The position numbers were made by a program, and so were the translations under genes. 64,000 nucleotides of DNA from Massiliimalia massiliensis (GTDB lineage Bacteria; Bacillota; Clostridia; Oscillospirales; Ruminococcaceae), in the NCBI RefSeq assembly GCF_900155615.1, contig NZ_FUHT01000002.1, forward strand, positions 434,001 to 498,000, in the 5' to 3' direction. The notes beneath the pieces are model-generated. The model ran no database searches. It was not told the origin of the DNA and worked only from the letters and a program-made list of their open reading frames with translations. This document shows, in pieces, positions 1 to 64,000 of this stretch; within the stretch, counting starts at the first letter, position 1; every line of letters starts with the position of its first letter.

Positions 1-144
1 AAAGATCGGCAATGCCAGAATCCCGGCCAAAGCCCCGGCCTCGATCACATTCCGAATTTTAAACATTCCTCCCATCAGCGTTCCTGAATCTATAAAATTA
101 GGAGGAATATAATAGATGTCGCTGCGTTCGTCTTTGTGTTCCAT
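1..144 (-). CDS. Conjugative-element small membrane protein, N-terminal part
   Basis: The first 48 codons of a gene that runs off the left edge of the window. The ATG at 144 follows an AAAGG-type ribosome site and lies 29 bases after the stop of the M23 peptidase gene, so it is probably the next gene of the same secretion operon. The visible product begins MEHKDERSDIYYIPPNF and runs into a hydrophobic stretch ending GALAGILALPIF. The position after a peptidase and upstream of a presumed VirB4 gene suggests a PrgI-like small membrane component. That name is an inference from gene order only; no diagnostic motif is visible in the part present. Confidence 0.55.
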   Translation of the reverse strand, partial: MEHKDERSDIYYIPPNFIDSGTLMGGMFKIRNVIEAGALAGILALPIF

Positions 145-173
145 GATTATCAGTGCCTTTCCGTTAAATCTTT

Positions 174-1406
174 TTAGCCTATGTATTTCATTGGGTCCTG
201 TCTTTGTCCGTCTTTTCTCACTTCAAAATGCAGATGCGGCCCTGTTGTCCGTCCGGTATTCCCTACCTTCGCAATCACATCTCCCTGCTTTACTTCCTGC
301 CCCACCTGTACCAGCAGCTTGCTGCAATGGGCATAAAGCGTGGCAAAACCATTTCCATGATTGATCACAACATAATATCCATAGCTGGTGTTGCTATAAA
401 GCGAGGTTATCACGACTCCTGACTTGGAAGCATGAATATCAGTACCGACCGGACTGCGTATATCAAGCCCTCCGTGACCATCTCCCACATGGGTAAACGG
501 ATCGACACGGTATCCAAAAGCAGACGTGACCAATGATTTCCAATTTGGATTTGGGAATGGAACCGCGAATCCTTCAATAGCCCATTCATAAGGGTATTCT
601 TTCATCAGTTCTTCAATCGAACCTTGTGTTCCGCCCGGATAACTTCCTGTTCCGCTTCCTAAGAATAAGCTTAGGTTTGCAGCATAATTCTCTGATAGCT
701 CCTTTTGCTCATCATTGAGCTTAAATACCGTATCGGCGAAATAGTCCTCTCCCACAAAGGAAATCGTATATGTTACCGTCTGTATTTTTTCTTGTTCTCC
801 GTCTTCATTTTCTATTGTACCGGTTGATTCTTCAGAGGTATAGGAAAACAGCTTATCCTTATGCAGACGTACCAGACCGATCAATTCCTCATTACTGATC
901 ATCTTGTAATCAGGTTGAGAAGCGTTATACTGTGCAAGCAGAGTATAACTATCCACCACTGATTCGGCAAAAGGATCTATGATCTCAGTTTGTGTTTCTT
1001 CGTCCAGACGGTCAATTTCCGACTTGACCTGTACAAGAATATGGTCGTGCGCCTGCTTCACAATTTCCTGAATTTGTGTGTCTACTGCTTCCAGATTTTC
1101 CAGAATAGCCTGATTATCATTCAGCAGTATTCCGTTTTCCGGATCGTCAAGATCCCCAAAAATTGAAGACGGCAGCAGAATGATAATCAATAACGGCAGA
1201 GAAAGAAAAAAAACTATGGCAGCCAATATTTTACTAACAAGCCTCCGGTTTTCCCATAAAAAAGCGGCGGCAGCTCCATACGGTCCGCCGGCTGCGGTTC
1301 CTCTTGCGATCCCCGCGACCGCTTTTCCAGTTTTGACTGCCCCGTGTATCATTCCTGCCGCCTGCGCGCTTTTCAGAAAAACTCCCTGCTTCTGCTCCTG
1401 GCTCAT
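174..1406 (-). CDS. M23-family peptidase of a conjugative element
   Basis: Membrane-anchored cell-wall peptidase likely to open peptidoglycan for the conjugation channel. One membrane segment lies near residues 58-82, followed by a helical region and a C-terminal LytM/M23 domain over about the last 120 residues. The zinc ligands are visible as HGGLD (H-x3-D) and HLHFEV (H-x-H), with a further YAH histidine between. A GTG at 1412 overlaps the stop of the upstream gene, but the ATG at 1406 has AGGG at a better distance and is preferred. Typical of conjugation systems in Gram-positive elements, where the peptidase is often fused to a VirB8-like or coiled region. Confidence 0.85.
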   Translation of the reverse strand: MSQEQKQGVFLKSAQAAGMIHGAVKTGKAVAGIARGTAAGGPYGAAAAFLWENRRLVSKILAAIVFFLSLPLLIIILLPSSIFGDLDDPENGILLNDNQAILENLEAVDTQIQEIVKQAHDHILVQVKSEIDRLDEETQTEIIDPFAESVVDSYTLLAQYNASQPDYKMISNEELIGLVRLHKDKLFSYTSEESTGTIENEDGEQEKIQTVTYTISFVGEDYFADTVFKLNDEQKELSENYAANLSLFLGSGTGSYPGGTQGSIEELMKEYPYEWAIEGFAVPFPNPNWKSLVTSAFGYRVDPFTHVGDGHGGLDIRSPVGTDIHASKSGVVITSLYSNTSYGYYVVINHGNGFATLYAHCSKLLVQVGQEVKQGDVIAKVGNTGRTTGPHLHFEVRKDGQRQDPMKYIG

Positions 1407-1408
1407 GG

Positions 1409-2317
1409 TCACACCCTGTCTTTCCGTTTGGGCATATCAGGAAGCTTCTGCACAATGTTTTCATAATACTCCACTTTTCCGTCCACATTGGTATATGGGA
1501 TCTTCTCTACAGCATTTTCTGCATATTGCCGGTACCACTTTGCTCCGTCTGCGGAATCAACAATATCAAACTTTCCCGCGTGTGGTTCCATATATTGGTC
1601 TGCCCGGTACATTCCAAATGGGATACCTTCAGGATTCGCCGCTGAAATTTCTTTCCCCATGATCCTGCCTCCCCCAATCTCAACATCTGAAAATCTGGGT
1701 GCGTCTGCTTTTCCGGTGTATCCCAAATATGACAAAGCGGCTTGTGAAGCAGTTTTGCCTGTTATACTTCCCATGGTTGAAATATTCCCGGCCGCTACTT
1801 TTCCAATTATGTTATTGGCAAAATTCCCGCCTTTGGCAAGCGAAGATTGGAAGGTCTGGCGGCTTATCGGGTCTCCTCCCTGATTTGTCACCCCGCTGAT
1901 CGTATTCTGGGTAAAATGCCTGCCGGCAATCCCAGCGAGTCCCCCGGAAAAAATCCCGCCGCTTGAACCATTCCCGGAAACAGCATTCCCAGAGCCTCCG
2001 CCTTTTCCACGCATTTTTTGGATCGAAGAAATGCTTTTCATGACTACCATTGCTTCCGAAAGCATAGATCCTCCGGTTTGTCCCACGCTGATTCCAAGGC
2101 TGCTCATGAAGCTGTCTATTTTCTGGGCTACCTTTAAAAAACCGACCGCACAGAGAAACCAGACAAAAACATTTCCGGTGACCGCTTCCTTACTGGAGCT
2201 GTCTACTGCCTGCTGCACCTGGCTTTCTGTTACCTCTGCAAAAACTGCCGTACAGTTTAAAGCAGCAAAAATCAGGATAATCAGAACTGCAAATATCAGT
2301 CTTTTATGTTTTCTCAC
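1409..2317 (-). CDS. Conjugation-operon membrane/exported protein, unknown function
   Basis: A 302-residue protein with an N-terminal signal peptide or membrane anchor (residues 6-27, ending AVFAE), a second hydrophobic segment near residues 50-63, and a long Gly/Ser-rich middle (about 105-130). The start is GTG at 2317 after GGGGGTG. It lies between the VirB6-like gene and the M23 peptidase gene with an 11-base gap and a short overlap, so the three are translationally linked. I do not recognise the family. Position in the operon suggests a structural or channel component of the type IV secretion system. Confidence 0.7.
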   Translation of the reverse strand: MRKHKRLIFAVLIILIFAALNCTAVFAEVTESQVQQAVDSSSKEAVTGNVFVWFLCAVGFLKVAQKIDSFMSSLGISVGQTGGSMLSEAMVVMKSISSIQKMRGKGGGSGNAVSGNGSSGGIFSGGLAGIAGRHFTQNTISGVTNQGGDPISRQTFQSSLAKGGNFANNIIGKVAAGNISTMGSITGKTASQAALSYLGYTGKADAPRFSDVEIGGGRIMGKEISAANPEGIPFGMYRADQYMEPHAGKFDIVDSADGAKWYRQYAENAVEKIPYTNVDGKVEYYENIVQKLPDMPKRKDRV

Positions 2318-2328
2318 TATTTCACCCC

Positions 2329-3039
2329 CTATATTGATAACGGATTAGCAATGAACGCACCGACCATACTGGTAAACAGTCTTAGGCACCATGCGTTCAT
2401 CAGCAATAAGAATATCTGCCCGCCTACCATTCGTCCCCAGCTCTTAAAGATTCCAGATGTCGATTGGCTGGAACCCATTGCAAAAGCTACCGGAGCGGTA
2501 AACACCAAAACGCCAAGCAGGATATATCGCTCCGCCGCTTCAAACAACATTTTTAGATAGTTCCATGCCAAAATAATGACCAGAATCAAACCGATCAGCA
2601 GCCCTGATCCAGTTGCGCACACTCCCAGTATTGTTGTAATCGCGGAGTTAAATTTAGCAAAGCTGACAGGCGGAAGCTCTGACGTCAGGATCCAGTGGTA
2701 CGGCGTTCCCCCGATTTTCAAAACCAGATCCACAATATCGTCTGCAAACCAAACCAAGAAAATAAAGAGAAAAGACCGGATACTCAATTTTACCGGATCT
2801 TCTGCGTCCAGCCCTGCGTGCAGGCCAAAATTCCGAAAGAGCTGCCATACCCAATTCAGCAGGATCAACCCCAGCGCCAGCGCGACAAAGACGTTGTACA
2901 TTGTTTCCGCAGCCGGAAAATACCGTACAAATACGTCCATATCACAGCCCAACGCTCCTAATACTGAACTTGTGATCAGATCCAGGATATTCATGACCTG
3001 TTCCGCGATCCAGCCTACGATCCCATCTAAGATCCCCAT
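2329..3039 (-). CDS. TrbL/VirB6-like conjugation membrane protein
   Basis: A 236-residue polytopic membrane protein with about five or six hydrophobic segments and no enzymatic motif. It starts MGILDGIVGWIAEQVMNIL at an ATG behind AAGGAG. In Tn1549/CTn-type elements the gene following the small VirB2-like subunit encodes the VirB6/TrbL inner-membrane channel protein; size, topology and position fit that role. It is cotranscribed with the VirB2-like gene (10-base gap) and the downstream exported protein gene. Family assignment rests on topology and neighbourhood rather than a signature motif. Confidence 0.7.
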   Translation of the reverse strand: MGILDGIVGWIAEQVMNILDLITSSVLGALGCDMDVFVRYFPAAETMYNVFVALALGLILLNWVWQLFRNFGLHAGLDAEDPVKLSIRSFLFIFLVWFADDIVDLVLKIGGTPYHWILTSELPPVSFAKFNSAITTILGVCATGSGLLIGLILVIILAWNYLKMLFEAAERYILLGVLVFTAPVAFAMGSSQSTSGIFKSWGRMVGGQIFLLLMNAWCLRLFTSMVGAFIANPLSI

Positions 3040-3049
3040 ATCCTACTCC

Positions 3050-3412
3050 TTATCCGTTCCATTTTCCGCCTGCAAAGAACGGGGTAATGTAAGCCATGAT
3101 AAAGCCCAGGCCATTGATCACAGCCCATGAAATGACGATCCGTTTTAACCAAGACCGGGATTCATCTACCGTTCTCCCGCTTTTGGAAAAGTTCATCAGC
3201 AGCAGGGCAACAGAAGCAGCGACAACGGCTGCCACCGTCGAGATGATCACGATCTGGGAATACACATCTTTCATAATTTCACTTGCCTTATCCCAGACTG
3301 TTGCCGCACTGACCGGGGTACAGAACACGGCGGCTAATGTCGGGATCAAAAAAACCAGATAGGTGATTTTTCCTATCCGGCTTTTTCTTTGCGCTATTAA
3401 CTTGTCCTTCAT
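3050..3412 (-). CDS. VirB2/TrbC-like small membrane subunit
   Basis: A 120-residue protein with a cleavable-looking signal segment (residues about 17-37, ending PVSAA) and two further hydrophobic helices around residues 53-73 and 92-111, joined by a basic loop (NFSKSGRTVDESRSW). This is the layout of VirB2/TrbC pilin-like subunits, which begin the transfer operon in many Gram-positive elements. The ATG at 3412 has AGGAGG at good distance. It is the first gene after leader module R1. A deleted copy of the same gene with the same leader lies at 21822-21898. Confidence 0.7.
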   Translation of the reverse strand: MKDKLIAQRKSRIGKITYLVFLIPTLAAVFCTPVSAATVWDKASEIMKDVYSQIVIISTVAAVVAASVALLLMNFSKSGRTVDESRSWLKRIVISWAVINGLGFIMAYITPFFAGGKWNG

Positions 3413-3422
3413 TGTTGTATGC

Positions 3423-3596
3423 TCCTCCTTTTTTATTTCACCAAAACAAAAAGGAAGACACCCGTTTGGACGTCTTCCTCTTTTTCGATATTTGTTTCAG
3501 CATACCTATTGTAACATATTAAAATATACGTCTCAATAGCATTTTCGTTTATTTTTTTCTCTTTTCTGTGCCTTTTGCGTGCCAATAACGCTTACA
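3423..3596 (-). repeat. Leader module R1 (promoter, hairpin, ribosome site)
   Basis: First of three copies of a roughly 150-170-base module, read leftward. It contains -35 TTGAGA (3531-3536), a 17-base spacer and -10 TACAAT (3508-3513). An 8-bp hairpin follows, with arms AGGAAGAC and GTCTTCCT around 3452-3480, then a T-run, then the AGGAGG of the VirB2-like gene. The other copies are at about 5304-5510 (R2) and 21914-22066 (R3). The upstream part also carries the tandem GGCAC..AAAA units. A promoter followed at once by a terminator suggests an attenuated leader. Confidence 0.75.
3438..3503 (-). CDS. Possible leader peptide of the transfer operon
   Basis: A 21-codon ORF rich in Lys and Arg, beginning MLKQISKKRK and ending SFLFW. 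It overlaps the terminator-like hairpin of leader module R1 and stops 25 bases before the VirB2-like start. The ATG lies almost exactly at the transcription start predicted from the module's promoter, so it would be translated leaderless or not at all. It is preserved in module R3 up to a one-base deletion and is broken by an early stop in R2. An attenuation peptide is possible, but translation is not shown. Confidence 0.3.
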   Translation of the reverse strand: MLKQISKKRKTSKRVSSFLFW

Positions 3597-4617
3597 TTTT
3601 CTTATCGTGCCATTGATCTAATACTTCCTCTACTTGTGCTATTAGCTGTTCTTTGTTTGGAATATATGAGATATATCTCGATGTAAAAATATTATTTGAC
3701 AAGCCACCTAATGCATATTCTGCGGCTACACTATCTTTATCTGTGCATAAGATAATCCCAATGGGAGGATTATCATGCTCATCGTTGACTTCCGCAGCAT
3801 AATAATTCAAATACATATTGATTTGTCCTATTGCTTCTGGCATAAGTTTTGTTGTTTTCAACTCAATCAATACATAGGCTCTAAGAATTTTGTTATAGAA
3901 AACCATATCTACATAATAGTGAGTATTATTGAGGGTAACTCGCTGCTGTGTTCCTACAAACATAAAGCCGCGTCCCAATTCCAACAAGAACTTTTCAATT
4001 TGCAGAACCAAAGCCTTTTCAAGCTCACTTTCTAACATTGCCTTGTTTTCAGGTACACCTAAAAATTCAAATACATACGGATCCTTTATCATGTCGAGCG
4101 GTGTTGCCATTTCAATTCCTTTCTCTGCTAGGGCTAACACCGTTTCTTTATTTCTTTTTCCTTCTGATAGCAGCAATCGCTCATAAAGTGAGGTAGAAAT
4201 CTGTCGTTTTAATTCCCTGATTGACCACCCAGAATTGATAGCTTCCTTTTCATAAAAACTACGCTTATCAGTGTCAGAAATAGTCAACAGTTCACAATAA
4301 TGTGACCAACTCAATTTGCCAGACACTGTCTGGCAAATTGGATATGCAAGAAAAAAAGCTCTCATATTTTGTAAATTAGAACGAGAGAACCCCTTTCCAA
4401 ACTCTTTAGTTAATTCATTGGATAACTGTTTTAGCGTAAATTTCCCATAATTTGCTCTTACCTTGTTATCCTGCTCATGCTCAACAATTATTCTTCCGAT
4501 TTGCCAATAAGTAGTAAGTAATTCTGAATTTACTTGTACAGCTACATTTTGGCGTGCCGTTAATAACAATTCTTTAATTTCTTTTATCATAGAATTATTA
4601 TTTAGTAAATCATTCAT
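3592..4617 (-). CDS. DUF1016 / PDDEXK nuclease domain protein (YhcG-like)
   Basis: A 341-residue protein with the two-part YhcG layout. The N-terminal DUF1016 helical region spans about residues 1-150 (LLTARQNVAVQVNSELL, YWQIGRIIVEHEQ). The C-terminal PDDEXK-type nuclease domain spans about 170-330, with the core YVDMVFYN..YVLIELKTTKL giving the D and ExK residues. Members are found beside restriction systems and in mobile elements and are thought to act on DNA. It sits between leader module R1 and the ArpU-like gene. A second copy with an internal deletion lies at 5476-5660. Confidence 0.85.
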   Translation of the reverse strand: MNDLLNNNSMIKEIKELLLTARQNVAVQVNSELLTTYWQIGRIIVEHEQDNKVRANYGKFTLKQLSNELTKEFGKGFSRSNLQNMRAFFLAYPICQTVSGKLSWSHYCELLTISDTDKRSFYEKEAINSGWSIRELKRQISTSLYERLLLSEGKRNKETVLALAEKGIEMATPLDMIKDPYVFEFLGVPENKAMLESELEKALVLQIEKFLLELGRGFMFVGTQQRVTLNNTHYYVDMVFYNKILRAYVLIELKTTKLMPEAIGQINMYLNYYAAEVNDEHDNPPIGIILCTDKDSVAAEYALGGLSNNIFTSRYISYIPNKEQLIAQVEEVLDQWHDKKM

Positions 4618-4696
4618 ATTATTGGCTCCTTTAAAGTGTTTTTTTTAGTATAGCATAAAAATAATTTTTTTACTACTCGTTATTCCCTGCTACGCA

Positions 4697-5230
4697 TTAA
4701 TTTCCTTCCGGAAAAAATTCATCCAAAATACTCATACATTCTTTTGAGGTGTATCCCCACAAAACGTCACTTAATGCTTCAACTGTTTCCCGACGGTATC
4801 GGTAATAAGTGCGGTATGATATTGTACGGACATGAGGACGGATCGATTCGATAATCTCAGCTACATTCCTGCATTCATGCGGAGAAAGATATGTATAATA
4901 AAGCACCCAGTAGTATTCCTCTCCCATTCTGTGCTTCGTATGCAGCAGTTCTACCGCACTGTCGATCATCTTAAGCATTTTATTGGACTTTTCAATACAT
5001 TTCGCATGATGCTCGATCATTGTTCCCTGAATCTCTGCTCCAGCTGAATAGATAGATTCCAAGAATTCATCAATACTGCTTTTAAACTCCATTTCAAAGC
5101 TCTTTTTCACCTGCTGGACAGACAGCTCCAGGCTCCAGACGACATCACGATACTTGGATAAAAGCTTCCATGTATTGTGGTACAGTGGATTGTCCTCAAA
5201 GGCTTCTTCTGCCTGTTTTGTTTTTCGCAT
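4697..5230 (-). CDS. ArpU/RinA-like helix-turn-helix protein
   Basis: A 177-residue, largely helical protein. The C-terminal part (YYWVLYYTYLSPHE...SYRTYYRYRRETVEAL) resembles the sigma-70 region-4-like helix-turn-helix of ArpU/RinA late-gene regulators. The start at 5230 has AGGAG five bases upstream after CTCGTT; the longer reading frame to 5338 would extend into leader module R2 and is rejected. The gene follows R2, as the VirB2-like gene follows R1, so both may be under the same leader control. DNA binding is inferred from the family resemblance. Confidence 0.6.
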   Translation of the reverse strand: MRKTKQAEEAFEDNPLYHNTWKLLSKYRDVVWSLELSVQQVKKSFEMEFKSSIDEFLESIYSAGAEIQGTMIEHHAKCIEKSNKMLKMIDSAVELLHTKHRMGEEYYWVLYYTYLSPHECRNVAEIIESIRPHVRTISYRTYYRYRRETVEALSDVLWGYTSKECMSILDEFFPEGN

Positions 5231-5303
5231 GATTTCACTCCTCGTTTTTCTTTTTATACTTATAAAAACGTAATTTTTGCCCGCTTTGGTTACAAAAAAC
5301 CAA

Positions 5304-5510
5304 AAATATAGCAAGAGGAAGACACCCATTTTGAGCATCTTCCTCTTGCTATATTTATTTCAGCATACCTATTGTAACATATCGAGATATATGTCTCAAT
5401 AGCATTTCCGTTTATTTTTTTCTCTTTTCTGTGCCTTTTTTGTGCCAATAACGCTTACTTTTTCTTATCGTGCCATTAATCTAATACTTCCTCTACTTGT
5501 GCTATTAGCA
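5304..5510 (-). repeat. Leader module R2 with extended hairpin
   Basis: Second copy of the leader module, upstream of the ArpU-like gene. The promoter is kept: -35 TTGAGA (complement of TCTCAA near 5393-5398) and -10 TACAAT, with 17 bases between. The hairpin sequence differs from R1 yet is longer: arms 5304-5322 and 5338-5356 form 19 paired bases around a 15-base loop. The short leader ORF of R1 is ended here by an early stop (MLK then TAA). The right half continues into the 3' end of the decayed DUF1016 copy, just as R1 continues into the intact gene. Confidence 0.75.
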
Positions 5511-5660
5511 AGATTTGTCCTACTACTTCTGGCATAAGTTTTGTTGTTTTCAACTCAATCAATACACATTCTCTAAGGATTTTATTATAGAAAATCATAT
5601 ATCCACGTAATAATGAAGATTGTTGAGGATAACACGCCGCTGTGTTCCTAACCGCTCGAG
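5476..5660 (-). pseudogene. DUF1016/PDDEXK gene remnant
   Basis: Decayed second copy of the gene at 3592-4617. The C-terminal codons (IAQVEEVLD) and the nuclease core (FYNKILRECVLIELKTTKLMPE) are recognisable. The section matching about 3650-3820 of the intact gene is deleted, joining ...VVGQI directly to LLIAQVEEVLD, and everything upstream of the FYNKIL region is lost. It lies against module R2 exactly as the intact gene lies against R1, which points to a tandem duplication of module plus nuclease gene. Confidence 0.8.
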
Positions 5661-5685
5661 TATCCTCGGATGATATCCCATACAA

Positions 5686-5974
5686 AACAAATGGCGTATT
5701 CTATCTTTCATGATGGATCTTCCTACAAAACAGAATTCTCGTCAGAAAGGTGTTGTCTTTCAATCCTAAGGGCATCTAGAGATTCCTCCCAGCTTTTCAG
5801 AACTCCGCTCTTGACATGATTTCAGTCTGTTATCTCGAGGTCAGTTGGAGTTCTTTTCGGGAGCGTAAAGATAGAAAACATTGTGTCTCCCATTGACATA
5901 TAATTTCATAACATTCATAATCATGTCTCCGTTTCTCGTTTTGATACACAAAGTCATAAAAAACAGCCTTTCTT
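5686..5974. other. Intergenic stretch with no recognised gene
   Basis: About 290 bases between the DUF1016 remnant and the end of the glycoside-hydrolase-like gene. No ORF with a ribosome site, no strong hairpin and no repeat was seen. It marks the join between conjugation-related sequence and the sugar cargo. Confidence 0.5.
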
Positions 5975-8900
5975 TTAAAAGAGTTTCCATTCTACCTTTA
6001 CTTTGTAGGTCGGACTAACATAGTGATCCTTTGTAACGGCCCATACATAAATATATTCCCCATCAATGATTAGCAACTGACGATTGCCCATATGTAATGT
6101 CCGTTTCCAGATTTTTCGGACAGAATCGTATTCCATCATCTCATCCGCTTTTAAAGTATCATTTGTCTGGTCAATACAGACTTGTGTGGAAAAATAAACC
6201 CCTTCCAGCTTTTCTGGCTCTAGGTTCACACTGGCATATATCGTATAATCCTGCATTTCTTCTACCAGGTTTCGATTAATCCAAGATGATTCCACCCGAA
6301 CCTGCCGACCATTATTTTCATACCAGGGTTTGGATTGTACCAATTGGTAAAGCGGTGAAGATGCCACCGGTTCAGGTAATATATTAGTAGGAACAGTAAC
6401 CACATCTGTTTCAGCAAATGGTGGGTAGTAGAGATATGCGCCCAGAAAATGATTTTGAGGCAACTGCTCGATTGATAGAGTAATCTTATTTTCTTTATCC
6501 CATTCTACAAGATCCGTAATATCGAGATAATCAATCAATTTGCTTTCTTTTCCATAGTGATTTACCGTTACATGGGTGTGTTGATATATCTTTCCATTTA
6601 TTGATATAGTGACCGCGCCTACGGCAGCCGCATCAGAAAACGGAACAACCAGAAACAGGCGATATGGCAAAGCCCATGCAAAATTCTCCCGATGAAGCTG
6701 ATCTCGCAGTACAGGAATTAGTGCCTCTATTTGCTCGGCATTTTTCGGTCGGGCATTTTGCAGTAACTCCCTAATTGCATCCGTAGCAAAAAAACTAGTG
6801 TGCAGTGTTACGGTTTCCATGGATTCATAATTGGGGCAGGAAATCTTCTCACCGTTCTGATCGGTCCAGTCATAAAGATATCGTGCTGCACTCTCTTCCC
6901 CATATTGGAGCGAAAATACAAGCGAGCCATGTTTTCTGGAGAATGGAATTTCTTTGCCATTTATCATTAATCGACGTATCACATCGAACTGAGGAGTTTG
7001 AACAAATCCGTTTAAGATGCTAGATTCCGGGGCGCTGCTCCCTATAATATGGAGTGTCTCACCTTCCAGGTGGGTCGAACCATTGATACCATATAATGAA
7101 ACGGAAACAGGTTGTGCCTTTTCTAACTCAAAAACCAGTACCTCATATTGCGGTACCTGAATATGAATTGTTTCCCCATAGGAAAATGTGCCCTTCCCAA
7201 GCCTTTCATCATAGAATTGGACCTCTTCCATAGGATAGATTTGTTTTAGCGTATATTCTCCCGGCATTTCCAAACCAATTTCATCATCTAGTTTCAGCGC
7301 TATCTCACTTCGGATCGGAGCAGCATTGCAAAGAAATAAAAAACCATGATCACCCAAAATCTTACTGTAGCCGTCTACAGTACCGCAAACAACTTGGTTA
7401 CCAAATGCGACCGCATTCTGATTATACTGAAAATGATCCCTGCCCCATTGTGCCCATTTCCTAAAAAATGAGATATAATCCCCATAAATGTCCTCCGGAT
7501 CATATGGAATCATCGGTACTGTAATGCTTGCACCAGCCGCCAACGCAGATATAATTCCATACTTCCATCCTAAATGGTCAAATAAATAGAGCAATCCCCT
7601 GGGATCGGCACAATATTGTGTCATCCGGTGCGCAAGGGAATGGTTGATAACCGCAGGCATGAAACGAAAATTCTGATTCCACCAGCTTTGAAACCTCATC
7701 CCGCTTGCCGTTAGTCTGTCTTCTGACAAATCAGGATAGATTGTTCCCGCATCATAAGGACACTGTTCCCAATATGCCTCATGTTGGTCAAACCCACGAA
7801 ATCCCCAAAGGCCATACTCTTTTGTCCCATGAAACCCCTGAATGTAAAGCTCCGGGAAGGTATCTTTCAGTCTTTTTACAAGATTCATGGCATTGCGGAA
7901 ACCCTTATATGCACCTTTTCCCGGCACATGACCATGCTCTGCGCTGTAACAGAAAAACCCGTTACCCGGTCCGGGGTCCCAGTCCCATAACGTTATCCCA
8001 TATTTTTCAATAGTATTTTTCTGCACCTGGTAAAACCATTCCGCAAAATCATCGTCTGCTATGCAGTTTTCGCGTGATCTCTCTCCACAAATCCCTATTT
8101 TTTTCCAATTTGGCTTTTCAAAGGTAGAAGCAAACTCTGTCATCGGACTGTCACAATAATTGCTGTTGTCCGGAGCAGAACCCATATAAAAGCCTATTTT
8201 TAGCCCCTTATCTTTTGCGTAATTTAAAATTCGTTCCGCTACGGAACCTTCTGGCGCCAGTTCCCAAAAGCTGCCTTGGTTTGGAAGCGGCGGCCGGTTT
8301 CGAACTAGTGGATTAAAGGTGATAATATCTCCACCCATTCTGACAAAATTGTCAATATAATGGTAATACATCTGCTCATCTTCCTCAGTTTCCGGCTGCT
8401 GCGGGAGAGGGCTGAAGAAATTATAAAAAACAACTTTAAAATCGGTTACTCGCAAATCAAGATAATCATCAGCAAACTGCTTAAATGAGCGAATTTCATT
8501 CCTGTCCAAAGCTATATAGCCGCTTGGGTTGCGGTAGCGCGGATGACTGACATGATTATACCGAATACTTGTTTTCGGTATCTGCTGTTCTATCATCTCT
8601 CCGCTGAACCGATATATCCCCCAAAAATTAGCTTCTACGGACCATGGCTTATCCGGCGATACTGTCATGCATGGTTCAAATTGAATTTCCAGGCGGTTAT
8701 CTTCGGAATGAGCCGAAAAACATGGATTTGCAAATCCAATATACAATCCATCATGCTCAAAACGAACAAATTCTGTTGTCGGGCAATTCCAAAAAGTATG
8801 ATAGTCAATGATTTCCAATGGAGCACGTTCAAACCAATCAATTGTCCGTACCTTATATATGGTCATGGATTGTTTGGGAAATACGGACAGAAGGCGTTCG

Positions 8901-9163
8901 ATATAGGAAGATTTTGATAATCGATACGTAATCCGGTAAATACATGACGGTGTATCATATTGATATGTTATCGATGTTGCATGTGTCTGATCAATATCCG
9001 GGATACAATCGGTAGTGCGAAACGTTCCGAAATCTGAGGATACCTCCAGTACGTCCTGGGTCATTGCAACTACTTGATCATTGCGAACAGAGCCTATACT
9101 TGAGATATTTCCAAAGGCATCCAGTACAAGAATTAATTCTTTATTTTTCAGTTCCATAACCAT
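5975..9163 (-). CDS. Large glycoside-hydrolase-like TIM-barrel protein, uncharacterised
   Basis: A 1062-residue protein without signal peptide, probably cytoplasmic. The order is a beta-rich N-terminal region (about 1-240), a likely TIM barrel (about 240-620) and beta-sandwich-like C-terminal regions. In the barrel, ITLWDWDPGPG and YIQGFHGTKEYGLWG carry acidic and aromatic residues reminiscent of retaining alpha-glycosidases of the GH27/GH36 clan, but no signature fixes the family. It is the last gene of a LacI-controlled importer operon (17-base gap to the permease gene), so it presumably processes the imported glycan. The first ATG is at 9163; MELKNKE two codons later is equally possible. 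Confidence 0.6.
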   Translation of the reverse strand: MVMELKNKELILVLDAFGNISSIGSVRNDQVVAMTQDVLEVSSDFGTFRTTDCIPDIDQTHATSITYQYDTPSCIYRITYRLSKSSYIERLLSVFPKQSMTIYKVRTIDWFERAPLEIIDYHTFWNCPTTEFVRFEHDGLYIGFANPCFSAHSEDNRLEIQFEPCMTVSPDKPWSVEANFWGIYRFSGEMIEQQIPKTSIRYNHVSHPRYRNPSGYIALDRNEIRSFKQFADDYLDLRVTDFKVVFYNFFSPLPQQPETEEDEQMYYHYIDNFVRMGGDIITFNPLVRNRPPLPNQGSFWELAPEGSVAERILNYAKDKGLKIGFYMGSAPDNSNYCDSPMTEFASTFEKPNWKKIGICGERSRENCIADDDFAEWFYQVQKNTIEKYGITLWDWDPGPGNGFFCYSAEHGHVPGKGAYKGFRNAMNLVKRLKDTFPELYIQGFHGTKEYGLWGFRGFDQHEAYWEQCPYDAGTIYPDLSEDRLTASGMRFQSWWNQNFRFMPAVINHSLAHRMTQYCADPRGLLYLFDHLGWKYGIISALAAGASITVPMIPYDPEDIYGDYISFFRKWAQWGRDHFQYNQNAVAFGNQVVCGTVDGYSKILGDHGFLFLCNAAPIRSEIALKLDDEIGLEMPGEYTLKQIYPMEEVQFYDERLGKGTFSYGETIHIQVPQYEVLVFELEKAQPVSVSLYGINGSTHLEGETLHIIGSSAPESSILNGFVQTPQFDVIRRLMINGKEIPFSRKHGSLVFSLQYGEESAARYLYDWTDQNGEKISCPNYESMETVTLHTSFFATDAIRELLQNARPKNAEQIEALIPVLRDQLHRENFAWALPYRLFLVVPFSDAAAVGAVTISINGKIYQHTHVTVNHYGKESKLIDYLDITDLVEWDKENKITLSIEQLPQNHFLGAYLYYPPFAETDVVTVPTNILPEPVASSPLYQLVQSKPWYENNGRQVRVESSWINRNLVEEMQDYTIYASVNLEPEKLEGVYFSTQVCIDQTNDTLKADEMMEYDSVRKIWKRTLHMGNRQLLIIDGEYIYVWAVTKDHYVSPTYKVKVEWKLF

Positions 9164-9180
9164 TCCCTTTCTGAACGTAA

Positions 9181-10026
9181 TTATGCTTTCATGCCAGTCA
9201 TAACGATTCCCTTTACAAAGAAATCCTGTGCAGCGAAGAATAAAATGAGAACCGGAAGTACGCTAATTGTCAGTCCTGCCATTAATACGCCCCAGTTAGT
9301 AGCATAAGTGCCCTGCAGTGAGGCTACCCCAACAGTTAATGTTACCTTTTCCGGAGAAATAATAAAGACTAATGGATTCAGATAATCTGTCCAAGAACCA
9401 TTGAAAACAAATATTCCTAATGTAGCCAATGCAGGTTTACTTAACGGCAAAAAAATTCTGGAAAAAATTCCAAATTGGGAACAGCCGTCAATTTTTGCTG
9501 CCTCCGACAATTCATCTGGCATGGTTATAAAAAATTGTCTCATTAAAAAAGTGCCAAACGCCGTAGCCAATCCGGGGAGAATTAACGCCGTATGAGTATC
9601 GACTAGCCCTAACATTTTGAAAATGATAAAGTTTGGTATTAACGTCACATGTGCAGGTACCATAAGAGTGGCCAAATATAAGAAGAACAGTTTATCTCTT
9701 CCTTTAAACTTTAATTTTGCGAAAACATATCCGGCCAAAGAACTTGTGAAAAGCTGCCCAATTGTCACAATTACCGCAATTTTCAAACTATTCATGAAAT
9801 ACTGTAGAAATGTAACCTTATTAAAAAGCCAATCATAATTTTCGAATGTGAATACTTTCCCAAAAATCTGGGGCGGATATGTAAATATTTCACCAGCTTC
9901 TTTAAATGATGTTGCACACATTAGAATAAATGGAAGGACAATGCATAGAGAAACTGGAATCAGAATTAAATGCAACGGTAGATGCCACAGAATTTCTCTT
10001 TGTTTTTTCTTTGACATTATTAACAC
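9181..10026 (-). CDS. Carbohydrate ABC transporter permease (MalG-like)
   Basis: A 281-residue inner-membrane permease with about six membrane helices. The EAA loop is visible as ELSEAAKIDGCSQFGIFSRIFLPLSKPA, which contacts the ATPase. It pairs with the MalF-like gene just upstream (10-base gap) and with the binding protein at 10989. No ATPase is encoded in this operon, so a shared MsmK-type ATPase such as the one at 15736-16776 is presumably used. A start a few codons downstream (MSKKKQRE) is also plausible. Confidence 0.93.
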   Translation of the reverse strand: MLIMSKKKQREILWHLPLHLILIPVSLCIVLPFILMCATSFKEAGEIFTYPPQIFGKVFTFENYDWLFNKVTFLQYFMNSLKIAVIVTIGQLFTSSLAGYVFAKLKFKGRDKLFFLYLATLMVPAHVTLIPNFIIFKMLGLVDTHTALILPGLATAFGTFLMRQFFITMPDELSEAAKIDGCSQFGIFSRIFLPLSKPALATLGIFVFNGSWTDYLNPLVFIISPEKVTLTVGVASLQGTYATNWGVLMAGLTISVLPVLILFFAAQDFFVKGIVMTGMKA

Positions 10027-10036
10027 TCCCTTCCGT

Positions 10037-10918
10037 TTACGATGACCAATTCTCGGATTTGTTAAACCTAAACTGTAAAAATGTCAGGATAAGTACAATT
10101 ATAAAAAGAATATAGGAAATTGCAGTTGCATAACCCATATCAAAATAACGAAAAGCTTGTTGATAAAGATAATGTACCATTACCGAAGTACTTCTTCCCG
10201 GTCCACCTTCAGTCATTAGCATTACAATGTCAAACACCTGGAAAGACCCGATTACTACCATAACAGTCACAAAAAATGTGGTAGGGGACAGTAAGGGAAT
10301 GGTGATATTTCGGAATTTGTGCCAGGCGTTTCCTCCGTCCATTTCAACCGCCTCGTAATAGCTGTTTGGAATTCCTTGTAACCCGGCCAGAAATATCAAC
10401 ATATAGTATCCAATATTTTTCCAAACAAATACGAATATAATTGAAAACATCGACCAGTTAGCATCTGTAAGCCAGTTTGGTCCGGCAATTCCAAACCAGG
10501 ACAAAAAATAATTGACAAATCCATAGTCTGGTACCAATAACCATTTCCACATCACAGAAACTACTACATTAGAAGATATTACCGGCAAAAATATTAAAAC
10601 TCGATAAAACTTTTTACCTAATATCTGTTGATTTAGTGCCATAGCAATTAACAGGGAAGCAATAATTACCATAGGAACAGAACACGCCGTAAAAATCAAA
10701 GTATTAACTAGCACCTGTATAAAAATTTCATCCTGAGTAAAAAGTCGAATATAATTATCGAATCCAATAAACTTTGGGGTCGACAACATATCCCATTGCA
10801 TAAAGCTCAATACGAAAGCGCTTACAATTGGTATTAGTACAAACAAAAGAAAACATATTAAGTTTGGGAGTAAAAAAATTCCAGCCCAAGTTGAATCCCT
10901 TTGCATCATTTTTTTCAT
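10037..10918 (-). CDS. Carbohydrate ABC transporter permease (MalF-like)
   Basis: A permease of about 293 residues with six membrane helices and an EAA loop (YYEAVEMDGGNAWHKFRNITIPLLSP). The start MKKMMQRDSTW at 10918 is chosen because GGAG lies eight bases upstream; a longer frame to 10960 lacks a ribosome site. It forms the CUT1 import channel with the MalG-like protein encoded next. It lies between the binding-protein gene and malG-like gene, the usual CUT1 order. Confidence 0.93.
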   Translation of the reverse strand: MKKMMQRDSTWAGIFLLPNLICFLLFVLIPIVSAFVLSFMQWDMLSTPKFIGFDNYIRLFTQDEIFIQVLVNTLIFTACSVPMVIIASLLIAMALNQQILGKKFYRVLIFLPVISSNVVVSVMWKWLLVPDYGFVNYFLSWFGIAGPNWLTDANWSMFSIIFVFVWKNIGYYMLIFLAGLQGIPNSYYEAVEMDGGNAWHKFRNITIPLLSPTTFFVTVMVVIGSFQVFDIVMLMTEGGPGRSTSVMVHYLYQQAFRYFDMGYATAISYILFIIVLILTFLQFRFNKSENWSS

Positions 10919-10988
10919 CTTACCATCTCCAAATCCATAATCCTGCCGCTGTCTGAGCAATTAGGACAGCGGCAGTTCTGGATATCAA

Positions 10989-12317
10989 TTATTTGCTCAA
11001 TGCTTCGGTTGCTCGTTTCTCTATATTGAGGATTGTAGTCTGTGCATCCTGATCATTATAATAGAAGTTTTTAATCTCTTCATCAGTAATGTCGCGCACA
11101 TTAGCACCCGCCATATGAGTTGGGGCAACAATCGCATTTTTAAATATAGAAGTCATGTTGACGAATTCCGCAGGATGAACGTCTGGATTAAACCATTGAT
11201 CCTGGTTTTCTGGTTCATACATTTCTACACGATTGCTCATCCATAATCCACTCTGTACAAATGGAAGCTGGAAATCTGTCGAAGCTAGATGGGAAATTAG
11301 TTTCAGTGTTTCTTCCTTGTGTTTGGTACCCGTCCAACCTGCTACATTATAAGAACTGAGAACGGCATTCATAGTCTTACCATCCATTGTCGGCAATGGA
11401 GCGACTCCGAAATCGAAGTCCATATTGGCTAATTCCTGCATAGAGAAAGACCCTTGGTTTACCATCGCAATTTTTCCGGTCTGCAGCATTTGATTGGCGG
11501 ACATACCGCTTTTGCTAGAAACATTAGCCTCCGGAGCCACACCATATTTCACACGAAGATCTTTAAATTTCTGCATTACATCTATCATTTTGTCGGGATC
11601 GCTGATCTTGCATGAGGTATAATCTTCATTAAAAATCGTGACCCCCATATTGACCAGATATTGCTGCAATGGCATGAAGTCAACTTCAAAGCCAAAGGCA
11701 CCATACTGTTCTACCGTATCTCCATTTTTAATAGTCAATTTTTGAGCAGCATCTAAGAATTCTTCCCATGTCCATGCTTCGTCCGGATTGCTTGGAGGCA
11801 TCTCAACATTTGCTTTTTCAAATAAATCACGATTATAGAATAGAATATTTCCTACAATACAACTATCAATACCATAGAATTTGTCACCCACTTTGCTTTT
11901 GGTTGCAGACCATGGTAAAAAATCCTCTTCCTTATAATATTGATGGTATATATCAGTTAAGTCTAATAGCTGCCCTTGTTCAATAAACTGACGATAAAAC
12001 GGAACATCCATATAAAAAGTATCTGGCGCCGCTCCTCCTGCCATCATAGTAAGTAATTTTGTATGATGCTCTTCTGAGGGGCCAGAAATGTATTCCACCT
12101 TTATTCCTGGGTTCTGATCCATAAAGGATTGCAAGCAGGCTTTATTTGCTTCTGTTTCATAAACACTTGCTTCCCATCCCATGAATTGAAGCGTAACATC
12201 CCCGGATTTTCTGGTATTGTTTTGAGATGTCGTGTTATCCGCTGTTCCGCAAGAAATCAGACTGGCTGCCATGAGTGCAGCGCATAAAACTGTGCTAACT
12301 GTCTTTTTCATTTTCAT
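10989..12317 (-). CDS. Sugar-binding lipoprotein of CUT1 importer
   Basis: An extracellular solute-binding protein of about 442 residues. The signal peptide ends in a lipobox (SLISC), so the mature protein is a lipoprotein on the outer face of the membrane. The body has the COG1653 pattern (LQFMGWEASVYE, FNEDY, WTWEEFLDAAQKLT). The start at 12317 is preferred because AGGAG lies seven bases upstream; the ATG at 12323 is too close. LacI-type operators sit 77-183 bases upstream. The ligand cannot be read from sequence. Confidence 0.93.
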   Translation of the reverse strand: MKMKKTVSTVLCAALMAASLISCGTADNTTSQNNTRKSGDVTLQFMGWEASVYETEANKACLQSFMDQNPGIKVEYISGPSEEHHTKLLTMMAGGAAPDTFYMDVPFYRQFIEQGQLLDLTDIYHQYYKEEDFLPWSATKSKVGDKFYGIDSCIVGNILFYNRDLFEKANVEMPPSNPDEAWTWEEFLDAAQKLTIKNGDTVEQYGAFGFEVDFMPLQQYLVNMGVTIFNEDYTSCKISDPDKMIDVMQKFKDLRVKYGVAPEANVSSKSGMSANQMLQTGKIAMVNQGSFSMQELANMDFDFGVAPLPTMDGKTMNAVLSSYNVAGWTGTKHKEETLKLISHLASTDFQLPFVQSGLWMSNRVEMYEPENQDQWFNPDVHPAEFVNMTSIFKNAIVAPTHMAGANVRDITDEEIKNFYYNDQDAQTTILNIEKRATEALSK

Positions 12318-12393
12318 ATACATACTCCTTTCAGTATTGACGTTATCCTTTGATGAGATTTCTATTTCAGAACTGTCAGCCTCCTTTCAAATA

Positions 12394-12407
12394 TGATAAC
12401 GTTGCCA
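12394..12407. promoter_or_regulatory. LacI-type operator O1 upstream of the importer operon
   Basis: TGATAACGTTGCCA, an imperfect palindrome with the central ACGT typical of LacI-family sites. It lies 77 bases upstream of the binding-protein start and matches the two other copies at 12482-12499 and 13581-13594. Confidence 0.7.
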
Positions 12408-12480
12408 CATTTTGGCAATAATACCATTTATAACAATACTTTTATTATATACATACCATAATTGATCTGTATTAAGCATC

Positions 12481-12500
12481 GTGTGGTAACGTTATCACAC
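12481..12500. promoter_or_regulatory. LacI-type operator O2
   Basis: GTGTGGTAACGTTATCACAC, palindromic at 18 of 20 positions, between the LacI gene and the importer operon. With O1 it is spaced about 90 bases apart, close enough for looping or for covering an intervening promoter. A TATAAT reading leftward lies between the two at about 12436-12441, but no good -35 was found. Confidence 0.7.
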
Positions 12501-12556
12501 AATTGAAAACAATTTGCACCTCTTTTTCATAAAGCGATACAAAATTGATTCGAATC

Positions 12557-13564
12557 TTATTCATCAAATGCCCCATAGAAATTCATGGATGGCCTTGCAA
12601 TAAATTTGGAAATAAACTTTTTCATCATCGGTACCTTTTCCGTTTGTCCAGAAACTAAATTTACAATTGCATCTGCACAATATTCACCGATCATTTCAAA
12701 ATTGTGATCAAGTGCTGCTAATCCAAGATAATCACACCATGGATTGTTATCGTAGGCTATCAAGCTGACATCCTTTCCCACCTCCATATTTAAATCCCTG
12801 AATATTTTAAGGAACGCGATGGTAATATCAGTAACGCCGGCAATAACAGCGGTCGGCTTCTCTCTCAGCACCCTTTCTCTGAGCGTCTCATACCCATCAC
12901 GATTTCCATGTGGTAATAAGAAAAAATCTTCCTGCTTTACCTCAGTCCCAATTTCCTTCATAGCTCTTGCATAACCATAATATTCTTCATTGACTAAGTT
13001 TGCTTGCTGCTCTGAATCTAAAAAATGTTCTACAAACAAAATGGAACGATGTCCTCGGTCAATCAGCATTCTGGTAATATCATAACTTAATTTATTATCA
13101 TCAATAATGGCGGTGTGCAACCCGGTATACTGCTGACCAAATAATTGCAAAATCGGAATATTATTTTTTTCACACTGCTGAATTAAATCCCGATTCGCAT
13201 AATTTGAAAAAAAGCAGATCATTCCATCAACACGGGACGAAATGAGAGATTCTAAACATCCGCGTTCATATTCCCTTTTTCCGTTGGTATATACGATTAA
13301 CAACCGATAGCCATACTGATGTAGAATCTGCTCTACATAACATTCTAAAAAATCCATCTCACTAAGCAGCATCATACCAATTGTCTTGGATCTGTCCTCA
13401 CGTAAGCTTCTGGCAGTCAAGTTTGGCGTATATCCTATTTGAGCTGCAATTTCAAGGATATGCTCCCTCTTTTCTGGAGAGATATATACATTTTCTCGAA
13501 ACGCCCGTGAAGCAGTAGATAATGAAACCCCCGCTTCTCTGGCCACATCTTTTAAAGTAATCAT
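12557..13564 (-). CDS. LacI-family transcriptional regulator
   Basis: A 335-residue repressor with the N-terminal LacI helix-turn-helix (MITLKDVAREAGVSLSTASRAF, residues 1-22), a hinge helix (ARSLREDRSKTIG) and a periplasmic-binding-protein-like sugar-sensing domain. It lies upstream of, and in the same direction as, the importer operon starting at 12317. A perfect TGACAACGTTGTCA palindrome 17 bases before its start suggests autoregulation, and two related sites precede the importer operon. It is the probable regulator of the whole sugar cargo. Confidence 0.93.
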   Translation of the reverse strand: MITLKDVAREAGVSLSTASRAFRENVYISPEKREHILEIAAQIGYTPNLTARSLREDRSKTIGMMLLSEMDFLECYVEQILHQYGYRLLIVYTNGKREYERGCLESLISSRVDGMICFFSNYANRDLIQQCEKNNIPILQLFGQQYTGLHTAIIDDNKLSYDITRMLIDRGHRSILFVEHFLDSEQQANLVNEEYYGYARAMKEIGTEVKQEDFFLLPHGNRDGYETLRERVLREKPTAVIAGVTDITIAFLKIFRDLNMEVGKDVSLIAYDNNPWCDYLGLAALDHNFEMIGEYCADAIVNLVSGQTEKVPMMKKFISKFIARPSMNFYGAFDE

Positions 13565-13580
13565 TTAATATTCACCTTTG

Positions 13581-13594
13581 TGACAACGTTGTCA
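13581..13594. promoter_or_regulatory. LacI-type operator O3 before the LacI gene
   Basis: TGACAACGTTGTCA is a perfect 14-base palindrome located 17 bases upstream of the regulator's start codon, so binding would block its own expression. Confidence 0.75.
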
Positions 13595-13599
13595 TATTT

Positions 13600-14050
13600 T
13601 CGTATTTATTATATATCGCCGACTATTTTTTGTCAAGTATTTTCTTGAATTTATTCGATCTATACAAAATATAAACTTCTATTTTTATTTCAAGTGACTC
13701 ATATCAGTATTACCTCTTATTAAACTTCGCTATACAGATTTGTACTCTTCACAGAAGATTCGATTTTTCCCCCACTGCAACAGCAAGCTGTAGCTTTTTC
13801 GTCGTGTATAGGTGAATGAAATTTACAAATGTGGCTGCTTCGTTGAAATCAAGGTTACTAAAAAACTTTCTCGCTGCCCGGAAACAAAGAGAATGTGTTA
13901 AAAATAGTCCTCTCCAATTTCCTAGAAAAAATAGAATACAATTAAAAAATGGATACAACTACTTGAAAAATCAGATAGAAGTTCCTCTTTTTTCTCTTTG
14001 ATTCAGCTTTACTCTTAGGCCTCCATAGTAAAACTGTTTTGGAAATTATC
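13600..14050. other. Intergenic stretch, AT-rich, no convincing gene
   Basis: About 450 bases between the LacI operator and the end of the frameshifted regulator. Short frames exist (for example 13749-13958 on the minus strand) but they lack a ribosome site and any recognisable domain. No structured RNA was recognised. Confidence 0.5.
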
Positions 14051-15257
14051 TCAAAAGTCCAGTAAGTCCGTATGAATATCCAAAAATGGAGTAAAATACT
14101 TTTTTCGGGGTGCCAGCAGGCTTTTTAACTCAGTCTTGAAGATGATAAGATACCGTTTGCACAGCTCCGGATTGATTGTTTCCTCTATCCGTTCTAAAAA
14201 ATATTTATTCCAAGTAAATTTCCCAAAACCATAGCTTTCCCGACCGGTTACAATAAACTTCTAAAATATAATAAATCTCTCCTACGCAGGTCAAATAAGA
14301 ATATAACTTATAGGAAAGATACGGACACTGGAAGCACGAAAATCCCTTTACTGACAGGACTTGTGTTAGTTTTGATATGATGATCTGTATGTACAGTTTT
14401 GAAACGCGGGAAGATTCTTTTGAAACGTGAGGTATTGTCTCATTCCGGAGCTTCACCTTTAAAGTGAAAGCGATTTCTTCTTTATCGATCGGCACATCGG
14501 AAATTTGAAACATCGTAGATAAATATCCGTTAAGATAGATCGCACTGCCTTGATTCCCGGAAAAAGTACATAGGGTGATATATCCCAGTTCTTGCAGTTT
14601 CTTTAACAGCCGGCTGACTCCCGCCTTAGAGATTCCCCAGCGTTCTGATAAATCAGTATAGCTGACGACAGGATTACCAGTATTATTCCGAAAATAAACA
14701 ACCGGTCCCTTTGCAGACCCCTGCACTCTTTCGTCATGATAGACTGTGTTCAGCCACAGATCCAGTACAATGTCTAATTCGCTGCATTTTTCAATAGAGA
14801 TCAGTTCACTGACAGACGCTACCGGGAAAAAGAAAAATCCAGTATCCTTTTGGCAAGGGGCATGATACCCCAGAACAGAATTATTCTTTTTCCAATCTGG
14901 GATAACTACTTTCACCAGATTTTTGTGTTCCATCAATGTGAATTCCATAAAGTGATGATCCTGTAATAACTTCAGGACATCTATCGTTTGATGCTGGTAC
15001 TTTAGTCTGAAACAGCTTGTTAGTTCCTTGAGAGAAAATATCCATTCTCCCGGCCCGATTAAATAGGAGATTCCGTCCATTCTGCGGTATGAGGATCGGA
15101 AGTTGGCAAAGCTGTACAGGACTAAAAGAGCAAAAAAATAAGAACCTCCGGTTTTTCGAAGATTCTTATCATTCATTAGTTTTCTTATGAACTCACGGTA
15201 GATCCTACAACGAGGATAATCCACGAGTTGTTTTATTTGTAATCGATATGTGTTCAT
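14051..15257 (-). pseudogene. Element winged-helix (MarR-type) regulator, frameshifted near its end
   Basis: The readable frame runs from the ATG at 15257 (AGGAG eight bases upstream) to 14205, about 350 residues. A winged helix-turn-helix is visible as SYTDLSERWGISKAGVSRLLKKLQELGYI. Near 14240 one extra base shifts the frame. In the alternative frame the protein would continue as ESYGFGKFTWNKYFLERIEE for about 57 further residues to a stop at 14051-14053. It sits next to the TGTCAAC repeats and the tRNA attachment site, a usual place for excision or transfer regulators. The shift is near the C terminus, so partial function is possible; a sequencing error cannot be excluded. Confidence 0.65.
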
Positions 15258-15287
15258 ATGACCGGCTCCTTTTTCATTCCTTAAAAA

Positions 15288-15340
15288 TGTCAACGGGAGC
15301 CAAACACCCTTGTCAACATTTCTGTCAACAGCGTGTCAAC
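15288..15340. repeat. Four TGTCAAC iterons beside the attachment site
   Basis: TGTCAAC occurs at 15288-15294, 15311-15317, 15323-15329 and 15334-15340, all in the same orientation. The last three are spaced 11-12 bases apart, about one helical turn. The first and last are part of a longer near-repeat, GTCAACGGGAGC and GTCAACGAGAGC. The position between a regulator gene and the element end suggests integrase/excisionase arm sites or the regulator's operator. Confidence 0.65.
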
Positions 15341-15468
15341 GAGAGCAAATAGGCGTCTATTGCACCAAACGACATTTATTGCAGCTATTTACAAGAAACG
15401 CCGTTCCGATATGGTCATTTAATACAAGAAAAGTTAGTTTTTTCATCAAAAGTTCAAAGAGTTCTTTT

Positions 15469-15513
15469 CTACGAACCAAAAGGTCGGGGGTTCGAATCCC
15501 TTCTGGCGTACCA
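15469..15513 (+). other. tRNA-Arg 3' half, element attachment site (attL/attR)
   Basis: The sequence from the anticodon loop CTACGAA through a T-arm with GGTTCGAATCC to the acceptor end and CCA matches the 3' half of a tRNA-Arg (ACG). The 5' anticodon strand, D-arm and 5' acceptor strand are absent, so it is not a functional gene. Such a half remains at the far end of an element that integrated into a tRNA gene. The native-looking terminator follows directly. Confidence 0.75.
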
Positions 15514-15552
15514 CAACAACGGACTTCATACGAAGTCCGTTGTTGTTTTTTG
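15513..15552 (+). terminator. Terminator following the tRNA-Arg fragment
   Basis: Arms 15513-15527 and 15532-15546 pair over 15 bases around a 4-base loop and are followed by five T residues. It is likely the original terminator of the tRNA gene on the chromosome side of the insertion. Confidence 0.85.
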
Positions 15553-15735
15553 TATTTCTATGAAAATTGCGGCAGATTCCCGCAACGCGGATAACCGCCG
15601 AACGATTTGAGCCGCAATTGATATATGCATATATGGAATATGTAACCTTTCTGACAAAAACACCGGGAACGCTATTTCATCTCGTTCCCGGTGTTTCTAT
15701 TTATTTGCTTTTTTCAGAAAGAATGCGTTTTGTCG

Positions 15736-16776
15736 TTAAGATACCGCTTCCTGCGCGTTATGGGAAAACAAGGAAAGGATGGCTGGCTGCACTTCTGTTC
15801 TATTTTCCTGCTGATCGAAAAACATTACAGACTGTTCCGAAAAATACATTTGGACAGTCTGACTATCGTCATCCCAAAAATGATCGCCCTTTACTATCAT
15901 GCGCCCAAACTCTGTCATAACATAATACAATGTTTCGCCACCCAAATGTTCCCGAGCCAGTACTTCTCCTTTCAAAGTCAGTCTGCGGCCCACGTCAGGC
16001 TGAAAATAGATCTCTTCCGGCCTGATAGCCGCATAATAATCTCCAAATTTTAGCACATTGGCCGGAGGCGACCCAATAAACTGTGCCACAAACAAGTTCT
16101 GCGGATTGGTATAAATCTCACGCGGCGTTCCCTGCTGCATAATGTTACCCCCGTTAAGCACGACAATATGAGTCCCCATAGACATCGCCTCTACCTGGTC
16201 ATGGGTAACATAAAGGAAGGTCGTGCCAAGGTGTTTATGCAAGGACGCAATCTCTACACGCATTTGACTGCGCAGCTTTGCATCTAGGTTGGAAAGCGGT
16301 TCGTCCATCAAAAAAGCCTTTGGCCGCTTTACAATCGCCCGTGCAAGCGCCACACGCTGGCGCTGTCCTCCCGACATCTGCGCCGGAAGCTTATCCAACT
16401 GATCTTCTAGCTGTACCAATTTCACAACACTATCAATCCGTTTTTGGCGTTCTTCTTTTGGTACCCGTTTAGCTTTCAGCCCATATTCAATGTTTTTGCG
16501 TACATTCATATGCGGGTACAGCGCGTAATTTTGGAATACCATGGCAATATCACGATCCTGCGGCTCCAATCCAGATACATCCTCATTGCCAATAATCAGG
16601 CGGCCGGCATCCTGTTTTTCTAATCCTGCTATAATACGCAGCAGGGTCGATTTCCCACAGCCCGACGGCCCCAGCAAAACTGTAAAAGAACCATCTTGAA
16701 TTTCTAGATTTATGCCATGGAGAACCGCAGTTTTCTTAAATCTTTTTTTAATATCTTGTAAAACAATCCTGCTCAC
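15736..16776 (-). CDS. Sugar-importer ATPase (MsmK/UgpC type)
   Basis: A 346-residue CUT1 ATPase. Walker A GPSGCGKST (residues 36-44), signature MSGGQ (134-138), Walker B FLMDEP (155-160) and the H-loop histidine H192 are all present, followed by the C-terminal regulatory TOBE-like domain. It is the last gene of an operon of metallophosphoesterase, binding protein, two permeases and tyrosine phosphatase, and its start overlaps the phosphatase stop by one base. It is the only importer ATPase in the window, so it may also serve the two importers that lack one. Confidence 0.95.
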   Translation of the reverse strand: MSRIVLQDIKKRFKKTAVLHGINLEIQDGSFTVLLGPSGCGKSTLLRIIAGLEKQDAGRLIIGNEDVSGLEPQDRDIAMVFQNYALYPHMNVRKNIEYGLKAKRVPKEERQKRIDSVVKLVQLEDQLDKLPAQMSGGQRQRVALARAIVKRPKAFLMDEPLSNLDAKLRSQMRVEIASLHKHLGTTFLYVTHDQVEAMSMGTHIVVLNGGNIMQQGTPREIYTNPQNLFVAQFIGSPPANVLKFGDYYAAIRPEEIYFQPDVGRRLTLKGEVLAREHLGGETLYYVMTEFGRMIVKGDHFWDDDSQTVQMYFSEQSVMFFDQQENRTEVQPAILSLFSHNAQEAVS

Positions 16777-17519
16777 TATGCCACTCCCTCTTTATCGTTG
16801 ACCAATCTTTGGCACAACGCGGTGATTTCTTCCTGGGAAAAGCCCAAATGTGCAAGATACCCCTTGGCGCCATGATAGGTGTAATTCAAATGATCAACAA
16901 AAACCGAAATATATTCTGGTTTTGCCGCAAGCATCGCCTGCACATTTTCTTTTTCCATGCCCTTCGGAACATTATTTTCTAACTGCTCAACCAGTGGACG
17001 GAGCAATTCTTCCGTAAAAGTATATTCCCACACAACATCGTCTTTTGCTACGCCGCAGGCCAGTAAAAGTATTGCGGCTAGAACCCCGGTACGGTCTTTT
17101 CCGGCAGTACAATGGAACAAAACTCCACCATGGCTGTGTAAAATAGTATCAAAAATCTGAAAGAACGAATCAGTGCAGTGGTCTGCCATGTAGATATAAA
17201 GTTGACCCATATCAATTTTTTTCTGCGCCAGCGCTTCCGGAGAAGCATCGGCAGAAAACACCGGGATTGAGTGATAATCAAATCGGCTGTCACGAGATAG
17301 CGGATTCTCGCTTTGAGCAACCTCTTCCGGACTCCTCAGGTCAATTACCGTGCGGATGCCAAAATCGTATAAAACATCCATATCGCGCCGCGTCAATTTA
17401 TCCGGATTTTCACAGCGGATATACGCCTTGTCGCTGGTCAGCATATTCCCAGCGCGATACCCTCCCAAATGCCGGGCGTTTATCAGCCCCTCCATTGGGA
17501 TATGTGTCGTTATCTTCAT
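16776..17519 (-). CDS. Tyrosine-protein phosphatase family protein
   Basis: A 247-residue protein with the CX5R signature in HCTAGKDRTG (C137 nucleophile, R143) and the N-terminal NARHLGGYR segment typical of PF13350-type phosphatases. Asp61-Leu-Arg-Ser-Pro-Glu lies in the IDLRSPEE motif. It is cytoplasmic, with no signal peptide. It is embedded between permease and ATPase genes with one-base overlaps, which suggests the imported compound is phosphorylated and is dephosphorylated inside; the substrate is not known. Confidence 0.88.
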   Translation of the reverse strand: MKITTHIPMEGLINARHLGGYRAGNMLTSDKAYIRCENPDKLTRRDMDVLYDFGIRTVIDLRSPEEVAQSENPLSRDSRFDYHSIPVFSADASPEALAQKKIDMGQLYIYMADHCTDSFFQIFDTILHSHGGVLFHCTAGKDRTGVLAAILLLACGVAKDDVVWEYTFTEELLRPLVEQLENNVPKGMEKENVQAMLAAKPEYISVFVDHLNYTYHGAKGYLAHLGFSQEEITALCQRLVNDKEGVA

Positions 17520-18370
17520 TATTTAATCCCCCATTTCACAAAGGATTGGATCACCTGTTTTTGAATCAGCAAATATAGGATCAGAATTGGCAGGCTTGCC
17601 AATACAGAAGCCGCCATCAACGGTCCCCACGAAGTAAGCTCTGCGGACATAAAAGAACGCAAGCCAAGCTGAAGGGTGGTCTGTCCCTGTGAGATGATCA
17701 AGGCAGGCCAAAAATAATCGTTCCAGGAATTGATAAACAGCAGGATTCCCAAGGACACGATGCTGGATTTAATATTAGGCAGAATCAGCTTAAACAATAC
17801 CCCGCAGGCAGACATCTTATCCATTACCCCAGCCTCAATCAACGCCTTTGGAAAAGATTTAAAAGACGGATACAGGGACAATATCGCAAAGGCGGAGGCC
17901 ATGTTGGGGACAATAACCCCCATCAGGGAATCCCGGAAGCCCATTCCAACAATCGTGGTATAGTTTGGGATCATAATCGCCTGAAACGGTACCAGCCAAG
18001 TCAGTGAAAAAAGGGCATATATCAGCTTAGACCCCGCAAAATCCCACCGGGTTAACGCATAGGCTGCCATCACTGCGGTGCAAAGCTGCAAAATTGTTTG
18101 AGAAAGCGCCATCACCAAGGTGTTAGCCGTCATCCCTACCATGTCGATTGCTTCCATTGCATAAGTATAGTTTTCAAGCGACCAGCTGGACGGGAGCAGG
18201 GAGTTGTTAAAAATTTCTCCCGCACCCTTAAAAGAACTGATCACCATCCAGTAGATGGGAAAAATCGCAAACAAACACAACAGGATCAAAAGCAGATGTT
18301 TGCCGCCGGTACCCCATCGAATACGCCTTTTTTTCGTAGCCGGCGCAGCTGGTTCCATCTGTAATTCCAT
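17519..18370 (-). CDS. Carbohydrate ABC transporter permease (MalG/UgpE-like)
   Basis: A permease of about 283 residues with six membrane helices and an EAA loop (ALIEAGVMDKMSACGVLFKLILPNIKSS). Note that the usual EAA...G glycine context is slightly altered (EAGVMD). The start MELQMEPAAP at 18370 has GGAG nine bases upstream; the longer frame to 18403 would overlap the preceding gene. It partners the gene at 18384. Confidence 0.92.
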   Translation of the reverse strand: MELQMEPAAPATKKRRIRWGTGGKHLLLILLCLFAIFPIYWMVISSFKGAGEIFNNSLLPSSWSLENYTYAMEAIDMVGMTANTLVMALSQTILQLCTAVMAAYALTRWDFAGSKLIYALFSLTWLVPFQAIMIPNYTTIVGMGFRDSLMGVIVPNMASAFAILSLYPSFKSFPKALIEAGVMDKMSACGVLFKLILPNIKSSIVSLGILLFINSWNDYFWPALIISQGQTTLQLGLRSFMSAELTSWGPLMAASVLASLPILILYLLIQKQVIQSFVKWGIK

Positions 18371-18383
18371 AGGCAGATACTCC

Positions 18384-19331
18384 TTAATTATCGTAAAAGG
18401 CAATTTTCCGTGTCAATCTGGTAAACAACAGCGCCAAAAGGCCAAAACCAATAAAGAAAACCACGGCGGCCGCAGCCGAAAGCCCAGAGTTAAAGTTTTT
18501 GAAGCCGTAGGTCCAAAGCAGGTAGTACACGTTGGTGCTGGCTCCCGCGGGCCCGCCCTGGGTAAGCACGTCAATGTAAGCAAAGGTCCATTGCGCAGTC
18601 ATCAGCACACTCATCATAATCATCAACATGATCGTGGGGGAAAGCAGCGGAATTGTAATAGACAGGGTCTGTTTCCATCTTCTGTGGCCATCTACGCTTG
18701 CAGCTTCATAATAGCTTTTGTCAATCCCGGTTAATCCAGCGGAAAACATCAGCGTGGAAAATCCAATCATTTTCCAGCCTGCTATGATGACAATAGAAAA
18801 CAGCACCATGTTTTCGTCTGACAAAAAGCGTATCCCTTCTTCAATAAACCCCATTTTTATTAATATGCTGTTAATCAGCCCATTCACCGGATGCATCAGC
18901 CAGCGCCATACCGCAGAAATCGCGACCGGCGGCATGATCATAGGCAGGAAAAATAAAGCACGGTAAATATTTTTGACCCGATTACTCAAATTGTTGGTGA
19001 CGATCGCCAGGATCATCGGGATAACCACGGAAAACGGCAACATCGCTAAAATATAGATCGCAGTGTTCAAAACTGCCTGCAAAAAATCCGGATGAGTGAA
19101 AATATACCGGAAATTTTCCAACCCCACATTGATCGGTTCCACATTTGGGTTCATGTTCCACTGTTTGGTGGAAAGCCCAAATGTTTCCACCAACGGACGG
19201 TAAACCCAGAACAGTACCAGCAGCAAAGCCGGCGCCAGAAACAGAAAAGGGGTCGCGCGTTTCATGATCGTTTTCGCAATGGAAGGGCGGCGCACCGAAA
19301 TCTGTTCTAAAGGAAGTGCTATTTCGCTCAT
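18384..19331 (-). CDS. Carbohydrate ABC transporter permease (MalF/UgpA-like)
   Basis: A 315-residue permease with a cytoplasmic N-tail, six membrane helices and an EAA loop (YYEAASVDGHRRWKQTLSITIPLLSP). It lies between the binding-protein gene (15-base gap) and the MalG-like gene (13-base gap) and forms the importer channel with the latter. Confidence 0.93.
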   Translation of the reverse strand: MSEIALPLEQISVRRPSIAKTIMKRATPFLFLAPALLLVLFWVYRPLVETFGLSTKQWNMNPNVEPINVGLENFRYIFTHPDFLQAVLNTAIYILAMLPFSVVIPMILAIVTNNLSNRVKNIYRALFFLPMIMPPVAISAVWRWLMHPVNGLINSILIKMGFIEEGIRFLSDENMVLFSIVIIAGWKMIGFSTLMFSAGLTGIDKSYYEAASVDGHRRWKQTLSITIPLLSPTIMLMIMMSVLMTAQWTFAYIDVLTQGGPAGASTNVYYLLWTYGFKNFNSGLSAAAAVVFFIGFGLLALLFTRLTRKIAFYDN

Positions 19332-19346
19332 ACTGTTTCCCCTTCC

Positions 19347-20666
19347 TTAACTCGGCAGCAGATCCTGTGCTTCGCTTTGCGCCTGCTTCATGACAGTTTC
19401 TACATCTTTATCGGAGAAAATACATTCTGTAACTGCCTGGTTTAATGTCGTAGCAATTTGGCCGCTGTTTAAACCCGGAAAGCCTACCCACTTATGTAAG
19501 CGTTCCAGCTGTTCCAAATTGGTGCGTACAAAAGGATGTTCTTCCGCCCATGATTTTAAGTATTTCTCATCGTCGATAATAGCAGGTCGCAATGGCAGAT
19601 AACCCATTTTGCTGGTGATAATGGTATACCCTTCTTCACTGGTCACAAACTGAATAAATTCCCACGCGGCTTTTGCCTTTTCCTCATCCTGGGACATGAT
19701 GCACAAGCCCGAGCCAGAATTGGTCGGCACAGCTTCTTTATCGCCAAAAGAGGGCAATCCAGCAGCACCCAATTCCCAGCCGCCGGCTTCCGACGAGGAG
19801 ATCAGCGCACTTTCCATCGCAGCAGAAACGACCAGCATCCCCTGGTTTCCGGCCATGAACGCTTCCATTGCTTCGGTATCTGTATAGTTGGAGTGCGCAC
19901 CACTCAGAACAAGATCCTGCCATACAGAGATCGCGTCAACTGCCGGTTGTTCCCCAAACAGAATGGTCTTTTTATCCTCTGATAACACTTCCCCGCCGTT
20001 TGAGTAGATCATCGCCTGAATCAGCCAGTCAGTCCCGTCACCTGTTGCAGTAATCTGAATTCCTTCTGTACCGCTGTCTTTTAGCGCTACTCCGTATGTC
20101 TTTACCTCCTCCCAGGTTTTAGGCGGCTGTTCAGGATCAAGTCCGGCTTTTTCAAATAGGTCTTTATTGTAATAAAGCATAGGGGTAGAGAAGGTATACG
20201 GCAAAACATAAGTCTTTCCATCGGTATAAGTACCCAATGTCTGCGCCTTTTCCGCAAAGCCCTCCATGTGCTGGTCATAAGCCTCCTGCCCTGCTATATC
20301 CTCAAAAGCAGACAGGGCGTAGTTTTCCACATAATAATCCACGCTGTTCAGCCCGACCTGCACCACATCGAAGGTATTACCCGCCACATAATCAGACTGC
20401 ACCTTTGTTTGCAGAGAGGCGACATCTGTCTGTACTCCGGTAACCTGTACAGTATCGCTTTGGGCGTTGAAGGTGTCGATCAATTCCTGTACCGCGTCCT
20501 TTTGGGAGGCAATTGACAGATTGTAAGTCAAAAAGGTGATTTCTGTCTTTTCGCCGGAAGTCGTTTCTCCGTTGGAGGAAGCTTGGGTATTGGTGTTAGT
20601 AGTTGCACAGCCAGCAAAAGACGCTGCTATCGCAGCAGCCAGCAGTAATGTCAGTAATCTTTTCAT
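19347..20666 (-). CDS. Solute-binding lipoprotein (UgpB/MalE-like)
   Basis: An extracellular binding protein of about 439 residues with lipobox FAGC after the signal peptide. The start MKRLLTLLLAA at 20666 has GAGGAG six bases upstream; an in-frame upstream ATG at 20693 lacks one. Fold motifs of the COG1653 family are present (ITFLTYNLSIASQ, YNKDLFEKAGLDPEQPPKTWEE). The operon context with a phosphatase and a phosphoesterase suggests a phosphorylated or phosphodiester ligand, in the manner of the Ugp system; this is inference. Confidence 0.92.
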   Translation of the reverse strand: MKRLLTLLLAAAIAASFAGCATTNTNTQASSNGETTSGEKTEITFLTYNLSIASQKDAVQELIDTFNAQSDTVQVTGVQTDVASLQTKVQSDYVAGNTFDVVQVGLNSVDYYVENYALSAFEDIAGQEAYDQHMEGFAEKAQTLGTYTDGKTYVLPYTFSTPMLYYNKDLFEKAGLDPEQPPKTWEEVKTYGVALKDSGTEGIQITATGDGTDWLIQAMIYSNGGEVLSEDKKTILFGEQPAVDAISVWQDLVLSGAHSNYTDTEAMEAFMAGNQGMLVVSAAMESALISSSEAGGWELGAAGLPSFGDKEAVPTNSGSGLCIMSQDEEKAKAAWEFIQFVTSEEGYTIITSKMGYLPLRPAIIDDEKYLKSWAEEHPFVRTNLEQLERLHKWVGFPGLNSGQIATTLNQAVTECIFSDKDVETVMKQAQSEAQDLLPS

Positions 20667-20719
20667 TCTTTTCTCCTCGTCGTTTTTCATCAAATTTTTC
20701 AGCAGCCGAGCGTAGAAAG

Positions 20720-21547
20720 CTATTTCTGGTTTTTGAGCATCTTCTCCATATCAGCCGCTTTCATAGTAAGCAGGGTCTTATACTGATAGTTCACCGTTTC
20801 TGTCCCTACATATACGCTGTCCTCTGTAATTCTTCCAAGATTATAAGAGCAGGCGTCAATAAAATCAAGGTCTCCTTTTTTCGCGTTGTCCATGCTAAAG
20901 GCCGTACTTGCTGCAGTGGCATATGTAACACCATTTTTGCTGTGACAGCTTAAGTAGTGCGTGTGTCCGGAAAGGACTGCTTTTACATCGGTACCTTCAA
21001 CAATGTTGGCAAACGCATCACGCACCGGGCACAGCCCCTCAAATCCTTTCAGCACAAATCCCTGCGGCGGGTGGTGTAAAATCACGATCGTCCCCTTTGG
21101 GGCGACGGTCTTTAATTCTTTGGCCAGGTAGTCTAACTGTTCCTGAGGCATTTCACCTATCTCATTGCCATCGACGGGACTGGTATCCAAAGCGATAATA
21201 CGCAGGCCGTTTATCATGGTTGTTTCAACATAGGGTTTGGCAACTCCGGTTTTTTCCAAAAAACCTTCCCAAAATGCCTGCCTTCTATCATGGTTTCCCA
21301 GACAAACAACATACGGAATCCCCTTACAGTTATCTTCTAATATTGACTTAAAATACGCATAATCTTCTGCTGTCCCCTCATGTACAAGGTCGCCGGTAAT
21401 AATCATCAGTTCCGGTTTCTGCGGGTGGTTTAATGCCGCCGTAATAGCCTGGGCCAATTTCTTCCCATCATCTACCAATTCCAGTAATTGGTTGGTCTGT
21501 GATCGTCTACAAAGTACATGTGTGTCTGATAAATGTGCAAAATTCAT
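20720..21547 (-). CDS. Calcineurin-like metallophosphoesterase
   Basis: A 275-residue cytoplasmic phosphoesterase with all five metal-binding blocks: D-x-H (LSDTHV), GD (ITGDLVHEG), GNHD (LGNHDRR), H (ILHHPP) and GHTH (LSGHTHY). This is the CpdA/Icc and GpdQ group that cleaves cyclic nucleotides or glycerophosphodiesters. It is the first gene of the importer operon, 53 bases before the binding protein, with ribosome site AGGAGG. Hydrolysis of an imported phosphodiester is the simplest role. Confidence 0.9.
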   Translation of the reverse strand: MNFAHLSDTHVLCRRSQTNQLLELVDDGKKLAQAITAALNHPQKPELMIITGDLVHEGTAEDYAYFKSILEDNCKGIPYVVCLGNHDRRQAFWEGFLEKTGVAKPYVETTMINGLRIIALDTSPVDGNEIGEMPQEQLDYLAKELKTVAPKGTIVILHHPPQGFVLKGFEGLCPVRDAFANIVEGTDVKAVLSGHTHYLSCHSKNGVTYATAASTAFSMDNAKKGDLDFIDACSYNLGRITEDSVYVGTETVNYQYKTLLTMKAADMEKMLKNQK

Positions 21548-21821
21548 TCTTTTCTCCTCCTTATTACAGTTAATATTTTACCGTTTCTATTTCAAAGGAT
21601 TCTATCACAAACGGGTAAAACCTGCGTTAACCTGTGTTCTTATGTAAATAACAGCTCTTAGATATTTAAAACCTTGGTAAACTTTTAATCATAACGGGTG
21701 TACCCATCTTTATGCCTATGGGGCCTTTCGTTGAATATTTCAGCAGAAAACGCCTATGCCGTACCGCATTCCCGATCACAATATCCTCGGCGGCTTCTAT
21801 ATTGCAAATCGTCTCACCGAT

Positions 21822-21898
21822 GAACCAAGATTCATCCGCCGTTCTCCTGCTTTTGAAAAAGTTCATCAGCAGAACAGTGGTATTAGCTTGTCCTTCAT
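21822..21898 (-). pseudogene. VirB2-like gene remnant
   Basis: A deleted copy of the gene at 3050-3412. The first codons (MKDKLI) follow leader module R3, then about 200 bases are missing and the frame resumes at the LLLMNFSKSGRTVDES region as MNFFKSRRTADESW. To the left it fuses to an unrelated fragment (ETICNIEAAEDIVIGNAVRH) reaching 21666, whose origin I do not recognise. Confidence 0.75.
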
Positions 21899-21913
21899 TG
21901 TTGTATGCTCCTC

Positions 21914-22066
21914 CTTTTTAATTTTACCAAAACAAAAAGAAGACACCCGTTTGGGCGTCTTCCTCTTTTTCGATATTTGTTTCAGCATACCTATTGTAAC
22001 ATATTGAGATATACGTCTCAATAGCATTTCCGTTTATTTTTTCTCTTTTCTGTGCCTTTTGCGTGC
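21914..22066 (-). repeat. Leader module R3
   Basis: Third copy of the leader module, in the same orientation as R1. The promoter -35 TTGAGA and -10 TACAAT with a 17-base spacer is intact, and the hairpin arms AGAAGAC/GTCTTCT remain. One base is missing relative to R1 in the T-run, which puts the short leader ORF in frame with the decayed VirB2-like gene. Similarity to R1 stops on the right after GCGTGCCA near 22066. Confidence 0.75.
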
Positions 22067-22080
22067 CATGTCTATTTAAT

Positions 22081-22460
22081 GAGCCAGCCATAATCCTGGC
22101 GGCACGCTGCCTGAGATTGTCACTGCATCAGTCCACGGCAGGATACTGCTAAATTGGTTGAAAAAGCCCTACAGTTCTTCCGCCGTAATGGCGGCTCCCG
22201 ACTCCAGAAATTCAGTATGCCGTTTGAATATTAATACAGGAACGAGTTTCGGCGGCAATACGGGTGAATTGATGTTTCATTCCCTGCTTTTCCAGTAAAT
22301 CCAAAACATAGCTGCCGTTATATCCCCCTACAAAGCCAAGTGCCGTTGCCTGTTCTCCCAGCAGTTCAGCAACTCTGGATACATTCAAGCCTTTTCTACC
22401 TACTGTATTTCTGACTTCTTTGACCTGCATAACCATAGAATCTTCTAAATTTTCAACCAA
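22081..22460 (-). pseudogene. 1-phosphofructokinase/tagatose-6-phosphate kinase (PfkB) remnant
   Basis: Decayed N-terminal half of a PfkB-family sugar kinase. The sugar-binding segment RKGLNVSRVAELLG, then ALGFVGGYNGSYV, is in one frame. After a shift near 22215 the frame changes and continues as TEFLESGAAITAEEL, a stop, then AVTISGSVPPGL, which is the family's ISGSLPPG motif. The true start and the C-terminal ATP-binding half are missing. Confidence 0.8.
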
Positions 22461-22505
22461 ATATAGCTTATCAATTGAAGTGTTTCATGTTACAGTAGTA
22501 ATCAT

Positions 22506-22932
22506 TTATTTCTGAAAAAATCCCACCGAGTGAATAATATGGTCTCGTTTCGGATCAAGGTTGAACAATTCCCGGTCTGTCAGCATGATCTCCCGCTGAA
22601 TAGAGAAATATCCGTACCGTTCCCGTAAGGGTTCTACCTGGTCGGTATAGTCGGAATAGATCTCCTTTGCCATTTGAGAGAACTGGAGATACTTGTCCTA
22701 GTGGGGCGGGGGCAAAGATGATGTCCGGGTATTTCTGCTTGGCGAACCACAAGGGATCGCCGGTCTGTACGCCGAAGGCTTTGGCTTCATAGTTCTTGGC
22801 AAGGACGATTCCATGCCGCTGCTCCGGATCGCCTGCGGCTGCCATAGGCTTTCCTCTGTATTCCGGGTGGTAAAGGCTTTCTACGGAAGCATAAAAGTTA
22901 TTCATATCACTGTGCAGTATCACCCGATTCAT
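22506..22932 (-). pseudogene. DNA polymerase IV (DinB/UmuC) remnant
   Basis: The N-terminal 80 codons carry the Y-family polymerase signature (ILHSDMNNFYASVE, residues 5-18) and KNYEAKAFGV. A frameshift near 22698 ends the frame early. In another frame YLQFSQMAKEIYSDYTDQVEP follows, then an internal deletion joins to the C-terminal tail (YFSIQREIML...IIHSVGFFQK) ending at 22506. No catalytic palm survives, so it is inactive. Confidence 0.85.
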
Positions 22933-22993
22933 AACAAAACCCTCCGTAAACCTTTGTCTTAGTTTACGGAGGGCTATTTTCTTTTATGCCTTG

Positions 22994-23212
22994 TTACAGA
23001 ACCAGTTTTTCATTTGTTTGTGAAGAAAGGAATACAATATCAAATTCAAGCAGGGTAGGTAGTTCACTGACAGAATCCCAAAACAACACCTGATTTTCAG
23101 TTGGCATTCCGAAAACTGCGATGTCAATATCGCTGTTTTCTCGGTGATCGCCTCTTGTGCGGGAGCCGAACAATACGATTTTATCCGCTTGATACTGGCG
23201 GGATAACTGCAC
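22994..23212 (-). CDS. Nucleotidyltransferase (MNT-type) domain protein, possibly truncated
   Basis: About 72 codons with the minimal nucleotidyltransferase signature GSRTRGDHRENSDIDIAVFG, giving GSxxxG...DxD. The frame opens at a GTG at 23212. Homologous residues upstream (LYRQIV) precede that GTG in frame but no start is present before a stop near 23243. No HEPN partner lies on either side. It lies between a DinB remnant and a gene-free stretch, so it may be a fragment of a former MNT/HEPN pair. Confidence 0.5.
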   Translation of the reverse strand: MQLSRQYQADKIVLFGSRTRGDHRENSDIDIAVFGMPTENQVLFWDSVSELPTLLEFDIVFLSSQTNEKLVL

Positions 23213-23474
23213 AATTTGCCGATATAAAGGAAGCCGGAATTACCCTTTATCAAATTATCAACGGCGAAGAAAGAGAAAGCTCGTATAGCATAAAATTATG
23301 GAGTCGAAACCATCAGAGGTATCGACCTCCATTCGCTTTGTGTATATACTTGTAACGTTTTTTGCAATAAATTCTTGACCATGTAAGGCTTTTTCTGTCT
23401 TGTTTTTCGGATGGCAACGGATTTTTTATCATTGACTCTGCTTTTCACGTATATAAGCGTTACGGAACTTTATT

Positions 23475-24899
23475 TTACAGCCTGCGCTGTTTTTCTATGT
23501 AGAGTTGGTACAACCCCATGCGGGATTTTACCCCCGCTTTCTCATAGATAGATGAGATATATCGCTGACAGGTTCGCCGGGACAGATATAAGCCATCTGC
23601 GATCTCCTGAATGCTTTCCTCCGAATTGACCAGCTTATCGAATACATCGATTTCTCTGGGAGTAAGGGCAAACAGGTTCGATAGAATACGGAATGCTTCC
23701 TGGGGATCCAAATCTGCCGGGATATCCTTGGGTGCGCCGGATGCTGCCGGCAGCCAGGCTGAGTATAGAGAGATTACTATGCTGACAGCTACAAACAGTA
23801 CCAGTGCCAGAATGATAGACGCCATACCATTGCTGTCAGAGACAAGCAGCGCTACAGAGACGTTGGCAAACAAAGCGGCGCTCACGTTATTCATGGCGCG
23901 GCCCATACCCGCCCATAGCGCCGGTGTCTGCATATGACAGGCAAAATCCAGAAAGCTAGTAGTGAAGAATACCGCAAAAAATCCGGCTGAGAGATAGAAT
24001 ACAACTAACCCGATCAAAAACGGGCCGCCCAGTTTGAGTACCACCACACAGATGACAGACATCAGCATGACGCAGTACATCATCATCGCCATATATTTCC
24101 GTTTCCGGATATCGAAAAGGAAACCGGCAGCCAGGCCGCTTACCGCCAGCAGAAGCCGCGGCCATTGCCCGATGTCGGCACCTGCCGCATGATGCATAGT
24201 GACCGCGTTATCCAGCGTGCTGAAAATACACGCCATCAGGAGCACAAGCAGTGCCAGAAAACCTCCAGCGGCTATCTTTTTCCGGTTTGCCCTTACGTCC
24301 TCTTTTACAGGAAGCGGGCGCTTTTCAGCTTCTGTGGTCTCCGGACCGAAAAGCTTCTCCGCTTTCAGTAATAGCGCCAACGTTACAATAGCAAAGACCG
24401 AAAGTATAATGGCTTCTGCAGTTTCCAGATTGATAAGATTGTTATTAAGAAATTGCAGGAATATTCCCAGTGCATAGGAGATACCAACTACGCATGCCAG
24501 GTGGTCACGATCCTCTGCCAGTTTGAAAAACAGGTAGTGAGCCGCACTCCCCAATAGCCCCAGAGACAGGAATAAAGCCATTCCGGAGAGCAGAGTGGAC
24601 AAATACGAAACATGCTTCTGAACTCCCCAAATGCATACAACCGCCGTCAATGCAAGGATAAAAAGCCCAACGATTTGTGCCCGCTTTTTCAAAAAACGAT
24701 GAAACAACGGATACAGTAAAAAGCCAATGGCGCTTACTCCTAATGCGTAGTTTTGTGCGAGCACCGTTTTTTCTTCCCCAGCCGTAAGCGAGATCCTATT
24801 CACATACAGGTACTCGATTCCAAGGAATAAAAAGGTAAAAATACCAAGCAGCAGAATAGCGTAAATGGATTTTGGTTTTGTAAAGACTTCTTTTATCAT
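23475..24899 (-). CDS. Membrane-anchored LuxR-type regulator (MFS-like 12-helix domain)
   Basis: A 474-residue protein with about twelve membrane helices over residues 10-385 in an MFS-like pattern, followed by a C-terminal LuxR/GerE helix-turn-helix (about 405-470: FALTPREIDVFDKLVNSEE, QEIADGLYLSRRTCQRYISSIYEKA). This fusion is known from gut Firmicutes and Eggerthellaceae as a class of membrane-embedded transcription regulators; the signal sensed is unknown. The start has GGAGG twelve bases upstream. A perfect 12-bp inverted repeat overlaps its -10 region. Confidence 0.9.
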   Translation of the reverse strand: MIKEVFTKPKSIYAILLLGIFTFLFLGIEYLYVNRISLTAGEEKTVLAQNYALGVSAIGFLLYPLFHRFLKKRAQIVGLFILALTAVVCIWGVQKHVSYLSTLLSGMALFLSLGLLGSAAHYLFFKLAEDRDHLACVVGISYALGIFLQFLNNNLINLETAEAIILSVFAIVTLALLLKAEKLFGPETTEAEKRPLPVKEDVRANRKKIAAGGFLALLVLLMACIFSTLDNAVTMHHAAGADIGQWPRLLLAVSGLAAGFLFDIRKRKYMAMMMYCVMLMSVICVVVLKLGGPFLIGLVVFYLSAGFFAVFFTTSFLDFACHMQTPALWAGMGRAMNNVSAALFANVSVALLVSDSNGMASIILALVLFVAVSIVISLYSAWLPAASGAPKDIPADLDPQEAFRILSNLFALTPREIDVFDKLVNSEESIQEIADGLYLSRRTCQRYISSIYEKAGVKSRMGLYQLYIEKQRRL

Positions 24900-24924
24900 A
24901 TGTCCATTTTACCTCCTTTCTGCA

Positions 24925-24976
24925 ATAGTATAATTACGGATAATTATACTATAGACGAAACGGCTCGAATTTTCAA
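24925..24976 (-). promoter_or_regulatory. Promoter of the LuxR-type gene with overlapping palindrome
   Basis: Reading leftward, -35 TTGAAA (24971-24976), 17-base spacer, -10 TATAGT (24948-24953). The -10 lies within a perfect inverted repeat with arms 24925-24936 and 24941-24952 (ATAGTATAATTA and its complement, 4-base spacer). A protein bound there would block the promoter, consistent with autoregulation. Confidence 0.65.
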
Positions 24977-25198
24977 CAATTTTAGACGGTAAAAGATTTT
25001 TCGGTTAACATTTTTGCAGAACACACATTCCTTTCGATTTGACCTTAACCGGGCATTCCTTCTGGATAATACTACATTTCATGGGGTGATTTTCTGCGAC
25101 CAGAACCCCTTGTTTTTTGTGCCTAAATGTACCTTACCACAGCTGCCAAAAGCACTACGGTAATACAAGAAGGAAATGTTCTGGGGAAAAGCAATCAC
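24977..25198. other. Intergenic stretch, nothing recognised
   Basis: The region between the LuxR promoter and the end of the next membrane-protein gene shows no ORF with a ribosome site and no clear hairpin or repeat. Confidence 0.5.
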
Positions 25199-25714
25199 TT
25201 AGTAGGTGATGTTATGGGCGTAAAAATAGATCAGCAGGCCACCCAATCCAGCGCCGGTTATCATGCATGCCCACGTCCAGAATAAATACAGCAGAAGTCC
25301 CAGGAAAATAAATACGCAAAACACCACAATAAAAGCATCTTTCTGGAAGAGCATGATGTATTTGATACAGGCGATCACAATACCCGCTATCATGACGAGA
25401 GATCCCAGAAGGGCGAGAACGAAAACATATACTCCCGCCATCTGGAGAATTGCGATCAGGATATTCCATCCAAGACCTATTCCTGCAATCAGGCTGCCTA
25501 TTTTAATGAGGCTGTCCCGTGATATGCTGAATGCTCCAAAAAAACAGGCTGCGAGCAAGCCGTTGGAGGCAATGTTCAGTATGTTCACCATAATGACCGA
25601 TTCCGTGCTTATGTAGTATGACGTGGAAACTACCAGGCTGATGATTGCGGTGAGAACCGTAAGAAACCCTCCTATTGCACCAATAAGGTGGTACTGCCTT
25701 AACCTTGAATACAT
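25199..25714 (-). CDS. Six-helix membrane protein, unknown
   Basis: About 171 residues with five or six membrane helices and no catalytic motif. The start at 25714 (MYSRLRQYHLIGAIGG) has AAGGGG seven bases upstream and is preferred. The frame stays open to an ATG at 25822, which would add a charged 36-residue cytoplasmic N-terminus (FTDRRLARTQNVIKSSG) but lacks a ribosome site; the longer form is not excluded. Family not recognised. It is read away from the FHA/kinase island. Confidence 0.65.
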   Translation of the reverse strand: MYSRLRQYHLIGAIGGFLTVLTAIISLVVSTSYYISTESVIMVNILNIASNGLLAACFFGAFSISRDSLIKIGSLIAGIGLGWNILIAILQMAGVYVFVLALLGSLVMIAGIVIACIKYIMLFQKDAFIVVFCVFIFLGLLLYLFWTWACMITGAGLGGLLIYFYAHNITY

Positions 25715-25837
25715 GCCATATCCCCTTTCTGATACTGCGTCTGTGATAAGCTGGCCAGAGCTTTTTATGACATTCTGTGTCCTAGCCAGCCTTCTATCTG
25801 TGAACTTTTCGTTTTTTATCATAACAGGAAGCCTGTG

Positions 25838-26053
25838 TTATTGATAGGCCGCTTCAGCGCCAAACTGAAAAAAACCGTGGCGCACCTGTGCCATTTCGGA
25901 AAAAACAAGCTTTGAATTGCAAAAACCGGATAACAAAACCCCGCTGATCATGAAATCTTGCCGGGCGGTAAGATGAAAACCCACGTTCTGTACTTCCCCT
26001 GCAAAAAAGTTTGTGAACTTCAGGCAAAACGATGGAATCAGCCCATCTGCCAT
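25838..26053 (-). CDS. Possible small protein, unknown
   Basis: A 71-codon frame starting MADGLIPSFCLKFTNFFAG with AAGGA six bases upstream, ending just before the upstream ATG option of the membrane-protein gene. No domain is recognised. It may be a real small gene of the same leftward unit or a chance frame. Confidence 0.3.
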   Translation of the reverse strand: MADGLIPSFCLKFTNFFAGEVQNVGFHLTARQDFMISGVLLSGFCNSKLVFSEMAQVRHGFFQFGAEAAYQ

Positions 26054-26116
26054 AACCGACCGATCCTTTTTATACACTCAAGACTGTCTTTCCCTTGGAT
26101 TTTTGCGTAAAAAACG

Positions 26117-26179
26117 GATTGGCGCAGATGCGCCCCATGATTCTTTGTAAATTGGCGCGAAAGCGGCCTGCACAAATCC
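26117..26179 (+). repeat. 63-base upstream element, copy A
   Basis: Matches 26781-26843 at 60 of 63 positions. It contains a GGCGCA..TGCGCC inverted repeat (26121-26134) and a second GC-rich block GGCGCGAAAGCGGCC. It ends 118 bases before the lipoprotein start. Shared placement ahead of two genes of the same island suggests a regulatory site or structured leader; no known riboswitch class was recognised. Confidence 0.7.
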
Positions 26180-26297
26180 TTAAAAAAACGATACGATAGA
26201 ACCGTTAAAAAACAGAGATTTGACTTTTTGTGTCAAGAACTAAGCACCAGAGTACTATCCGAAAAACAACTCAGATCACAACAGGAGGAATGAGCGG

Positions 26298-26747
26298 ATG
26301 AAAAGAAGAATGGCGGCGGTGCTTCTGGCTGTAATGTGTGTTCTGGCCGGATGCGCACCCTCAGACAGATCGCTTCGAGTCTATTGTACGGAAAACCAAA
26401 AGGAATTTCTGAATCAAACGCAGGAAGAACTGCCGGCAGAGTTGGTCTTTCATTATTGGACGGAGACGGCGGCAAGCTACCGAACGACGAATGATGAGAT
26501 TATCTCCGGGATCCTGCAGGCGTTAAGGGAAGCAACAGTCGTATCCAAGTCTTCCGTCCGTTCTACAGACAACCGGATCCTGGAGTTTGTTACGGCGGAA
26601 GGGGATACCTGCAATTTCGGGTTTGATGAACGAAAGTTCAGAGGAGCCGATGAGGAGTGCTATGTTCTTTCCGGTGATGATGAGCTTTGGAAACTGGTAT
26701 GGGAGATCAGGGAGTCGGATCCGGAATATCAGGATCTGATAAGATAG
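26298..26747 (+). CDS. Small lipoprotein, unknown
   Basis: A 149-residue protein with a signal peptide and lipobox (VLAGC), so an outer-face lipoprotein. The mature part is acidic and shows no recognised domain. The start has GGAGG nine bases upstream. It opens the rightward signalling island and is preceded by element A, a near copy of which precedes the FHA gene, so it is likely controlled with the island. Possible ligand or sensor partner of the kinases; that is inference. Confidence 0.75.
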   Translation: MKRRMAAVLLAVMCVLAGCAPSDRSLRVYCTENQKEFLNQTQEELPAELVFHYWTETAASYRTTNDEIISGILQALREATVVSKSSVRSTDNRILEFVTAEGDTCNFGFDERKFRGADEECYVLSGDDELWKLVWEIRESDPEYQDLIR

Positions 26748-26780
26748 CTGTATTTTCCCGAGATTGCCGCGAAAAATGTA

Positions 26781-26843
26781 GATTGGCGCAGGTGCGCCAC
26801 ATGATTCTTTGTAAATTGGCGCTAAAGCGGCCTGCACAAATCC
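26781..26843 (+). repeat. 63-base upstream element, copy B
   Basis: Near-identical to copy A at 26117-26179 (3 differences). The palindrome is kept as GGCGCAGGTGCGCC. It ends 87 bases before the start of the FHA gene at 26931. Similarity is weaker on both sides (AT-rich AAAACGATAC follows both). Confidence 0.7.
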
Positions 26844-26930
26844 CTCAAAAAACGATACAGTAAAAACGTAAAAAGTCCAGGAATGGATTTGGACAGCCCT
26901 TAATAATTTGATTTTAGGAGGAAAACGATC

Positions 26931-27470
26931 ATGAAACAATGCGACAATGGCCATTTTTACGATGAAAACAGATTTGACAGCTGCCCCTACTGTCAGGAGG
27001 GCGCCGGAATCGGAAAGACGGTAGCGGCCAGTTCGGTGGGGAAAACCGTGGCAGCAGTACCAGGAGGCGCTGCGCCGGAAGCGGACAGAGGCAAGACGGT
27101 GGGCATCATCAAAAAAAAGATCGGCATTGATCCTGCGGTAGGATTTCTGGTGTGCATTTCCGGTCCCCATCGCGGCGCAGATTACAAGCTGGTGGCAGGA
27201 AGAAACTTCATCGGCCGGGCGGCGGCGATGGATGTGGCCTTGGCGGATGACGACACCGTGTCCAGGGAAAGCCATGCGCTGGTGACCTATGACGCAAAGC
27301 ACAACAGCTTTTCCCTTTCTCCCGGTCAGGGCAGGGGCATCACTTACTGCAACGACGAACAGGTGGAAATGGTGCGTCCCTTAAAAGCCTACGATGTGAT
27401 CGAGGTTGGCAAGAGCCAGCTCCTCTTTCTGCCTCTGTGCGGAGATAAATTCCAATGGAATGAGGAGTAA
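26931..27470 (+). CDS. Zinc-ribbon FHA-domain protein
   Basis: A 179-residue cytoplasmic protein. The N-terminus has a zinc-ribbon-like set (CDNGH, then CPYC: C4, H8, C18, C21). A Gly/Ala-rich linker with three repeats of a GKTV motif follows, and an FHA domain fills the C-terminal half (about 75-175), with the phosphothreonine-binding residues in FIGRA and SRESH. The GKTV repeats contain threonines that could be kinase targets. It begins the operon PP2C-protease-kinase with a 3-base gap to the phosphatase gene; the start has GGAGG eight bases upstream. Confidence 0.85.
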   Translation: MKQCDNGHFYDENRFDSCPYCQEGAGIGKTVAASSVGKTVAAVPGGAAPEADRGKTVGIIKKKIGIDPAVGFLVCISGPHRGADYKLVAGRNFIGRAAAMDVALADDDTVSRESHALVTYDAKHNSFSLSPGQGRGITYCNDEQVEMVRPLKAYDVIEVGKSQLLFLPLCGDKFQWNEE

Positions 27471-27473
27471 GGG

Positions 27474-28397
27474 ATGGAGCATGTACTTTCATGGTTAAGC
27501 AAGCCGCTGTTTCCGGACACCTTCATCCGCATCTGGATGGCAATTGCGGCAGGAGCTGTGCTTCTTTTAACGCTGATCCTTGTCTTTGTCCTGATACGAC
27601 GGAAAAAGAAGCGAGGTGCTAAAGCGGTGGAAGAACCGATTACGGAACGCCCGGAACCGCTGCCGGAGCTGGAACTTGCCAACCTCCAAGGCGTCGGCAG
27701 CCGGGAGGAACAACAGGATGCTTTCGGCATCTCCCGTATGAATCGTTATGAAGAAGACGGCCTGCTCGCTGTACTGTGTGACGGTATGGGGGGCATGGCG
27801 GAAGGCGGCATGATTGCGGCGGAAACTGCCTCCGAGCTTGTGGGGATTTTCCCTTGGGCGGATGACAGCGATATCCCCGGCTGGGCATCCCAACGCAGCG
27901 CAAGGGTCTACCAGCAGTTTCGGGGACACGGAGGAACAACCCTTGTGGCCGTGCTGCTCAAAGGAGCTCGTCTTTCTTTCTGGTGTGTAGGTGACAGCGA
28001 CCTGTTCCTGCTTAGGGAAGGCAAACTCTACGGGCTGAATATCCGGCAGGAATATAAGAATGAACTGGTGCTGCGGGCATTGGACGGAGCTTTTCCTGTA
28101 GAGGAAGCGTTTTACGACCCACAGGCAGGAGCCCTTTCGGAGTACATAGGCAAAGAAGAAGTGAAATGCGACTATAACCGCATGCCCTTTTCCCTCCAAC
28201 CGGAAGATGTACTGCTGCTCTGCTCGGACGGGGTAAGCGACACCCTGACCTTAAAGCAGATCCGGGAAGCTATGGCGCTGTCTCCACAGGTATGCTGCGA
28301 CAAGCTGGAAGAGGAGATCCTGGCGGCAGGCAAGCCGGGTCAGGATAACTATACGGCAATCGTATTGAAATATCACGGTAAAGGAGAAAAAGAATAA
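27474..28397 (+). CDS. Membrane-anchored PP2C-type Ser/Thr phosphatase
   Basis: A 307-residue protein with one membrane segment (about 21-42) and a PP2C catalytic domain. The motifs are QQDAFGIS, CDGMGG (metal aspartate), GGTTLVAVL, LLCSDGVSDTL and GQDNYTAIVL, so all metal ligands appear intact. It should remove phosphates added by the kinases at 30041 and 32671. It lies four bases after the FHA gene and is followed directly by the protease gene, so the three are translationally coupled. Confidence 0.9.
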   Translation: MEHVLSWLSKPLFPDTFIRIWMAIAAGAVLLLTLILVFVLIRRKKKRGAKAVEEPITERPEPLPELELANLQGVGSREEQQDAFGISRMNRYEEDGLLAVLCDGMGGMAEGGMIAAETASELVGIFPWADDSDIPGWASQRSARVYQQFRGHGGTTLVAVLLKGARLSFWCVGDSDLFLLREGKLYGLNIRQEYKNELVLRALDGAFPVEEAFYDPQAGALSEYIGKEEVKCDYNRMPFSLQPEDVLLLCSDGVSDTLTLKQIREAMALSPQVCCDKLEEEILAAGKPGQDNYTAIVLKYHGKGEKE

Positions 28398-29711
28398 ATG
28401 GAAACAAAAAAAACACCACGGAAGCAAGTCACAGCCATAATTTTGCTGGTTGTAGGATTGGTTTTTGCCGTGTTCGGCGTATTGGGTCTTGCAGGCGGGG
28501 GTGGCACAGACCCCTATGAGACGCGCAACAGCGTCGTCATGGTGTACTCCTATCTTCAGCTTACTGACGGTCAGTCCGCCGGTGCCATGGGTACTGGATT
28601 TGCCATCGGGAAACCCGGCGAACCGGTGGAATACATTGTGACCAACGGCCATGTGGTGGAATACGGCTATATGGGCCCGAAAACATATCAGGGAGAAGTA
28701 TCTTCGGCAGGTGTACAGGTATACTTCTCCGCAGCGGAAAACGATTATGTTACAGCAGAGGTGGTCTATTACTCCTCCTTCGACGACAAGGATATTGCGA
28801 TTATCAAGCTGCCGTCGCCGACGGATAAGCGCGACGCGCTTGCCATTAAAGATTCCGATGCGGTTGAAATCGGCGATACCGCCTTTGCTCTGGGATATCC
28901 TGGCGTGGCGAGCGACAGCTCGCAGTTCAACACCTATGATAAGGATGATATTACACTGACCAAGGGAATCATCAGCAAACGCACCAAGCCGGTATGGAGC
29001 AACTACGACGCGTTCCAGATGGATGTATACATCAATCACGGCAATTCCGGCGGCCCGCTGGTAGATGAAAGCGGCTTCCTGATCGGAATCAATTCTTCCG
29101 GCGCAGTGGATGAGCAGGGCAAGAGCGAAGGCGTAAACTTTGCTATTACCTCCGCAGAATTGACCAAGATACTGGACAGCGAAAATATCAAATACACCAT
29201 GGCGGGCGGCGGACTTTCCTGGGCCCCGTCCTGGTTTGCCTATGTGTTCCTGCCCATCGGCGTGCTTGCGCTGGCAGGCGGCATCATCCTGCTGGTAATG
29301 TCCCAGAAGAACGGACAGGGCGTCCCAGCGGTTGCCGATGCAGGAGCGAACAAAGCGTCTGCCAGGGGCGGCCGCGGTTCTGTAGGAAAACGCGCTGTGC
29401 TGCGGGGCGTGACAGGGAAATATGCGGGCCAGAGCTTTGATCTCTTGAAGGGTAAGGTGGTCATCGGCCGCGATCCGGCGGCCTGCAACATTGTATTTGA
29501 TAAGAATGCGCCGGGCATCAGCGGACGGCATTGCCAAGTGGACTACGACCCGAACGAAGACTGCTTTATCATCACCGATCTGGGCTCCTCTTATGGTACG
29601 TTCTTAGGCAACGGCAAAAAGCTGGCGGCCAATGTGGCGGAAAAATTGTCTGCCGGGGATACCTTCTACCTGTGCGACAATGCCAACCGATTTGTAGTGA
29701 GCAAGGAGTAA
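28398..29711 (+). CDS. HtrA-like serine protease with transmembrane link to FHA domain
   Basis: A 437-residue fusion. It has a membrane segment (11-33), a trypsin-like domain (about 40-265) with H85 (TNGHVVE), D132 (DKDIAI) and S217 (GNSGGP), a second membrane segment (about 277-297) and a C-terminal FHA domain (about 335-437) with the GRDP and SGRH motifs. Both membrane segments put the protease outside and the FHA domain inside. That arrangement would let a cytoplasmic phosphothreonine signal act on an outer protease, or the reverse. No PDZ domain is seen, unlike standard HtrA. Confidence 0.88.
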   Translation: METKKTPRKQVTAIILLVVGLVFAVFGVLGLAGGGGTDPYETRNSVVMVYSYLQLTDGQSAGAMGTGFAIGKPGEPVEYIVTNGHVVEYGYMGPKTYQGEVSSAGVQVYFSAAENDYVTAEVVYYSSFDDKDIAIIKLPSPTDKRDALAIKDSDAVEIGDTAFALGYPGVASDSSQFNTYDKDDITLTKGIISKRTKPVWSNYDAFQMDVYINHGNSGGPLVDESGFLIGINSSGAVDEQGKSEGVNFAITSAELTKILDSENIKYTMAGGGLSWAPSWFAYVFLPIGVLALAGGIILLVMSQKNGQGVPAVADAGANKASARGGRGSVGKRAVLRGVTGKYAGQSFDLLKGKVVIGRDPAACNIVFDKNAPGISGRHCQVDYDPNEDCFIITDLGSSYGTFLGNGKKLAANVAEKLSAGDTFYLCDNANRFVVSKE

Positions 29712-29717
29712 CCCATT

Positions 29718-30044
29718 ATGGCAGGTTATTGCTTGAAAAATGGAAGAATCCAGGAGGCGTGGGGGGATGATGCCGCCGGCCAGAAACTGGCGGCTGTCTT
29801 CCACCTGGCTGCGGACGGTGAAATGAAGGAACTCAACGAAATTCCAGCGCTGTCGGAAGGTGAAGGAGTGCTGGCATATGCGGGCGAGTTCTATATTGAC
29901 CCCCTGGAAGTACAGGTTGAATTTCTAAAAGCGGCCAATGCGGAAAAATGGCTGGAGGCGCTGGTCTTGCGACATACCGACCGGGCGCGGCAGGTATCAG
30001 GGGATCTCTTCGTCCTGGCCGAGATCAAGGAGGTGGACGCATGA
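29718..30044 (+). CDS. Small acidic protein of the signalling operon, unknown
   Basis: A 108-residue cytoplasmic protein of no recognised family, beginning MAGYCLKNGRIQEAW. It starts 6 bases after the protease gene and overlaps the kinase start by four bases (ATGA), so it is cotranslated with the kinase. A regulator or substrate of the kinase would fit the position. Composition is rich in Ala, Glu and Leu. Confidence 0.75.
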   Translation: MAGYCLKNGRIQEAWGDDAAGQKLAAVFHLAADGEMKELNEIPALSEGEGVLAYAGEFYIDPLEVQVEFLKAANAEKWLEALVLRHTDRARQVSGDLFVLAEIKEVDA

Positions 30045-32293
30045 ATCCGGAACGTGTTTGTTATGGCTGTTTTGCGGAAAAAGAACCTGGTAAATTTTGT
30101 ACCAAGTGTGGATTTAATGAAAATGACGAACAGCCGTATCTTGCGCTGCCGCTGGGAACCATCTTGAATGGAAGATACCTGGTGGGAAAGGTGCTGGGCA
30201 TCGGCGGGTTCGGTATCACCTATCTGGGATACGACCTGACGCTGGAAATCAAGGTTGCGATTAAGGAATATATGCCCTCCGCATTGGCCACGCGGCATCC
30301 CGATCACTACAGCGTGGCGCTGACCGGGCGGGTGGAACAGGATTTCCAGTATGGCATGGAGCGCTTTTTGGATGAAGCGAAAATTCTTGCCAAGCTGCAG
30401 AGCACCCCTCATATCGTGTCGGTGCAGAACTATTTCAAGGAAAACGGCACTGCCTACTTCGTGATGGAATACATAGACGGCATGAGTCTGAAAGCGTACC
30501 TGTCGAAAAACGGGGATAAGATCCCCTGTGACCAGGCGATAGCCATTCTGCAGCCGATCATGGAGGCATTGATACAGGTGCATGCGATGAACCTGCTGCA
30601 CCGGGATATCAGCCCCGACAACATCTATATCACCGCCAAGGGCGAAAGCCGGCTGCTAGATTTCGGTGCGGCGCGGTTTGCGCTGGGTGATGGCAAGAGC
30701 GTGTCGGTCATCTTAAAGCATGGCTATGCGCCGGAGGAACAATATTCCAGCCACGGTAATCAGGGCCCCTGGACGGACGTGTATGCTATGGGCGCTACCC
30801 TGTACCGCTGCATTACCGGGCAGCTTCCGCCGGATTCGGTGGAGCGCATTCATGGGGACGCTATGAAAACACCGTCAGAGCTGGGATTTCGTATCTCGGC
30901 CCATGTGGAAAACGCCATCATGAAAGCGCTGGCGGTAAAGACCGAAGATCGTTTCCCCAACATGGAGGCGTTCATCAGCGCACTGAGCGGCCGCGTTTCC
31001 GTACAGGATCAGGTGGCGGCCAGCATCAGCCAGCGTACCCAGGCCACCGCATACGGGAAAGGAGGCTATGGGCAGACTGCCTATCAGCAGCCATCCTATA
31101 GCGCCGATGGCTCTGCGGCAGGAAAACCCTCCGTGTTTTCCAGGCTGCTTTCCTATATGAAAGCCAATCCGATTGTCGCCTGGGTTTCCGGAGGCGGGCT
31201 GTTGGCGGTAATCGCCCTTTGTATTATACTCCCCATCGCGCTCTCCGGCGGAGGGAAAACAACTCCGGCAGGAGGAAACGGCGGCGGGAATACTCCCGTT
31301 ATCAGCCAGTCGCCGGCAAGCGTGGAACCCAGCGATCCGGGAACGACAACAGAACCTTCAGCGGGAATGGTGAAGCAGGATCTTGGCATTCTCAATGCTA
31401 CCATTGAAATTCCGACAGATTATACGGCGTCTGAGGATGGGTTGAACTTTATCAATGAGGATAAAGGCTGCGCTGTCATGACGGACTATCTTTGGAATAT
31501 TGACGGTCCGATCTACTCTCTTGCCGACGTGGAATCCCAGCGGGAAGCAATTGTCACGAAACTGATGCAGGATCTGGAGGTTTCAGACTATCAGATCTTA
31601 GCGGCTGGCCCTGACCGGGTGGGAAATTCGGAAGCCTATCAGATCTACTTTGAAGGCACTGACAGCGAAGGCGTTTCTATGGAGATGATCGTCATGGCAG
31701 TAGGCGGATACGAATTTGGCTGTTATTTCATCATCACTGCCTATCCCAAGGGAGATGAAGCTGCCGAAGCAGAGATTCATTCCATCATCCAATCCTTTCA
31801 GAGTAACGGTATGCCGGAGGTGACCTATAAGGCTTACTATGCGGAACGTGCCGGAGTTAAGGTCATCATAGACGAGTCCTCTGCGCAGGGTGGCGTAGCA
31901 GATATGGAACTTGAGTTGAATATGAACGGCATCGGAACCGTCCATGAGATGTTCCTGTACCCTACTCAGGAAGACAGGAATGCCGCAGTGGGGCAGGGTT
32001 TCGCTGTGGAGATCGGCAAGGCTTCTGAATTCGGCTTGAGTACGCCGGAAGAAGTGATTGAATACAACAAGAACGTAAGCGGTACGAACAATGAATCCTA
32101 TACCTTCTCGTCCGGCGGCGTGGAATGGCTGGCCTATGACTTTACGATGGGCGGCAAGAATTTCAGCTATTCATCGGCTGTAATTGACGGCGAGTGCTAT
32201 CTTGTGGGCTGTGTGTTCAATGATTCCAACAAGGACGCGATAGTTGCTTTATATAATCAGGCCACCGCGTCTCTCCGCGCTTGGGCAGGGTAA
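30041..32293 (+). CDS. Transmembrane Ser/Thr protein kinase with zinc ribbon (kinase 1)
   Basis: A 750-residue kinase. It has a zinc ribbon (C7, C10, C20, C23), a kinase domain (about 45-315), a membrane segment (about 378-401) and an ectodomain. Key residues are the G-loop GIGGFG, K75, HRDISPDN (H187-N194), DFG (207-209) and GYAPEE. The catalytic-loop lysine of HRDLKPxN is serine here. The ectodomain lacks PASTA repeats and is related to that of kinase 2. The ATG at 30041 has GGAGG seven bases upstream; upstream in-frame codons overlap the preceding gene and are not used. Confidence 0.9.
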   Translation: MNPERVCYGCFAEKEPGKFCTKCGFNENDEQPYLALPLGTILNGRYLVGKVLGIGGFGITYLGYDLTLEIKVAIKEYMPSALATRHPDHYSVALTGRVEQDFQYGMERFLDEAKILAKLQSTPHIVSVQNYFKENGTAYFVMEYIDGMSLKAYLSKNGDKIPCDQAIAILQPIMEALIQVHAMNLLHRDISPDNIYITAKGESRLLDFGAARFALGDGKSVSVILKHGYAPEEQYSSHGNQGPWTDVYAMGATLYRCITGQLPPDSVERIHGDAMKTPSELGFRISAHVENAIMKALAVKTEDRFPNMEAFISALSGRVSVQDQVAASISQRTQATAYGKGGYGQTAYQQPSYSADGSAAGKPSVFSRLLSYMKANPIVAWVSGGGLLAVIALCIILPIALSGGGKTTPAGGNGGGNTPVISQSPASVEPSDPGTTTEPSAGMVKQDLGILNATIEIPTDYTASEDGLNFINEDKGCAVMTDYLWNIDGPIYSLADVESQREAIVTKLMQDLEVSDYQILAAGPDRVGNSEAYQIYFEGTDSEGVSMEMIVMAVGGYEFGCYFIITAYPKGDEAAEAEIHSIIQSFQSNGMPEVTYKAYYAERAGVKVIIDESSAQGGVADMELELNMNGIGTVHEMFLYPTQEDRNAAVGQGFAVEIGKASEFGLSTPEEVIEYNKNVSGTNNESYTFSSGGVEWLAYDFTMGGKNFSYSSAVIDGECYLVGCVFNDSNKDAIVALYNQATASLRAWAG

Positions 32294-32670
32294 CTTGTAA
32301 AGACTTGGGCTGCCTGCGGCATATTTTACTGCGGCCCTATGCCTATCGAGATTTTGGAACCATTCGCATTCATATAATGGCCGTTCCTGATCGGGCAGAA
32401 AACAATGGCTTTATTCCCATAGCCCGTCTAGTGCTGTTTTTAATGCGAAATGGGAAGGAAGCGGCGCCGCTTCGAATACTTGTGGTGATGGCTGTATTTG
32501 TAAGGTGTTACTAGTTTTCGCGGCGCTACTTTTATTAGTTTGACTGGTTTGTCGCCTTCGCCTTTTTTGGCAGCTTCCGGTTTGTGGTCGCTATACTGCT
32601 TTCCTTGGCGCTGATAGATGACCGGTTGCGTCGAGGTTTAGCGGGAAAAAACAGAGAAGAGGAGCGAAAC
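32294..32670. other. Gap between the two kinase genes
   Basis: About 375 bases without a supported gene. The reading frame of kinase 2 stays open to 32584 but without a ribosome site. No strong terminator or promoter was recognised, so kinase 2 could be part of the same transcript or have its own weak promoter. Confidence 0.45.
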
Positions 32671-34812
32671 ATGAACTTAGAACATATTTGCTATGGCTGC
32701 TTTCGGGAAAAGCCGGGCGGTTCCCTCGTCTGCCCATACTGCGGCTTCCATGCAGAAGAGGAACAGCCATTTTTAGCGCTGCCCATGGGAACTTTGCTGA
32801 ATGGTCGCTACATGATCGGCAAGGTACTGGGCGTGGGCGGGTTCGGCATTACCTATCTGGGCTATGATCTTACGCTGGAGATCAAGGCAGCCATCAAAGA
32901 ATATATGCCCTCCGGCCTTGCCACCCGGCATTCTGACAAGTACAGCGTAGCGCTGACCGGACGGGGGCAGGCGGATTACCAAAGCGGCATGGAGCGCTTT
33001 CTGGATGAGGCGCGGATTCTTGCCAAACTGCAGAACACACCGAATATCGTGTCGGTGCAGAACTACTTTAAAGAAAACAACACGGCGTATTTCGTGATGG
33101 AATACATCGACGGCATGAGCCTGAAGGCATACATTGCCTCCCAGGGCGGAAAGATCCCTTACGACCAGGCCTTAACCATTTTGATGCCAGTGATGCAGGC
33201 GCTGACGCAGGTTCACGCCTTGAACCTGACCCATCGGGACATCAGTCCGGACAATATTTCCATTACATCCAAAGGAGAGAGCAAGCTGCTGGATTTTGGC
33301 GCGGCCCGGTTCTCCATCGGGGACGAAAAAAGCGTGTCGGTCATCCTGAAGCATGGCTACGCGCCCGAAGAGCAGTATTCCAGCAAGAGAAACCAGGGGC
33401 CCTGGACAGATGTGTACGCAATGGGAGCAACTCTATACCGCTGCGTGACCGGGGAACTGCCGCCGGATTCCATCATGCGGGTTCATAACGATACGCTGAA
33501 AAAGCCCTCTGAACTTGGAATTTCTCTTCCTCCGTATGTGGAACAAACCATCCTAAAGGCACTTGCGGTGAAAGCGGAAGACCGTTTCCCTACCATGGCG
33601 GCCTTTATTGAAGGACTTACAGGGAAAAATCAGGTGCATTTCCATCACCGCACCACGGCTGCGCCGACCGGTCAAACGGCGGGAGGCTCCGGAGAAAGAC
33701 AGTGGCTTTGGACAAAGCTTCGCAATAAACCTCTAGGTGTACGTATTCTGGCTCTGGCACTGTGCATCACCGTGATTGGACTGGGTGTTTGGAAAACGGT
33801 AACGGGTATCGGCACTTTGATAGGCGTGGAGTCCAAGCGAAATTCCGATACTCCCGTGATAGCGTTACAGGAACCCGAGGGTGTAGACGATGTTTCCTTG
33901 CAGGACTACAGCCAGGACTATCTGAATATCACCATGGGGATTCCCGAGGGGTATATTGAGACAGAATCCGGCAGCGGCGCCTTTGCTTCATCGGATGGAA
34001 ATGTCACTTTGCAGATCGGGTTTTACGACCAGGCCGCCGGTTTCCCAGTTTATACCCTTGCTGATGTGGAGAAAAATGCAGAGAAGTACGTTCAGTATTA
34101 CATCGGGCTTTTGGAGAGCACCAATATCACAAAACAGGAAATCATAGGCCGGGATTACCGGGAGATTGGATCTCTTAACGCCTATCTGATCCAGTTTTCC
34201 GCCACCGAAAGCGGCGGCACGACCATGGAGTTTCTGGCGGCGTTCATCGAATGCCAAAATGGGTTTGGCTGCTACAACCTCATCGGTTCCTACCCCCAGG
34301 GCGATGAGGCGGCAAAGGCAGAAGTTTTCGCAGCTTTGGATTCCTTTCGAAGCAACGGATCTGCAGGAACCATCTACCAGCGGTTTTATGATGAAAGGCT
34401 TCCCTTCCAATTCCTCTACTGGGAAAACGAGGGTGAGATTGTGTTCAATGTAATCAATGAAAATCGGCTGGAGATGAGCAACAGCACCAGTAATATCGGT
34501 ATGGAGGTACATTGCCAGCCCTTAAGCGATACGCAGACTAAGGAAATCTGGTTGGACGCTTTGGCTGAAGAATTGACCAATGAATCTGGCGTTGAACCGC
34601 GCGGAGAACGTTGGCAAAGTGAAAGCGGCGGGATCGACTGGGCCGTTGATGGGTACACCATAACCGAGGAGGGACAGACTTCCTATATAGATGTTTACGG
34701 CGGCGAGTTCGATGGTTATGTGTTTCTAGTTTTGATAGCTGCGGAAACAGAGGATGGCCTTTTCGATGGAATGCTGCTGGATGTGACCAACACGATTCGT
34801 CCCGTGGAATAG
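32671..34812 (+). CDS. Transmembrane Ser/Thr protein kinase with zinc ribbon (kinase 2)
   Basis: A 713-residue paralogue of kinase 1 in the same domain order: zinc ribbon (C7, C10, C21, C24), kinase domain with GVGGFG, K76, HRDISPDN and DFG, a membrane segment near residue 385, and an ectodomain. As in kinase 1 the catalytic-loop lysine is replaced by serine. The kinase halves are highly alike and the ectodomains share the YTLADVE and YPQGDEAAKAE-like segments, so a tandem duplication with faster change outside is likely. Start ATG at 32671 with GGAG six bases upstream. Confidence 0.9.
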   Translation: MNLEHICYGCFREKPGGSLVCPYCGFHAEEEQPFLALPMGTLLNGRYMIGKVLGVGGFGITYLGYDLTLEIKAAIKEYMPSGLATRHSDKYSVALTGRGQADYQSGMERFLDEARILAKLQNTPNIVSVQNYFKENNTAYFVMEYIDGMSLKAYIASQGGKIPYDQALTILMPVMQALTQVHALNLTHRDISPDNISITSKGESKLLDFGAARFSIGDEKSVSVILKHGYAPEEQYSSKRNQGPWTDVYAMGATLYRCVTGELPPDSIMRVHNDTLKKPSELGISLPPYVEQTILKALAVKAEDRFPTMAAFIEGLTGKNQVHFHHRTTAAPTGQTAGGSGERQWLWTKLRNKPLGVRILALALCITVIGLGVWKTVTGIGTLIGVESKRNSDTPVIALQEPEGVDDVSLQDYSQDYLNITMGIPEGYIETESGSGAFASSDGNVTLQIGFYDQAAGFPVYTLADVEKNAEKYVQYYIGLLESTNITKQEIIGRDYREIGSLNAYLIQFSATESGGTTMEFLAAFIECQNGFGCYNLIGSYPQGDEAAKAEVFAALDSFRSNGSAGTIYQRFYDERLPFQFLYWENEGEIVFNVINENRLEMSNSTSNIGMEVHCQPLSDTQTKEIWLDALAEELTNESGVEPRGERWQSESGGIDWAVDGYTITEEGQTSYIDVYGGEFDGYVFLVLIAAETEDGLFDGMLLDVTNTIRPVE

Positions 34813-34846
34813 AGGATAGCGCATTCCCGGGAGAAAGGAGAAAAAA

Positions 34847-35158
34847 GTGCTGAGTTTGAAAAGAAACATCAATTGTCCCCGGCGTATGGCTGTATATGCC
34901 ATCTTCGATGTGTTGGATCGGATGGGCAGCCAATACGAGCAGGCGATGGCCGGCGATATCAAGGCGGAGGCGAATGTGTTGGGGCATACCAGTGAGTACG
35001 CCTTTGCCGTGACGGAGCAGACCGTCAACACATCGATCCTCCATGTTTCCATGCTCCGTCCGGCAAGCGGCCTGACTGAAAAGGAAAAACAGCTTGCGGT
35101 ACGCTATCTGATGGACAGCGTGCTCCAGCATATCGATGAAGTACAGGCTTCAGAATGA
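34847..35158 (+). CDS. Small protein after kinase 2, unknown
   Basis: A 103-residue cytoplasmic protein starting at GTG (34847) with AAAGGAG six bases upstream. No known domain; the N-terminus is basic and the rest helical (DVLDRMGSQYEQAMAGDIKAE). It lies 34 bases after kinase 2 and is probably cotranscribed. Role unknown. Confidence 0.6.
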   Translation: MLSLKRNINCPRRMAVYAIFDVLDRMGSQYEQAMAGDIKAEANVLGHTSEYAFAVTEQTVNTSILHVSMLRPASGLTEKEKQLAVRYLMDSVLQHIDEVQASE

Positions 35159-35194
35159 GGAGACAACCAAGCTGTCCTCACTCCGCATTTTTGG

Positions 35195-35476
35195 GTGGCA
35201 GAATTTTCAATGTTCTGGATGTCGGTTTTGCAGATGTATAGGAACTCTATGTCTCCCACGCTCGATAAGGGAAATATTGTGGCTTCAGGAAAGGGTTCAG
35301 ATTTTCACTCTGGAGAGTTTGTAGCCTTTTATATCGGCGATAAGCTTTTGGTAAAGAGATGCATTGCCGACCCGGGGGACTGGGTGAATATTTACGAAGA
35401 CGGAAATGTGTATGTAAACAATGAACTGTACGATATACTCGCAAAACGGCCATTTTTGCTTGGCTTGAGAGTATGA
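35195..35476 (+). pseudogene. Signal peptidase I (S26) N-terminal remnant
   Basis: About 90 codons with the signal peptidase catalytic serine segment NSMSPTLDKGNIV and the lysine segment LLVKRCIADPGD. The transmembrane N-terminus is reduced and the C-terminal boxes (GDN, SxDSR) are absent because the frame stops. The opening GTG at 35195 lacks a clear ribosome site. It may be a broken specialised signal peptidase of the island. Confidence 0.65.
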
Positions 35477-35793
35477 GGACATAGGAAGCGGCGAGGCTGT
35501 CAGCTCCGCCGCTTCCTGTTTTTCCCGGACAACCAAAAAGACGACCTCTCAAACTGCTTGATCAGTTGTTTTTTCTATATCTGGTTATTTGTTTAGAAGC
35601 TATTATATTAAGATTATATCATTTAAAAACCTTGATTTTCCATCATGCGCTGAAAAAAGCGGTATCAGCTTTTGCCAATACCGCTCCTCAAACTAGTTAG
35701 AAATCATTTCATTTAAAATGATTTCTTCTATCTGTTGTTTAATGCAATTCATTTTCCTTGTTCACTCAACGGGATTATCTTCTTATAAGTATC
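35477..35793. other. Gap with two hairpins
   Basis: A stretch with no gene. It contains a hairpin with arms AGCGGTAT/ATACCGCT (35658-35665 and 35678-35685) and a perfect 11-bp stem at 35699-35709/35716-35726. They lie between convergent units and probably end them. Confidence 0.6.
35699..35730. terminator. Hairpin between the island and the toxin-antitoxin pair
   Basis: Arms 35699-35709 and 35716-35726 pair over 11 bases around a 6-base loop. It is AT-rich and followed by short T-runs on either strand, compatible with a weak two-way terminator. Confidence 0.5.
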
Positions 35794-35997
35794 TCAAATG
35801 CCGTTGTCCATAAATTCCCCTGTGAGCCACGGACACCTCTGCGGCATCAGTTCCAATGAATTCGCAGCCTTTTCAAATTCTGCCGTCAGCCGTTCTGCCG
35901 CTTCTGGGCTGACCTGTGCCAGAAATGCAGCGTGGGAAACGAGCATTTGAGCTGCCCGTTCCGATACAATCACACCATATTTATTCCGCCGTTCCAT
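35794..35997 (-). pseudogene. RelE/ParE-type toxin, C-terminally truncated
   Basis: A 67-codon frame (MERRNKYGVIVSERAAQMLVSHAAFLAQVS) resembling the N-terminal two-thirds of ParE/RelE toxins, ending early at GEFMDNGI before the C-terminal strands that carry catalytic residues (typically YRKLLFEKRYLIIY). The start at 35997 with AAGGAGG overlaps the antitoxin stop by 17 bases, the usual coupling. Probably inactive. Confidence 0.65.
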
Positions 35998-36268
35998 GGC
36001 CAGCCGCCTCCTTGATTGCACTGCGCATCATCGCAGCGACTTCATCAACAGAGCAGCCTTCGCTGCCGCGCCTCCTGTCCTCCTCGACCGCGAGCAGTTC
36101 CTCACGGAGTTTTAACATCTTTTCCCGCCTGGAAAAAGTTTCTATGTCCATCACAACGAGATCGCCTTCCCCATTCTTGGTTAAAAAAACCGGTTCTCCA
36201 CTTTTTTTACATAAATCTGATATTTCATTATAATTCTGGCGTATTGCCGCCGATGGGCGAATCGTCAT
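35981..36268 (-). CDS. Phd/YefM-family antitoxin
   Basis: A 95-residue DNA-binding antitoxin. The N-terminal Phd/YefM fold is visible (IRPSAAIRQNYNEISDLCKKSGEPVFLTKNGEGDLVVMDIETF) and the helical C-terminal tail would neutralise the toxin. It precedes the truncated toxin gene in a two-gene operon and would repress its own promoter at 36303-36331. Confidence 0.85.
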   Translation of the reverse strand: MTIRPSAAIRQNYNEISDLCKKSGEPVFLTKNGEGDLVVMDIETFSRREKMLKLREELLAVEEDRRRGSEGCSVDEVAAMMRSAIKEAAGHGTAE

Positions 36269-36302
36269 AAAGCCGCCCCTTTTATAGTAATATTATACTC
36301 AT

Positions 36303-36331
36303 ATTATAACTAAATAATACTATGGTGTCAA
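36303..36331 (-). promoter_or_regulatory. Promoter of the Phd-type antitoxin gene
   Basis: Reading leftward, -35 TTGACA (36326-36331), 17-base spacer, -10 TATAAT (36303-36308), both perfect. An imperfect inverted repeat (ATAGTATTAT and ATAATATTACTAT) overlaps it and is a probable operator. Confidence 0.75.
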
Positions 36332-36498
36332 ATAGTAATCAAACCTTCATCTTTATATTTTGCAAATCAAAATCTCCACTTAGACAATATGGTTTGTTGA
36401 GGCTTTATCAGATCTAAGATTTTTCAGTTGTACGATTTTTTATACAACCGAAAAGGACTCCTTGCTTTTCCGGAGATCCTGATTGGGGCGTTCTAAAG

Positions 36499-37551
36499 CT
36501 AGATTGCTTTATCCTTGATATATCCTAATTCTATTAAAATATCTTTTGTTTCGCTGGAGGTTTCAGGGGAATACGCATAAATAACAGTATTGCCTTTATA
36601 GATCACAACACTGTAAATTCCATTTTCAGTCATCGCAAACATTTTACCGCCTGGAAGTTCTGCTATATTTTGGTCACGTTCTGCGGATGGAAGGCCAATA
36701 GAAATACGCTCTATAATTTGGTTAAATACCCCGGTAGCTGTCTCAGTACCATCATAATCATAAAACTCGAATTTAATATCATCCTTTGCGCCTGCGGCAA
36801 CATACATCAATTTATCTTCCTCAATAAACCAATACGACACCGGAATCTCTGCAGTTTCAAAATTTCTGTCGGTCAGGACAGTACGAACCCTTTCGCTGTC
36901 AGGTACGGCCATATGGGATATATTTCCTCCCGGCCGGTTCGTTGCCTGTTTGGGCGCTCCAGTGATGTCTGCGAGCGTTAAGTTAAATCCGATTAGAATC
37001 GTTAAAAAAACACCGCCTAACAGTGTGTAGGCAATGATATTTCTAACCTTCCGACCGCCTTTTTCCCTTTCTCGAGCGCGAGCCTGCTCCAGCATTTCCG
37101 TTGTTTCTTCATCAAGCGGATTGTTTTTGCGGTAAATCTTGCCTGCGATGAGAAGCACAAGATTTATGATAAGAAGAATGATATTTCCCCAAAACGCAAT
37201 TCTTGTCTTATCCGCATGTTGCGATATTGCCGTGTATTCAGCAAGAATCAGAGCTGCAAGTCCGGGAAGCATGCTGTATAAATAACATTGAAACAGCCTT
37301 TTAGTTTTTGGGGGATCAGAGCTTTTTTCGCTGAGATAAGCGAATATGATTCTATTTCTTCTGTTTCTCCTGCCGCTTCGTGCGTATCTGCTCCCCGCAG
37401 TAACGGAAGGCAGTCTGTGTGCTAAATCGTTTTGGATTCCCCGAAGAGTCACTCCCGAAAGATTCAGAACCTCTCTGAATATCCAAAAGGAACAGTATAA
37501 ATTGACAGGCATCATGATCACCGAAAAGATAATATTTAAGACCAATTTCAT
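36499..37551 (-). CDS. Membrane protein, unknown
   Basis: A 350-residue protein with about four membrane helices (residues 4-24, 95-112, 122-140, 175-197) and a C-terminal region of about 130 residues outside (GTETATGVFNQIIERISIG, YSVVIYKGNTVIYAYSPE). It is not part of a clear operon. Family not recognised. It is downstream of a gene-free region and upstream of a terminator. Confidence 0.7.
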   Translation of the reverse strand: MKLVLNIIFSVIMMPVNLYCSFWIFREVLNLSGVTLRGIQNDLAHRLPSVTAGSRYARSGRRNRRNRIIFAYLSEKSSDPPKTKRLFQCYLYSMLPGLAALILAEYTAISQHADKTRIAFWGNIILLIINLVLLIAGKIYRKNNPLDEETTEMLEQARAREREKGGRKVRNIIAYTLLGGVFLTILIGFNLTLADITGAPKQATNRPGGNISHMAVPDSERVRTVLTDRNFETAEIPVSYWFIEEDKLMYVAAGAKDDIKFEFYDYDGTETATGVFNQIIERISIGLPSAERDQNIAELPGGKMFAMTENGIYSVVIYKGNTVIYAYSPETSSETKDILIELGYIKDKAI

Positions 37552-37704
37552 AAAGCAAGACCTTCCTTTTCTGTGTTTTGATGAGCCTGTTCCAATAATT
37601 TGATTTTATCACAATTCACTTTGCTTTTCTACTGTCTTTCTGAAAGGATACGCAATGTTTCCCGCCCATCCTTCAAAGAGCATTGCAGGATTCTCCTGCC
37701 AAAC

Positions 37705-37736
37705 AAAACCCGTGCTGTTTTGACAGCACGGGTTTT
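37705..37736. terminator. Terminator after the third importer operon
   Basis: Arms 37705-37718 and 37723-37736 pair over 14 bases (AAAACCCGTGCTGT) around a TTTG loop. Poly-A on one side and poly-T on the other let it act on both strands. It lies 36 bases after the MalG-like gene's stop. Confidence 0.85.
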
Positions 37737-37771
37737 CTGAATCTGTTTGCAGCAGGGAAATTACACACATG

Positions 37772-38617
37772 CTAGTTCTTCATCCCTGTAACCGCAATTC
37801 CTTCTACAAAATATTTCTGCAGGAAAACATATAAAATTAAAATTGGAATCACCGATATGACCGAGCCCGCCATGAGCAGGTTCCAAGCAACAGAATACTG
37901 TCCTTTAAAGAGCTGCAGGCCAACAGTCAATGTTCGTACGGCGTCCGTATTTGACATAACAAGCGGCCATAAGAGATTATTCCACTGCCACATAAAGCAG
38001 AATACCGCCTGGGTTGCCAACGCCGCTTTGGAAAGCGGCAGGATGATCTGCCAATAAATCCGAAAATATCCGCAGCCATCAATAATCGCAGATTCATCCA
38101 ATGATTTGGGAATCCCTAGATAAAATTGCTTGATCATAAATGTCCCATAGGCACTGAAAATACCTGGTACAATCAATCCCGCAAAGGTATTGATCCAGCC
38201 GAATTCCTTCATAAGCAAATATAACGGGATCAAAGTTACTTGAATTGGTACCATCATGGTGGCAAGATAAATCAAAAAGATAATATCTCGGCCCTTAAAG
38301 GTCAATCTTGCGAAGGCAAACGCCGCCAGGGAACAGGTGACTAGCTGTCCCAAGGTGGTCAAAACTGTTACAATTGCTGAATTTCGGAAAAACAGGCTGA
38401 AATTTGCCATCGTCCATGCATCCGAATAATTCTTCCACACAAACGGCGACGGAATCCATTCCGGCGGGAAGATCAGTACCTGCCCCATTTCCTTAAAGGA
38501 AGTGGAAACCATCCAGACAAACGGGATTACCATAACCACTGCAACAATAACCATCAGCAGATATAGGATACTATTTCCCGCAAATCTCCTGGCTTTTTTA
38601 TTGAAACCTTTATTCAT
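37772..38617 (-). CDS. Carbohydrate ABC transporter permease (MalG-like)
   Basis: A permease of about 281 residues with six helices and EAA loop SLDESAIIDGCGYFRIYWQIILPLSKAA. The start MNKGFNKKARRF at 38617 has GAGGG seven bases upstream; the longer frame to 38662 would overlap the preceding gene. It is the last gene of the epimerase-hydrolase-importer operon, and no ATPase is encoded with it. Confidence 0.93.
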   Translation of the reverse strand: MNKGFNKKARRFAGNSILYLLMVIVAVVMVIPFVWMVSTSFKEMGQVLIFPPEWIPSPFVWKNYSDAWTMANFSLFFRNSAIVTVLTTLGQLVTCSLAAFAFARLTFKGRDIIFLIYLATMMVPIQVTLIPLYLLMKEFGWINTFAGLIVPGIFSAYGTFMIKQFYLGIPKSLDESAIIDGCGYFRIYWQIILPLSKAALATQAVFCFMWQWNNLLWPLVMSNTDAVRTLTVGLQLFKGQYSVAWNLLMAGSVISVIPILILYVFLQKYFVEGIAVTGMKN

Positions 38618-38640
38618 TACTGCACCCTCTCTTTTCCGAA

Positions 38641-39528
38641 TTAAACATCTGATTCGACCCATTTATTCTGGAATTTGAACTGGATGACGGTAAACACAAA
38701 GATTACCACAAACAAAACAATCGATAACGAGCAAGCATATCCCATCCGGAAGCGTGTAAAGCTCATATCATAAATATAGGTCACCAGGGTTCTGCTGGCA
38801 TCCAGCGGACCGCCGCCTGTCAGCGTGAATACAATCTCAAATACCTGGAACGAGTCGATAATAGACGTGATCAAAATAAAGAAGGTCGTCGGAGAAAGCA
38901 TCGGTACTGTAATATGCCGAAATTTCTGGAATGTATTGGCGCCGTCCATTTCGGCCGCTTCATATAAATATCTTGGAATTCCCTGAAGTCCAGCTAGATA
39001 AATGACCATCAGTTTCCCGGCATTCTTCCATATGTTCACCGCCACAACGCTGGGCATAACTGTATTTAAATCTGTCAGCCAGGATACCTTTGGCAGTCCA
39101 ACCATTGACATCAGGTAATTCAGCAGCCCGAATTCGCCGTTGTAAATCCATTGAAACACCATAGATGCGGCAACCGCAGAAGTGACAACCGGCAGAAAAT
39201 ACATAAACCGAAATGCAATCACAGTCTTAAACCCACGGTTTACCAACAGCGCCAGTCCTAACGAAATCACCAGCACTAGCGGAACATAAAGCAAGGTGAA
39301 ATAAAAGGTGTTCCAGAAGATGGTGTAGAATTTCGGGTCTTCAACAAACATCTCCTTGTAATTGGACAGGCCGATAAACTGGAAATCTCCAGAAATATTC
39401 CAGTCGGTCAGGCTGATTCCAACTGAAGCTAAAACCGGCAATAAAGAAAACAGCAAAAACCCCAGAAAGTTTGGCATGATAAAAAGATACCCCGCCACTG
39501 TTTCCCTTCTCGTTCTGGTCATTTTCAT
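38641..39528 (-). CDS. Carbohydrate ABC transporter permease (MalF-like)
   Basis: A 295-residue permease with six helices and EAA loop YLYEAAEMDGANTFQKFRHITVPMLSP. It begins with a start preceded by GGAGG and lies between the binding-protein gene and the MalG-like gene (23-base gap). Confidence 0.93.
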   Translation of the reverse strand: MKMTRTRRETVAGYLFIMPNFLGFLLFSLLPVLASVGISLTDWNISGDFQFIGLSNYKEMFVEDPKFYTIFWNTFYFTLLYVPLVLVISLGLALLVNRGFKTVIAFRFMYFLPVVTSAVAASMVFQWIYNGEFGLLNYLMSMVGLPKVSWLTDLNTVMPSVVAVNIWKNAGKLMVIYLAGLQGIPRYLYEAAEMDGANTFQKFRHITVPMLSPTTFFILITSIIDSFQVFEIVFTLTGGGPLDASRTLVTYIYDMSFTRFRMGYACSLSIVLFVVIFVFTVIQFKFQNKWVESDV

Positions 39529-39610
39529 TTCTTGAACCTCCCATGCAAATCAGAAGACACTGTGGCTGGCTGTATGCCAGCCACAGCGCCCATATCCTTT
39601 GCAGATTAAT

Positions 39611-40966
39611 TTAGCCCTGAACCTCTCCAGCCTGAACTTCTTTTAAGACATCGTTGCATTTTGCAACTTCTTCCTCTAATACTGTTTTTACATCTTCATT
39701 ATAAATGAGAATCCGATCCATTGCGGTATTAATAAAGGAATCGGTATTTCCGCCGATTTCAGCCCATCTTGCTACTGCGTTCGGCCCTTTTGCTTCCAGG
39801 AGCGCTTCTTTGACAATAGACATATCCGCTTTTTCAGAAGCATTCATAAACGCGTCGGAATCCATGATGCTTTCCAGTGTCGGCTGCGCAAGTCCCTCTT
39901 CAGCGATAATCTGCTGGCCCTCTTCGGAGGTGCAGAATTTAATCCATTCCCATGCCGCGTCTTTATTTTTGGTGCCGTAGCCGATACCCATGCCGTTCGG
40001 GAACGCTGCAGGAACCCTGCCTTCCGGTCCGCTTGGAATCGGAGCAACGCCCCATTCAAACGGAAGTGTCGCATAGGTCGGAATCATCCATGAACCAAAC
40101 AGCTGCATGGCAACCTTGCCGGTATCAAAGCTAATGTTGCTGACCTGAGAACCGCCTGTGGTATCCGGAACCGGAGCAGAACCGTCCTTGTGAACCATTT
40201 CCTGCATAACGGTAAAGGCATCGATTGCTTCCTGAGAATCGAGGTCACAGGTTGTACGGTCTGCGCTGATGACATCTAATCCAGAGGAGAAGAACCAGGA
40301 CTGTTCATATACGATCATACGGGTAAAGAACGTTCCGAACTGAGTGGTGTCGTTTCCTTCTTTTACAGTCAGCTTCTTGGCTGCCTCCCGGAAGTCATCC
40401 CAATCCCATGTGCCGTCCGGATACGCAAGGCCGGCGGCGTCAAACATATCCTTGTTGTAGAACATCAGGGTAGTATAGTTCATGGTCGGCAGAGCAAATA
40501 CTTCGTTTTCAGACATGGTGAACGGCGCTTTTACCGGGTCGGCAACTTTATTGTAAACATTGTTCAAAAAGTCCGAATCACCCTGGATCAGGTCATAAAT
40601 GTTTTCATAGAATTTGTTGGCATACAGCCCTGCGCCAGCCAGCTCATTTACCAGTGCTGCATCCGGCGGTGTGCCGGCAGCCATCAAGGTGTTAAATTTT
40701 ACCCCGAAGTTATCACCCGCATTATCGATATTTACGGTGATATCCGGATTCTTTTCATGGAATGTGTCTGCGAGCCGCTGCATGGAGTCAGTACGTGTAG
40801 GTTCACCCCACATCAAATAAGTAATGGTCGTGCTCCCGTCTTCCCCTGTTCCCGCGGCACCGCTTGCAGGCTCGGAGGTATCCCCATTCCCGCCGCAGCT
40901 AGCCAGAAGCCCTGCCATCAGCAAAGCTGATAGTGCAACAGAGGTTATTTTCTTCATTTTTTTCAT
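39611..40966 (-). CDS. Sugar-binding lipoprotein
   Basis: A 451-residue extracellular binding protein with lipobox LLASC. COG1653 motifs are present (TITYLMWGEPTRTDSMQRL, MFYNKDMFDAAGLAYPDGTWDWDDFREAAKKLT). The ligand cannot be read; the neighbouring hydrolase-like and AGE epimerase genes suggest an oligosaccharide or amino-sugar disaccharide. It is followed by an 82-base gap and the two permeases. Confidence 0.93.
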   Translation of the reverse strand: MKKMKKITSVALSALLMAGLLASCGGNGDTSEPASGAAGTGEDGSTTITYLMWGEPTRTDSMQRLADTFHEKNPDITVNIDNAGDNFGVKFNTLMAAGTPPDAALVNELAGAGLYANKFYENIYDLIQGDSDFLNNVYNKVADPVKAPFTMSENEVFALPTMNYTTLMFYNKDMFDAAGLAYPDGTWDWDDFREAAKKLTVKEGNDTTQFGTFFTRMIVYEQSWFFSSGLDVISADRTTCDLDSQEAIDAFTVMQEMVHKDGSAPVPDTTGGSQVSNISFDTGKVAMQLFGSWMIPTYATLPFEWGVAPIPSGPEGRVPAAFPNGMGIGYGTKNKDAAWEWIKFCTSEEGQQIIAEEGLAQPTLESIMDSDAFMNASEKADMSIVKEALLEAKGPNAVARWAEIGGNTDSFINTAMDRILIYNEDVKTVLEEEVAKCNDVLKEVQAGEVQG

Positions 40967-41027
40967 TTGTTTCCTTCCTTTCTATCCGTTTATCTAATTT
41001 ACATTATAAAAAATGTACCTATGCTGA

Positions 41028-43058
41028 TTATTTTTTTACCTCGATCACGGTATCGATATCCAGGTCGCAGACGATCAGGCGATTTCCTTCCACTTTGACA
41101 GTGCTTCTTCCTTCCGGGAAGCTATGTACCTGAGCCGACTGGATCGGATCGCTGAATTCCACCACAAAACTGGAAACCGGTTCGATTTCTCTTGTAATGC
41201 TGTTTAGGTTGTAATTGAGCAGATGCAGGTTATACCCATATGGCGCATGGTGAAGCGCAAGCCCTACCTTCGCATTTTCTTCCGCAGTAATAACCGGTTT
41301 TTCCGTTCTGCACCAGTCCTCCAATTCAAAGAACTTGGTATAGTGGAACGCGAGATCAAACAGGTCGCGGTCAATCCTGCCGACGGCTGCCGCATCTCCG
41401 TGCTTTGCAAAGTCACGGATCACTCCCTTTTCTTCCTCTGTCAACCGATATACGTCCGGCAACAGCAGCTTTTGATAGCCTTCTAGACGCTCAGCCGTCA
41501 AAGGTTCATCCTCGCTTACATAAATCACATTGTAGAGGATATGGTGGCTGCAAAGCTCCTGTGTAATATCAAAGAAGTTACGGAATCCGCCTTCTTTATG
41601 CGGATCAGCGTAGTTCCCGCTAAACATTTCCACTTCCAACGCACTGCGATGGTCATAGATGACCGCCACCTCTGCTACCGGATCCATCCGGAACAGATCC
41701 TCATGCTCTGTCAGCCATTTCCCCATCTTCCGCTCTGTTTCCAGGTTGGGATAAAAGGAATCTTTTTTGAGGTTAATAAGCCAGCCGCCATAGGATATGG
41801 AAATATTAAAGCCATGTGCGAGCGGTTCAAGCATGAAAAGCATGTATGCATCGTTTTTGTTGTGGTCGATATCATCCAATATGCCCAGGATATGGTCGTT
41901 CGGGTCTTGGATAAAGGAACCGTCCTTGCCCTGCATGAAGCTGTATCCGAATTTATAGAACGCATCCTGCCGCAGCTTCAGGCCGCTTTTTTCTCCACAG
42001 ATGGTGTCGCAATATTTTCTCAGCCCTTCGCTTCTGGGCAGGCAGTTGAACAGGTTCGCCGATACAGGCAGTTCTTTTCCTCTTGTTTCTTTTGAATACG
42101 TCTTTACATATTCACAGATTTGACGGAAGTCATCCTCAAGCCGATCCAGATTGAACTGAGTAAACTCCCGAATCAGCGGAATATCCATCCTCGCTGCCAA
42201 CTGAGTGACCTTGAGATCCTCGTCGTGGTATCCTAAGCCAAGCAGATATTCCCGGTAATTGAACTGATCCAGGTCAAGTCCTTCTGTCTGTGCGGATGGA
42301 TGTTCCTTTAAATACTGACGGAACTGTTTCATACAATCCTTGCAGAAGCATCCGCCGTTGGAGAGCGCGTGAATCTGAACGTCATATTCATCCAGCAATA
42401 TCCCGCCTGCCCCTGCATCGATCATAATCTGCAAGCATTTCTTCATGTAAGTCATATAAGCCGGGTTGTTTGCGCAGGGGGTATAGCACTTGTGGTCGTG
42501 ATGGGGTACCATCAGCCAGCTAGACAGAATCCGGTTTCCTTCCAGCGTCTGCGCAGCGAATTCCTCCAAATAATCGCCGACTTTTTCCCCTTCTGAATTA
42601 TATAAGCCATCCGGGAAAAAGGTTTCGATTGGCTCAAACAGCTTCGGATACCGGTTTGTTGACAGCTCCGACATTCCAATCATTACCTTTTTGCCCTCGC
42701 CGACCAGCTTGTTCATGGAGAGCAGCTCGTCCTCTTCTTCGGAAATTTCAGCCGGAAATTCCCATAGCTGCGCTTTCCACAGGACAGCATAAGCAGTAAT
42801 GCCTCTCTTCTCACATTCCCTGCAAAACTCCTGGTCATTCAGGTATCCATAAAATTTAAAGCGCGGCTGTATCTTTTCATATGCTTCCTTTTGCAGGTAA
42901 GGCAGCCCGATTGCTCCGCTCCCCAAACAGGACCATAACAGCATATTTCCTTTCATGCTGGCCGCATCCTCTACCTGCTGCAGCCGTTTGCTCGGCATGC
43001 TGGGATGGTAGTTCCAATCCTCTTTAAACCAGCACATGTAGTGCATTCCTCTAGTCAT
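41028..43058 (-). CDS. Glycoside-hydrolase-like protein (GH-like TIM barrel), uncharacterised
   Basis: A 676-residue cytoplasmic protein. The N-terminal part is a TIM-barrel-like region (MHYMCWFKEDWNYHPS, AGGILLDEYDVQIHALSNGGCFCKDCMKQF). The section about 460-600 resembles the trimerisation/GATase-like domain of GH42 enzymes, and a small beta domain ends the protein. Two cysteines (CFCKDC) may bind metal. The acidic LLDEYD is a candidate catalytic segment. It overlaps the epimerase stop by 8 bases. Substrate and family are not established; it resembles genes seen in Clostridia sugar loci. Confidence 0.6.
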   Translation of the reverse strand: MTRGMHYMCWFKEDWNYHPSMPSKRLQQVEDAASMKGNMLLWSCLGSGAIGLPYLQKEAYEKIQPRFKFYGYLNDQEFCRECEKRGITAYAVLWKAQLWEFPAEISEEEDELLSMNKLVGEGKKVMIGMSELSTNRYPKLFEPIETFFPDGLYNSEGEKVGDYLEEFAAQTLEGNRILSSWLMVPHHDHKCYTPCANNPAYMTYMKKCLQIMIDAGAGGILLDEYDVQIHALSNGGCFCKDCMKQFRQYLKEHPSAQTEGLDLDQFNYREYLLGLGYHDEDLKVTQLAARMDIPLIREFTQFNLDRLEDDFRQICEYVKTYSKETRGKELPVSANLFNCLPRSEGLRKYCDTICGEKSGLKLRQDAFYKFGYSFMQGKDGSFIQDPNDHILGILDDIDHNKNDAYMLFMLEPLAHGFNISISYGGWLINLKKDSFYPNLETERKMGKWLTEHEDLFRMDPVAEVAVIYDHRSALEVEMFSGNYADPHKEGGFRNFFDITQELCSHHILYNVIYVSEDEPLTAERLEGYQKLLLPDVYRLTEEEKGVIRDFAKHGDAAAVGRIDRDLFDLAFHYTKFFELEDWCRTEKPVITAEENAKVGLALHHAPYGYNLHLLNYNLNSITREIEPVSSFVVEFSDPIQSAQVHSFPEGRSTVKVEGNRLIVCDLDIDTVIEVKK

Positions 43059-44346
43059 CTACTTCATCCTCTCTTGTATTCAGCAACGTTAACCGTTCCA
43101 GGCATTCACTCAGCGCACGTCCCGTGTGATAAATACCTTTCCAGGCGTTACCCATATTTCCTACAATACTTTCTCCCTGCCGGTCTAAAAGCTGCCGGCT
43201 TTCTCCCACCTCCATATTCATAAAATTATCTCTGACAAACACCCATGTCCTTTCGAAGGCTTCCGCATAGGCTTCATCCTGATATTTTACATATCCATTT
43301 AAATATCCTACCAAGGATTCAAAATTCTGCCACCATTCCTTATCCTTCACCAGAACCTCTTTATCCGCAATTCCATCCCGGTAAATCCCTCCGTATTCAA
43401 AATCGTATCCATACTGCAGCGAATGGTCGAGAAGCTTTCTTAAAACCGGCCGATATTCCGGAGTCTCCTGCCGCAAAACTTCAAACGCGCGGTCTAAAAG
43501 CCAGCTCAGCTCTACATTATGTCCATAGGAGGTCGTATCCACCGGTACGGAAATTTCTTCGTTTGTTTCCCGCTCCGCGTTCCATGTCCGATAGATGTTG
43601 ATGGCGGGAATTTTGTGGAATGATACATCAAACTGGTTATAGCCGTATCCAATATCCTGGTTTACCATATGGCGCATAATCAGCTCAATGCTTTCAATCA
43701 GCTTGCGCCGATGAATTTCCTTTCCGCTCGCCTGGTAAAGAGTTGTCAGCGCTTCCATTAAGTGCATGTGGATGTCCAGTGACTTCCGGTCGCCCGCATA
43801 AAACCCGTCCTTCGATCTTTCCCAGTTTTCTTCGATATTTTCGTAATATCCGCCGTTCAGGGTATCCGCCGCATAAATTTGCAGCAGGTCAAAGGTTTTC
43901 TCGGCATATTCCAACGCCGTTTTATCTCCGAAACGGAGATAATATTCACTCAGTGCATAGATCGCAAAGGTCTCTCCATAAGTCAGTTTTGCCTTGTCTA
44001 TAGGATCGCCCTGCCGGCTGACCTTCCAGTAAAACCCGCCAAACCGGGAATCCCAAAAATGGTTTAAAAGAAATTGCAGCCCCTGTCTTGCATGCTGATA
44101 CAGGCTATCCTTTTCTGCACCCTGTTTCCACCGGGACAAATGTGAAAATCCCCAAAGCATTCTAGTCTGTGTAACTAGGTATTTGTCCGTTCCGCCATAC
44201 GGCTTTCCGTTTTCATCAAAGTTCAGGAGATATCCGCCATACTCCTGGTCAATCCCTCGAGAGGCCCAAAACGGAATAATTTTCTCAAACAACGTTTTTT
44301 CCATTTCCCGCTTTTCTCTGCAAAAACTCTTTCCCCGACTCAACAT
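43051..44346 (-). CDS. AGE-family sugar 2-epimerase
   Basis: A 431-residue protein of the N-acylglucosamine/cellobiose 2-epimerase fold (alpha-6/alpha-6 barrel). Signature segments are visible: QTRMLWGFSHLSRW, GGFYW, LNGGYYENIEENWE, HNVELSWLLDRAFEV, GGIYRDG, WWQNFESLVGYLNGYVKYQD. It epimerises a reducing-end sugar at C2. The start at 44346 with GGAAGG is preferred to MEKTLFEKII at 44304. Together with the hydrolase-like and import genes it handles an imported oligosaccharide. Confidence 0.88.
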   Translation of the reverse strand: MLSRGKSFCREKREMEKTLFEKIIPFWASRGIDQEYGGYLLNFDENGKPYGGTDKYLVTQTRMLWGFSHLSRWKQGAEKDSLYQHARQGLQFLLNHFWDSRFGGFYWKVSRQGDPIDKAKLTYGETFAIYALSEYYLRFGDKTALEYAEKTFDLLQIYAADTLNGGYYENIEENWERSKDGFYAGDRKSLDIHMHLMEALTTLYQASGKEIHRRKLIESIELIMRHMVNQDIGYGYNQFDVSFHKIPAINIYRTWNAERETNEEISVPVDTTSYGHNVELSWLLDRAFEVLRQETPEYRPVLRKLLDHSLQYGYDFEYGGIYRDGIADKEVLVKDKEWWQNFESLVGYLNGYVKYQDEAYAEAFERTWVFVRDNFMNMEVGESRQLLDRQGESIVGNMGNAWKGIYHTGRALSECLERLTLLNTREDEVDD

Positions 44347-44483
44347 TATCCTTCCCCTTTTCGTTCCACCGTATTTGGCATATTGTTTGCTGGAGTTACA
44401 TGACTGAGGTTCCCGATGCGCTCGAACCGTTGTATCATTTAGAATGATTAAGTGTATTTTTTCGTTCGATCAATAAACAGAAA

Positions 44484-44508
44484 AAAAGCACCTTAAAAAG
44501 GTGCTTTC
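44484..44508 (-). terminator. Terminator-like hairpin in the leader of the epimerase operon
   Basis: Arms 44485-44494 and 44498-44507 pair over 10 bases around a 3-base loop; on the minus strand the stem is followed by seven T residues. It lies between the LacI operator and the epimerase start, so it could act as an attenuator of that operon if transcription begins near the operator. A weak second promoter after it is possible. Confidence 0.55.
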
Positions 44509-44630
44509 CAAGCAAATAACTATGATTTTTAACAGATTGAAAACGTACACTTTTTCAGAGCTTTTCGCATTCATCATTCTAGATATGATAAATGGCGTGA
44601 CGGCCAATCATTGTTTACAAATTCATTATA

Positions 44631-44646
44631 ATTGAAACGTTTCAAT
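44631..44646. promoter_or_regulatory. LacI-type operator in the divergent region
   Basis: ATTGAAACGTTTCAAT is a perfect 16-base palindrome with a central ACGT. A related half site (TTTGAAACG) lies at 44772-44780 over the predicted transcription start of the LacI gene. Confidence 0.8.
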
Positions 44647-44739
44647 ATGTCAATATAACAAAATAGACCAATATTTCGAGTTATAATATACATATTATAC
44701 ATAAAACATATGAAAATATTTGAAATTTATCATATTCTG

Positions 44740-44768
44740 TTGAGTTATTTCACTATTTGAGATATACT
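44740..44768 (+). promoter_or_regulatory. Promoter of the second LacI-family gene
   Basis: -35 TTGAGT (44740-44745), 17-base spacer, -10 TATACT (44763-44768). The start lies near 44775 next to an operator-like TTTGAAACG, which suggests autoregulation. Confidence 0.7.
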
Positions 44769-44806
44769 ATATTTGAAACGATTTTATTATAATCAGGAGG
44801 GATTTT

Positions 44807-45826
44807 ATGTCCGCACCGACCATCAAGGATGTTGCCAAAACGGCCGGCGTTTCGATCGGAACCGCATCAATGGCATTAAACGGAAAACCCGGAATCAACG
44901 AGGAAACACGAGCCAGGGTTCTGGAAGTGGCCAAATCGATCAGCTACAAGCCAAACCGATATGCGCGGTTCCTTACTTCAAAGTGTACTAACGTGATTGG
45001 ACTGATTATTACCGATATCACAAACCCCTTTTTCGGCAATATGATTGACCTGATTCAGCAGGAATTAACCGCCTGCGGGTATGATATTATGCTGGGAATT
45101 TCAAAGGGTAATATATCAAAAGAACAGAAAATCGTCCGGAAATTTATTGACCTGCATGTCGACGGAGTGATCTCCGTCCCCTCCCACAACCCAACGCCGG
45201 ATGTATCGCATTATCAGGAGCTTCAAAAGCTAAATATTCCCATTTGCTTTATTACCTCCTATTATGCCGGCATCAACGCCCCCTGTGTAATGACGGATCT
45301 CAGCGACGGCGCCTACCGTCTCACCAAATATATGCTGGAAACCGGACATCATCGCATCGCCTATATTGTAGGAGACCGGACGGTACCGGTATCCAATTTG
45401 CGTGTGGAGGGCTATCTGACAGCCTATCGGGAATCCAATTTTCCGGTGCAGCTCGGATGGATTGTGGTAGACGAGGTCACCTTTCAGGGTGGCTATCATG
45501 CTACAGAAAAAATATTGGATCAATTTCGTCCGGATGCCATCCTCACTGTGAACGACTTTATGGCAATGGGCGTATTAAAATGTCTTAAAGAGCGCGGGAT
45601 ACGCGTCCCGGAGGATATTTCCATCGCGGGCTATGACGACCTGCTCTACACCTCGCTGCTGGAAACGTCGTTAACGACTGTGCACCAGCCGGTTGAGCAG
45701 ATGTGCCAGCGGGCAGTTGAAACGGTTCTGAGGCAGATCAAGGAACCCGATGGTGCTTCTGAAAAAATATTGCTCAAGCCGGAACTGGTCATCCGCGATT
45801 CCTCCTGCGTCCATGAGAGCGTGTAA
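44807..45826 (+). CDS. LacI-family transcriptional regulator
   Basis: A 339-residue repressor with N-terminal helix-turn-helix (TIKDVAKTAGVSIGTASMALNG, residues 4-26), hinge (YARFLTSKCTNVIG) and sugar-binding domain (ITDITNPFFGNMI, GYDDLLYTSLLETSLTTVHQP). It is divergent from the epimerase operon, with an operator between them, and probably represses that operon. AGGAGG precedes the start. Confidence 0.95.
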   Translation: MSAPTIKDVAKTAGVSIGTASMALNGKPGINEETRARVLEVAKSISYKPNRYARFLTSKCTNVIGLIITDITNPFFGNMIDLIQQELTACGYDIMLGISKGNISKEQKIVRKFIDLHVDGVISVPSHNPTPDVSHYQELQKLNIPICFITSYYAGINAPCVMTDLSDGAYRLTKYMLETGHHRIAYIVGDRTVPVSNLRVEGYLTAYRESNFPVQLGWIVVDEVTFQGGYHATEKILDQFRPDAILTVNDFMAMGVLKCLKERGIRVPEDISIAGYDDLLYTSLLETSLTTVHQPVEQMCQRAVETVLRQIKEPDGASEKILLKPELVIRDSSCVHESV

Positions 45827-46163
45827 TGGGATAGGGGATTGTCAACTACTGCCGCCGGCATCCGATAATTATACGGCGCAAGAGCCGAGGTTCGGCTGTT
45901 TGCAATTGACGAAGGGAAAGACTGCGTTCCCGATTCTCCCGGCATATAGGTCAATAGAGCTTTGACAGGATACAAGAGACAAAATTTGTAAAAGAAAAGT
46001 AAAAAAAGAAAGCACTGTCAAACCTTTATCCATATTTTTTGCCAAAAAGAAAAGAAATTTGGAGGATTCGTTCTTGCTTATTTTTGGGATAAATAGTACT
46101 ATATATAATGCTTATTGAATGGACATAGTTTTGTAACAAAAATCTGTAAGGGAGGAATTGTTT
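45827..46163. other. Region before the antiporter gene, GC-rich foldable block
   Basis: 337 bases without a gene. The block 45838-45965 has several pairings: AGCCGA/TCGGCT (about 45883-45897), ATTGAC (45905-45910) with GTCAAT (45950-45955), and GGGAA/TTCCC inside. No riboswitch class was recognised. Downstream, TTGCTT (46075-46080), 17 bases and TACTAT (46098-46103) could be the antiporter promoter, which would leave the block outside the transcript. Confidence 0.45.
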
Positions 46164-47411
46164 GTGACTTATAAATTTTTGTTGGATCTGGCTTTGATCT
46201 TATTGAGCACAAAACTTCTTGGCTTGTTAACTAGAAAAGTAAACATGCCTCAGGTAGTCGGAGCCCTGCTTGCCGGTTTGATTTTGGGTCCTGCCTGTTT
46301 TGGTGTTCTACAGGAAACAGAATTTATTACACAATTATCTGAAATCGGAGTCATCGTACTGATGTTCACTGCCGGTTTGGAAACCAATATTAAGGAGCTG
46401 AAAAACTGTGGAGTAGCTTCCACTGTTGTTGCCGTAATCGGAGTAATCGTCCCTCTGATCGGCGGTGCTCTTTTAGGCCATTTCAGCAGTGTAGGCGGAG
46501 AAAACCTGATGCAGAATATCTTCATCGGCGTTGTTTTGACCGCTACGTCTGTCAGTATTACGGTTGAGACCCTGAAAGAGCTTGGAAAGTTGAATACCAA
46601 GGTTGCCAACACCATCCTTGGCGCGGCGATTATCGACGACGTATTAGGAATTGTGGTTTTGACTATTGTCTCCAGCCTGGCTGGCGAGTCTGCTAACGTT
46701 GGCTTAATCCTCTTAAAGATCTTCCTGTTTTTCATTTTCTCCGGAGTTGTCGGTCTTATTTTCTTCAAGCTTTTCTCCATGTGGTTCAACAACAGCCAGA
46801 AAGACCTGCGCCGGTATGTAATCGTGGCATTTGTATTCTGCCTGCTGCTGTCTTTTGTGGCAGAGGAATGGTTCGGTGTAGCCGATATCACAGGCGCCTT
46901 TGTAGCTGGGCTAATCCTTTCCGGAACCAAACGGAGTCACTACATAACCGCGCGGTTTGAAACTGTATCCTACCTGTTTTTGTCCCCTATCTTCTTTGCC
47001 AGCGTCGGTATCGCCGCAAAGATGGATACTATGGGCGTTGCGCTGATTGTTTTCTCTGTGCTGCTGGTCGTTATTGCGGTTCTATCCAAAATTGTCGGCT
47101 GTTATCTTGGCGCGCGGATGACAGGCTTTAATAATAAAGAAAGTATCCAGATCGGCGCCGGAATGGTTTCCCGTGGCGAGGTCGCGTTGATTGTCGCCAA
47201 TAAGGGAAAGGCGCTTGGGCTGGTCAGCGATGTTTTATTCGGTCCGATTATCATAATGGTTGTTTTAACTACGATTATCGCCCCGATCCTCTTAAAAATT
47301 GCTTTCCGGGACAAGCATCACCAGCAGGATCCGCAGGACAATCCTCCTGCCGAACCCAATCCCTATGAAGGAAAGCTGATTGACCCATATGATGGTTCTT
47401 TGATTGACTAA
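46164..47411 (+). CDS. Cation:proton antiporter, CPA2/KefB-like
   Basis: An antiporter of about 415 residues with roughly twelve membrane helices. Family features are visible: NMPQVVGALLAGLILGP, the conserved acidic IIDDVLGIVVL segment, and ADITGAFVAGLILSG. It should exchange K+ or Na+ for H+. No C-terminal TrkA-N domain is present; the tail is a short Pro-rich end. GTG at 46164 has GGGAGG eight bases upstream; a TTG at 46158 is too close to it. Confidence 0.93.
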   Translation: MTYKFLLDLALILLSTKLLGLLTRKVNMPQVVGALLAGLILGPACFGVLQETEFITQLSEIGVIVLMFTAGLETNIKELKNCGVASTVVAVIGVIVPLIGGALLGHFSSVGGENLMQNIFIGVVLTATSVSITVETLKELGKLNTKVANTILGAAIIDDVLGIVVLTIVSSLAGESANVGLILLKIFLFFIFSGVVGLIFFKLFSMWFNNSQKDLRRYVIVAFVFCLLLSFVAEEWFGVADITGAFVAGLILSGTKRSHYITARFETVSYLFLSPIFFASVGIAAKMDTMGVALIVFSVLLVVIAVLSKIVGCYLGARMTGFNNKESIQIGAGMVSRGEVALIVANKGKALGLVSDVLFGPIIIMVVLTTIIAPILLKIAFRDKHHQQDPQDNPPAEPNPYEGKLIDPYDGSLID

Positions 47412-47450
47412 AAAAAGCGTTCCGGGCAATTTGCCCGGAACGCTTTCTCT
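47411..47450. terminator. Two-way terminator between antiporter and DUF1846 gene
   Basis: Arms 47414-47428 and 47432-47446 pair over 15 bases (AAAGCGTTCCGGGCA) around a 3-base loop. It serves the convergent genes that end on either side. Confidence 0.9.
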
Positions 47451-48953
47451 TTATTTATGATAAAGCTTTTTGCTTTGATACCTTGGCTCACAGGTCAGAT
47501 TCAGCCCCAGCTTCCGCAGAGTGCTTTCATCCACCTGAGACAAAATCACAGAGGAATGCGCCTCACAGCCGCGCAGCTTCTGAAGCTGATCCAGCGCCAG
47601 CCCGGAGGTAGGATTCGTAGTCGCGTTGATTGCCAGCGCAATCAGAACCTCATCTGTGTGAAGCCGCGGATTATGGTTTCCAAAGTGTGTGGTTTTCAGC
47701 TTCTGAATCGGCTCAATGATAATCGGCGGCAATAAATGCATCGCATGGTTGATCCCGCCCAGGGCCTTTAACGCATTCAGCAGAGCCGAAGAAGAGGCGC
47801 CCAGCAGCGATGTGGTCTTTCCTGTGACGACAGTCCCGTCCGGAAGCTGAATGGCGGCGGCCGGCTCCCCGGTCTCCTCCGCCCGCTGGTTCGCCGCCTT
47901 TACTACAGCGCGGTCGTCGATCGACACCCCCGCCTTCTTCATGAGCAGTTCGATTTTATAAACAGCCGCCTTTTCCCCGCGTCCCTGGCGCTGGTCACAT
48001 AAAGCGTTATAATAGCGGCGGACAATTTCCTGTTTGGAAGCTTCGCAGCAGACTGTATCGTCTACAATACAATTACCGGCCATGTTGACCCCCATATCTG
48101 TCGGAGAACGGTAAGGACTTTTGCCAACGATCTTTTCAAACATTGCATTTAATACCGGGAAAATTTCTACGTCACGGTTATAATTGACTGTTGTCTCGCC
48201 ATACGCCTCCAGATGGAACGGGTCAATCATATTGACGTCATTGAGATCGGCAGTCGCCGCTTCATATGCCAGGTTAACCGGATGGTTAAGCGGCAAATTC
48301 CAGATTGGGAAGGTTTCAAATTTTGCATAGCCCGCCTTGATTCCCCGCTTATACTCATGGTAAAGCTGGGACAGACAGGTAGCCATTTTACCGCTTCCCG
48401 GGCCCGGCGCTGTGATGACAACCAGCGGGCGGGAGGTTTCAATATATTGGTTTCTGCCATACCCCTCGTCGCTGACAATCATTTGGATATTGCTGGGATA
48501 TCCTTCAATCGGGTAATGCAGGTAAACCCTGATTCCCATCTTTTCCAGCTTGCTTTTAAACGCGTCTGCCGCCGGCTGGCCTGCATATTGCGCAATCACC
48601 ACGCTGCCGACAAAAAGTCCGATTCCATGGAAGGAGTCCATCAGCCGCAGAACGTCAAGGTCATATGTAATTCCCAAGTCACCCCGAACCTTGCTCTTCT
48701 CAATATCATTCGCATTGATTACGATCACGATTTCGGCCTGTTCCTTTAGCTTCAGCAGCATTTTCAGTTTGCTGTCAGGCGCAAAACCCGGCAGCACGCG
48801 GGAAGCATGGAAGTCGTCAAATAGCTTTCCCCCAAATTCCAGATACAATTTGTTGTCGAACTGTCCAATCCGCTTCTGGATTTGCTCAGACTGCATCTTC
48901 AGATATTTTTCGTTGTCAAAACCAATTTTGTTCGTTACCCCAATCTCACTCAT
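47451..48953 (-). CDS. DUF1846 (UPF0371) family protein
   Basis: A 500-residue protein of the DUF1846 family ([56 protein letters not shown]). The fold has a nucleotide-binding-like N-terminal half with a GPGSGK loop; cytoplasmic and conserved in Firmicutes. The biological role is not settled. The start at 48953 with GGGAG seven bases upstream is preferred to the frame opening at 48980. Confidence 0.9.
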
Positions 48954-49039
48954 TTTTATTCTCCCATTTACAGCTTTCATTCTTATTCTATTTTATTATA
49001 AAGAATTTGTTTGGATTTTACAACCTTTTTCCAGTGAAC

Positions 49040-49079
49040 AAAACAAATCGGGGACAGTTTTTTGTCCCCGATTTGTTTT
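49040..49079 (-). terminator. Terminator after asnB
   Basis: Arms 49040-49056 and 49063-49079 pair over 17 bases around a 6-base loop, with T-runs on both sides. The asnB stop codon lies within the right arm. Confidence 0.9.
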
Positions 49080-50916
49080 ACCGTTTTACAAAGAATTCAT
49101 GATACCAGAGAAGGAAGCAGTAAACTGACCAGACCTTCTTCATGTTGCCTCGTTTACCCTCTTTATGGTCTTCCAGCAGCTTGAGAATATAATCCTGGTT
49201 AAAGAACATTTTTGCTTCACTGCTCTCAAACATTTCCTTCACCTGACAATAGTATTTGTCCTGCTTGAGCCAGTCGTTGAGCGGCACCGGGAAACCAAGC
49301 TTCTTTTTGTTCGCTGTTTTTGGAGGAAGCTGACGGATCGCCGCCTTTCTCAGTGCGATTTTAGTCACCTCCCTGCTGACCCGGTATTTTGCCGGGATTT
49401 GAAGCGCAACATCCAGCATCTTTTTGTCAAGGAACGGAACCCGCAGCTCCAGGGAATTTGCCATGCTCATCTTATCCGCTTTTAAGAGAATATCATACAG
49501 CATCCAGGTGTGGATATCTACATACTGCATCTTGGTAACATCATCCAGGCTTTCCGCCTTGTCAAAATACGGCTTCGTAAAAACCGACGGATCCGGTGCA
49601 TCCACAGGATGTGCCAGCACCTTCTGCCGCTCCTTCTGGTCAAAAACGTAGTTGTTTCGAATAAAGCGTTTTTCTATCGGTTGGCTGGCGCGGGTCAGGA
49701 AGCGTTTTCCATGGAAATTCGGCAGACGGCCTGCTACTGCTGCCGCACAGCTCCTGATCCATTGCGGGAGCTTCTGATAGGACGCATATTCCAACGGCTC
49801 CACATAATAGTTGTAGCCCCCGTACAGCTCGTCCGCGCCTTCCCCGGACAGAACAACCTTTACCTGCTTCGCGGCCGTATTCGCCACGAAATAGAGCGGC
49901 AGAGCGGACGGGTTCGGCAATGGCTCGTCCATATGATACTGGACGGTCGGCGCAATCCCGAAAAATTCATCCGCAGATACCTTTTTGGTATAGATATCAA
50001 GATCAATAGTCTTGGCAAATTCCTCCGCGTAGGAAAGCTCGCTGTACTTTTCCTCCTCATAGCCGACCGAAAAAGCCTTTACCTTATTATTTTTGCTCAT
50101 TTCACAGGCGACATAGCTGGAATCGATCCCGCTTGAGAGGAAGCTTCCAACCTCAACGTCGCTGATCTTATGGGTCAGGGTGGAATCCTGGAAGGTCTTT
50201 TCAATGGTATCGATCCAATACTCCAGCGGCTTGGACTCATCGATTTTATACTCAATCTGATAATATTGCTCGATATTAAGCAGGCCGTTTTCGTAGGTGA
50301 AGCAATGGCCGCCCAGCAGCTTATAAACGTCTTTAAACATGGTTTCTTCACAGGGCAGGTACTCAAAAGATAGATATTCCGGCAGGCGCTTCATATTCAC
50401 CGCCTTTTCAAAGTGCGGATGCGGCAGAAAACCCTTGATTTCGGAACCGAACAGAAAAGTCCCGTTCTTTTTATAATAATAGAAAGGCTTGATTCCGAAA
50501 ATATCCCGCGCGCCAAACAGCTTGTTCTCGTTCCTGTCCCATATCACAAAAGCATACATCCCGCGCAGCTTTTGCAGCAGTTCCTTTCCATACTCCTCAT
50601 AGCCGTGAAGCAATACCTCCGAGTCGGTTTTCGTGGTGAAGCAGTGCCCTTTTTCCAACAAATCGTTTCTGAGTTCCTGATAGTTGTAGATTTCCCCATT
50701 AAAAACCAAAACTTTGCTTTTATCTTCATTATAAATGGGCTGACTGCCTCCGTCGAGATCAATAATACTCAAACGGCGGAATCCAAGCGCCATGGTATCG
50801 TCAATATAATAGTCATCCTGGTCTGGACCACGGTGGACGATCTGATCAGCCATCGCCTTGATCACATTGCTTTTATTTTCAGTCTGTGCATCCACAAACC
50901 CTACAAATCCACACAT
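49078..50916 (-). CDS. asnB: Asparagine synthetase, glutamine-hydrolysing
   Basis: A 612-residue AsnB. After removal of Met1, Cys2 is the glutaminase nucleophile (MCGFVGFV). The C-terminal synthetase domain has the pyrophosphate loop SSGIDSS and GEGADELYGGYNYY. It makes asparagine from aspartate, glutamine and ATP. MCGF at 50916 is the correct start; frames upstream to 50997 would bury Cys2. AAGGAG precedes it. It is followed by a strong terminator and is transcribed alone. Confidence 0.95.
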   Translation of the reverse strand: MCGFVGFVDAQTENKSNVIKAMADQIVHRGPDQDDYYIDDTMALGFRRLSIIDLDGGSQPIYNEDKSKVLVFNGEIYNYQELRNDLLEKGHCFTTKTDSEVLLHGYEEYGKELLQKLRGMYAFVIWDRNENKLFGARDIFGIKPFYYYKKNGTFLFGSEIKGFLPHPHFEKAVNMKRLPEYLSFEYLPCEETMFKDVYKLLGGHCFTYENGLLNIEQYYQIEYKIDESKPLEYWIDTIEKTFQDSTLTHKISDVEVGSFLSSGIDSSYVACEMSKNNKVKAFSVGYEEEKYSELSYAEEFAKTIDLDIYTKKVSADEFFGIAPTVQYHMDEPLPNPSALPLYFVANTAAKQVKVVLSGEGADELYGGYNYYVEPLEYASYQKLPQWIRSCAAAVAGRLPNFHGKRFLTRASQPIEKRFIRNNYVFDQKERQKVLAHPVDAPDPSVFTKPYFDKAESLDDVTKMQYVDIHTWMLYDILLKADKMSMANSLELRVPFLDKKMLDVALQIPAKYRVSREVTKIALRKAAIRQLPPKTANKKKLGFPVPLNDWLKQDKYYCQVKEMFESSEAKMFFNQDYILKLLEDHKEGKRGNMKKVWSVYCFLLWYHEFFVKR

Positions 50917-51255
50917 GCTTTTTGTTCTCCTTTTTCGGTTTCCAATCCCTATTTTAGGCCTATTTGCCCAGCTTTCATCTTCATCTATTATTGGCATAAC
51001 CTGATTTTGTTATGCTTTTTCATTCTCCTAAAAAAGCATCGGTTAGATCGATAAAAAGACCCTCTTAAGGCGTTTTCATACCCTTTCGAGGGCTTTTTTC
51101 TTCCTTTTTTCTATGAACGAAAAGGTATTTCTTTTCGTTCAGCGTGCTTTTATCCTTTTACGCCGCAAATTGTTTCCATAAAAGCAAACAAGGGAAATGG
51201 AACGATCTACGTTCCATTTCCTGACTTGTTTTCTTCTTATGTATAATCCCGAAGC
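50917..51255. other. Gap between ilvC and asnB with terminators
   Basis: It contains hairpin arms 51193-51204/51210-51221 (12 bp) right after ilvC, a 10-bp hairpin at 51115-51124/51131-51140, and a CCCTC/GAGGG hairpin with T-run around 51060-51098. Closer to asnB lies a GCATAAC/GTTATGC inverted repeat (50994-51015). No T-box was recognised. Confidence 0.65.
51193..51221 (-). terminator. Hairpin after ilvC
   Basis: Arms 51193-51204 and 51210-51221 pair over 12 bases (GGAAATGGAACG). No long T-run follows, but a second hairpin with T-run lies 100 bases further. Confidence 0.6.
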
Positions 51256-52263
<1,008 letters not shown>

Positions 52264-52338
52264 CTAAATTCGCCGATGAATTGTCGGTGTGATACTTTAT
52301 TCATAATCCAACCGCTCTCGCAGTTGAGGTTATCCTGA

Positions 52339-52827
52339 TTAGTTGATGACATCGCTGCCCTTCTGGATAGCAATAGTTCCCGTCCGAATCACTTCCAGAA
52401 TCCCATAGGGTTTGAGAAGCTGCTGCATAATCTCCAGCCGTTCGGAGGTATCGGAAATTTCAATAGTAACGGTAGTCGGGGATATATCAGAAATCTTCGC
52501 CTGCATCACGCGGGCAATGTCGATCACATCCCCCCGGGTGCTTTCGTTATAAGCCACCTTGATGAGCATCAGCTCCCGGCTGATATTTTCATACGGGTGA
52601 ATCCGTTTGAGCTTGATGACGTCCACCAGCTTGTTGAGCTGCTTTTCCACCTGCTCGACTGTGTAATCATCCCCCTCCACGATAATCGTGATACGGGAAA
52701 TCGTGGGGTCGTCAGTGATCCCGACTGCCAGGCTCTCAATGTTAAAGCCGCGGCGGGAAAACAGTCCGGAAATACGGGAAAGGACACCGGCGTGGTTTTC
52801 TACCAGAATAGAAATTGTATGCTGCAT
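52339..52827 (-). CDS. ilvN: Acetolactate synthase small subunit
   Basis: A 162-residue regulatory subunit with an N-terminal ACT domain (HTISILVENHAGVLSRISGLFSRRGFNIESLAVG). It binds valine for feedback control and activates the catalytic subunit encoded 12 bases upstream. IlvN and IlvH names are both used. Confidence 0.95.
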   Translation of the reverse strand: MQHTISILVENHAGVLSRISGLFSRRGFNIESLAVGITDDPTISRITIIVEGDDYTVEQVEKQLNKLVDVIKLKRIHPYENISRELMLIKVAYNESTRGDVIDIARVMQAKISDISPTTVTIEISDTSERLEIMQQLLKPYGILEVIRTGTIAIQKGSDVIN

Positions 52828-52839
52828 CTCTTCCCCTCC

Positions 52840-54456
52840 TTACAAAGTGGACTCATTCGGATCAACCATACATTCCAGCAGGTACGGGCCGTCATGGTTC
52901 ATCATTTCTTTAATTGCCTCTTTACACTCAGACATATCGGTCAGGCGCCGGGACGGAATCCCGTAGGCCTTAGCAACATTACAGATATTGATGGTATCTC
53001 CCAGATGGACGGCAGTTTCATTGCCCGCATACATACGGTCCTGAAGCTCCTTGACCATTCCAAGGTAATTGTTGTTCATAACTACCATTTTGACATTGAT
53101 ATGATAGTAGGAAATCGTGCCGAGCTCCATCATCTGCATCTGAAACGAACCGTCTCCACAGACAGAAAGCACCTGCCGCTCCGGGTCAGCCAGCTTTGCG
53201 CCCTCCGCGGCCGGAATCGCATACCCCATCGTACCCATTCCCCCGGAGGTCATAAACCGCCCGTTGTGGATACCGCAGTGGTTTGCAGTCCAAATCTGGT
53301 TCTGCCCGACATCGGCCACAACCAGCGCGTTCGGATCCGTCTCGACAGACAGCATGTTCATAAAAATTTTCGGGTTAATATATCCCTCTTTGATCATTCC
53401 ATGATTTTTTTTGCGCTCTTTGATTCCAGCCAGCTCCTGAATCCATTCCCCGCATTCATTACGGACTACCTTTTGGTTCATTTCCTGCAGAATGGATTTG
53501 ATATCTCCGACCAGCGGGATATCCACCGCGATATTTTTCCCGATCTCAGCCGGGTCAATATCAATATGTACAACCTTCTTGTGCTTCTCTACCATGCGCG
53601 GCGCCTGTACCGAACGGTCGCTTGCACGCGCGCCGATCAGGATCAGCAGGTCAGCCTTCTGCACCGCATGGTTTGCAGCCGCAACGCCATGCATTCCGAG
53701 CATCCCGAAATTGAGCGGACTGTCACAGTTGACAATTCCGATTCCCATCAGGGTTGTAACGAGCGGAATATTTGATTTCTCGATTAACTCGTTGAGTTCC
53801 TCCTGCGCCTTAGCCGTAAACACGCCTCCGCCTGCGCAGATAACCGGGCGTTTTGCGTTTTTCATAGCGGTCAGGACACGTTTGATCTGTCCGGGATGCC
53901 CCTTGACAGTCGGACGGTATCCCCGGATATTCACGCTGTCCGGATAGGAAAAATGGATTTTCTGAGTCTGGATATCCATCGGTACGTCGATCAGCACCGG
54001 CCCCGGCCTGCCGCTTGCAGCCAAGTAAAAGGCTTCCTTAAAAATACGGCCAATAGAATCCGGGTCTTTGACAATATAGCTGTATTTGATGAACGGTTCC
54101 ACTGCTCCGGTGATATCCGCTTCCTGGAAGCCGTCGCTCCCCAGGATGTCGCTGGACACCTGGCCGGTAATCACAACCAGCGGAATCGAGTCCATATATG
54201 CGGTAGCAATTCCGGTAATCAGGTTCAGCGCCCCCGGGCCGGAGGTGGCGATACAAACCGCAGGCCGTTCGCTCATCCTTGCATAGCCGCTTGCAGCATG
54301 CGCTGCCATCTGCTCATGGCGAACCAGAATATGCTTGATTTTGCTGTATGACAGCGCGTCATAAAAAGCGCCGATCGCAGCACCGGGATAGCCGAATACA
54401 ACGGATGTTCTTTCCTCTTCCAGACATTTTACCATTGCCTGCGCAACCGTTATCAT
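52840..54456 (-). CDS. ilvB: Acetolactate synthase large subunit
   Basis: A 538-residue thiamine-pyrophosphate enzyme that makes acetolactate or acetohydroxybutyrate. Motifs are the catalytic glutamate region (RHEQMAAHAASGYAR), the FAD-domain (GAVEPF..YIVKD) and the TPP motif GDGSFQMQMMELGT...NNNYLGMV. The start MITVAQAM at 54456 has AAGGAG six bases upstream; the frame extends to 54492. First gene of ilvB-ilvN-ilvC behind a strong promoter. The length is slightly shorter than many IlvB. Confidence 0.96.
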   Translation of the reverse strand: MITVAQAMVKCLEEERTSVVFGYPGAAIGAFYDALSYSKIKHILVRHEQMAAHAASGYARMSERPAVCIATSGPGALNLITGIATAYMDSIPLVVITGQVSSDILGSDGFQEADITGAVEPFIKYSYIVKDPDSIGRIFKEAFYLAASGRPGPVLIDVPMDIQTQKIHFSYPDSVNIRGYRPTVKGHPGQIKRVLTAMKNAKRPVICAGGGVFTAKAQEELNELIEKSNIPLVTTLMGIGIVNCDSPLNFGMLGMHGVAAANHAVQKADLLILIGARASDRSVQAPRMVEKHKKVVHIDIDPAEIGKNIAVDIPLVGDIKSILQEMNQKVVRNECGEWIQELAGIKERKKNHGMIKEGYINPKIFMNMLSVETDPNALVVADVGQNQIWTANHCGIHNGRFMTSGGMGTMGYAIPAAEGAKLADPERQVLSVCGDGSFQMQMMELGTISYYHINVKMVVMNNNYLGMVKELQDRMYAGNETAVHLGDTINICNVAKAYGIPSRRLTDMSECKEAIKEMMNHDGPYLLECMVDPNESTL

Positions 54457-54512
54457 AACAAGCTCCTTCCCAATGCAAAATTTTGTTTTCATGATTTATA
54501 ATAGTTCCTTAT

Positions 54513-54541
54513 ATTATAAAGTATTCTCTGCTATTTTTCAA
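54513..54541 (-). promoter_or_regulatory. Promoter of the ilv operon
   Basis: Reading leftward, -35 TTGAAA (54536-54541), 17-base spacer, -10 TATAAT (54513-54518). The predicted start leaves a 50-base leader to the ilvB start, too short for a T-box. Confidence 0.75.
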
Positions 54542-54677
54542 CTCTTTTATGCTTTGATTTGTCATAGTGATCAAAAAAACAAAATGATGTCCGCGCTTTT
54601 TCTACAACCGTTTTCCTATCGGCTACAGAGCCTCATCCAAAAATGGAAATAACCGCCTTGCCATCGGGCTTTTCTGT

Positions 54678-54706
54678 TTGCAAAAAGGGGATAAACATAG
54701 TATAAT
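54678..54706 (+). promoter_or_regulatory. Promoter of the DUF815 ATPase gene
   Basis: -35 TTGCAA (54678-54683), 17-base spacer, -10 TATAAT (54701-54706). It is 32 bases before the ATG at 54738. Confidence 0.75.
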
Positions 54707-54737
54707 AATTTCATATTATGATAAAGGGGTTTTACAG

Positions 54738-56012
54738 ATGGACAAAGGGACTTACGTGCTGGACATGCTCTCCGGCGTTACCGTCTATCATCATTTAAGG
54801 GACGACAAGCTCGTCAGGCATTTCTGCAAAATGTTCGACGCTATGAACCGGCATCCAGCCCGGTTTGAAAAAATCGCCAAACATTATGGCAAAATCTGTA
54901 CGCTGCTGTTTGAAAGCGAATTCTCCGGAAGCCTCCCAGACTATCTGTTTGATAAAATTCTCTGCGACGAAAATGTCTATACCGTGATGTGCGCGCAGAA
55001 TAAGTTTAACCGCCTGACCCGTTCCTTAAAAAAGGCCGCCGTTTTTGACCTGAATGTCTTTTATCTGCTCTCGCTGGTAACCAGTACGGAAATTAAAGAC
55101 GCGATGAAAGAACTGTTCCCGGATAAGGCCGAAATCATTAACCTGTTCGCTGATTACAGCAACGACAGGAGAAGATTCCGCACCCACGACCAAAAATGGG
55201 GCGACGACCTCTACCAGCTTGGGGATTACCATCGGCGCAACGGCGTTTCGGTCTTTACCAAATATTTTGCTTTCTTTATGGACGAGCATAAAGAGGTTGT
55301 CCCGGTCAGGCATTTCGAACCGTTCCGCCTCAACAGCCTGAAAAAATATGAGCTTCAAAAACAGAAGGTTATTGATAATACCCTAAGCTTCCTTCACGGC
55401 AAGCCCGCTAACAACGTCTTGCTGTACGGCGACCGCGGCACAGGGAAATCTACCACAGTGAAGGCAGTGCTCAACGAATACCATCAGGAAGGCCTGCGGA
55501 TGATCCAGGTGGCAAAGGAGGATATTATCTATATCCACAAGGTGCTGGCCTTTGTGGACAAAGTGCCGCTCAAGTTTATCATCTTTATTGACGACCTGAC
55601 CTTTAATGAAAACGATGAATGCTTTAATACCCTCAAGGCAATTCTGGAAGGTTCGTTGAATGAGATGCCGAAAAACGTTTTGATCTATGCGACCACCAAC
55701 CGGCGCCATCTGATCAAGGAAACCTTTTCCTCCCGTGAAGGGAATGAGCTTCACGCCAGCGATACCCGGGATGAAAGCGCCTCCCTGGCTGACCGCTTCG
55801 GCCTGGTCGTCACCTTCACAAAGCCAAATCTTGCGGACTTTATGGAAATCGTGTGTGAGATTGCAAAGGAACGCGGGATCGAGCTGGATGAGGAAACGCT
55901 GAAAAAGGGCGCCAATATCTTTGCTATGCAGAAGGCAAGCCGTTCCGGACGGGTCGCGCGCCAATATATCGATTATGTGGAAGGCCGTTTAAGCTTAGGG
56001 TTACCTGTCTGA
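54738..56012 (+). CDS. DUF815-family AAA+ ATPase
   Basis: A 424-residue cytoplasmic protein. The C-terminal half is an AAA+ domain with Walker A GDRGTGKST and Walker B FIIFIDDLTF, sensor-1 ATTNRRHL and the DUF815 segment with the arginine finger region SLADRFGL. The N-terminal half is helical. Such proteins are conserved in Firmicutes with unknown role. The ATG at 54738 has AAAGGGG eight bases upstream and its promoter lies just before it. Confidence 0.88.
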   Translation: MDKGTYVLDMLSGVTVYHHLRDDKLVRHFCKMFDAMNRHPARFEKIAKHYGKICTLLFESEFSGSLPDYLFDKILCDENVYTVMCAQNKFNRLTRSLKKAAVFDLNVFYLLSLVTSTEIKDAMKELFPDKAEIINLFADYSNDRRRFRTHDQKWGDDLYQLGDYHRRNGVSVFTKYFAFFMDEHKEVVPVRHFEPFRLNSLKKYELQKQKVIDNTLSFLHGKPANNVLLYGDRGTGKSTTVKAVLNEYHQEGLRMIQVAKEDIIYIHKVLAFVDKVPLKFIIFIDDLTFNENDECFNTLKAILEGSLNEMPKNVLIYATTNRRHLIKETFSSREGNELHASDTRDESASLADRFGLVVTFTKPNLADFMEIVCEIAKERGIELDEETLKKGANIFAMQKASRSGRVARQYIDYVEGRLSLGLPV

Positions 56013-56027
56013 TACCGAGGTTACAAT

Positions 56028-56510
56028 ATGTATAAAATAATATTAAAACAACAAATAGTATTATTTGGATTCCTGCTAATTCTCTGTGCCGTTCTGTCCG
56101 GCTGCACCTATCAGGAGCAGTCCTCAGAGCAGAAGGCTTCCCCCTTCCCAGTAGTAATCAATCATATCACTCTCTATGGGGAACCGGAATCGGTAGTCTC
56201 GCTGGCAGACCCTATCACCGAAGCGCTCCAAAGCCTCGGCTTTTCCGATAAGCTTGCCGGAATTAACACGGACTGTGAACTGGAAGGATTAGACGAGCTC
56301 CCCGCTGCCGGAACGGCAGAGCAGCCGGATATTACAGCCATTCTGGAAATAGGGCCTGATCTGCTGATTACAAACATCCCTCTCCCGACTGGGAACATGG
56401 AAAAATTATCAGAGGGCGGCGTCAAGGTGCTGGTGCTTTCCGAGGACGAATCCGGCTATGAGCCGCTGCTCAAACAGCTTGCCGGAAAAGAAACGGCAGA
56501 AAACAGTTGA
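56028..56510 (+). CDS. Short lipoprotein, half of a TroA/BtuF-like binding protein
   Basis: A 160-residue lipoprotein with lipobox VLSGC. The mature part resembles the N-terminal lobe of BtuF/FecB-type binding proteins (PESVVSLADPITEALQSLGFSDKLAGIN; PDITAILEIGPDLLITN). The second lobe is missing and no permease or ATPase gene follows, so it is either a truncated gene or a single-lobe protein. It starts 15 bases after the ATPase gene; ATG at 56028 without a strong ribosome site (GAGG nine bases upstream). Confidence 0.65.
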   Translation: MYKIILKQQIVLFGFLLILCAVLSGCTYQEQSSEQKASPFPVVINHITLYGEPESVVSLADPITEALQSLGFSDKLAGINTDCELEGLDELPAAGTAEQPDITAILEIGPDLLITNIPLPTGNMEKLSEGGVKVLVLSEDESGYEPLLKQLAGKETAENS

Positions 56511-56535
56511 CAAGCTGTCCCTATACCGCTATAAT
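56507..56535 (+). promoter_or_regulatory. Promoter of the riboswitch-antiporter transcript
   Basis: -35 TTGACA (56507-56512), 17-base spacer, -10 TATAAT (56530-56535), both perfect. The -35 overlaps the stop of the lipoprotein gene. Confidence 0.85.
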
Positions 56536-56540
56536 AAGAA

Positions 56541-56632
56541 TGATTTGAAATCCGTATAGGGGAGTAGTTTGCTCATCCTGATGAGTAGCTTATACCAACA
56601 ATCTCGGGCTTGTGCCCTGGTATAATCTTTAA
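56541..56632 (+). ncRNA. yybP-ykoY (Mn2+) riboswitch
   Basis: Motifs fit the yybP-ykoY class: GGGGAGTAG at 56559-56567, a hairpin CTCATCCTGATGAG, CCAACA at 56595-56600, and CTCGGGC/GCCCTGG at 56603-56609/56614-56620. It lies directly between a perfect promoter and a terminator, ahead of a cation exchanger, as is typical of this class, which in known cases senses Mn2+. Exact stem borders were not modelled. Confidence 0.85.
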
Positions 56633-56636
56633 AAAA

Positions 56637-56687
56637 CAAGACCTATGTGCAATGCATGTCCGGCATTTGTACATAGGTCTCTTTTTA
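56637..56687 (+). terminator. Riboswitch-linked terminator
   Basis: Arms 56639-56652 and 56667-56680 pair over 14 bases (one G-T pair), followed by CTTTTT. It forms the expression platform: with ligand bound the aptamer should prevent it from forming. Confidence 0.85.
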
Positions 56688-56717
56688 TGCGGAAATAATA
56701 GCATTGGGGATTTTATC

Positions 56718-57692
56718 ATGATTTTTATTTTGTATTTCGCACTTGCCCTGCTGGTGATCCTTTTTTCTGTCAAATGCGCGGATTATGTTGATCTGCTGGA
56801 CAAGAAAACCCATATTTCCGGCGCGTTTATCGGCGGGATTGTACTGGCCGCGGTTACCTCTCTTCCGGAGCTGTTTACCAGCCTGTCCTCCATCTTTGTT
56901 GTAGACAACCCCGAACTGATTATCGGGAACGTACTGGGAAGCAACGTGTTTAATCTTGCCGTCTTCGGCACACTGATCGCCTTTACCAGTGTGCATTTCT
57001 CCCGATCAGGTGTTTCCACCTCTCATCTGGCAACGCTTATCTGTTCTGTCGCCGCCTACCTGGGATGCGCATTTGCCGTTTGGACAGGAATCGGCACTCT
57101 TCCCGGAATCAACCTCAATATTATTTCCATTCTCATTATTGTAGTTTATGTGATTTCCTTCCGGTTCCTGTCGGGATCAGATTCTGAAACAGATGAATCT
57201 GTTGACTGCAAGCTTACTGTACGGCAGATTATCTTCCGATTTATCCTAATGGCAATTGGTCTGGTGGTCGCCAGCATCTTCATCACCTGGGCGACTGATC
57301 AGATCGCTGTGAAGCTGAACCTGAACGCCTCCCTTGCCGGCGCGCTGTTCTTAGGTATTGCTACTTCCCTGCCGGAGCTTACCTCCAGCATCGCACTGGT
57401 TCGGAAACGCAACTATAATGCAATGATCGGAAATATTATAGGCAGCAACATGTTTAACTTTACCATTCTTTCCGTCGCCGACCTGCTCTCCTGGAAAGAA
57501 AGCATTTATATCGGTTCCTCCCAAACGAATCTTATGCTCATCTTTGGGGTTGCCGCCTCCGCTGCTACTGCAGTGATCCTTCTCCTGAAGAGACCTAAAA
57601 AAGAGGAACGTTACCCACGCCCATGGATTTACCTGGTGTTATCCGTCATTGTCGTCCTCTGTTACCTGGCATTTTTGATCCTCTCCGTTTAG
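56718..57692 (+). CDS. CaCA-family cation/proton antiporter
   Basis: A 324-residue exchanger with about ten membrane helices in two inverted repeats. Each repeat carries the alpha-motif: TSLPELFTS...GNVLGSNVFNL and TSLPELTSS...GNIIGSNMFNF. Such YrbG/CaCA proteins export Ca2+ or Mn2+. The ATG at 56718 has GGGGA seven bases upstream and sits behind the Mn2+-type riboswitch, so Mn2+ export is the likely role. Confidence 0.92.
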   Translation: MIFILYFALALLVILFSVKCADYVDLLDKKTHISGAFIGGIVLAAVTSLPELFTSLSSIFVVDNPELIIGNVLGSNVFNLAVFGTLIAFTSVHFSRSGVSTSHLATLICSVAAYLGCAFAVWTGIGTLPGINLNIISILIIVVYVISFRFLSGSDSETDESVDCKLTVRQIIFRFILMAIGLVVASIFITWATDQIAVKLNLNASLAGALFLGIATSLPELTSSIALVRKRNYNAMIGNIIGSNMFNFTILSVADLLSWKESIYIGSSQTNLMLIFGVAASAATAVILLLKRPKKEERYPRPWIYLVLSVIVVLCYLAFLILSV

Positions 57693-58090
57693 GAATGGAG
57701 CAAATGGTTAAGCTGCACCTTGAGCTTTCTGCTTATAAAAACAATGGGAATTGACAATAAAAACCACAGTCCGGAATAGAGCGGACAAATCTGTCCCAGC
57801 AGATTAAATTTCAGGTTGGAATAATCCCAGACATTCCATTTTTGCCAGAGATTCACGACTACACCGAAAATAAATTCCACACCTGTAATGACTGCGCTAC
57901 CGATCAGGCATTTCCGGGCAAGCGGCATCACCCTCCACCTGTTATAGATATGGTACAAAATAGAGAAGCAGGTGCCGCCCGCCAGACTCATAGACCAATG
58001 CGTGTGCTGTCTCCATAGCAGTTCAATGACTGTATAGGCGGTTGCTCCGATGGAGAACACTACCATCTTTTCCTTAGTTTTATTGCTCAT
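57689..58090 (-). CDS. Putative ABC-transporter-permease-like membrane protein (CmpB, PF06541)
   Basis: A 133-residue protein with about four membrane helices. The family segment SNLKFNLLGQICPLYSGLWFLLSIP is present. It converges on the CaCA gene, overlapping its stop by 4 bases. The family name does not imply a proven transport role. Confidence 0.8.
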   Translation of the reverse strand: MSNKTKEKMVVFSIGATAYTVIELLWRQHTHWSMSLAGGTCFSILYHIYNRWRVMPLARKCLIGSAVITGVEFIFGVVVNLWQKWNVWDYSNLKFNLLGQICPLYSGLWFLLSIPIVFISRKLKVQLNHLLHS

Positions 58091-58162
58091 AGAGATCCTT
58101 CCTCATATAAATACTGGATTGCTAAGTCTAGTATTGGTACAAAGAAGAATCTTATGAAAGCA

Positions 58163-58197
58163 AAAAAACGGAAGCTAAAATTTGGCTTCCGTTTTTT
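58163..58197. terminator. Terminator after the AEC transporter gene
   Basis: Arms ACGGAAGC/GCTTCCGT with flanking A and T runs (about 58163-58175 and 58185-58197). It lies just downstream of the AEC gene, which is read leftward and stops at 58203. Confidence 0.85.
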
Positions 58198-58202
58198 ATA
58201 TT

Positions 58203-59144
58203 TTAAATGAATCCTAACGTTTTAAGCAGATAAATCCAGCCGAACATTGTGAACAGACAGAGGAAGGAGCTGAACATGACAATCTGTCCTGCCAATTCGT
58301 AATCGGCGTCCGCCTGCTGCGCCATAATGTAGCTGGAAACCGCCACCGGACTTGCCCCGGCAATCACAACCGCCATCAGGGCTTCGTCCCGCAGTCCAAT
58401 CATAACCGCCGCCGGGATCATTGCCGCCGGAACCGCGACCAGCTTGATTAAGGAAACGGCCAGCGCCTTGAACAGCCGTCCTTTCAGAGCTGACACCCTG
58501 AAATCCCCGCCAAGAACAATCAGCGCGAGCGGCGTTGCAACCCGTCCCAACTGGTTAAAGGTCTGGTCTAAAAATTCAGGAAACTGCAAACCGGATATCG
58601 CTACGATAATCCCCAGCACACTTGCTATGATCAAGGGGTTTTTCAGAATGGAAAGCACGGTGTTTTTCTTGTCGATCTTTCCCCCATTTGTAAAAGCCTC
58701 CAGCACAATAACCGCAAGAAAGTTGTAGCTTGGCACCAGAACCGCGCTCAGCATAGCGGCAATCGCTGCTTTTTCCTCTCCAAACATGTTGGTGACAATG
58801 CTCACGCCGAAGATCAGGTAATTACTGCGGAAAATCCCCTGGATGATCACACCCTTCTGCTTGTTGTCATGCACCACCCTTGGAACAATCAGGCAGAGAA
58901 GGAAAAATAGGATCACAAGCGCCCCAAGCGCCAGGGCGATGACCGGCAGGTTCAGCGTTTCCCGGATATCGGCCGAATAAATATTACGAAACAGCATCAC
59001 CGGAAGAAAGACCATAAAGGTCACCCGGTTTACCTGCTTTAAGAAACGCTCATCCGCCAGTCCAATCCGGCGGAGCAGATAGCCTGCCGCCATTAATAAA
59101 AAGGTTGGGAGCACTGCATTCAGCGATATGATAAAATTGTCCAT
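58203..59144 (-). CDS. AEC (auxin-efflux-carrier family) transporter
   Basis: A 313-residue protein with about ten membrane helices in two five-helix halves (NAVLPTFLLMAAGYLLRRIGL; FRVSALKGRLFKALAVSLIKL). The family exports organic anions such as malate; the substrate here is unknown. The start at 59144 has GGGAGG nine bases upstream, better than the frame opening at 59198. Confidence 0.92.
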   Translation of the reverse strand: MDNFIISLNAVLPTFLLMAAGYLLRRIGLADERFLKQVNRVTFMVFLPVMLFRNIYSADIRETLNLPVIALALGALVILFFLLCLIVPRVVHDNKQKGVIIQGIFRSNYLIFGVSIVTNMFGEEKAAIAAMLSAVLVPSYNFLAVIVLEAFTNGGKIDKKNTVLSILKNPLIIASVLGIIVAISGLQFPEFLDQTFNQLGRVATPLALIVLGGDFRVSALKGRLFKALAVSLIKLVAVPAAMIPAAVMIGLRDEALMAVVIAGASPVAVSSYIMAQQADADYELAGQIVMFSSFLCLFTMFGWIYLLKTLGFI

Positions 59145-59268
59145 CTTACTTTCCTCCCGATTCCATTTTATCATACAGGATTTACCTTGATTTTGCAATC
59201 ACTAAAAAAACACCGCGGAAGAGAAGCCGTGATGTCCTTAGGGAAGTTTATCAGAACAGCCGAACAGG

Positions 59269-59323
59269 GTACAAAAAGTCAGCCGTTTGCTTCATTGAAG
59301 CAGGCGGCTGACTTTTTTTGTAC
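59269..59323. repeat. Long hairpin
   Basis: Left arm 59269-59293 and right arm 59297-59323 pair almost perfectly around a 3-base loop. The outer parts are A- and T-rich, so it can act as a terminator on either strand. Confidence 0.8.
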
Positions 59324-59604
59324 AAATGTTTTCCTCGACAAAAAGCTTCACTAACTACTAAAATAAAGAGAAAAAGGTAATGCTTTTTAATATCGCATAG
59401 CTTTTGGTATAATCTTACCGTCCTTTTCTAAGAACATCAATCTTGCAAATTCAAACTCAGAATCCGGAGTAAAATCTGCTTCGAGAGTAGCAAAAAGGAA
59501 ATCATTCGCTTTGTCAGCAGAGTGGTGAAGATCAGCCTTTCGCTGCTCAAAAAGCCCACAGAGTCTTTTGCGTAACTCAAAGAAGAATCAGAAAGAGGAA
59601 TAGT

Positions 59605-59745
59605 TATTATGAAAGAAATAAAAACTGTTAAGAGAAGCTGCGGCCAATATTCGCCATGATAAAAACGCCATTCTCGCTAAACAGTCGGCGCTCGAACGTC
59701 AGGTTAAGGAAAGCCATAAAGAAGAGTCGAAAACAACCGAATAGT
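59605..59745 (+). pseudogene. Decayed short gene, unknown
   Basis: A readable stretch of about 40 codons (LLREAAANIRHDKNAILAKQ then SALERQVKESHKEESKTTE) ends with a stop near 59744. Its start is lost: an ATG at 59609 is in another frame. A strong terminator follows. The source is not recognised. Confidence 0.4.
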
Positions 59746-59747
59746 TT

Positions 59748-59777
59748 AAGGCGAGGGATATCCGCCCTCGCCTTTTT
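59748..59777 (+). terminator. Terminator
   Basis: Arms 59748-59757 and 59765-59774 (AAGGCGAGGG/CCCTCGCCTT) with a 7-base loop and a T-run downstream. Confidence 0.8.
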
Positions 59778-59820
59778 GAAAATAAGTATTATTGACTTTG
59801 TGCCGGAAGATTGATACTCA

Positions 59821-60783
59821 TCAGCCATTACTGTTTGCAATGGCTTGATCGATAAGCTTTTGCAGCGTCTCTGCCTGTTTCTTTTCGGTTATCGCACCGA
59901 CGATAGGCTCGCCAACGATGTTGCCGTTTTTGTCAACTACATATGTGGTCGGATAGGAGTACAGTCCGGAAGTGAATTCACCGGCCTCGCTTTTTGAGTC
60001 AAACCAAATGTTTTTGTAGGATACACCCTTCTTCGTCAGAATATCCTTTGCATCGCTTATCGCTGTTTTATCCCCGTCAAGAGTGAACGAGTTGATTCCG
60101 ACTACCGCACCGCCTTTTTCGGCAAGCTGTTTGTTCAGCGCTTCCAGGTCGGCAAGCTCGCCCACGCAGGGGCTGCAGGTGGTAAACCAGAAGTTTACTA
60201 CGGTAACGGTGTTTTCCGCAAACAGGGTGCTGCTCTTCACTTCGTTTCCATCAAGATCCTTACCGTCAAATGCGGGGAATTTCATCAGATCGCCTTTTTC
60301 TGTCGGTTTGCCGTTCTCTGCCGGAACGCTCATATCGCCGTCGGACGGCTTTTTTCCGCAGCCGGGGAACTTTTGCTCAAGAACCGTCAGCTTTCCCTCA
60401 ATCTCACGAATCTGTTCGGCGCCTTCGTTAAGCAGCTTCAGCTCATCTGCCGTAAACTGATCCTTGGCTCCGTCGATCGTTTTAAGAAGGAAATCTCCGT
60501 AGTTTCCGCCGTCTTCGATCATCGCCGTGCCTTTATCGGCAGAGAGAAACACCTTCTCCCAAAGAGCGCTGTTTTCGGAAAGAATGGCGTTTTCCTGCTC
60601 CATCAGTTTTTGATGAAGCTCGGTTGCTTCGTCCCTCGTGCCCGGTTCCATTGCCATAAGAGCTGCAATTTCAGCCTTTTTGTTTCCGTCATTTTTCTTG
60701 TTGTCTTTGCTGGTGCCGCAGGCAGCAAGGCTGAATATCAGCAGGAAGGCGGTCAATACGGTTAAAATTTTTGTTGTTTTCAT
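59821..60783 (-). CDS. Thioredoxin-like (TlpA/ResA-type) lipoprotein
   Basis: A 320-residue lipoprotein with lipobox SLAAC, a helical N-terminal region (about 30-150) and a thioredoxin fold with the redox motif TTCSPC (FWFTTCSPCVGEL). It is an extracellular thiol oxidoreductase of the TlpA type. It follows the membrane iron-sulfur gene in one leftward unit (5-base gap), as seen in gut Firmicutes where this pair may form a redox path across the membrane. Confidence 0.9.
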   Translation of the reverse strand: MKTTKILTVLTAFLLIFSLAACGTSKDNKKNDGNKKAEIAALMAMEPGTRDEATELHQKLMEQENAILSENSALWEKVFLSADKGTAMIEDGGNYGDFLLKTIDGAKDQFTADELKLLNEGAEQIREIEGKLTVLEQKFPGCGKKPSDGDMSVPAENGKPTEKGDLMKFPAFDGKDLDGNEVKSSTLFAENTVTVVNFWFTTCSPCVGELADLEALNKQLAEKGGAVVGINSFTLDGDKTAISDAKDILTKKGVSYKNIWFDSKSEAGEFTSGLYSYPTTYVVDKNGNIVGEPIVGAITEKKQAETLQKLIDQAIANSNG

Positions 60784-60788
60784 TGTGT

Positions 60789-61748
60789 TTACTCCTTTTC
60801 TGTATCGGATATTTGTTTTGCAGTTTCCGTCTTTTCTGCGGAAAGATCGGTTTCATTTCCGTTGCCGAAGCCGTAACGGAAGCTTACGGCCTTAGTGGGG
60901 CAGGCACGGACGCACATGCCGCAGCGGATGCATTCGGTGTGGTCGGGGGCTTTGGTTACATCCACATTCATCTTGCATGCCTTTGCACATTTTCCGCAGG
61001 AAACGCATTTGTGTTTATCAACTTTCATTCCGAAAAGTGATACCTTGTTAAGCAGCGCATAAAACGCGCCCAGCGGACACAGCCACTTGCAGAACGGGCG
61101 GTAGAAAAGCACACTCAACACGATTACCGTAATCAGAATACCGAGCTTCCACGAAAAGAGCGCACCGAGTGCGGCGCGTATGCCGGAATTGACGGCGGCG
61201 AGAGGTATCGCTCCCTCAAGTACTCCTTGCGGACAAAGGTACTTGCAGAAGAACGGATCTCCCATGCCAACATCGTTTGTGATAAGCATTGGCATCAAAA
61301 CCACCATAAAAAGCAGAACAGCGTATTTTATGCATGTCAGCGGCTTCAGTTTTTTGGTGGAGATCTTTTTGGTCGGAATTTTGTGCAGCAGCTCCTGAAA
61401 CCATCCGAAGGGACACAGAAAACCGCAGATGAAGCGGCCGAGCAGCACACCGAGCAGAATGAGAAATCCTGTGATGTAGTATGAAAAGCTGAATTTCGAC
61501 GACCCCACCACTGCCTGAAACGAGCCGATCGGACAGGCACCCGATGCCGCCGGGCAGGAATAGCAATTAAGTCCCGGTACACAGACAGCCTTTCCTTTCC
61601 CTTGATAAATTCCGCCCTTCAAGAAATTGGGCAGATGAAGGTTGGTCAGCAGTGCTGCACCTGCTTGGAACAGTCCCCGAAAGCGTGAGAGAAACTGCGA
61701 TACGCCGCCTTTTTTCTTCTTCGCATTTTTGTTATCCAATTCCCACAC
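60789..61748 (-). CDS. Membrane 4Fe-4S binding protein (NapH/CcoG-like)
   Basis: A 319-residue protein with about five membrane helices. Cysteine motifs are CYSCPAASGACPIG, CGFLCPFG, CKYLCPQG and CKWLCPLG, and a C-terminal ferredoxin domain has CVSCGKCAKACKM and CIRCGMCVRACP. It should pass electrons across the membrane, probably to the TlpA-like lipoprotein. The GTG at 61748 is the assumed start; it overlaps the preceding small gene by 17 bases. Confidence 0.9.
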   Translation of the reverse strand: MWELDNKNAKKKKGGVSQFLSRFRGLFQAGAALLTNLHLPNFLKGGIYQGKGKAVCVPGLNCYSCPAASGACPIGSFQAVVGSSKFSFSYYITGFLILLGVLLGRFICGFLCPFGWFQELLHKIPTKKISTKKLKPLTCIKYAVLLFMVVLMPMLITNDVGMGDPFFCKYLCPQGVLEGAIPLAAVNSGIRAALGALFSWKLGILITVIVLSVLFYRPFCKWLCPLGAFYALLNKVSLFGMKVDKHKCVSCGKCAKACKMNVDVTKAPDHTECIRCGMCVRACPTKAVSFRYGFGNGNETDLSAEKTETAKQISDTEKE

Positions 61749-61878
61749 ACTCCAAACACAGCCGGATCGCCTTGCTTAGCACGGTATCCGCCTCTCCGCG
61801 ACAGACTCCGTAACACAGCATCGCAGTTCCGCAGATAAGCAGCGCAGCCTGAAAAACGACTTTTTTCGATCGAATCAA
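61732..61878 (-). CDS. CD1871A-type small CXXC protein
   Basis: A 48-residue gene with one membrane helix (KKVVFQAALLICGTAMLCYG) and the C-terminal CLECVGIG, which holds the CXXC motif. Start TTG at 61878 with AAGGGG eight bases upstream; a GTG two codons earlier in the same frame is closer to that site. It begins the leftward redox unit with NapH-like and TlpA-like proteins, the arrangement known from the CD1871A family. Confidence 0.8.
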   Translation of the reverse strand: MIRSKKVVFQAALLICGTAMLCYGVCRGEADTVLSKAIRLCLECVGIG

Positions 61879-61934
61879 TTCGGTCACCCCTTTCTTTTGT
61901 GTCCTCATTGTATTACAAAGGATATAAAATCCCT

Positions 61935-61954
61935 GTTAAGAACGAAAACTTAAC
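61935..61954. promoter_or_regulatory. Inverted repeat in the divergent control region
   Basis: GTTAAG (61935-61940) and CTTAAC (61949-61954) are separated by 8 bases. The site lies between the redox unit and the response-regulator gene and could be bound by that regulator. Confidence 0.5.
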
Positions 61955-62073
61955 AAAAAACTTATCTCCGTGTGGTATAATATCCTCAGAAAGTCTTTCT
62001 GCGCAAGCCTTTACGGCTATCACCTCCCCGTGCTGCGCACGACTGTGTCATTGACGGTCTCGCAAAAATGCCC

Positions 62074-62103
62074 TTGCGAGCAAGCATTTTTTCGCAGTAT
62101 AAT
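62074..62103 (+). promoter_or_regulatory. Candidate promoter of the response-regulator gene
   Basis: -35 TTGCGA (62074-62079), 18-base spacer, -10 TATAAT (62098-62103). A CTCGCAA/TTGCGAG inverted repeat (62059-62080) overlaps the -35. A second TATAAT lies further upstream at 61976-61981. Confidence 0.55.
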
Positions 62104-62143
62104 AAAGTCGAAGAACCGGAAAAACAACGTAAGGAGATTTCAC

Positions 62144-62821
62144 ATGCATATTTTAGTAGTTGAAGATGAACGCGCGCTATGTGAGACGATCGTCCGCAGT
62201 CTCAGACGACTCGCTTACAGCGTGGATTTTTGCTATGACGGAAACAAAGCGATCGAACTGCTCGGTGTGGAGCGATACGATCTTGCTTTACTGGATCTGA
62301 ATCTGCCGGGGGCGGATGGGATGACGGTGCTCAGAACGCTGCGTCAAAACGACAGAGATACGAAGGTGTTGATTTTGTCGGCGCGCAGTGAGGTCGCTGA
62401 CAAGGTGGAGGGGCTGGATGCCGGAGCCAATGATTATTTGGCAAAGCCTTTTCACTTAGAGGAGTTGGAAGCAAGGATACGCAGTCTTACCCGTCGTCAG
62501 TTTACACAGAATGATGTGGTTCTTACCTGCGGTGAGCTTTCCTTTGACACTAAGACCCGTATCGCCGCCGCCGGCGGACAGGAGCTGTCACTTACCCGAA
62601 AAGAAATCGGGATACTTGAATACCTTCTGCTCAATCAGGGGCGCCCCGTCAGTCAGGAAGAACTGCTTGACCATGTGTGGGACAACAGTGTGGATAATTT
62701 CAGCAATTCGATTCGGGTACATATTTCCGCACTGCGGAAGAAGCTGCGTGCCGCACTTGGTTTCGACCCCGTCCGCAACCGAATCGGTGAAGGGTACGTT
62801 ATGGAGGAAGAGAAATTGTGA
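62144..62821 (+). CDS. OmpR-family response regulator
   Basis: A 225-residue regulator with receiver domain (phosphoacceptor D51, K101 and the acidic pair near D8) and a C-terminal winged helix (LSLTRKEIGILEYLLLNQG, VRVHISALRKKL-like). ATG at 62144 has AAGGAG seven bases upstream; the frame to 61970 is not used. It overlaps the histidine kinase start by four bases, forming a two-component system divergent from the redox genes. Confidence 0.95.
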   Translation: MHILVVEDERALCETIVRSLRRLAYSVDFCYDGNKAIELLGVERYDLALLDLNLPGADGMTVLRTLRQNDRDTKVLILSARSEVADKVEGLDAGANDYLAKPFHLEELEARIRSLTRRQFTQNDVVLTCGELSFDTKTRIAAAGGQELSLTRKEIGILEYLLLNQGRPVSQEELLDHVWDNSVDNFSNSIRVHISALRKKLRAALGFDPVRNRIGEGYVMEEEKL

Positions 62822-63960
62822 AAAAGCTATCCTTGCAATTGCGAATCACCTTAATGACGGTACTTCTTATCGGAGCAACCTGTGTTTTTATGAATGTTCT
62901 GATCGGATATTCCGGCAGGCATTATATGGATTCCATAGGCTCTTATATTACGGGCTACGGGGACACGGACGGGGGAGAAACTGAGTATTTTGATCCCGAG
63001 CAAAAGAAGCTCGACGAGGAATTGACCATTGTTGTACACGGGGCGCAGGAATCATTTATCGCCACTAACTGGTATATCACGGCAGCGGTAACGATTCTCG
63101 GCGGTGTGCTTGCGTACTTTTTAAGCGGACACGCGCTGAAGCCCCTGCGCACTTTTACTTCTCAAATGGAAAAGGTTCAGCTGAACAATCTGACAGATAT
63201 GAAGATCAGCGAAGATGTACTGCCGGAGTTCCGGCAGTTCAGCCGGTCGTTCAATCAAATGCTTGAACGTCTTGACGAAGGCTTTACCGCGCAGCGGCAG
63301 TTTACGGGAAATGCCGCTCATGAGTTGCGCACGCCGCTTTCGCTGATGCAGGCACAGCTTGAGCTGTTTTCCGCAGAGCATCCCGAGGTGTTGCCGGAAA
63401 CGGCGGATTTTCTACGCCTGCTGCGTGAACAGACCGAACGCATGACGCAAATGACGAAAACGCTGCTTGAAATGAGTGATCTCAAGACGGTGTCCTGCAC
63501 AGACCGTATTGAATTAGCTCCTATGGTTGAGGAGATCTTTGCAGACCTTGTTCCGCTTGCGGACAGAAACGGAATAATACTTGAAAGCACAGGTGAGGGG
63601 GTTATGATCGGCAGTGACACGCTGATTTATCGTATGCTCTTTAATCTGACCGAAAATTCTATACGTTACAACCGTCCGAACGGGACGGTGCGTATTGTGA
63701 TCACCGATGAAAAAAATCGGTTAGTCATTCGGGTCGCAGACACCGGCTGCGGCATACCGGAGAAATACAGAGAAAGCATTTTTCAGCCATTTTTCCGGGT
63801 GGATAAATCCAGAAGCAGAGAAAACGGAGGTGTGGGATTGGGACTTTCGTTGGTGTGGGAGATCGTCGCACTGCACGGCGGTGAGATTCGGGTAGAGGAA
63901 AGTTCGGAAAAGGGAACGACTGTAGCGGTGAAGTTCCCGACAGACATGAAAATAAAGTAG
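62818..63960 (+). CDS. Sensor histidine kinase
   Basis: A 380-residue kinase with two membrane helices (about 10-30 and 84-104), a HAMP-like linker, the HisKA box with H168 (NAAHELRTPLSL) and HATPase with N-box (NLTENSIRYNRPNG), DTGCGIP and GLGLSLVWEIVALHGG. GTG at 62818 overlaps the response-regulator stop (GTGA). The short extracellular part (about 31-83) would sense an unknown signal. Confidence 0.95.
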   Translation: MKKLSLQLRITLMTVLLIGATCVFMNVLIGYSGRHYMDSIGSYITGYGDTDGGETEYFDPEQKKLDEELTIVVHGAQESFIATNWYITAAVTILGGVLAYFLSGHALKPLRTFTSQMEKVQLNNLTDMKISEDVLPEFRQFSRSFNQMLERLDEGFTAQRQFTGNAAHELRTPLSLMQAQLELFSAEHPEVLPETADFLRLLREQTERMTQMTKTLLEMSDLKTVSCTDRIELAPMVEEIFADLVPLADRNGIILESTGEGVMIGSDTLIYRMLFNLTENSIRYNRPNGTVRIVITDEKNRLVIRVADTGCGIPEKYRESIFQPFFRVDKSRSRENGGVGLGLSLVWEIVALHGGEIRVEESSEKGTTVAVKFPTDMKIK

Positions 63961-64000
63961 CGTAGAAACAGCGACAGGGAATGTTCCGTGTCGCTGCGTT

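Follow-up and report, generated by a model that had tools for sequence, protein, structure and literature searches.

A gene island with the parts of a phosphothreonine signalling system lies in the window, the 64,000-nt stretch of Massiliimalia massiliensis DNA that was analysed. A zinc-ribbon FHA protein (ZnR-FHA), an anchored PP2C phosphatase, a protease joined through a transmembrane (TM) segment to an FHA domain (protease-TM-FHA) and two paralogous TM kinases had been described in an earlier sequence-only reading; all were found and located, and the catalytic motifs of the kinases, the PP2C and the protease are kept. The boundaries of the single rightward unit of that reading have to be redrawn, as a LuxR-type regulator, a 207-aa membrane protein and palindromes on the left had been missed. 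Based on synteny with loci L152 and L153 of two g55 genomes, the divergent regulator and the membrane protein are included and the left limit is at 23475. By sequence comparison, ten co-conserved genes make up one divergent unit.

The regulator gene (23475..24899, minus strand) is divergent from the kinase operon. It encodes a predicted multi-TM (10–12), MFS-like N-terminal part and a C-terminal GerE helix-turn-helix (HTH). GerE matches over the Pfam cut-off and MFS_1 at 22.6 bits, below its cut-off of 33.4; the hydropathy profile has about ten separable segments. The protein is syntenic and 84% identical in L152 and L153, and a search of its own genome gave the HTH region as sole other match (E 4.4e-4). 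The first gene to the left of the palindrome-bearing intergenic region (25199..25822, minus strand) encodes the 207-aa multi-TM protein, which has no Pfam match and is syntenic in L152 with 73% identity.

Three operator-like palindromes are present. The first, TGGCGCA-CC-TGTGCCA (25878..25893), adjoins the 207-aa gene, the second (26120..26135) is upstream of the lipoprotein gene and the third, TGGCGCAGGTGCGCCA (26784..26799), is upstream of the ZnR-FHA operon. The 2.84-Mb genome has exactly these three copies, all inside the island and upstream of its three transcription units, and two genomes of another genus have the palindrome in each of the three corresponding intergenic regions. In other genomes it is also found elsewhere, at 10 places in G183 and 14 in G011. 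It was not found in nine other mapped loci (L056, L057, L058, L154 and L157–L161), eight of which have the gene of the 103-aa protein u103 and seven a relative of the LuxR gene or pieces of it. Two of the palindromes are also called as terminator-like hairpins (26784, plus strand; 26134, minus strand). In addition, the upstream regions carry two copies of a 127-nt direct repeat (26084..26210 and 26748..26874, plus strand), which display 82% identity and are partly conserved in L152 and L153. From position and co-conservation we infer that the LuxR protein may bind the three palindromes.

The ZnR-FHA protein (26931..27470, plus strand) has a zinc ribbon, a linker with threonine motifs and an FHA domain, and shares 95.5% identity with its L152 counterpart (dN/dS 0.04). 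Pfam FHA and Yop-YscD_cpl both match over cut-off; the Yop-YscD_cpl matches in cluster proteins fall on the FHA domains themselves. Linker motifs in the window are GKTVA at T30 and again at T39, and GKTVG at T56. Among 53 ZnR-FHA linkers, 116 of 272 K/R residues are part of a [KR]T motif, compared with a mean of 27.7 and a maximum of 38 after shuffling, a control that overstates the independence of these related and repetitive linkers. Redundancy reduction leaves 63 motifs versus 16.8 (sd 3.7). [KR]S is found just 10 times in the same 53 linkers, and 14 of them are without any [KR]T. The excess is weaker in the control sequences, both in kinase juxtamembrane stretches (77 versus 53.3, sd 6.9; 46 [KR]S) and in pre-FHA stretches (7 versus 2.5, sd 1.5; five [KR]S). 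The bias of threonine over serine is as predicted if phosphothreonine is read, and it is the observation that bears on the predicted binding of phosphothreonine by the FHA domains.

The phosphatase PP2C1 (27474..28397, plus strand), recognised by Pfam/NCBIfam search and motifs, has a single hydrophobic segment (residues 16–45) and the motifs DGMGG, SDG and DN. A 108-aa protein encoded further downstream (29718..30044, plus strand) had been listed as a small unknown. It is no orphan, as it matches the HMM of a second phosphatase, PP2C2, with E 8e-7 when its own sequence (P0004) is excluded from the model. The DGLGG part is missing and the SDG and DN motifs are replaced, which leaves the protein without metal-binding residues. 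Judged by these motifs, it is a truncated and catalytically dead PP2C2 relative. This short form is shared with L056, L057, L058, L152 and L153, and a dN/dS of 0.20 relative to L152 indicates purifying selection on a conserved pseudophosphatase fragment.

The protease-TM-FHA protein (28398..29711, plus strand) has hydrophobic segments at residues 7–37 and 278–304, with a Trypsin_2 match and the triad H85/D132/S217 between them and an FHA domain, again over the Pfam cut-off, C-terminal of the second segment. The triad is invariant in all 11 rows of alignment A3, as are the FHA residues G357, S375, H378, G400 and T401 of the phosphothreonine site, and R358 is nearly so. The label "HtrA-like" given earlier holds in a loose sense: the Trypsin_2 and DegP models match and the H-D-S triad is present, but the NCBIfam DegP score is 93.5 bits against a cut-off of 416.2 and Pfam finds no PDZ domain at E up to 1. 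By a pattern search, His and Ser motifs are present in 67 of 73 proteins mapped as protease-FHA. One or the other was not found in the remaining six, some of which are perhaps misassigned, and thus proteolysis may not be universal in the family.

Kinase A (30041..32293, plus strand) has a Cys-rich N-terminus followed by the kinase domain, a TM segment and an ectodomain; kinase B (32671..34812, plus strand), assigned by Pfam match and motifs, is its paralogue. Each has one hydrophobic segment, a glycine loop and the VAIK/AAIK, HRD and DFG motifs. Both are Hanks-type (PknB-like) kinases by Pfam Pkinase (109.2 bits for A and 108.4 for B; cut-off 31.7). The usual catalytic-loop motif is HRDxKPxN; HRDISPDN, which departs from it, recurs in 57 of 115 cluster kinases. 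Membership in the PASTA-type PrkC/Stk1 kinases was considered and rejected: the PASTA-kinase model NF033483 is the best NCBIfam match of both, but at 160.8 and 162 bits it is far under the cut-off of 450, and there is no Pfam PASTA match. Lanthionine-synthetase models of NCBIfam match as well. A predicted model of the kinase A ectodomain (pLDDT 85.8) suggests two PsbP/Mog1-like halves, with model residues 1–146 resembling 2xb3 (Z 15.2, rmsd 2.9, 142 aligned) and residues 154–305 resembling Tsi3 (4n7s; Z 11.4, rmsd 3.0, 113 aligned).

Three further genes had been named as companions. The 149-aa lipoprotein (26298..26747, plus strand; signal and lipobox-like Cys judged by eye) has relatives in both g55 genomes, two copies each in L152 and L153 with 57–60% identity, but none at E below 1 among 92 other loci. 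The 103-aa u103 (34847..35158, plus strand), taken earlier for a small unknown, is conserved and often adjoins a LuxR regulator of the island's kind, at other loci too; a helix-grip/KA1-like/BamC-N-like fold is predicted. The truncated signal peptidase I (S26) piece (35195..35476, plus strand) is real, matching positions 19–100 of the 168 in Pfam Peptidase_S26, but it is without counterpart in the maps of L152 and L153 and is judged to be outside the unit.

Of the 80 loci fetched, 58 have a protease-FHA gene, and in 46 of these ZnR-FHA, membrane PP2C and protease-TM-FHA follow one another in this order, an outcome at odds with partial clusters in unrelated order. The cluster is present in its own genome and in 11 of 15 relatives' genomes with regions examined. 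With L152 as reference, dN/dS is 0.04–0.26 for the ten genes of the unit. Since the order recurs in other species and the genes show such values, the gene set is not a chance assembly. Gene order, purifying selection, upstream elements and the threonine motif array thus support a coherent unit whose parts would allow phosphothreonine to be written, erased and read, and which includes an outer protease. The island is also present in two genomes of another genus, and in the one compared the proteins are 60–95% identical, whereas IlvC is 67% identical; neither u103 nor full-length protease-FHA was found in three same-genus genomes searched. The identities indicate that the island probably moved horizontally between genera. 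The LuxR gene, u103 and short PP2C are limited to few loci, and surroundings differ in most clusters.

We propose, with a probability of about 0.5, that the genes form a mobile island for phosphothreonine signalling at the cell envelope, in which a transcriptional LuxR switch is combined with a phosphothreonine switch to an outside protease. The membrane LuxR protein would sense an envelope or environmental cue, bind the three palindromes and activate the kinase operon together with the genes of the lipoprotein and the 207-aa membrane protein. The two kinases would sense the envelope via their PsbP/Mog1-like ectodomains and phosphorylate threonines, foremost their own and those in the [KR]T motifs of the ZnR-FHA linker. 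ZnR-FHA may read these marks by self- or partner docking, similar to GarA/OdhI. The TM protease would dock its cytosolic FHA domain on a phosphorylated partner, and the outer trypsin-like domain, the putative output of the system, would be clustered, positioned or gated. The membrane PP2C would reset the system, and the dead 108-aa fragment is probably a scaffold, or a competitor for contacts of the phosphatase or of substrates. The transcriptional switch would determine whether the module is made, and the phosphothreonine switch would couple the inside to the protease outside.

Perhaps the protease domain serves instead as receptor or anchor, its trypsin fold binding envelope peptides and signalling inward via FHA to the kinases, with catalysis secondary or lost. 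The six proteins without a His or Ser motif, which include one copy in each of the two-copy loci L065, L109 and L115, fit this, and so do the vWA domains among the FHA-tethered partners in the clusters, whose function is binding and not catalysis. The intact triad in the window and throughout A3, and the motifs in 67 of 73 proteins, make it unlikely nonetheless. An anti-phage island, with an infection-responsive kinase cascade like PD-T4-6 or the MADS kinases, would suit the patchy occurrence and probable horizontal movement, and both kinases match the PADLOC PD-T4-6 and mad6 models (NCBIfam MAD6 far below cut-off). These matches are at the level of the kinase domain, however, and the models for PASTA kinases and lanthionine synthetases give matches as well. 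A protease facing outward and ectodomains are ill-suited to intracellular phage sensing, and the unit's proteins include no recognised nuclease or toxin, so we regard this role as very unlikely.

Regulation of a secretion or pilus machine, as in the threonine phosphorylation pathway that acts on type VI secretion, would follow the same principle of combining a kinase, a PP2C and FHA with accessory parts in the envelope, as far as the available text of the sources goes (PMC3953482, PMC5995506), and related loci have vWA and PrsW partners. Marker searches have already weakened it to the point of being highly improbable: the genome has no match to VipA/TssB (PF05591; E. coli control positive), one T6SS marker family, or to WXG100 (PF06013, type VII; controls positive), and no secretion-machine family save Yop-YscD_cpl is over cut-off in 28 neighbour proteins of related loci. 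The best NCBIfam model of the kinases raises the question of whether the island is a housekeeping cell-wall sensor of the PrkC/PASTA type whose neighbours have been rearranged. The missing PASTA match and low scores, a separate PP2C-kinase pair at C2 ~698 kb and PASTA kinase at C2 ~937 kb, and the three same-genus genomes without the island's markers refute this in its strict form and leave it a most improbable reading.

Known systems resemble the proposed envelope signalling island in part. The mycobacterial PstP-FhaB-FhaA-RodA-PbpA-PknA-PknB operon has kinases (PASTA ectodomain), PP2C and FHA proteins together, but differs in having no protease-FHA and no ZnR-FHA. HtrA/DegP/MarP proteins share the trypsin-like domain with triad and the N-terminal hydrophobic segment; the island protease differs in its second TM segment and FHA domain and in the absence of a PDZ match. 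In Actinobacteria, GarA/OdhI is a small FHA protein with N-terminal threonine sites for a Ser/Thr kinase, the phosphothreonine being bound by its own FHA domain (PMC5448819). ZnR-FHA likewise has threonine sites in an N-terminal extension, but, as far as the available part of that source describes, GarA/OdhI has one ETTS motif in place of a zinc ribbon and several [KR]T repeats, and is not encoded with membrane kinases, PP2C and a TM protease. The type VI pathway (PpkA-PppA-Fha, TagQRST) has kinase, PP2C, FHA reader and accessory parts in the portions available (PMC3953482, PMC5995506); the island differs in its two kinases, FHA fused to a TM protease and LuxR-type regulator, in a genome without a VipA match. 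ArnA-ArnB of Sulfolobus, which acts on the archaellum, comprises a zinc-finger FHA protein and a vWA protein with kinases and phosphatase; the island's relatives carry vWA-FHA proteins, but the system is archaeal, its zinc finger is RanBP2-type and the available text mentions no protease (PMC6509490). Eggerthella lenta DadR, HcdR and CadR, with a multi-TM N-terminal part and C-terminal LuxR HTH, activate adjacent operons (PMC9734109). The island regulator probably has that architecture and lies beside its presumed target genes; in the available text, those regulators control metabolic enzymes, whereas the one in the island adjoins a kinase-phosphatase-protease operon and has u103 as a partner. 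FHA on a membrane enzyme is in print as PrsW-FHA and VanZ-FHA, and PrsW-FHA fusions occur in relatives of the island, but the available text describes fusions only, with no kinase-PP2C cluster or trypsin-FHA (PMC3482391, PMC12419801). In agreement with the earlier claim that the combination is undescribed, no description of it was found in the literature searched, which leaves out most subscription papers.

FHA reading of phosphothreonine controls cytosolic enzymes and secretion machines, and to our knowledge the outputs of Ser/Thr kinases in Clostridia are little known. If the proposal is true, a conserved system that joins a reader inside to a protease on the far side of the membrane would represent a new means of carrying a signal across the envelope. 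The three-copy palindrome and threonine-repeat linker make the system directly testable. Other FHA-tied membrane domains in related clusters are PrsW, vWA and RDD, and from the recurring FHA-effector architecture a rule suggests itself by which kinase outputs could be found in sequence data. A tentative extension is a mobile, largely undescribed class of trans-envelope signalling devices, in which FHA domains would serve as plug-in phosphothreonine sockets at the cytosolic side of membrane effectors and one kinase/PP2C set might gate changeable outward effectors (trypsin-like protease, PrsW intramembrane protease, vWA, RDD); in the window, a membrane LuxR switch would control the device, and a degenerated phosphatase would have been retained as regulator. 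Many of the Clostridia records in this comparison derive from gut and rumen samples.

The sequence-only reading described positions 26117–35476 as a membrane-spanning phosphothreonine signalling island, and the gene positions it gave agree with the window gene map. The window represents 64 kb of a genome of 2.84 Mb and 99.75% completeness. Pfam matches over cut-off are FHA in the zinc-ribbon FHA protein (ZnR-FHA, 26931–27470), PP2C_2/SpoIIE in the membrane phosphatase PP2C1 (27474–28397), Trypsin_2 and FHA in the protease-FHA protein (28398–29711), and two kinases (30041–32293 and 32671–34812); no Pfam assignment was obtained for the 108-aa, 103-aa (u103) and 207-aa proteins. Motifs and hydropathy place the triad H85, D132 and S217 of protease-FHA between hydrophobic segments 7–37 and 278–304, with the FHA domain after the second of these. 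By hydropathy, the phosphatase domain of PP2C1 lies behind a single hydrophobic segment, and kinases A and B show a kinase part followed by one segment and then ∼335–340 residues.

The G+C content is 0.48–0.54 between 26 and 36 kb, compared with 0.45 in the adjoining sequence on the left and 0.42 on the right, and the GC skew switches sign. No Rfam elements are found at gathering threshold in 25800–36600. A sigma-70 scan of the region yields 13 sites versus 15.1 expected, and therefore no promoter is claimed from it. Directly right of the island, 36499–37551 (−) encodes a 350-aa protein in which hydrophobic segments are present; Pfam gives no match to it at E 0.001. On the left, a short and probably truncated open reading frame at 22555–22932 (−) resembles by eye the N-terminal region of a DinB/UmuC-like DNA polymerase of the Y family.

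Both the anatomy of the island and its conservation are matters of observation, and a chance grouping of the genes is excluded by synteny. With protease-FHA as query, matches are present in 109 of 120 relatives, mostly through the protease part alone. The gene occurs together with ZnR-FHA and PP2C genes in 11 of the 15 relatives' genomes whose regions were fetched; these include L044, whose short contig carries no kinase, and L046, which has a degenerate protease. A wider scan of named genomes covered the best 80 of at least 186 confirmed loci, picked by protease-FHA similarity. The protease-FHA gene is mapped in 58 of these 80 (22 are without it), and the 58 stretches also contain ZnR-FHA (52), PP2C1 (52), a kinase (52) and a second PP2C (49). 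The same gene order was sought in other Clostridia, and the strict form, ZnR-FHA, PP2C1, none or one gene and protease-FHA on one strand, is found in 46 of the 58 and missing in 12, as counted with a crude open reading frame caller that scored L036 and L044 as lacking the core order though a PP2C gene is present. By title, records among the best 80 are mostly from Oscillospiraceae/Ruminococcaceae, Lachnospiraceae and other Clostridia. Differently ordered sets are found on an acidobacterial contig (L126) and a Thermodesulfobacteriales contig (L130). The cluster kinases differ in number and length between loci. The nearest relatives of the protease among the matches listed are those of L056 (66%), L057 (54%) and L058 (44%).

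Two genomes of another genus (g55), G268 and G364 (island loci L152 and L153), share the order LuxR (−), membrane protein (−), lipoprotein (+), ZnR-FHA, PP2C1, protease-FHA, a short PP2C2, kinase, kinase and u103. Small extra genes are interspersed, and beyond LuxR there is a further relative of the lipoprotein. The signal peptidase piece, whose Pfam match spans positions 19–100 of 168 only, had been counted as an island companion; it has no counterpart in L152 or L153 and is rejected as a component. A decayed copy of the extra small membrane genes of L152 between the window kinases is also rejected, as tblastn found none; the only DNA-level matches to these genes are stretches of 59 bp and 37 bp, both located at the edges.

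The second PP2C, termed PP2C2, is a ∼240-aa protein whose gene directly adjoins the protease gene in 46 of the 58 loci from the best 80 of at least 186. The 108-aa protein, earlier taken for a small protein of unknown kind, is matched by a PP2C2 profile at E 8e-7 (nine PP2C2 proteins, the window's own left out; search space of one sequence; eight tested) and so can no longer be regarded as such. The other proteins tested, apart from PP2C1, give E 0.049 or worse, or are unlisted. The match corresponds to the C-terminal part of PP2C2; the first half and the SDG and DN metal motifs are missing. A short PP2C2 form is found in the same place in L056 (60% identity), L057 (49%), L058 (32%) and L152/L153 (83%), and dN/dS of the 108-aa gene versus L152 is 0.20 (NG86). 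The 108-aa protein is a degenerated phosphatase retained through selection.

In the left half of the island, the LuxR protein (23475–24899, −) has a GerE helix–turn–helix and an MFS-like membrane part that falls below the Pfam cut-off. It is 84% identical to its G268 counterpart, and there is no second full-length match in its own genome. Proteins of this layout are described as activating neighbouring operons in Eggerthella lenta (PMC9734109). A 127-nt repeat lies upstream of both the lipoprotein gene and the ZnR-FHA gene and contains the palindrome GGCGCANNTGNGCC, found in exactly three places in the genome (25879, 26121 and 26785). These sites adjoin the 207-aa gene and lie upstream of the lipoprotein gene and of the kinase operon. 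L152 and L153 carry the palindrome in the same three intergenic positions, and the bases flanking it are conserved too. Genome-wide there are five copies in G268 and eight in G364, the three island sites included; an extra perfect copy in G268 was rejected as a fourth upstream site, being inside an open reading frame. Eight other genomes have none (G001, G003, G181, G356), two (G002, G200), 10 (G183) or 14 (G011) copies, and on these counts the bare string is not uniformly rare across genomes. The palindrome is missing from nine mapped stretches (L056, L057, L058, L154 and L157–L161); among the loci examined it is thus limited to the window and the g55 versions of the island. Two of the three palindromes are also flagged as terminator-like hairpins. 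The three are taken as putative operators, which the LuxR protein would bind.

Matches to u103 occur in 16 of 396 family genomes, the own genome included. A LuxR of the island kind, or pieces of one, is present at 10 of 14 mapped u103 loci (the window, L056, L057 and L152–L162), and in five of these 10 (L157–L161) a cluster-type kinase is missing from the mapped stretch; u103 is therefore tied to the LuxR regulator more than to the kinases. The u103 model (pLDDT 93.8) has a helix-grip-like fold; its best matches include BamC-N (Z 13.0, rmsd 2.3, 98 aligned) together with KA1 domains, and START is matched too. These matches show a common arrangement, from which function does not follow. At L157, L159, L160 and L161 the island-type LuxR and u103 have as neighbours large membrane proteins with TPR repeats (scanned in L157) and proteins that look secreted and have no Pfam match above cut-off, representing another type of operon associated with this regulator family. 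Pfam, applied to seven proteins of other operons beside u103/LuxR, places TPR over cut-off in one and below it in another, with nothing over cut-off in the remaining five.

Island proteins are 60–95% identical to those of G268, with the lipoprotein lowest (59.7%) and ZnR-FHA at 95.5%. IlvC is 67% identical to that of G268, and 86–96% identical in three genomes of the same genus, where neither u103 nor full-length protease-FHA was seen. AsnB reaches 52% at best versus G268; because it has several paralogues per genome, and only a weak match in G002, the argument for mobility rests on IlvC. The island/IlvC comparison and the lack of these genes in the same-genus genomes make horizontal movement likely. 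Across ten island genes, dN/dS versus L152 is 0.04–0.26 (NG86).

FHA domains have phosphothreonine, not phosphoserine, as their established ligand. Many ZnR-FHA proteins have repeated [KR]T motifs in their linkers, such as GKTVA, GRTAP and KTMPP. In 53 linkers from pattern-matched loci, a sample without the window, L056, L057 and L058, Thr follows 116 of 272 K/R residues versus 27.7 on average after shuffling (sd 4.6, max 38), and Ser follows only 10. At least one [KR]T is present in 39 linkers, at least two in 26 and none in 14, and Thr/Ser is 1.55 versus 0.83 in other proteins >250 aa from the same loci. Reduction to 41 linkers leaves 63 [KR]T versus 16.8 (sd 3.7, max 32, 1000 shuffles) and seven [KR]S versus 11.7. 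The excess is milder, with more [KR]S, in both controls: kinase juxtamembrane stretches ([KR]T 77 versus 53.3, sd 6.9; [KR]S 46) and pre-FHA stretches of the protease proteins ([KR]T 7 versus 2.5, sd 1.5; [KR]S 5). The window linker, outside the sample, has three [KR]T sites (T30, T39 and T56). This bias is the best sequence evidence that the island both writes phosphothreonine and reads it. In the proposed mechanism, active kinases would set the marks, FHA domains would dock onto them and the protease would be gated. The linker resembles the N-terminal switch of GarA/OdhI (PMC5448819).

The kinase A ectodomain model (pLDDT 85.8) resembles PsbP proteins in residues 1–146 (2xb3, Z 15.2, rmsd 2.9, 142 aligned; 2vu4, Foldseek E 7.9e-7 for the first half) and Tsi3 in residues 154–305 (Z 11.4, rmsd 3.0, 113 aligned). 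The second half also has a weak predicted match to RseB (Z 6.4), and mycobacterial LpqN and DcrB are within the match list.

The island parts are known families. Kinase–PP2C–FHA sets are known in mycobacteria. They are also known in type VI secretion (PMC3953482, PMC5995506); links of the island to T6SS and T7SS were rejected on one marker family each. A zinc-finger FHA together with vWA is known in Sulfolobus (PMC6509490). The sequence-only reading held the combination to be undescribed as a system. Searches of the open-licence literature for the combination found no description, weak evidence of absence, of a trypsin–TM–FHA reader in a conserved kinase–PP2C cluster, a retained dead PP2C fragment or the LuxR/palindrome arrangement. 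PrsW–FHA and VanZ–FHA fusions as such are already in print (PMC3482391, PMC12419801).

Of the 73 mapped protease-FHA proteins, 67 have the protease His and Ser motifs by pattern (losses are counted for His/Ser only; the Asp-motif pattern is strict). L065, L109 and L115 have two mapped protease-FHA genes, of which one lacks a catalytic motif when searched by pattern, as though a pseudoprotease were being retained. A scan of 20 neighbour proteins in relatives reveals PrsW–FHA (L075, L102, L109), vWA–FHA (L102 over cut-off; L091, L036 and L075 below vWA cut-offs) and RDD–FHA (L036), and the common theme is an FHA socket on varied membrane effectors. A PrsW-like protein in L046 is recognized by eye only. 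Elsewhere in the own genome, an FtsW/RodA-type protein with an N-terminal FHA domain is encoded in L049 (C1:426000–445900) at 9600–11378 (+). Outside the window, locus L048 (C3:306000–325900) has by Pfam a bacterial ubiquitin-like conjugation locus at 5361–13847, with ThiF/E1, an E2 (UQ_con)–FHA fusion, a trypsin-like protease, a prokaryotic RING/zinc-ribbon protein and JAB–LysM. The E2–FHA fusion would tie phosphothreonine signalling to a ubiquitin-like system; a kinase lies close by on the opposite strand.
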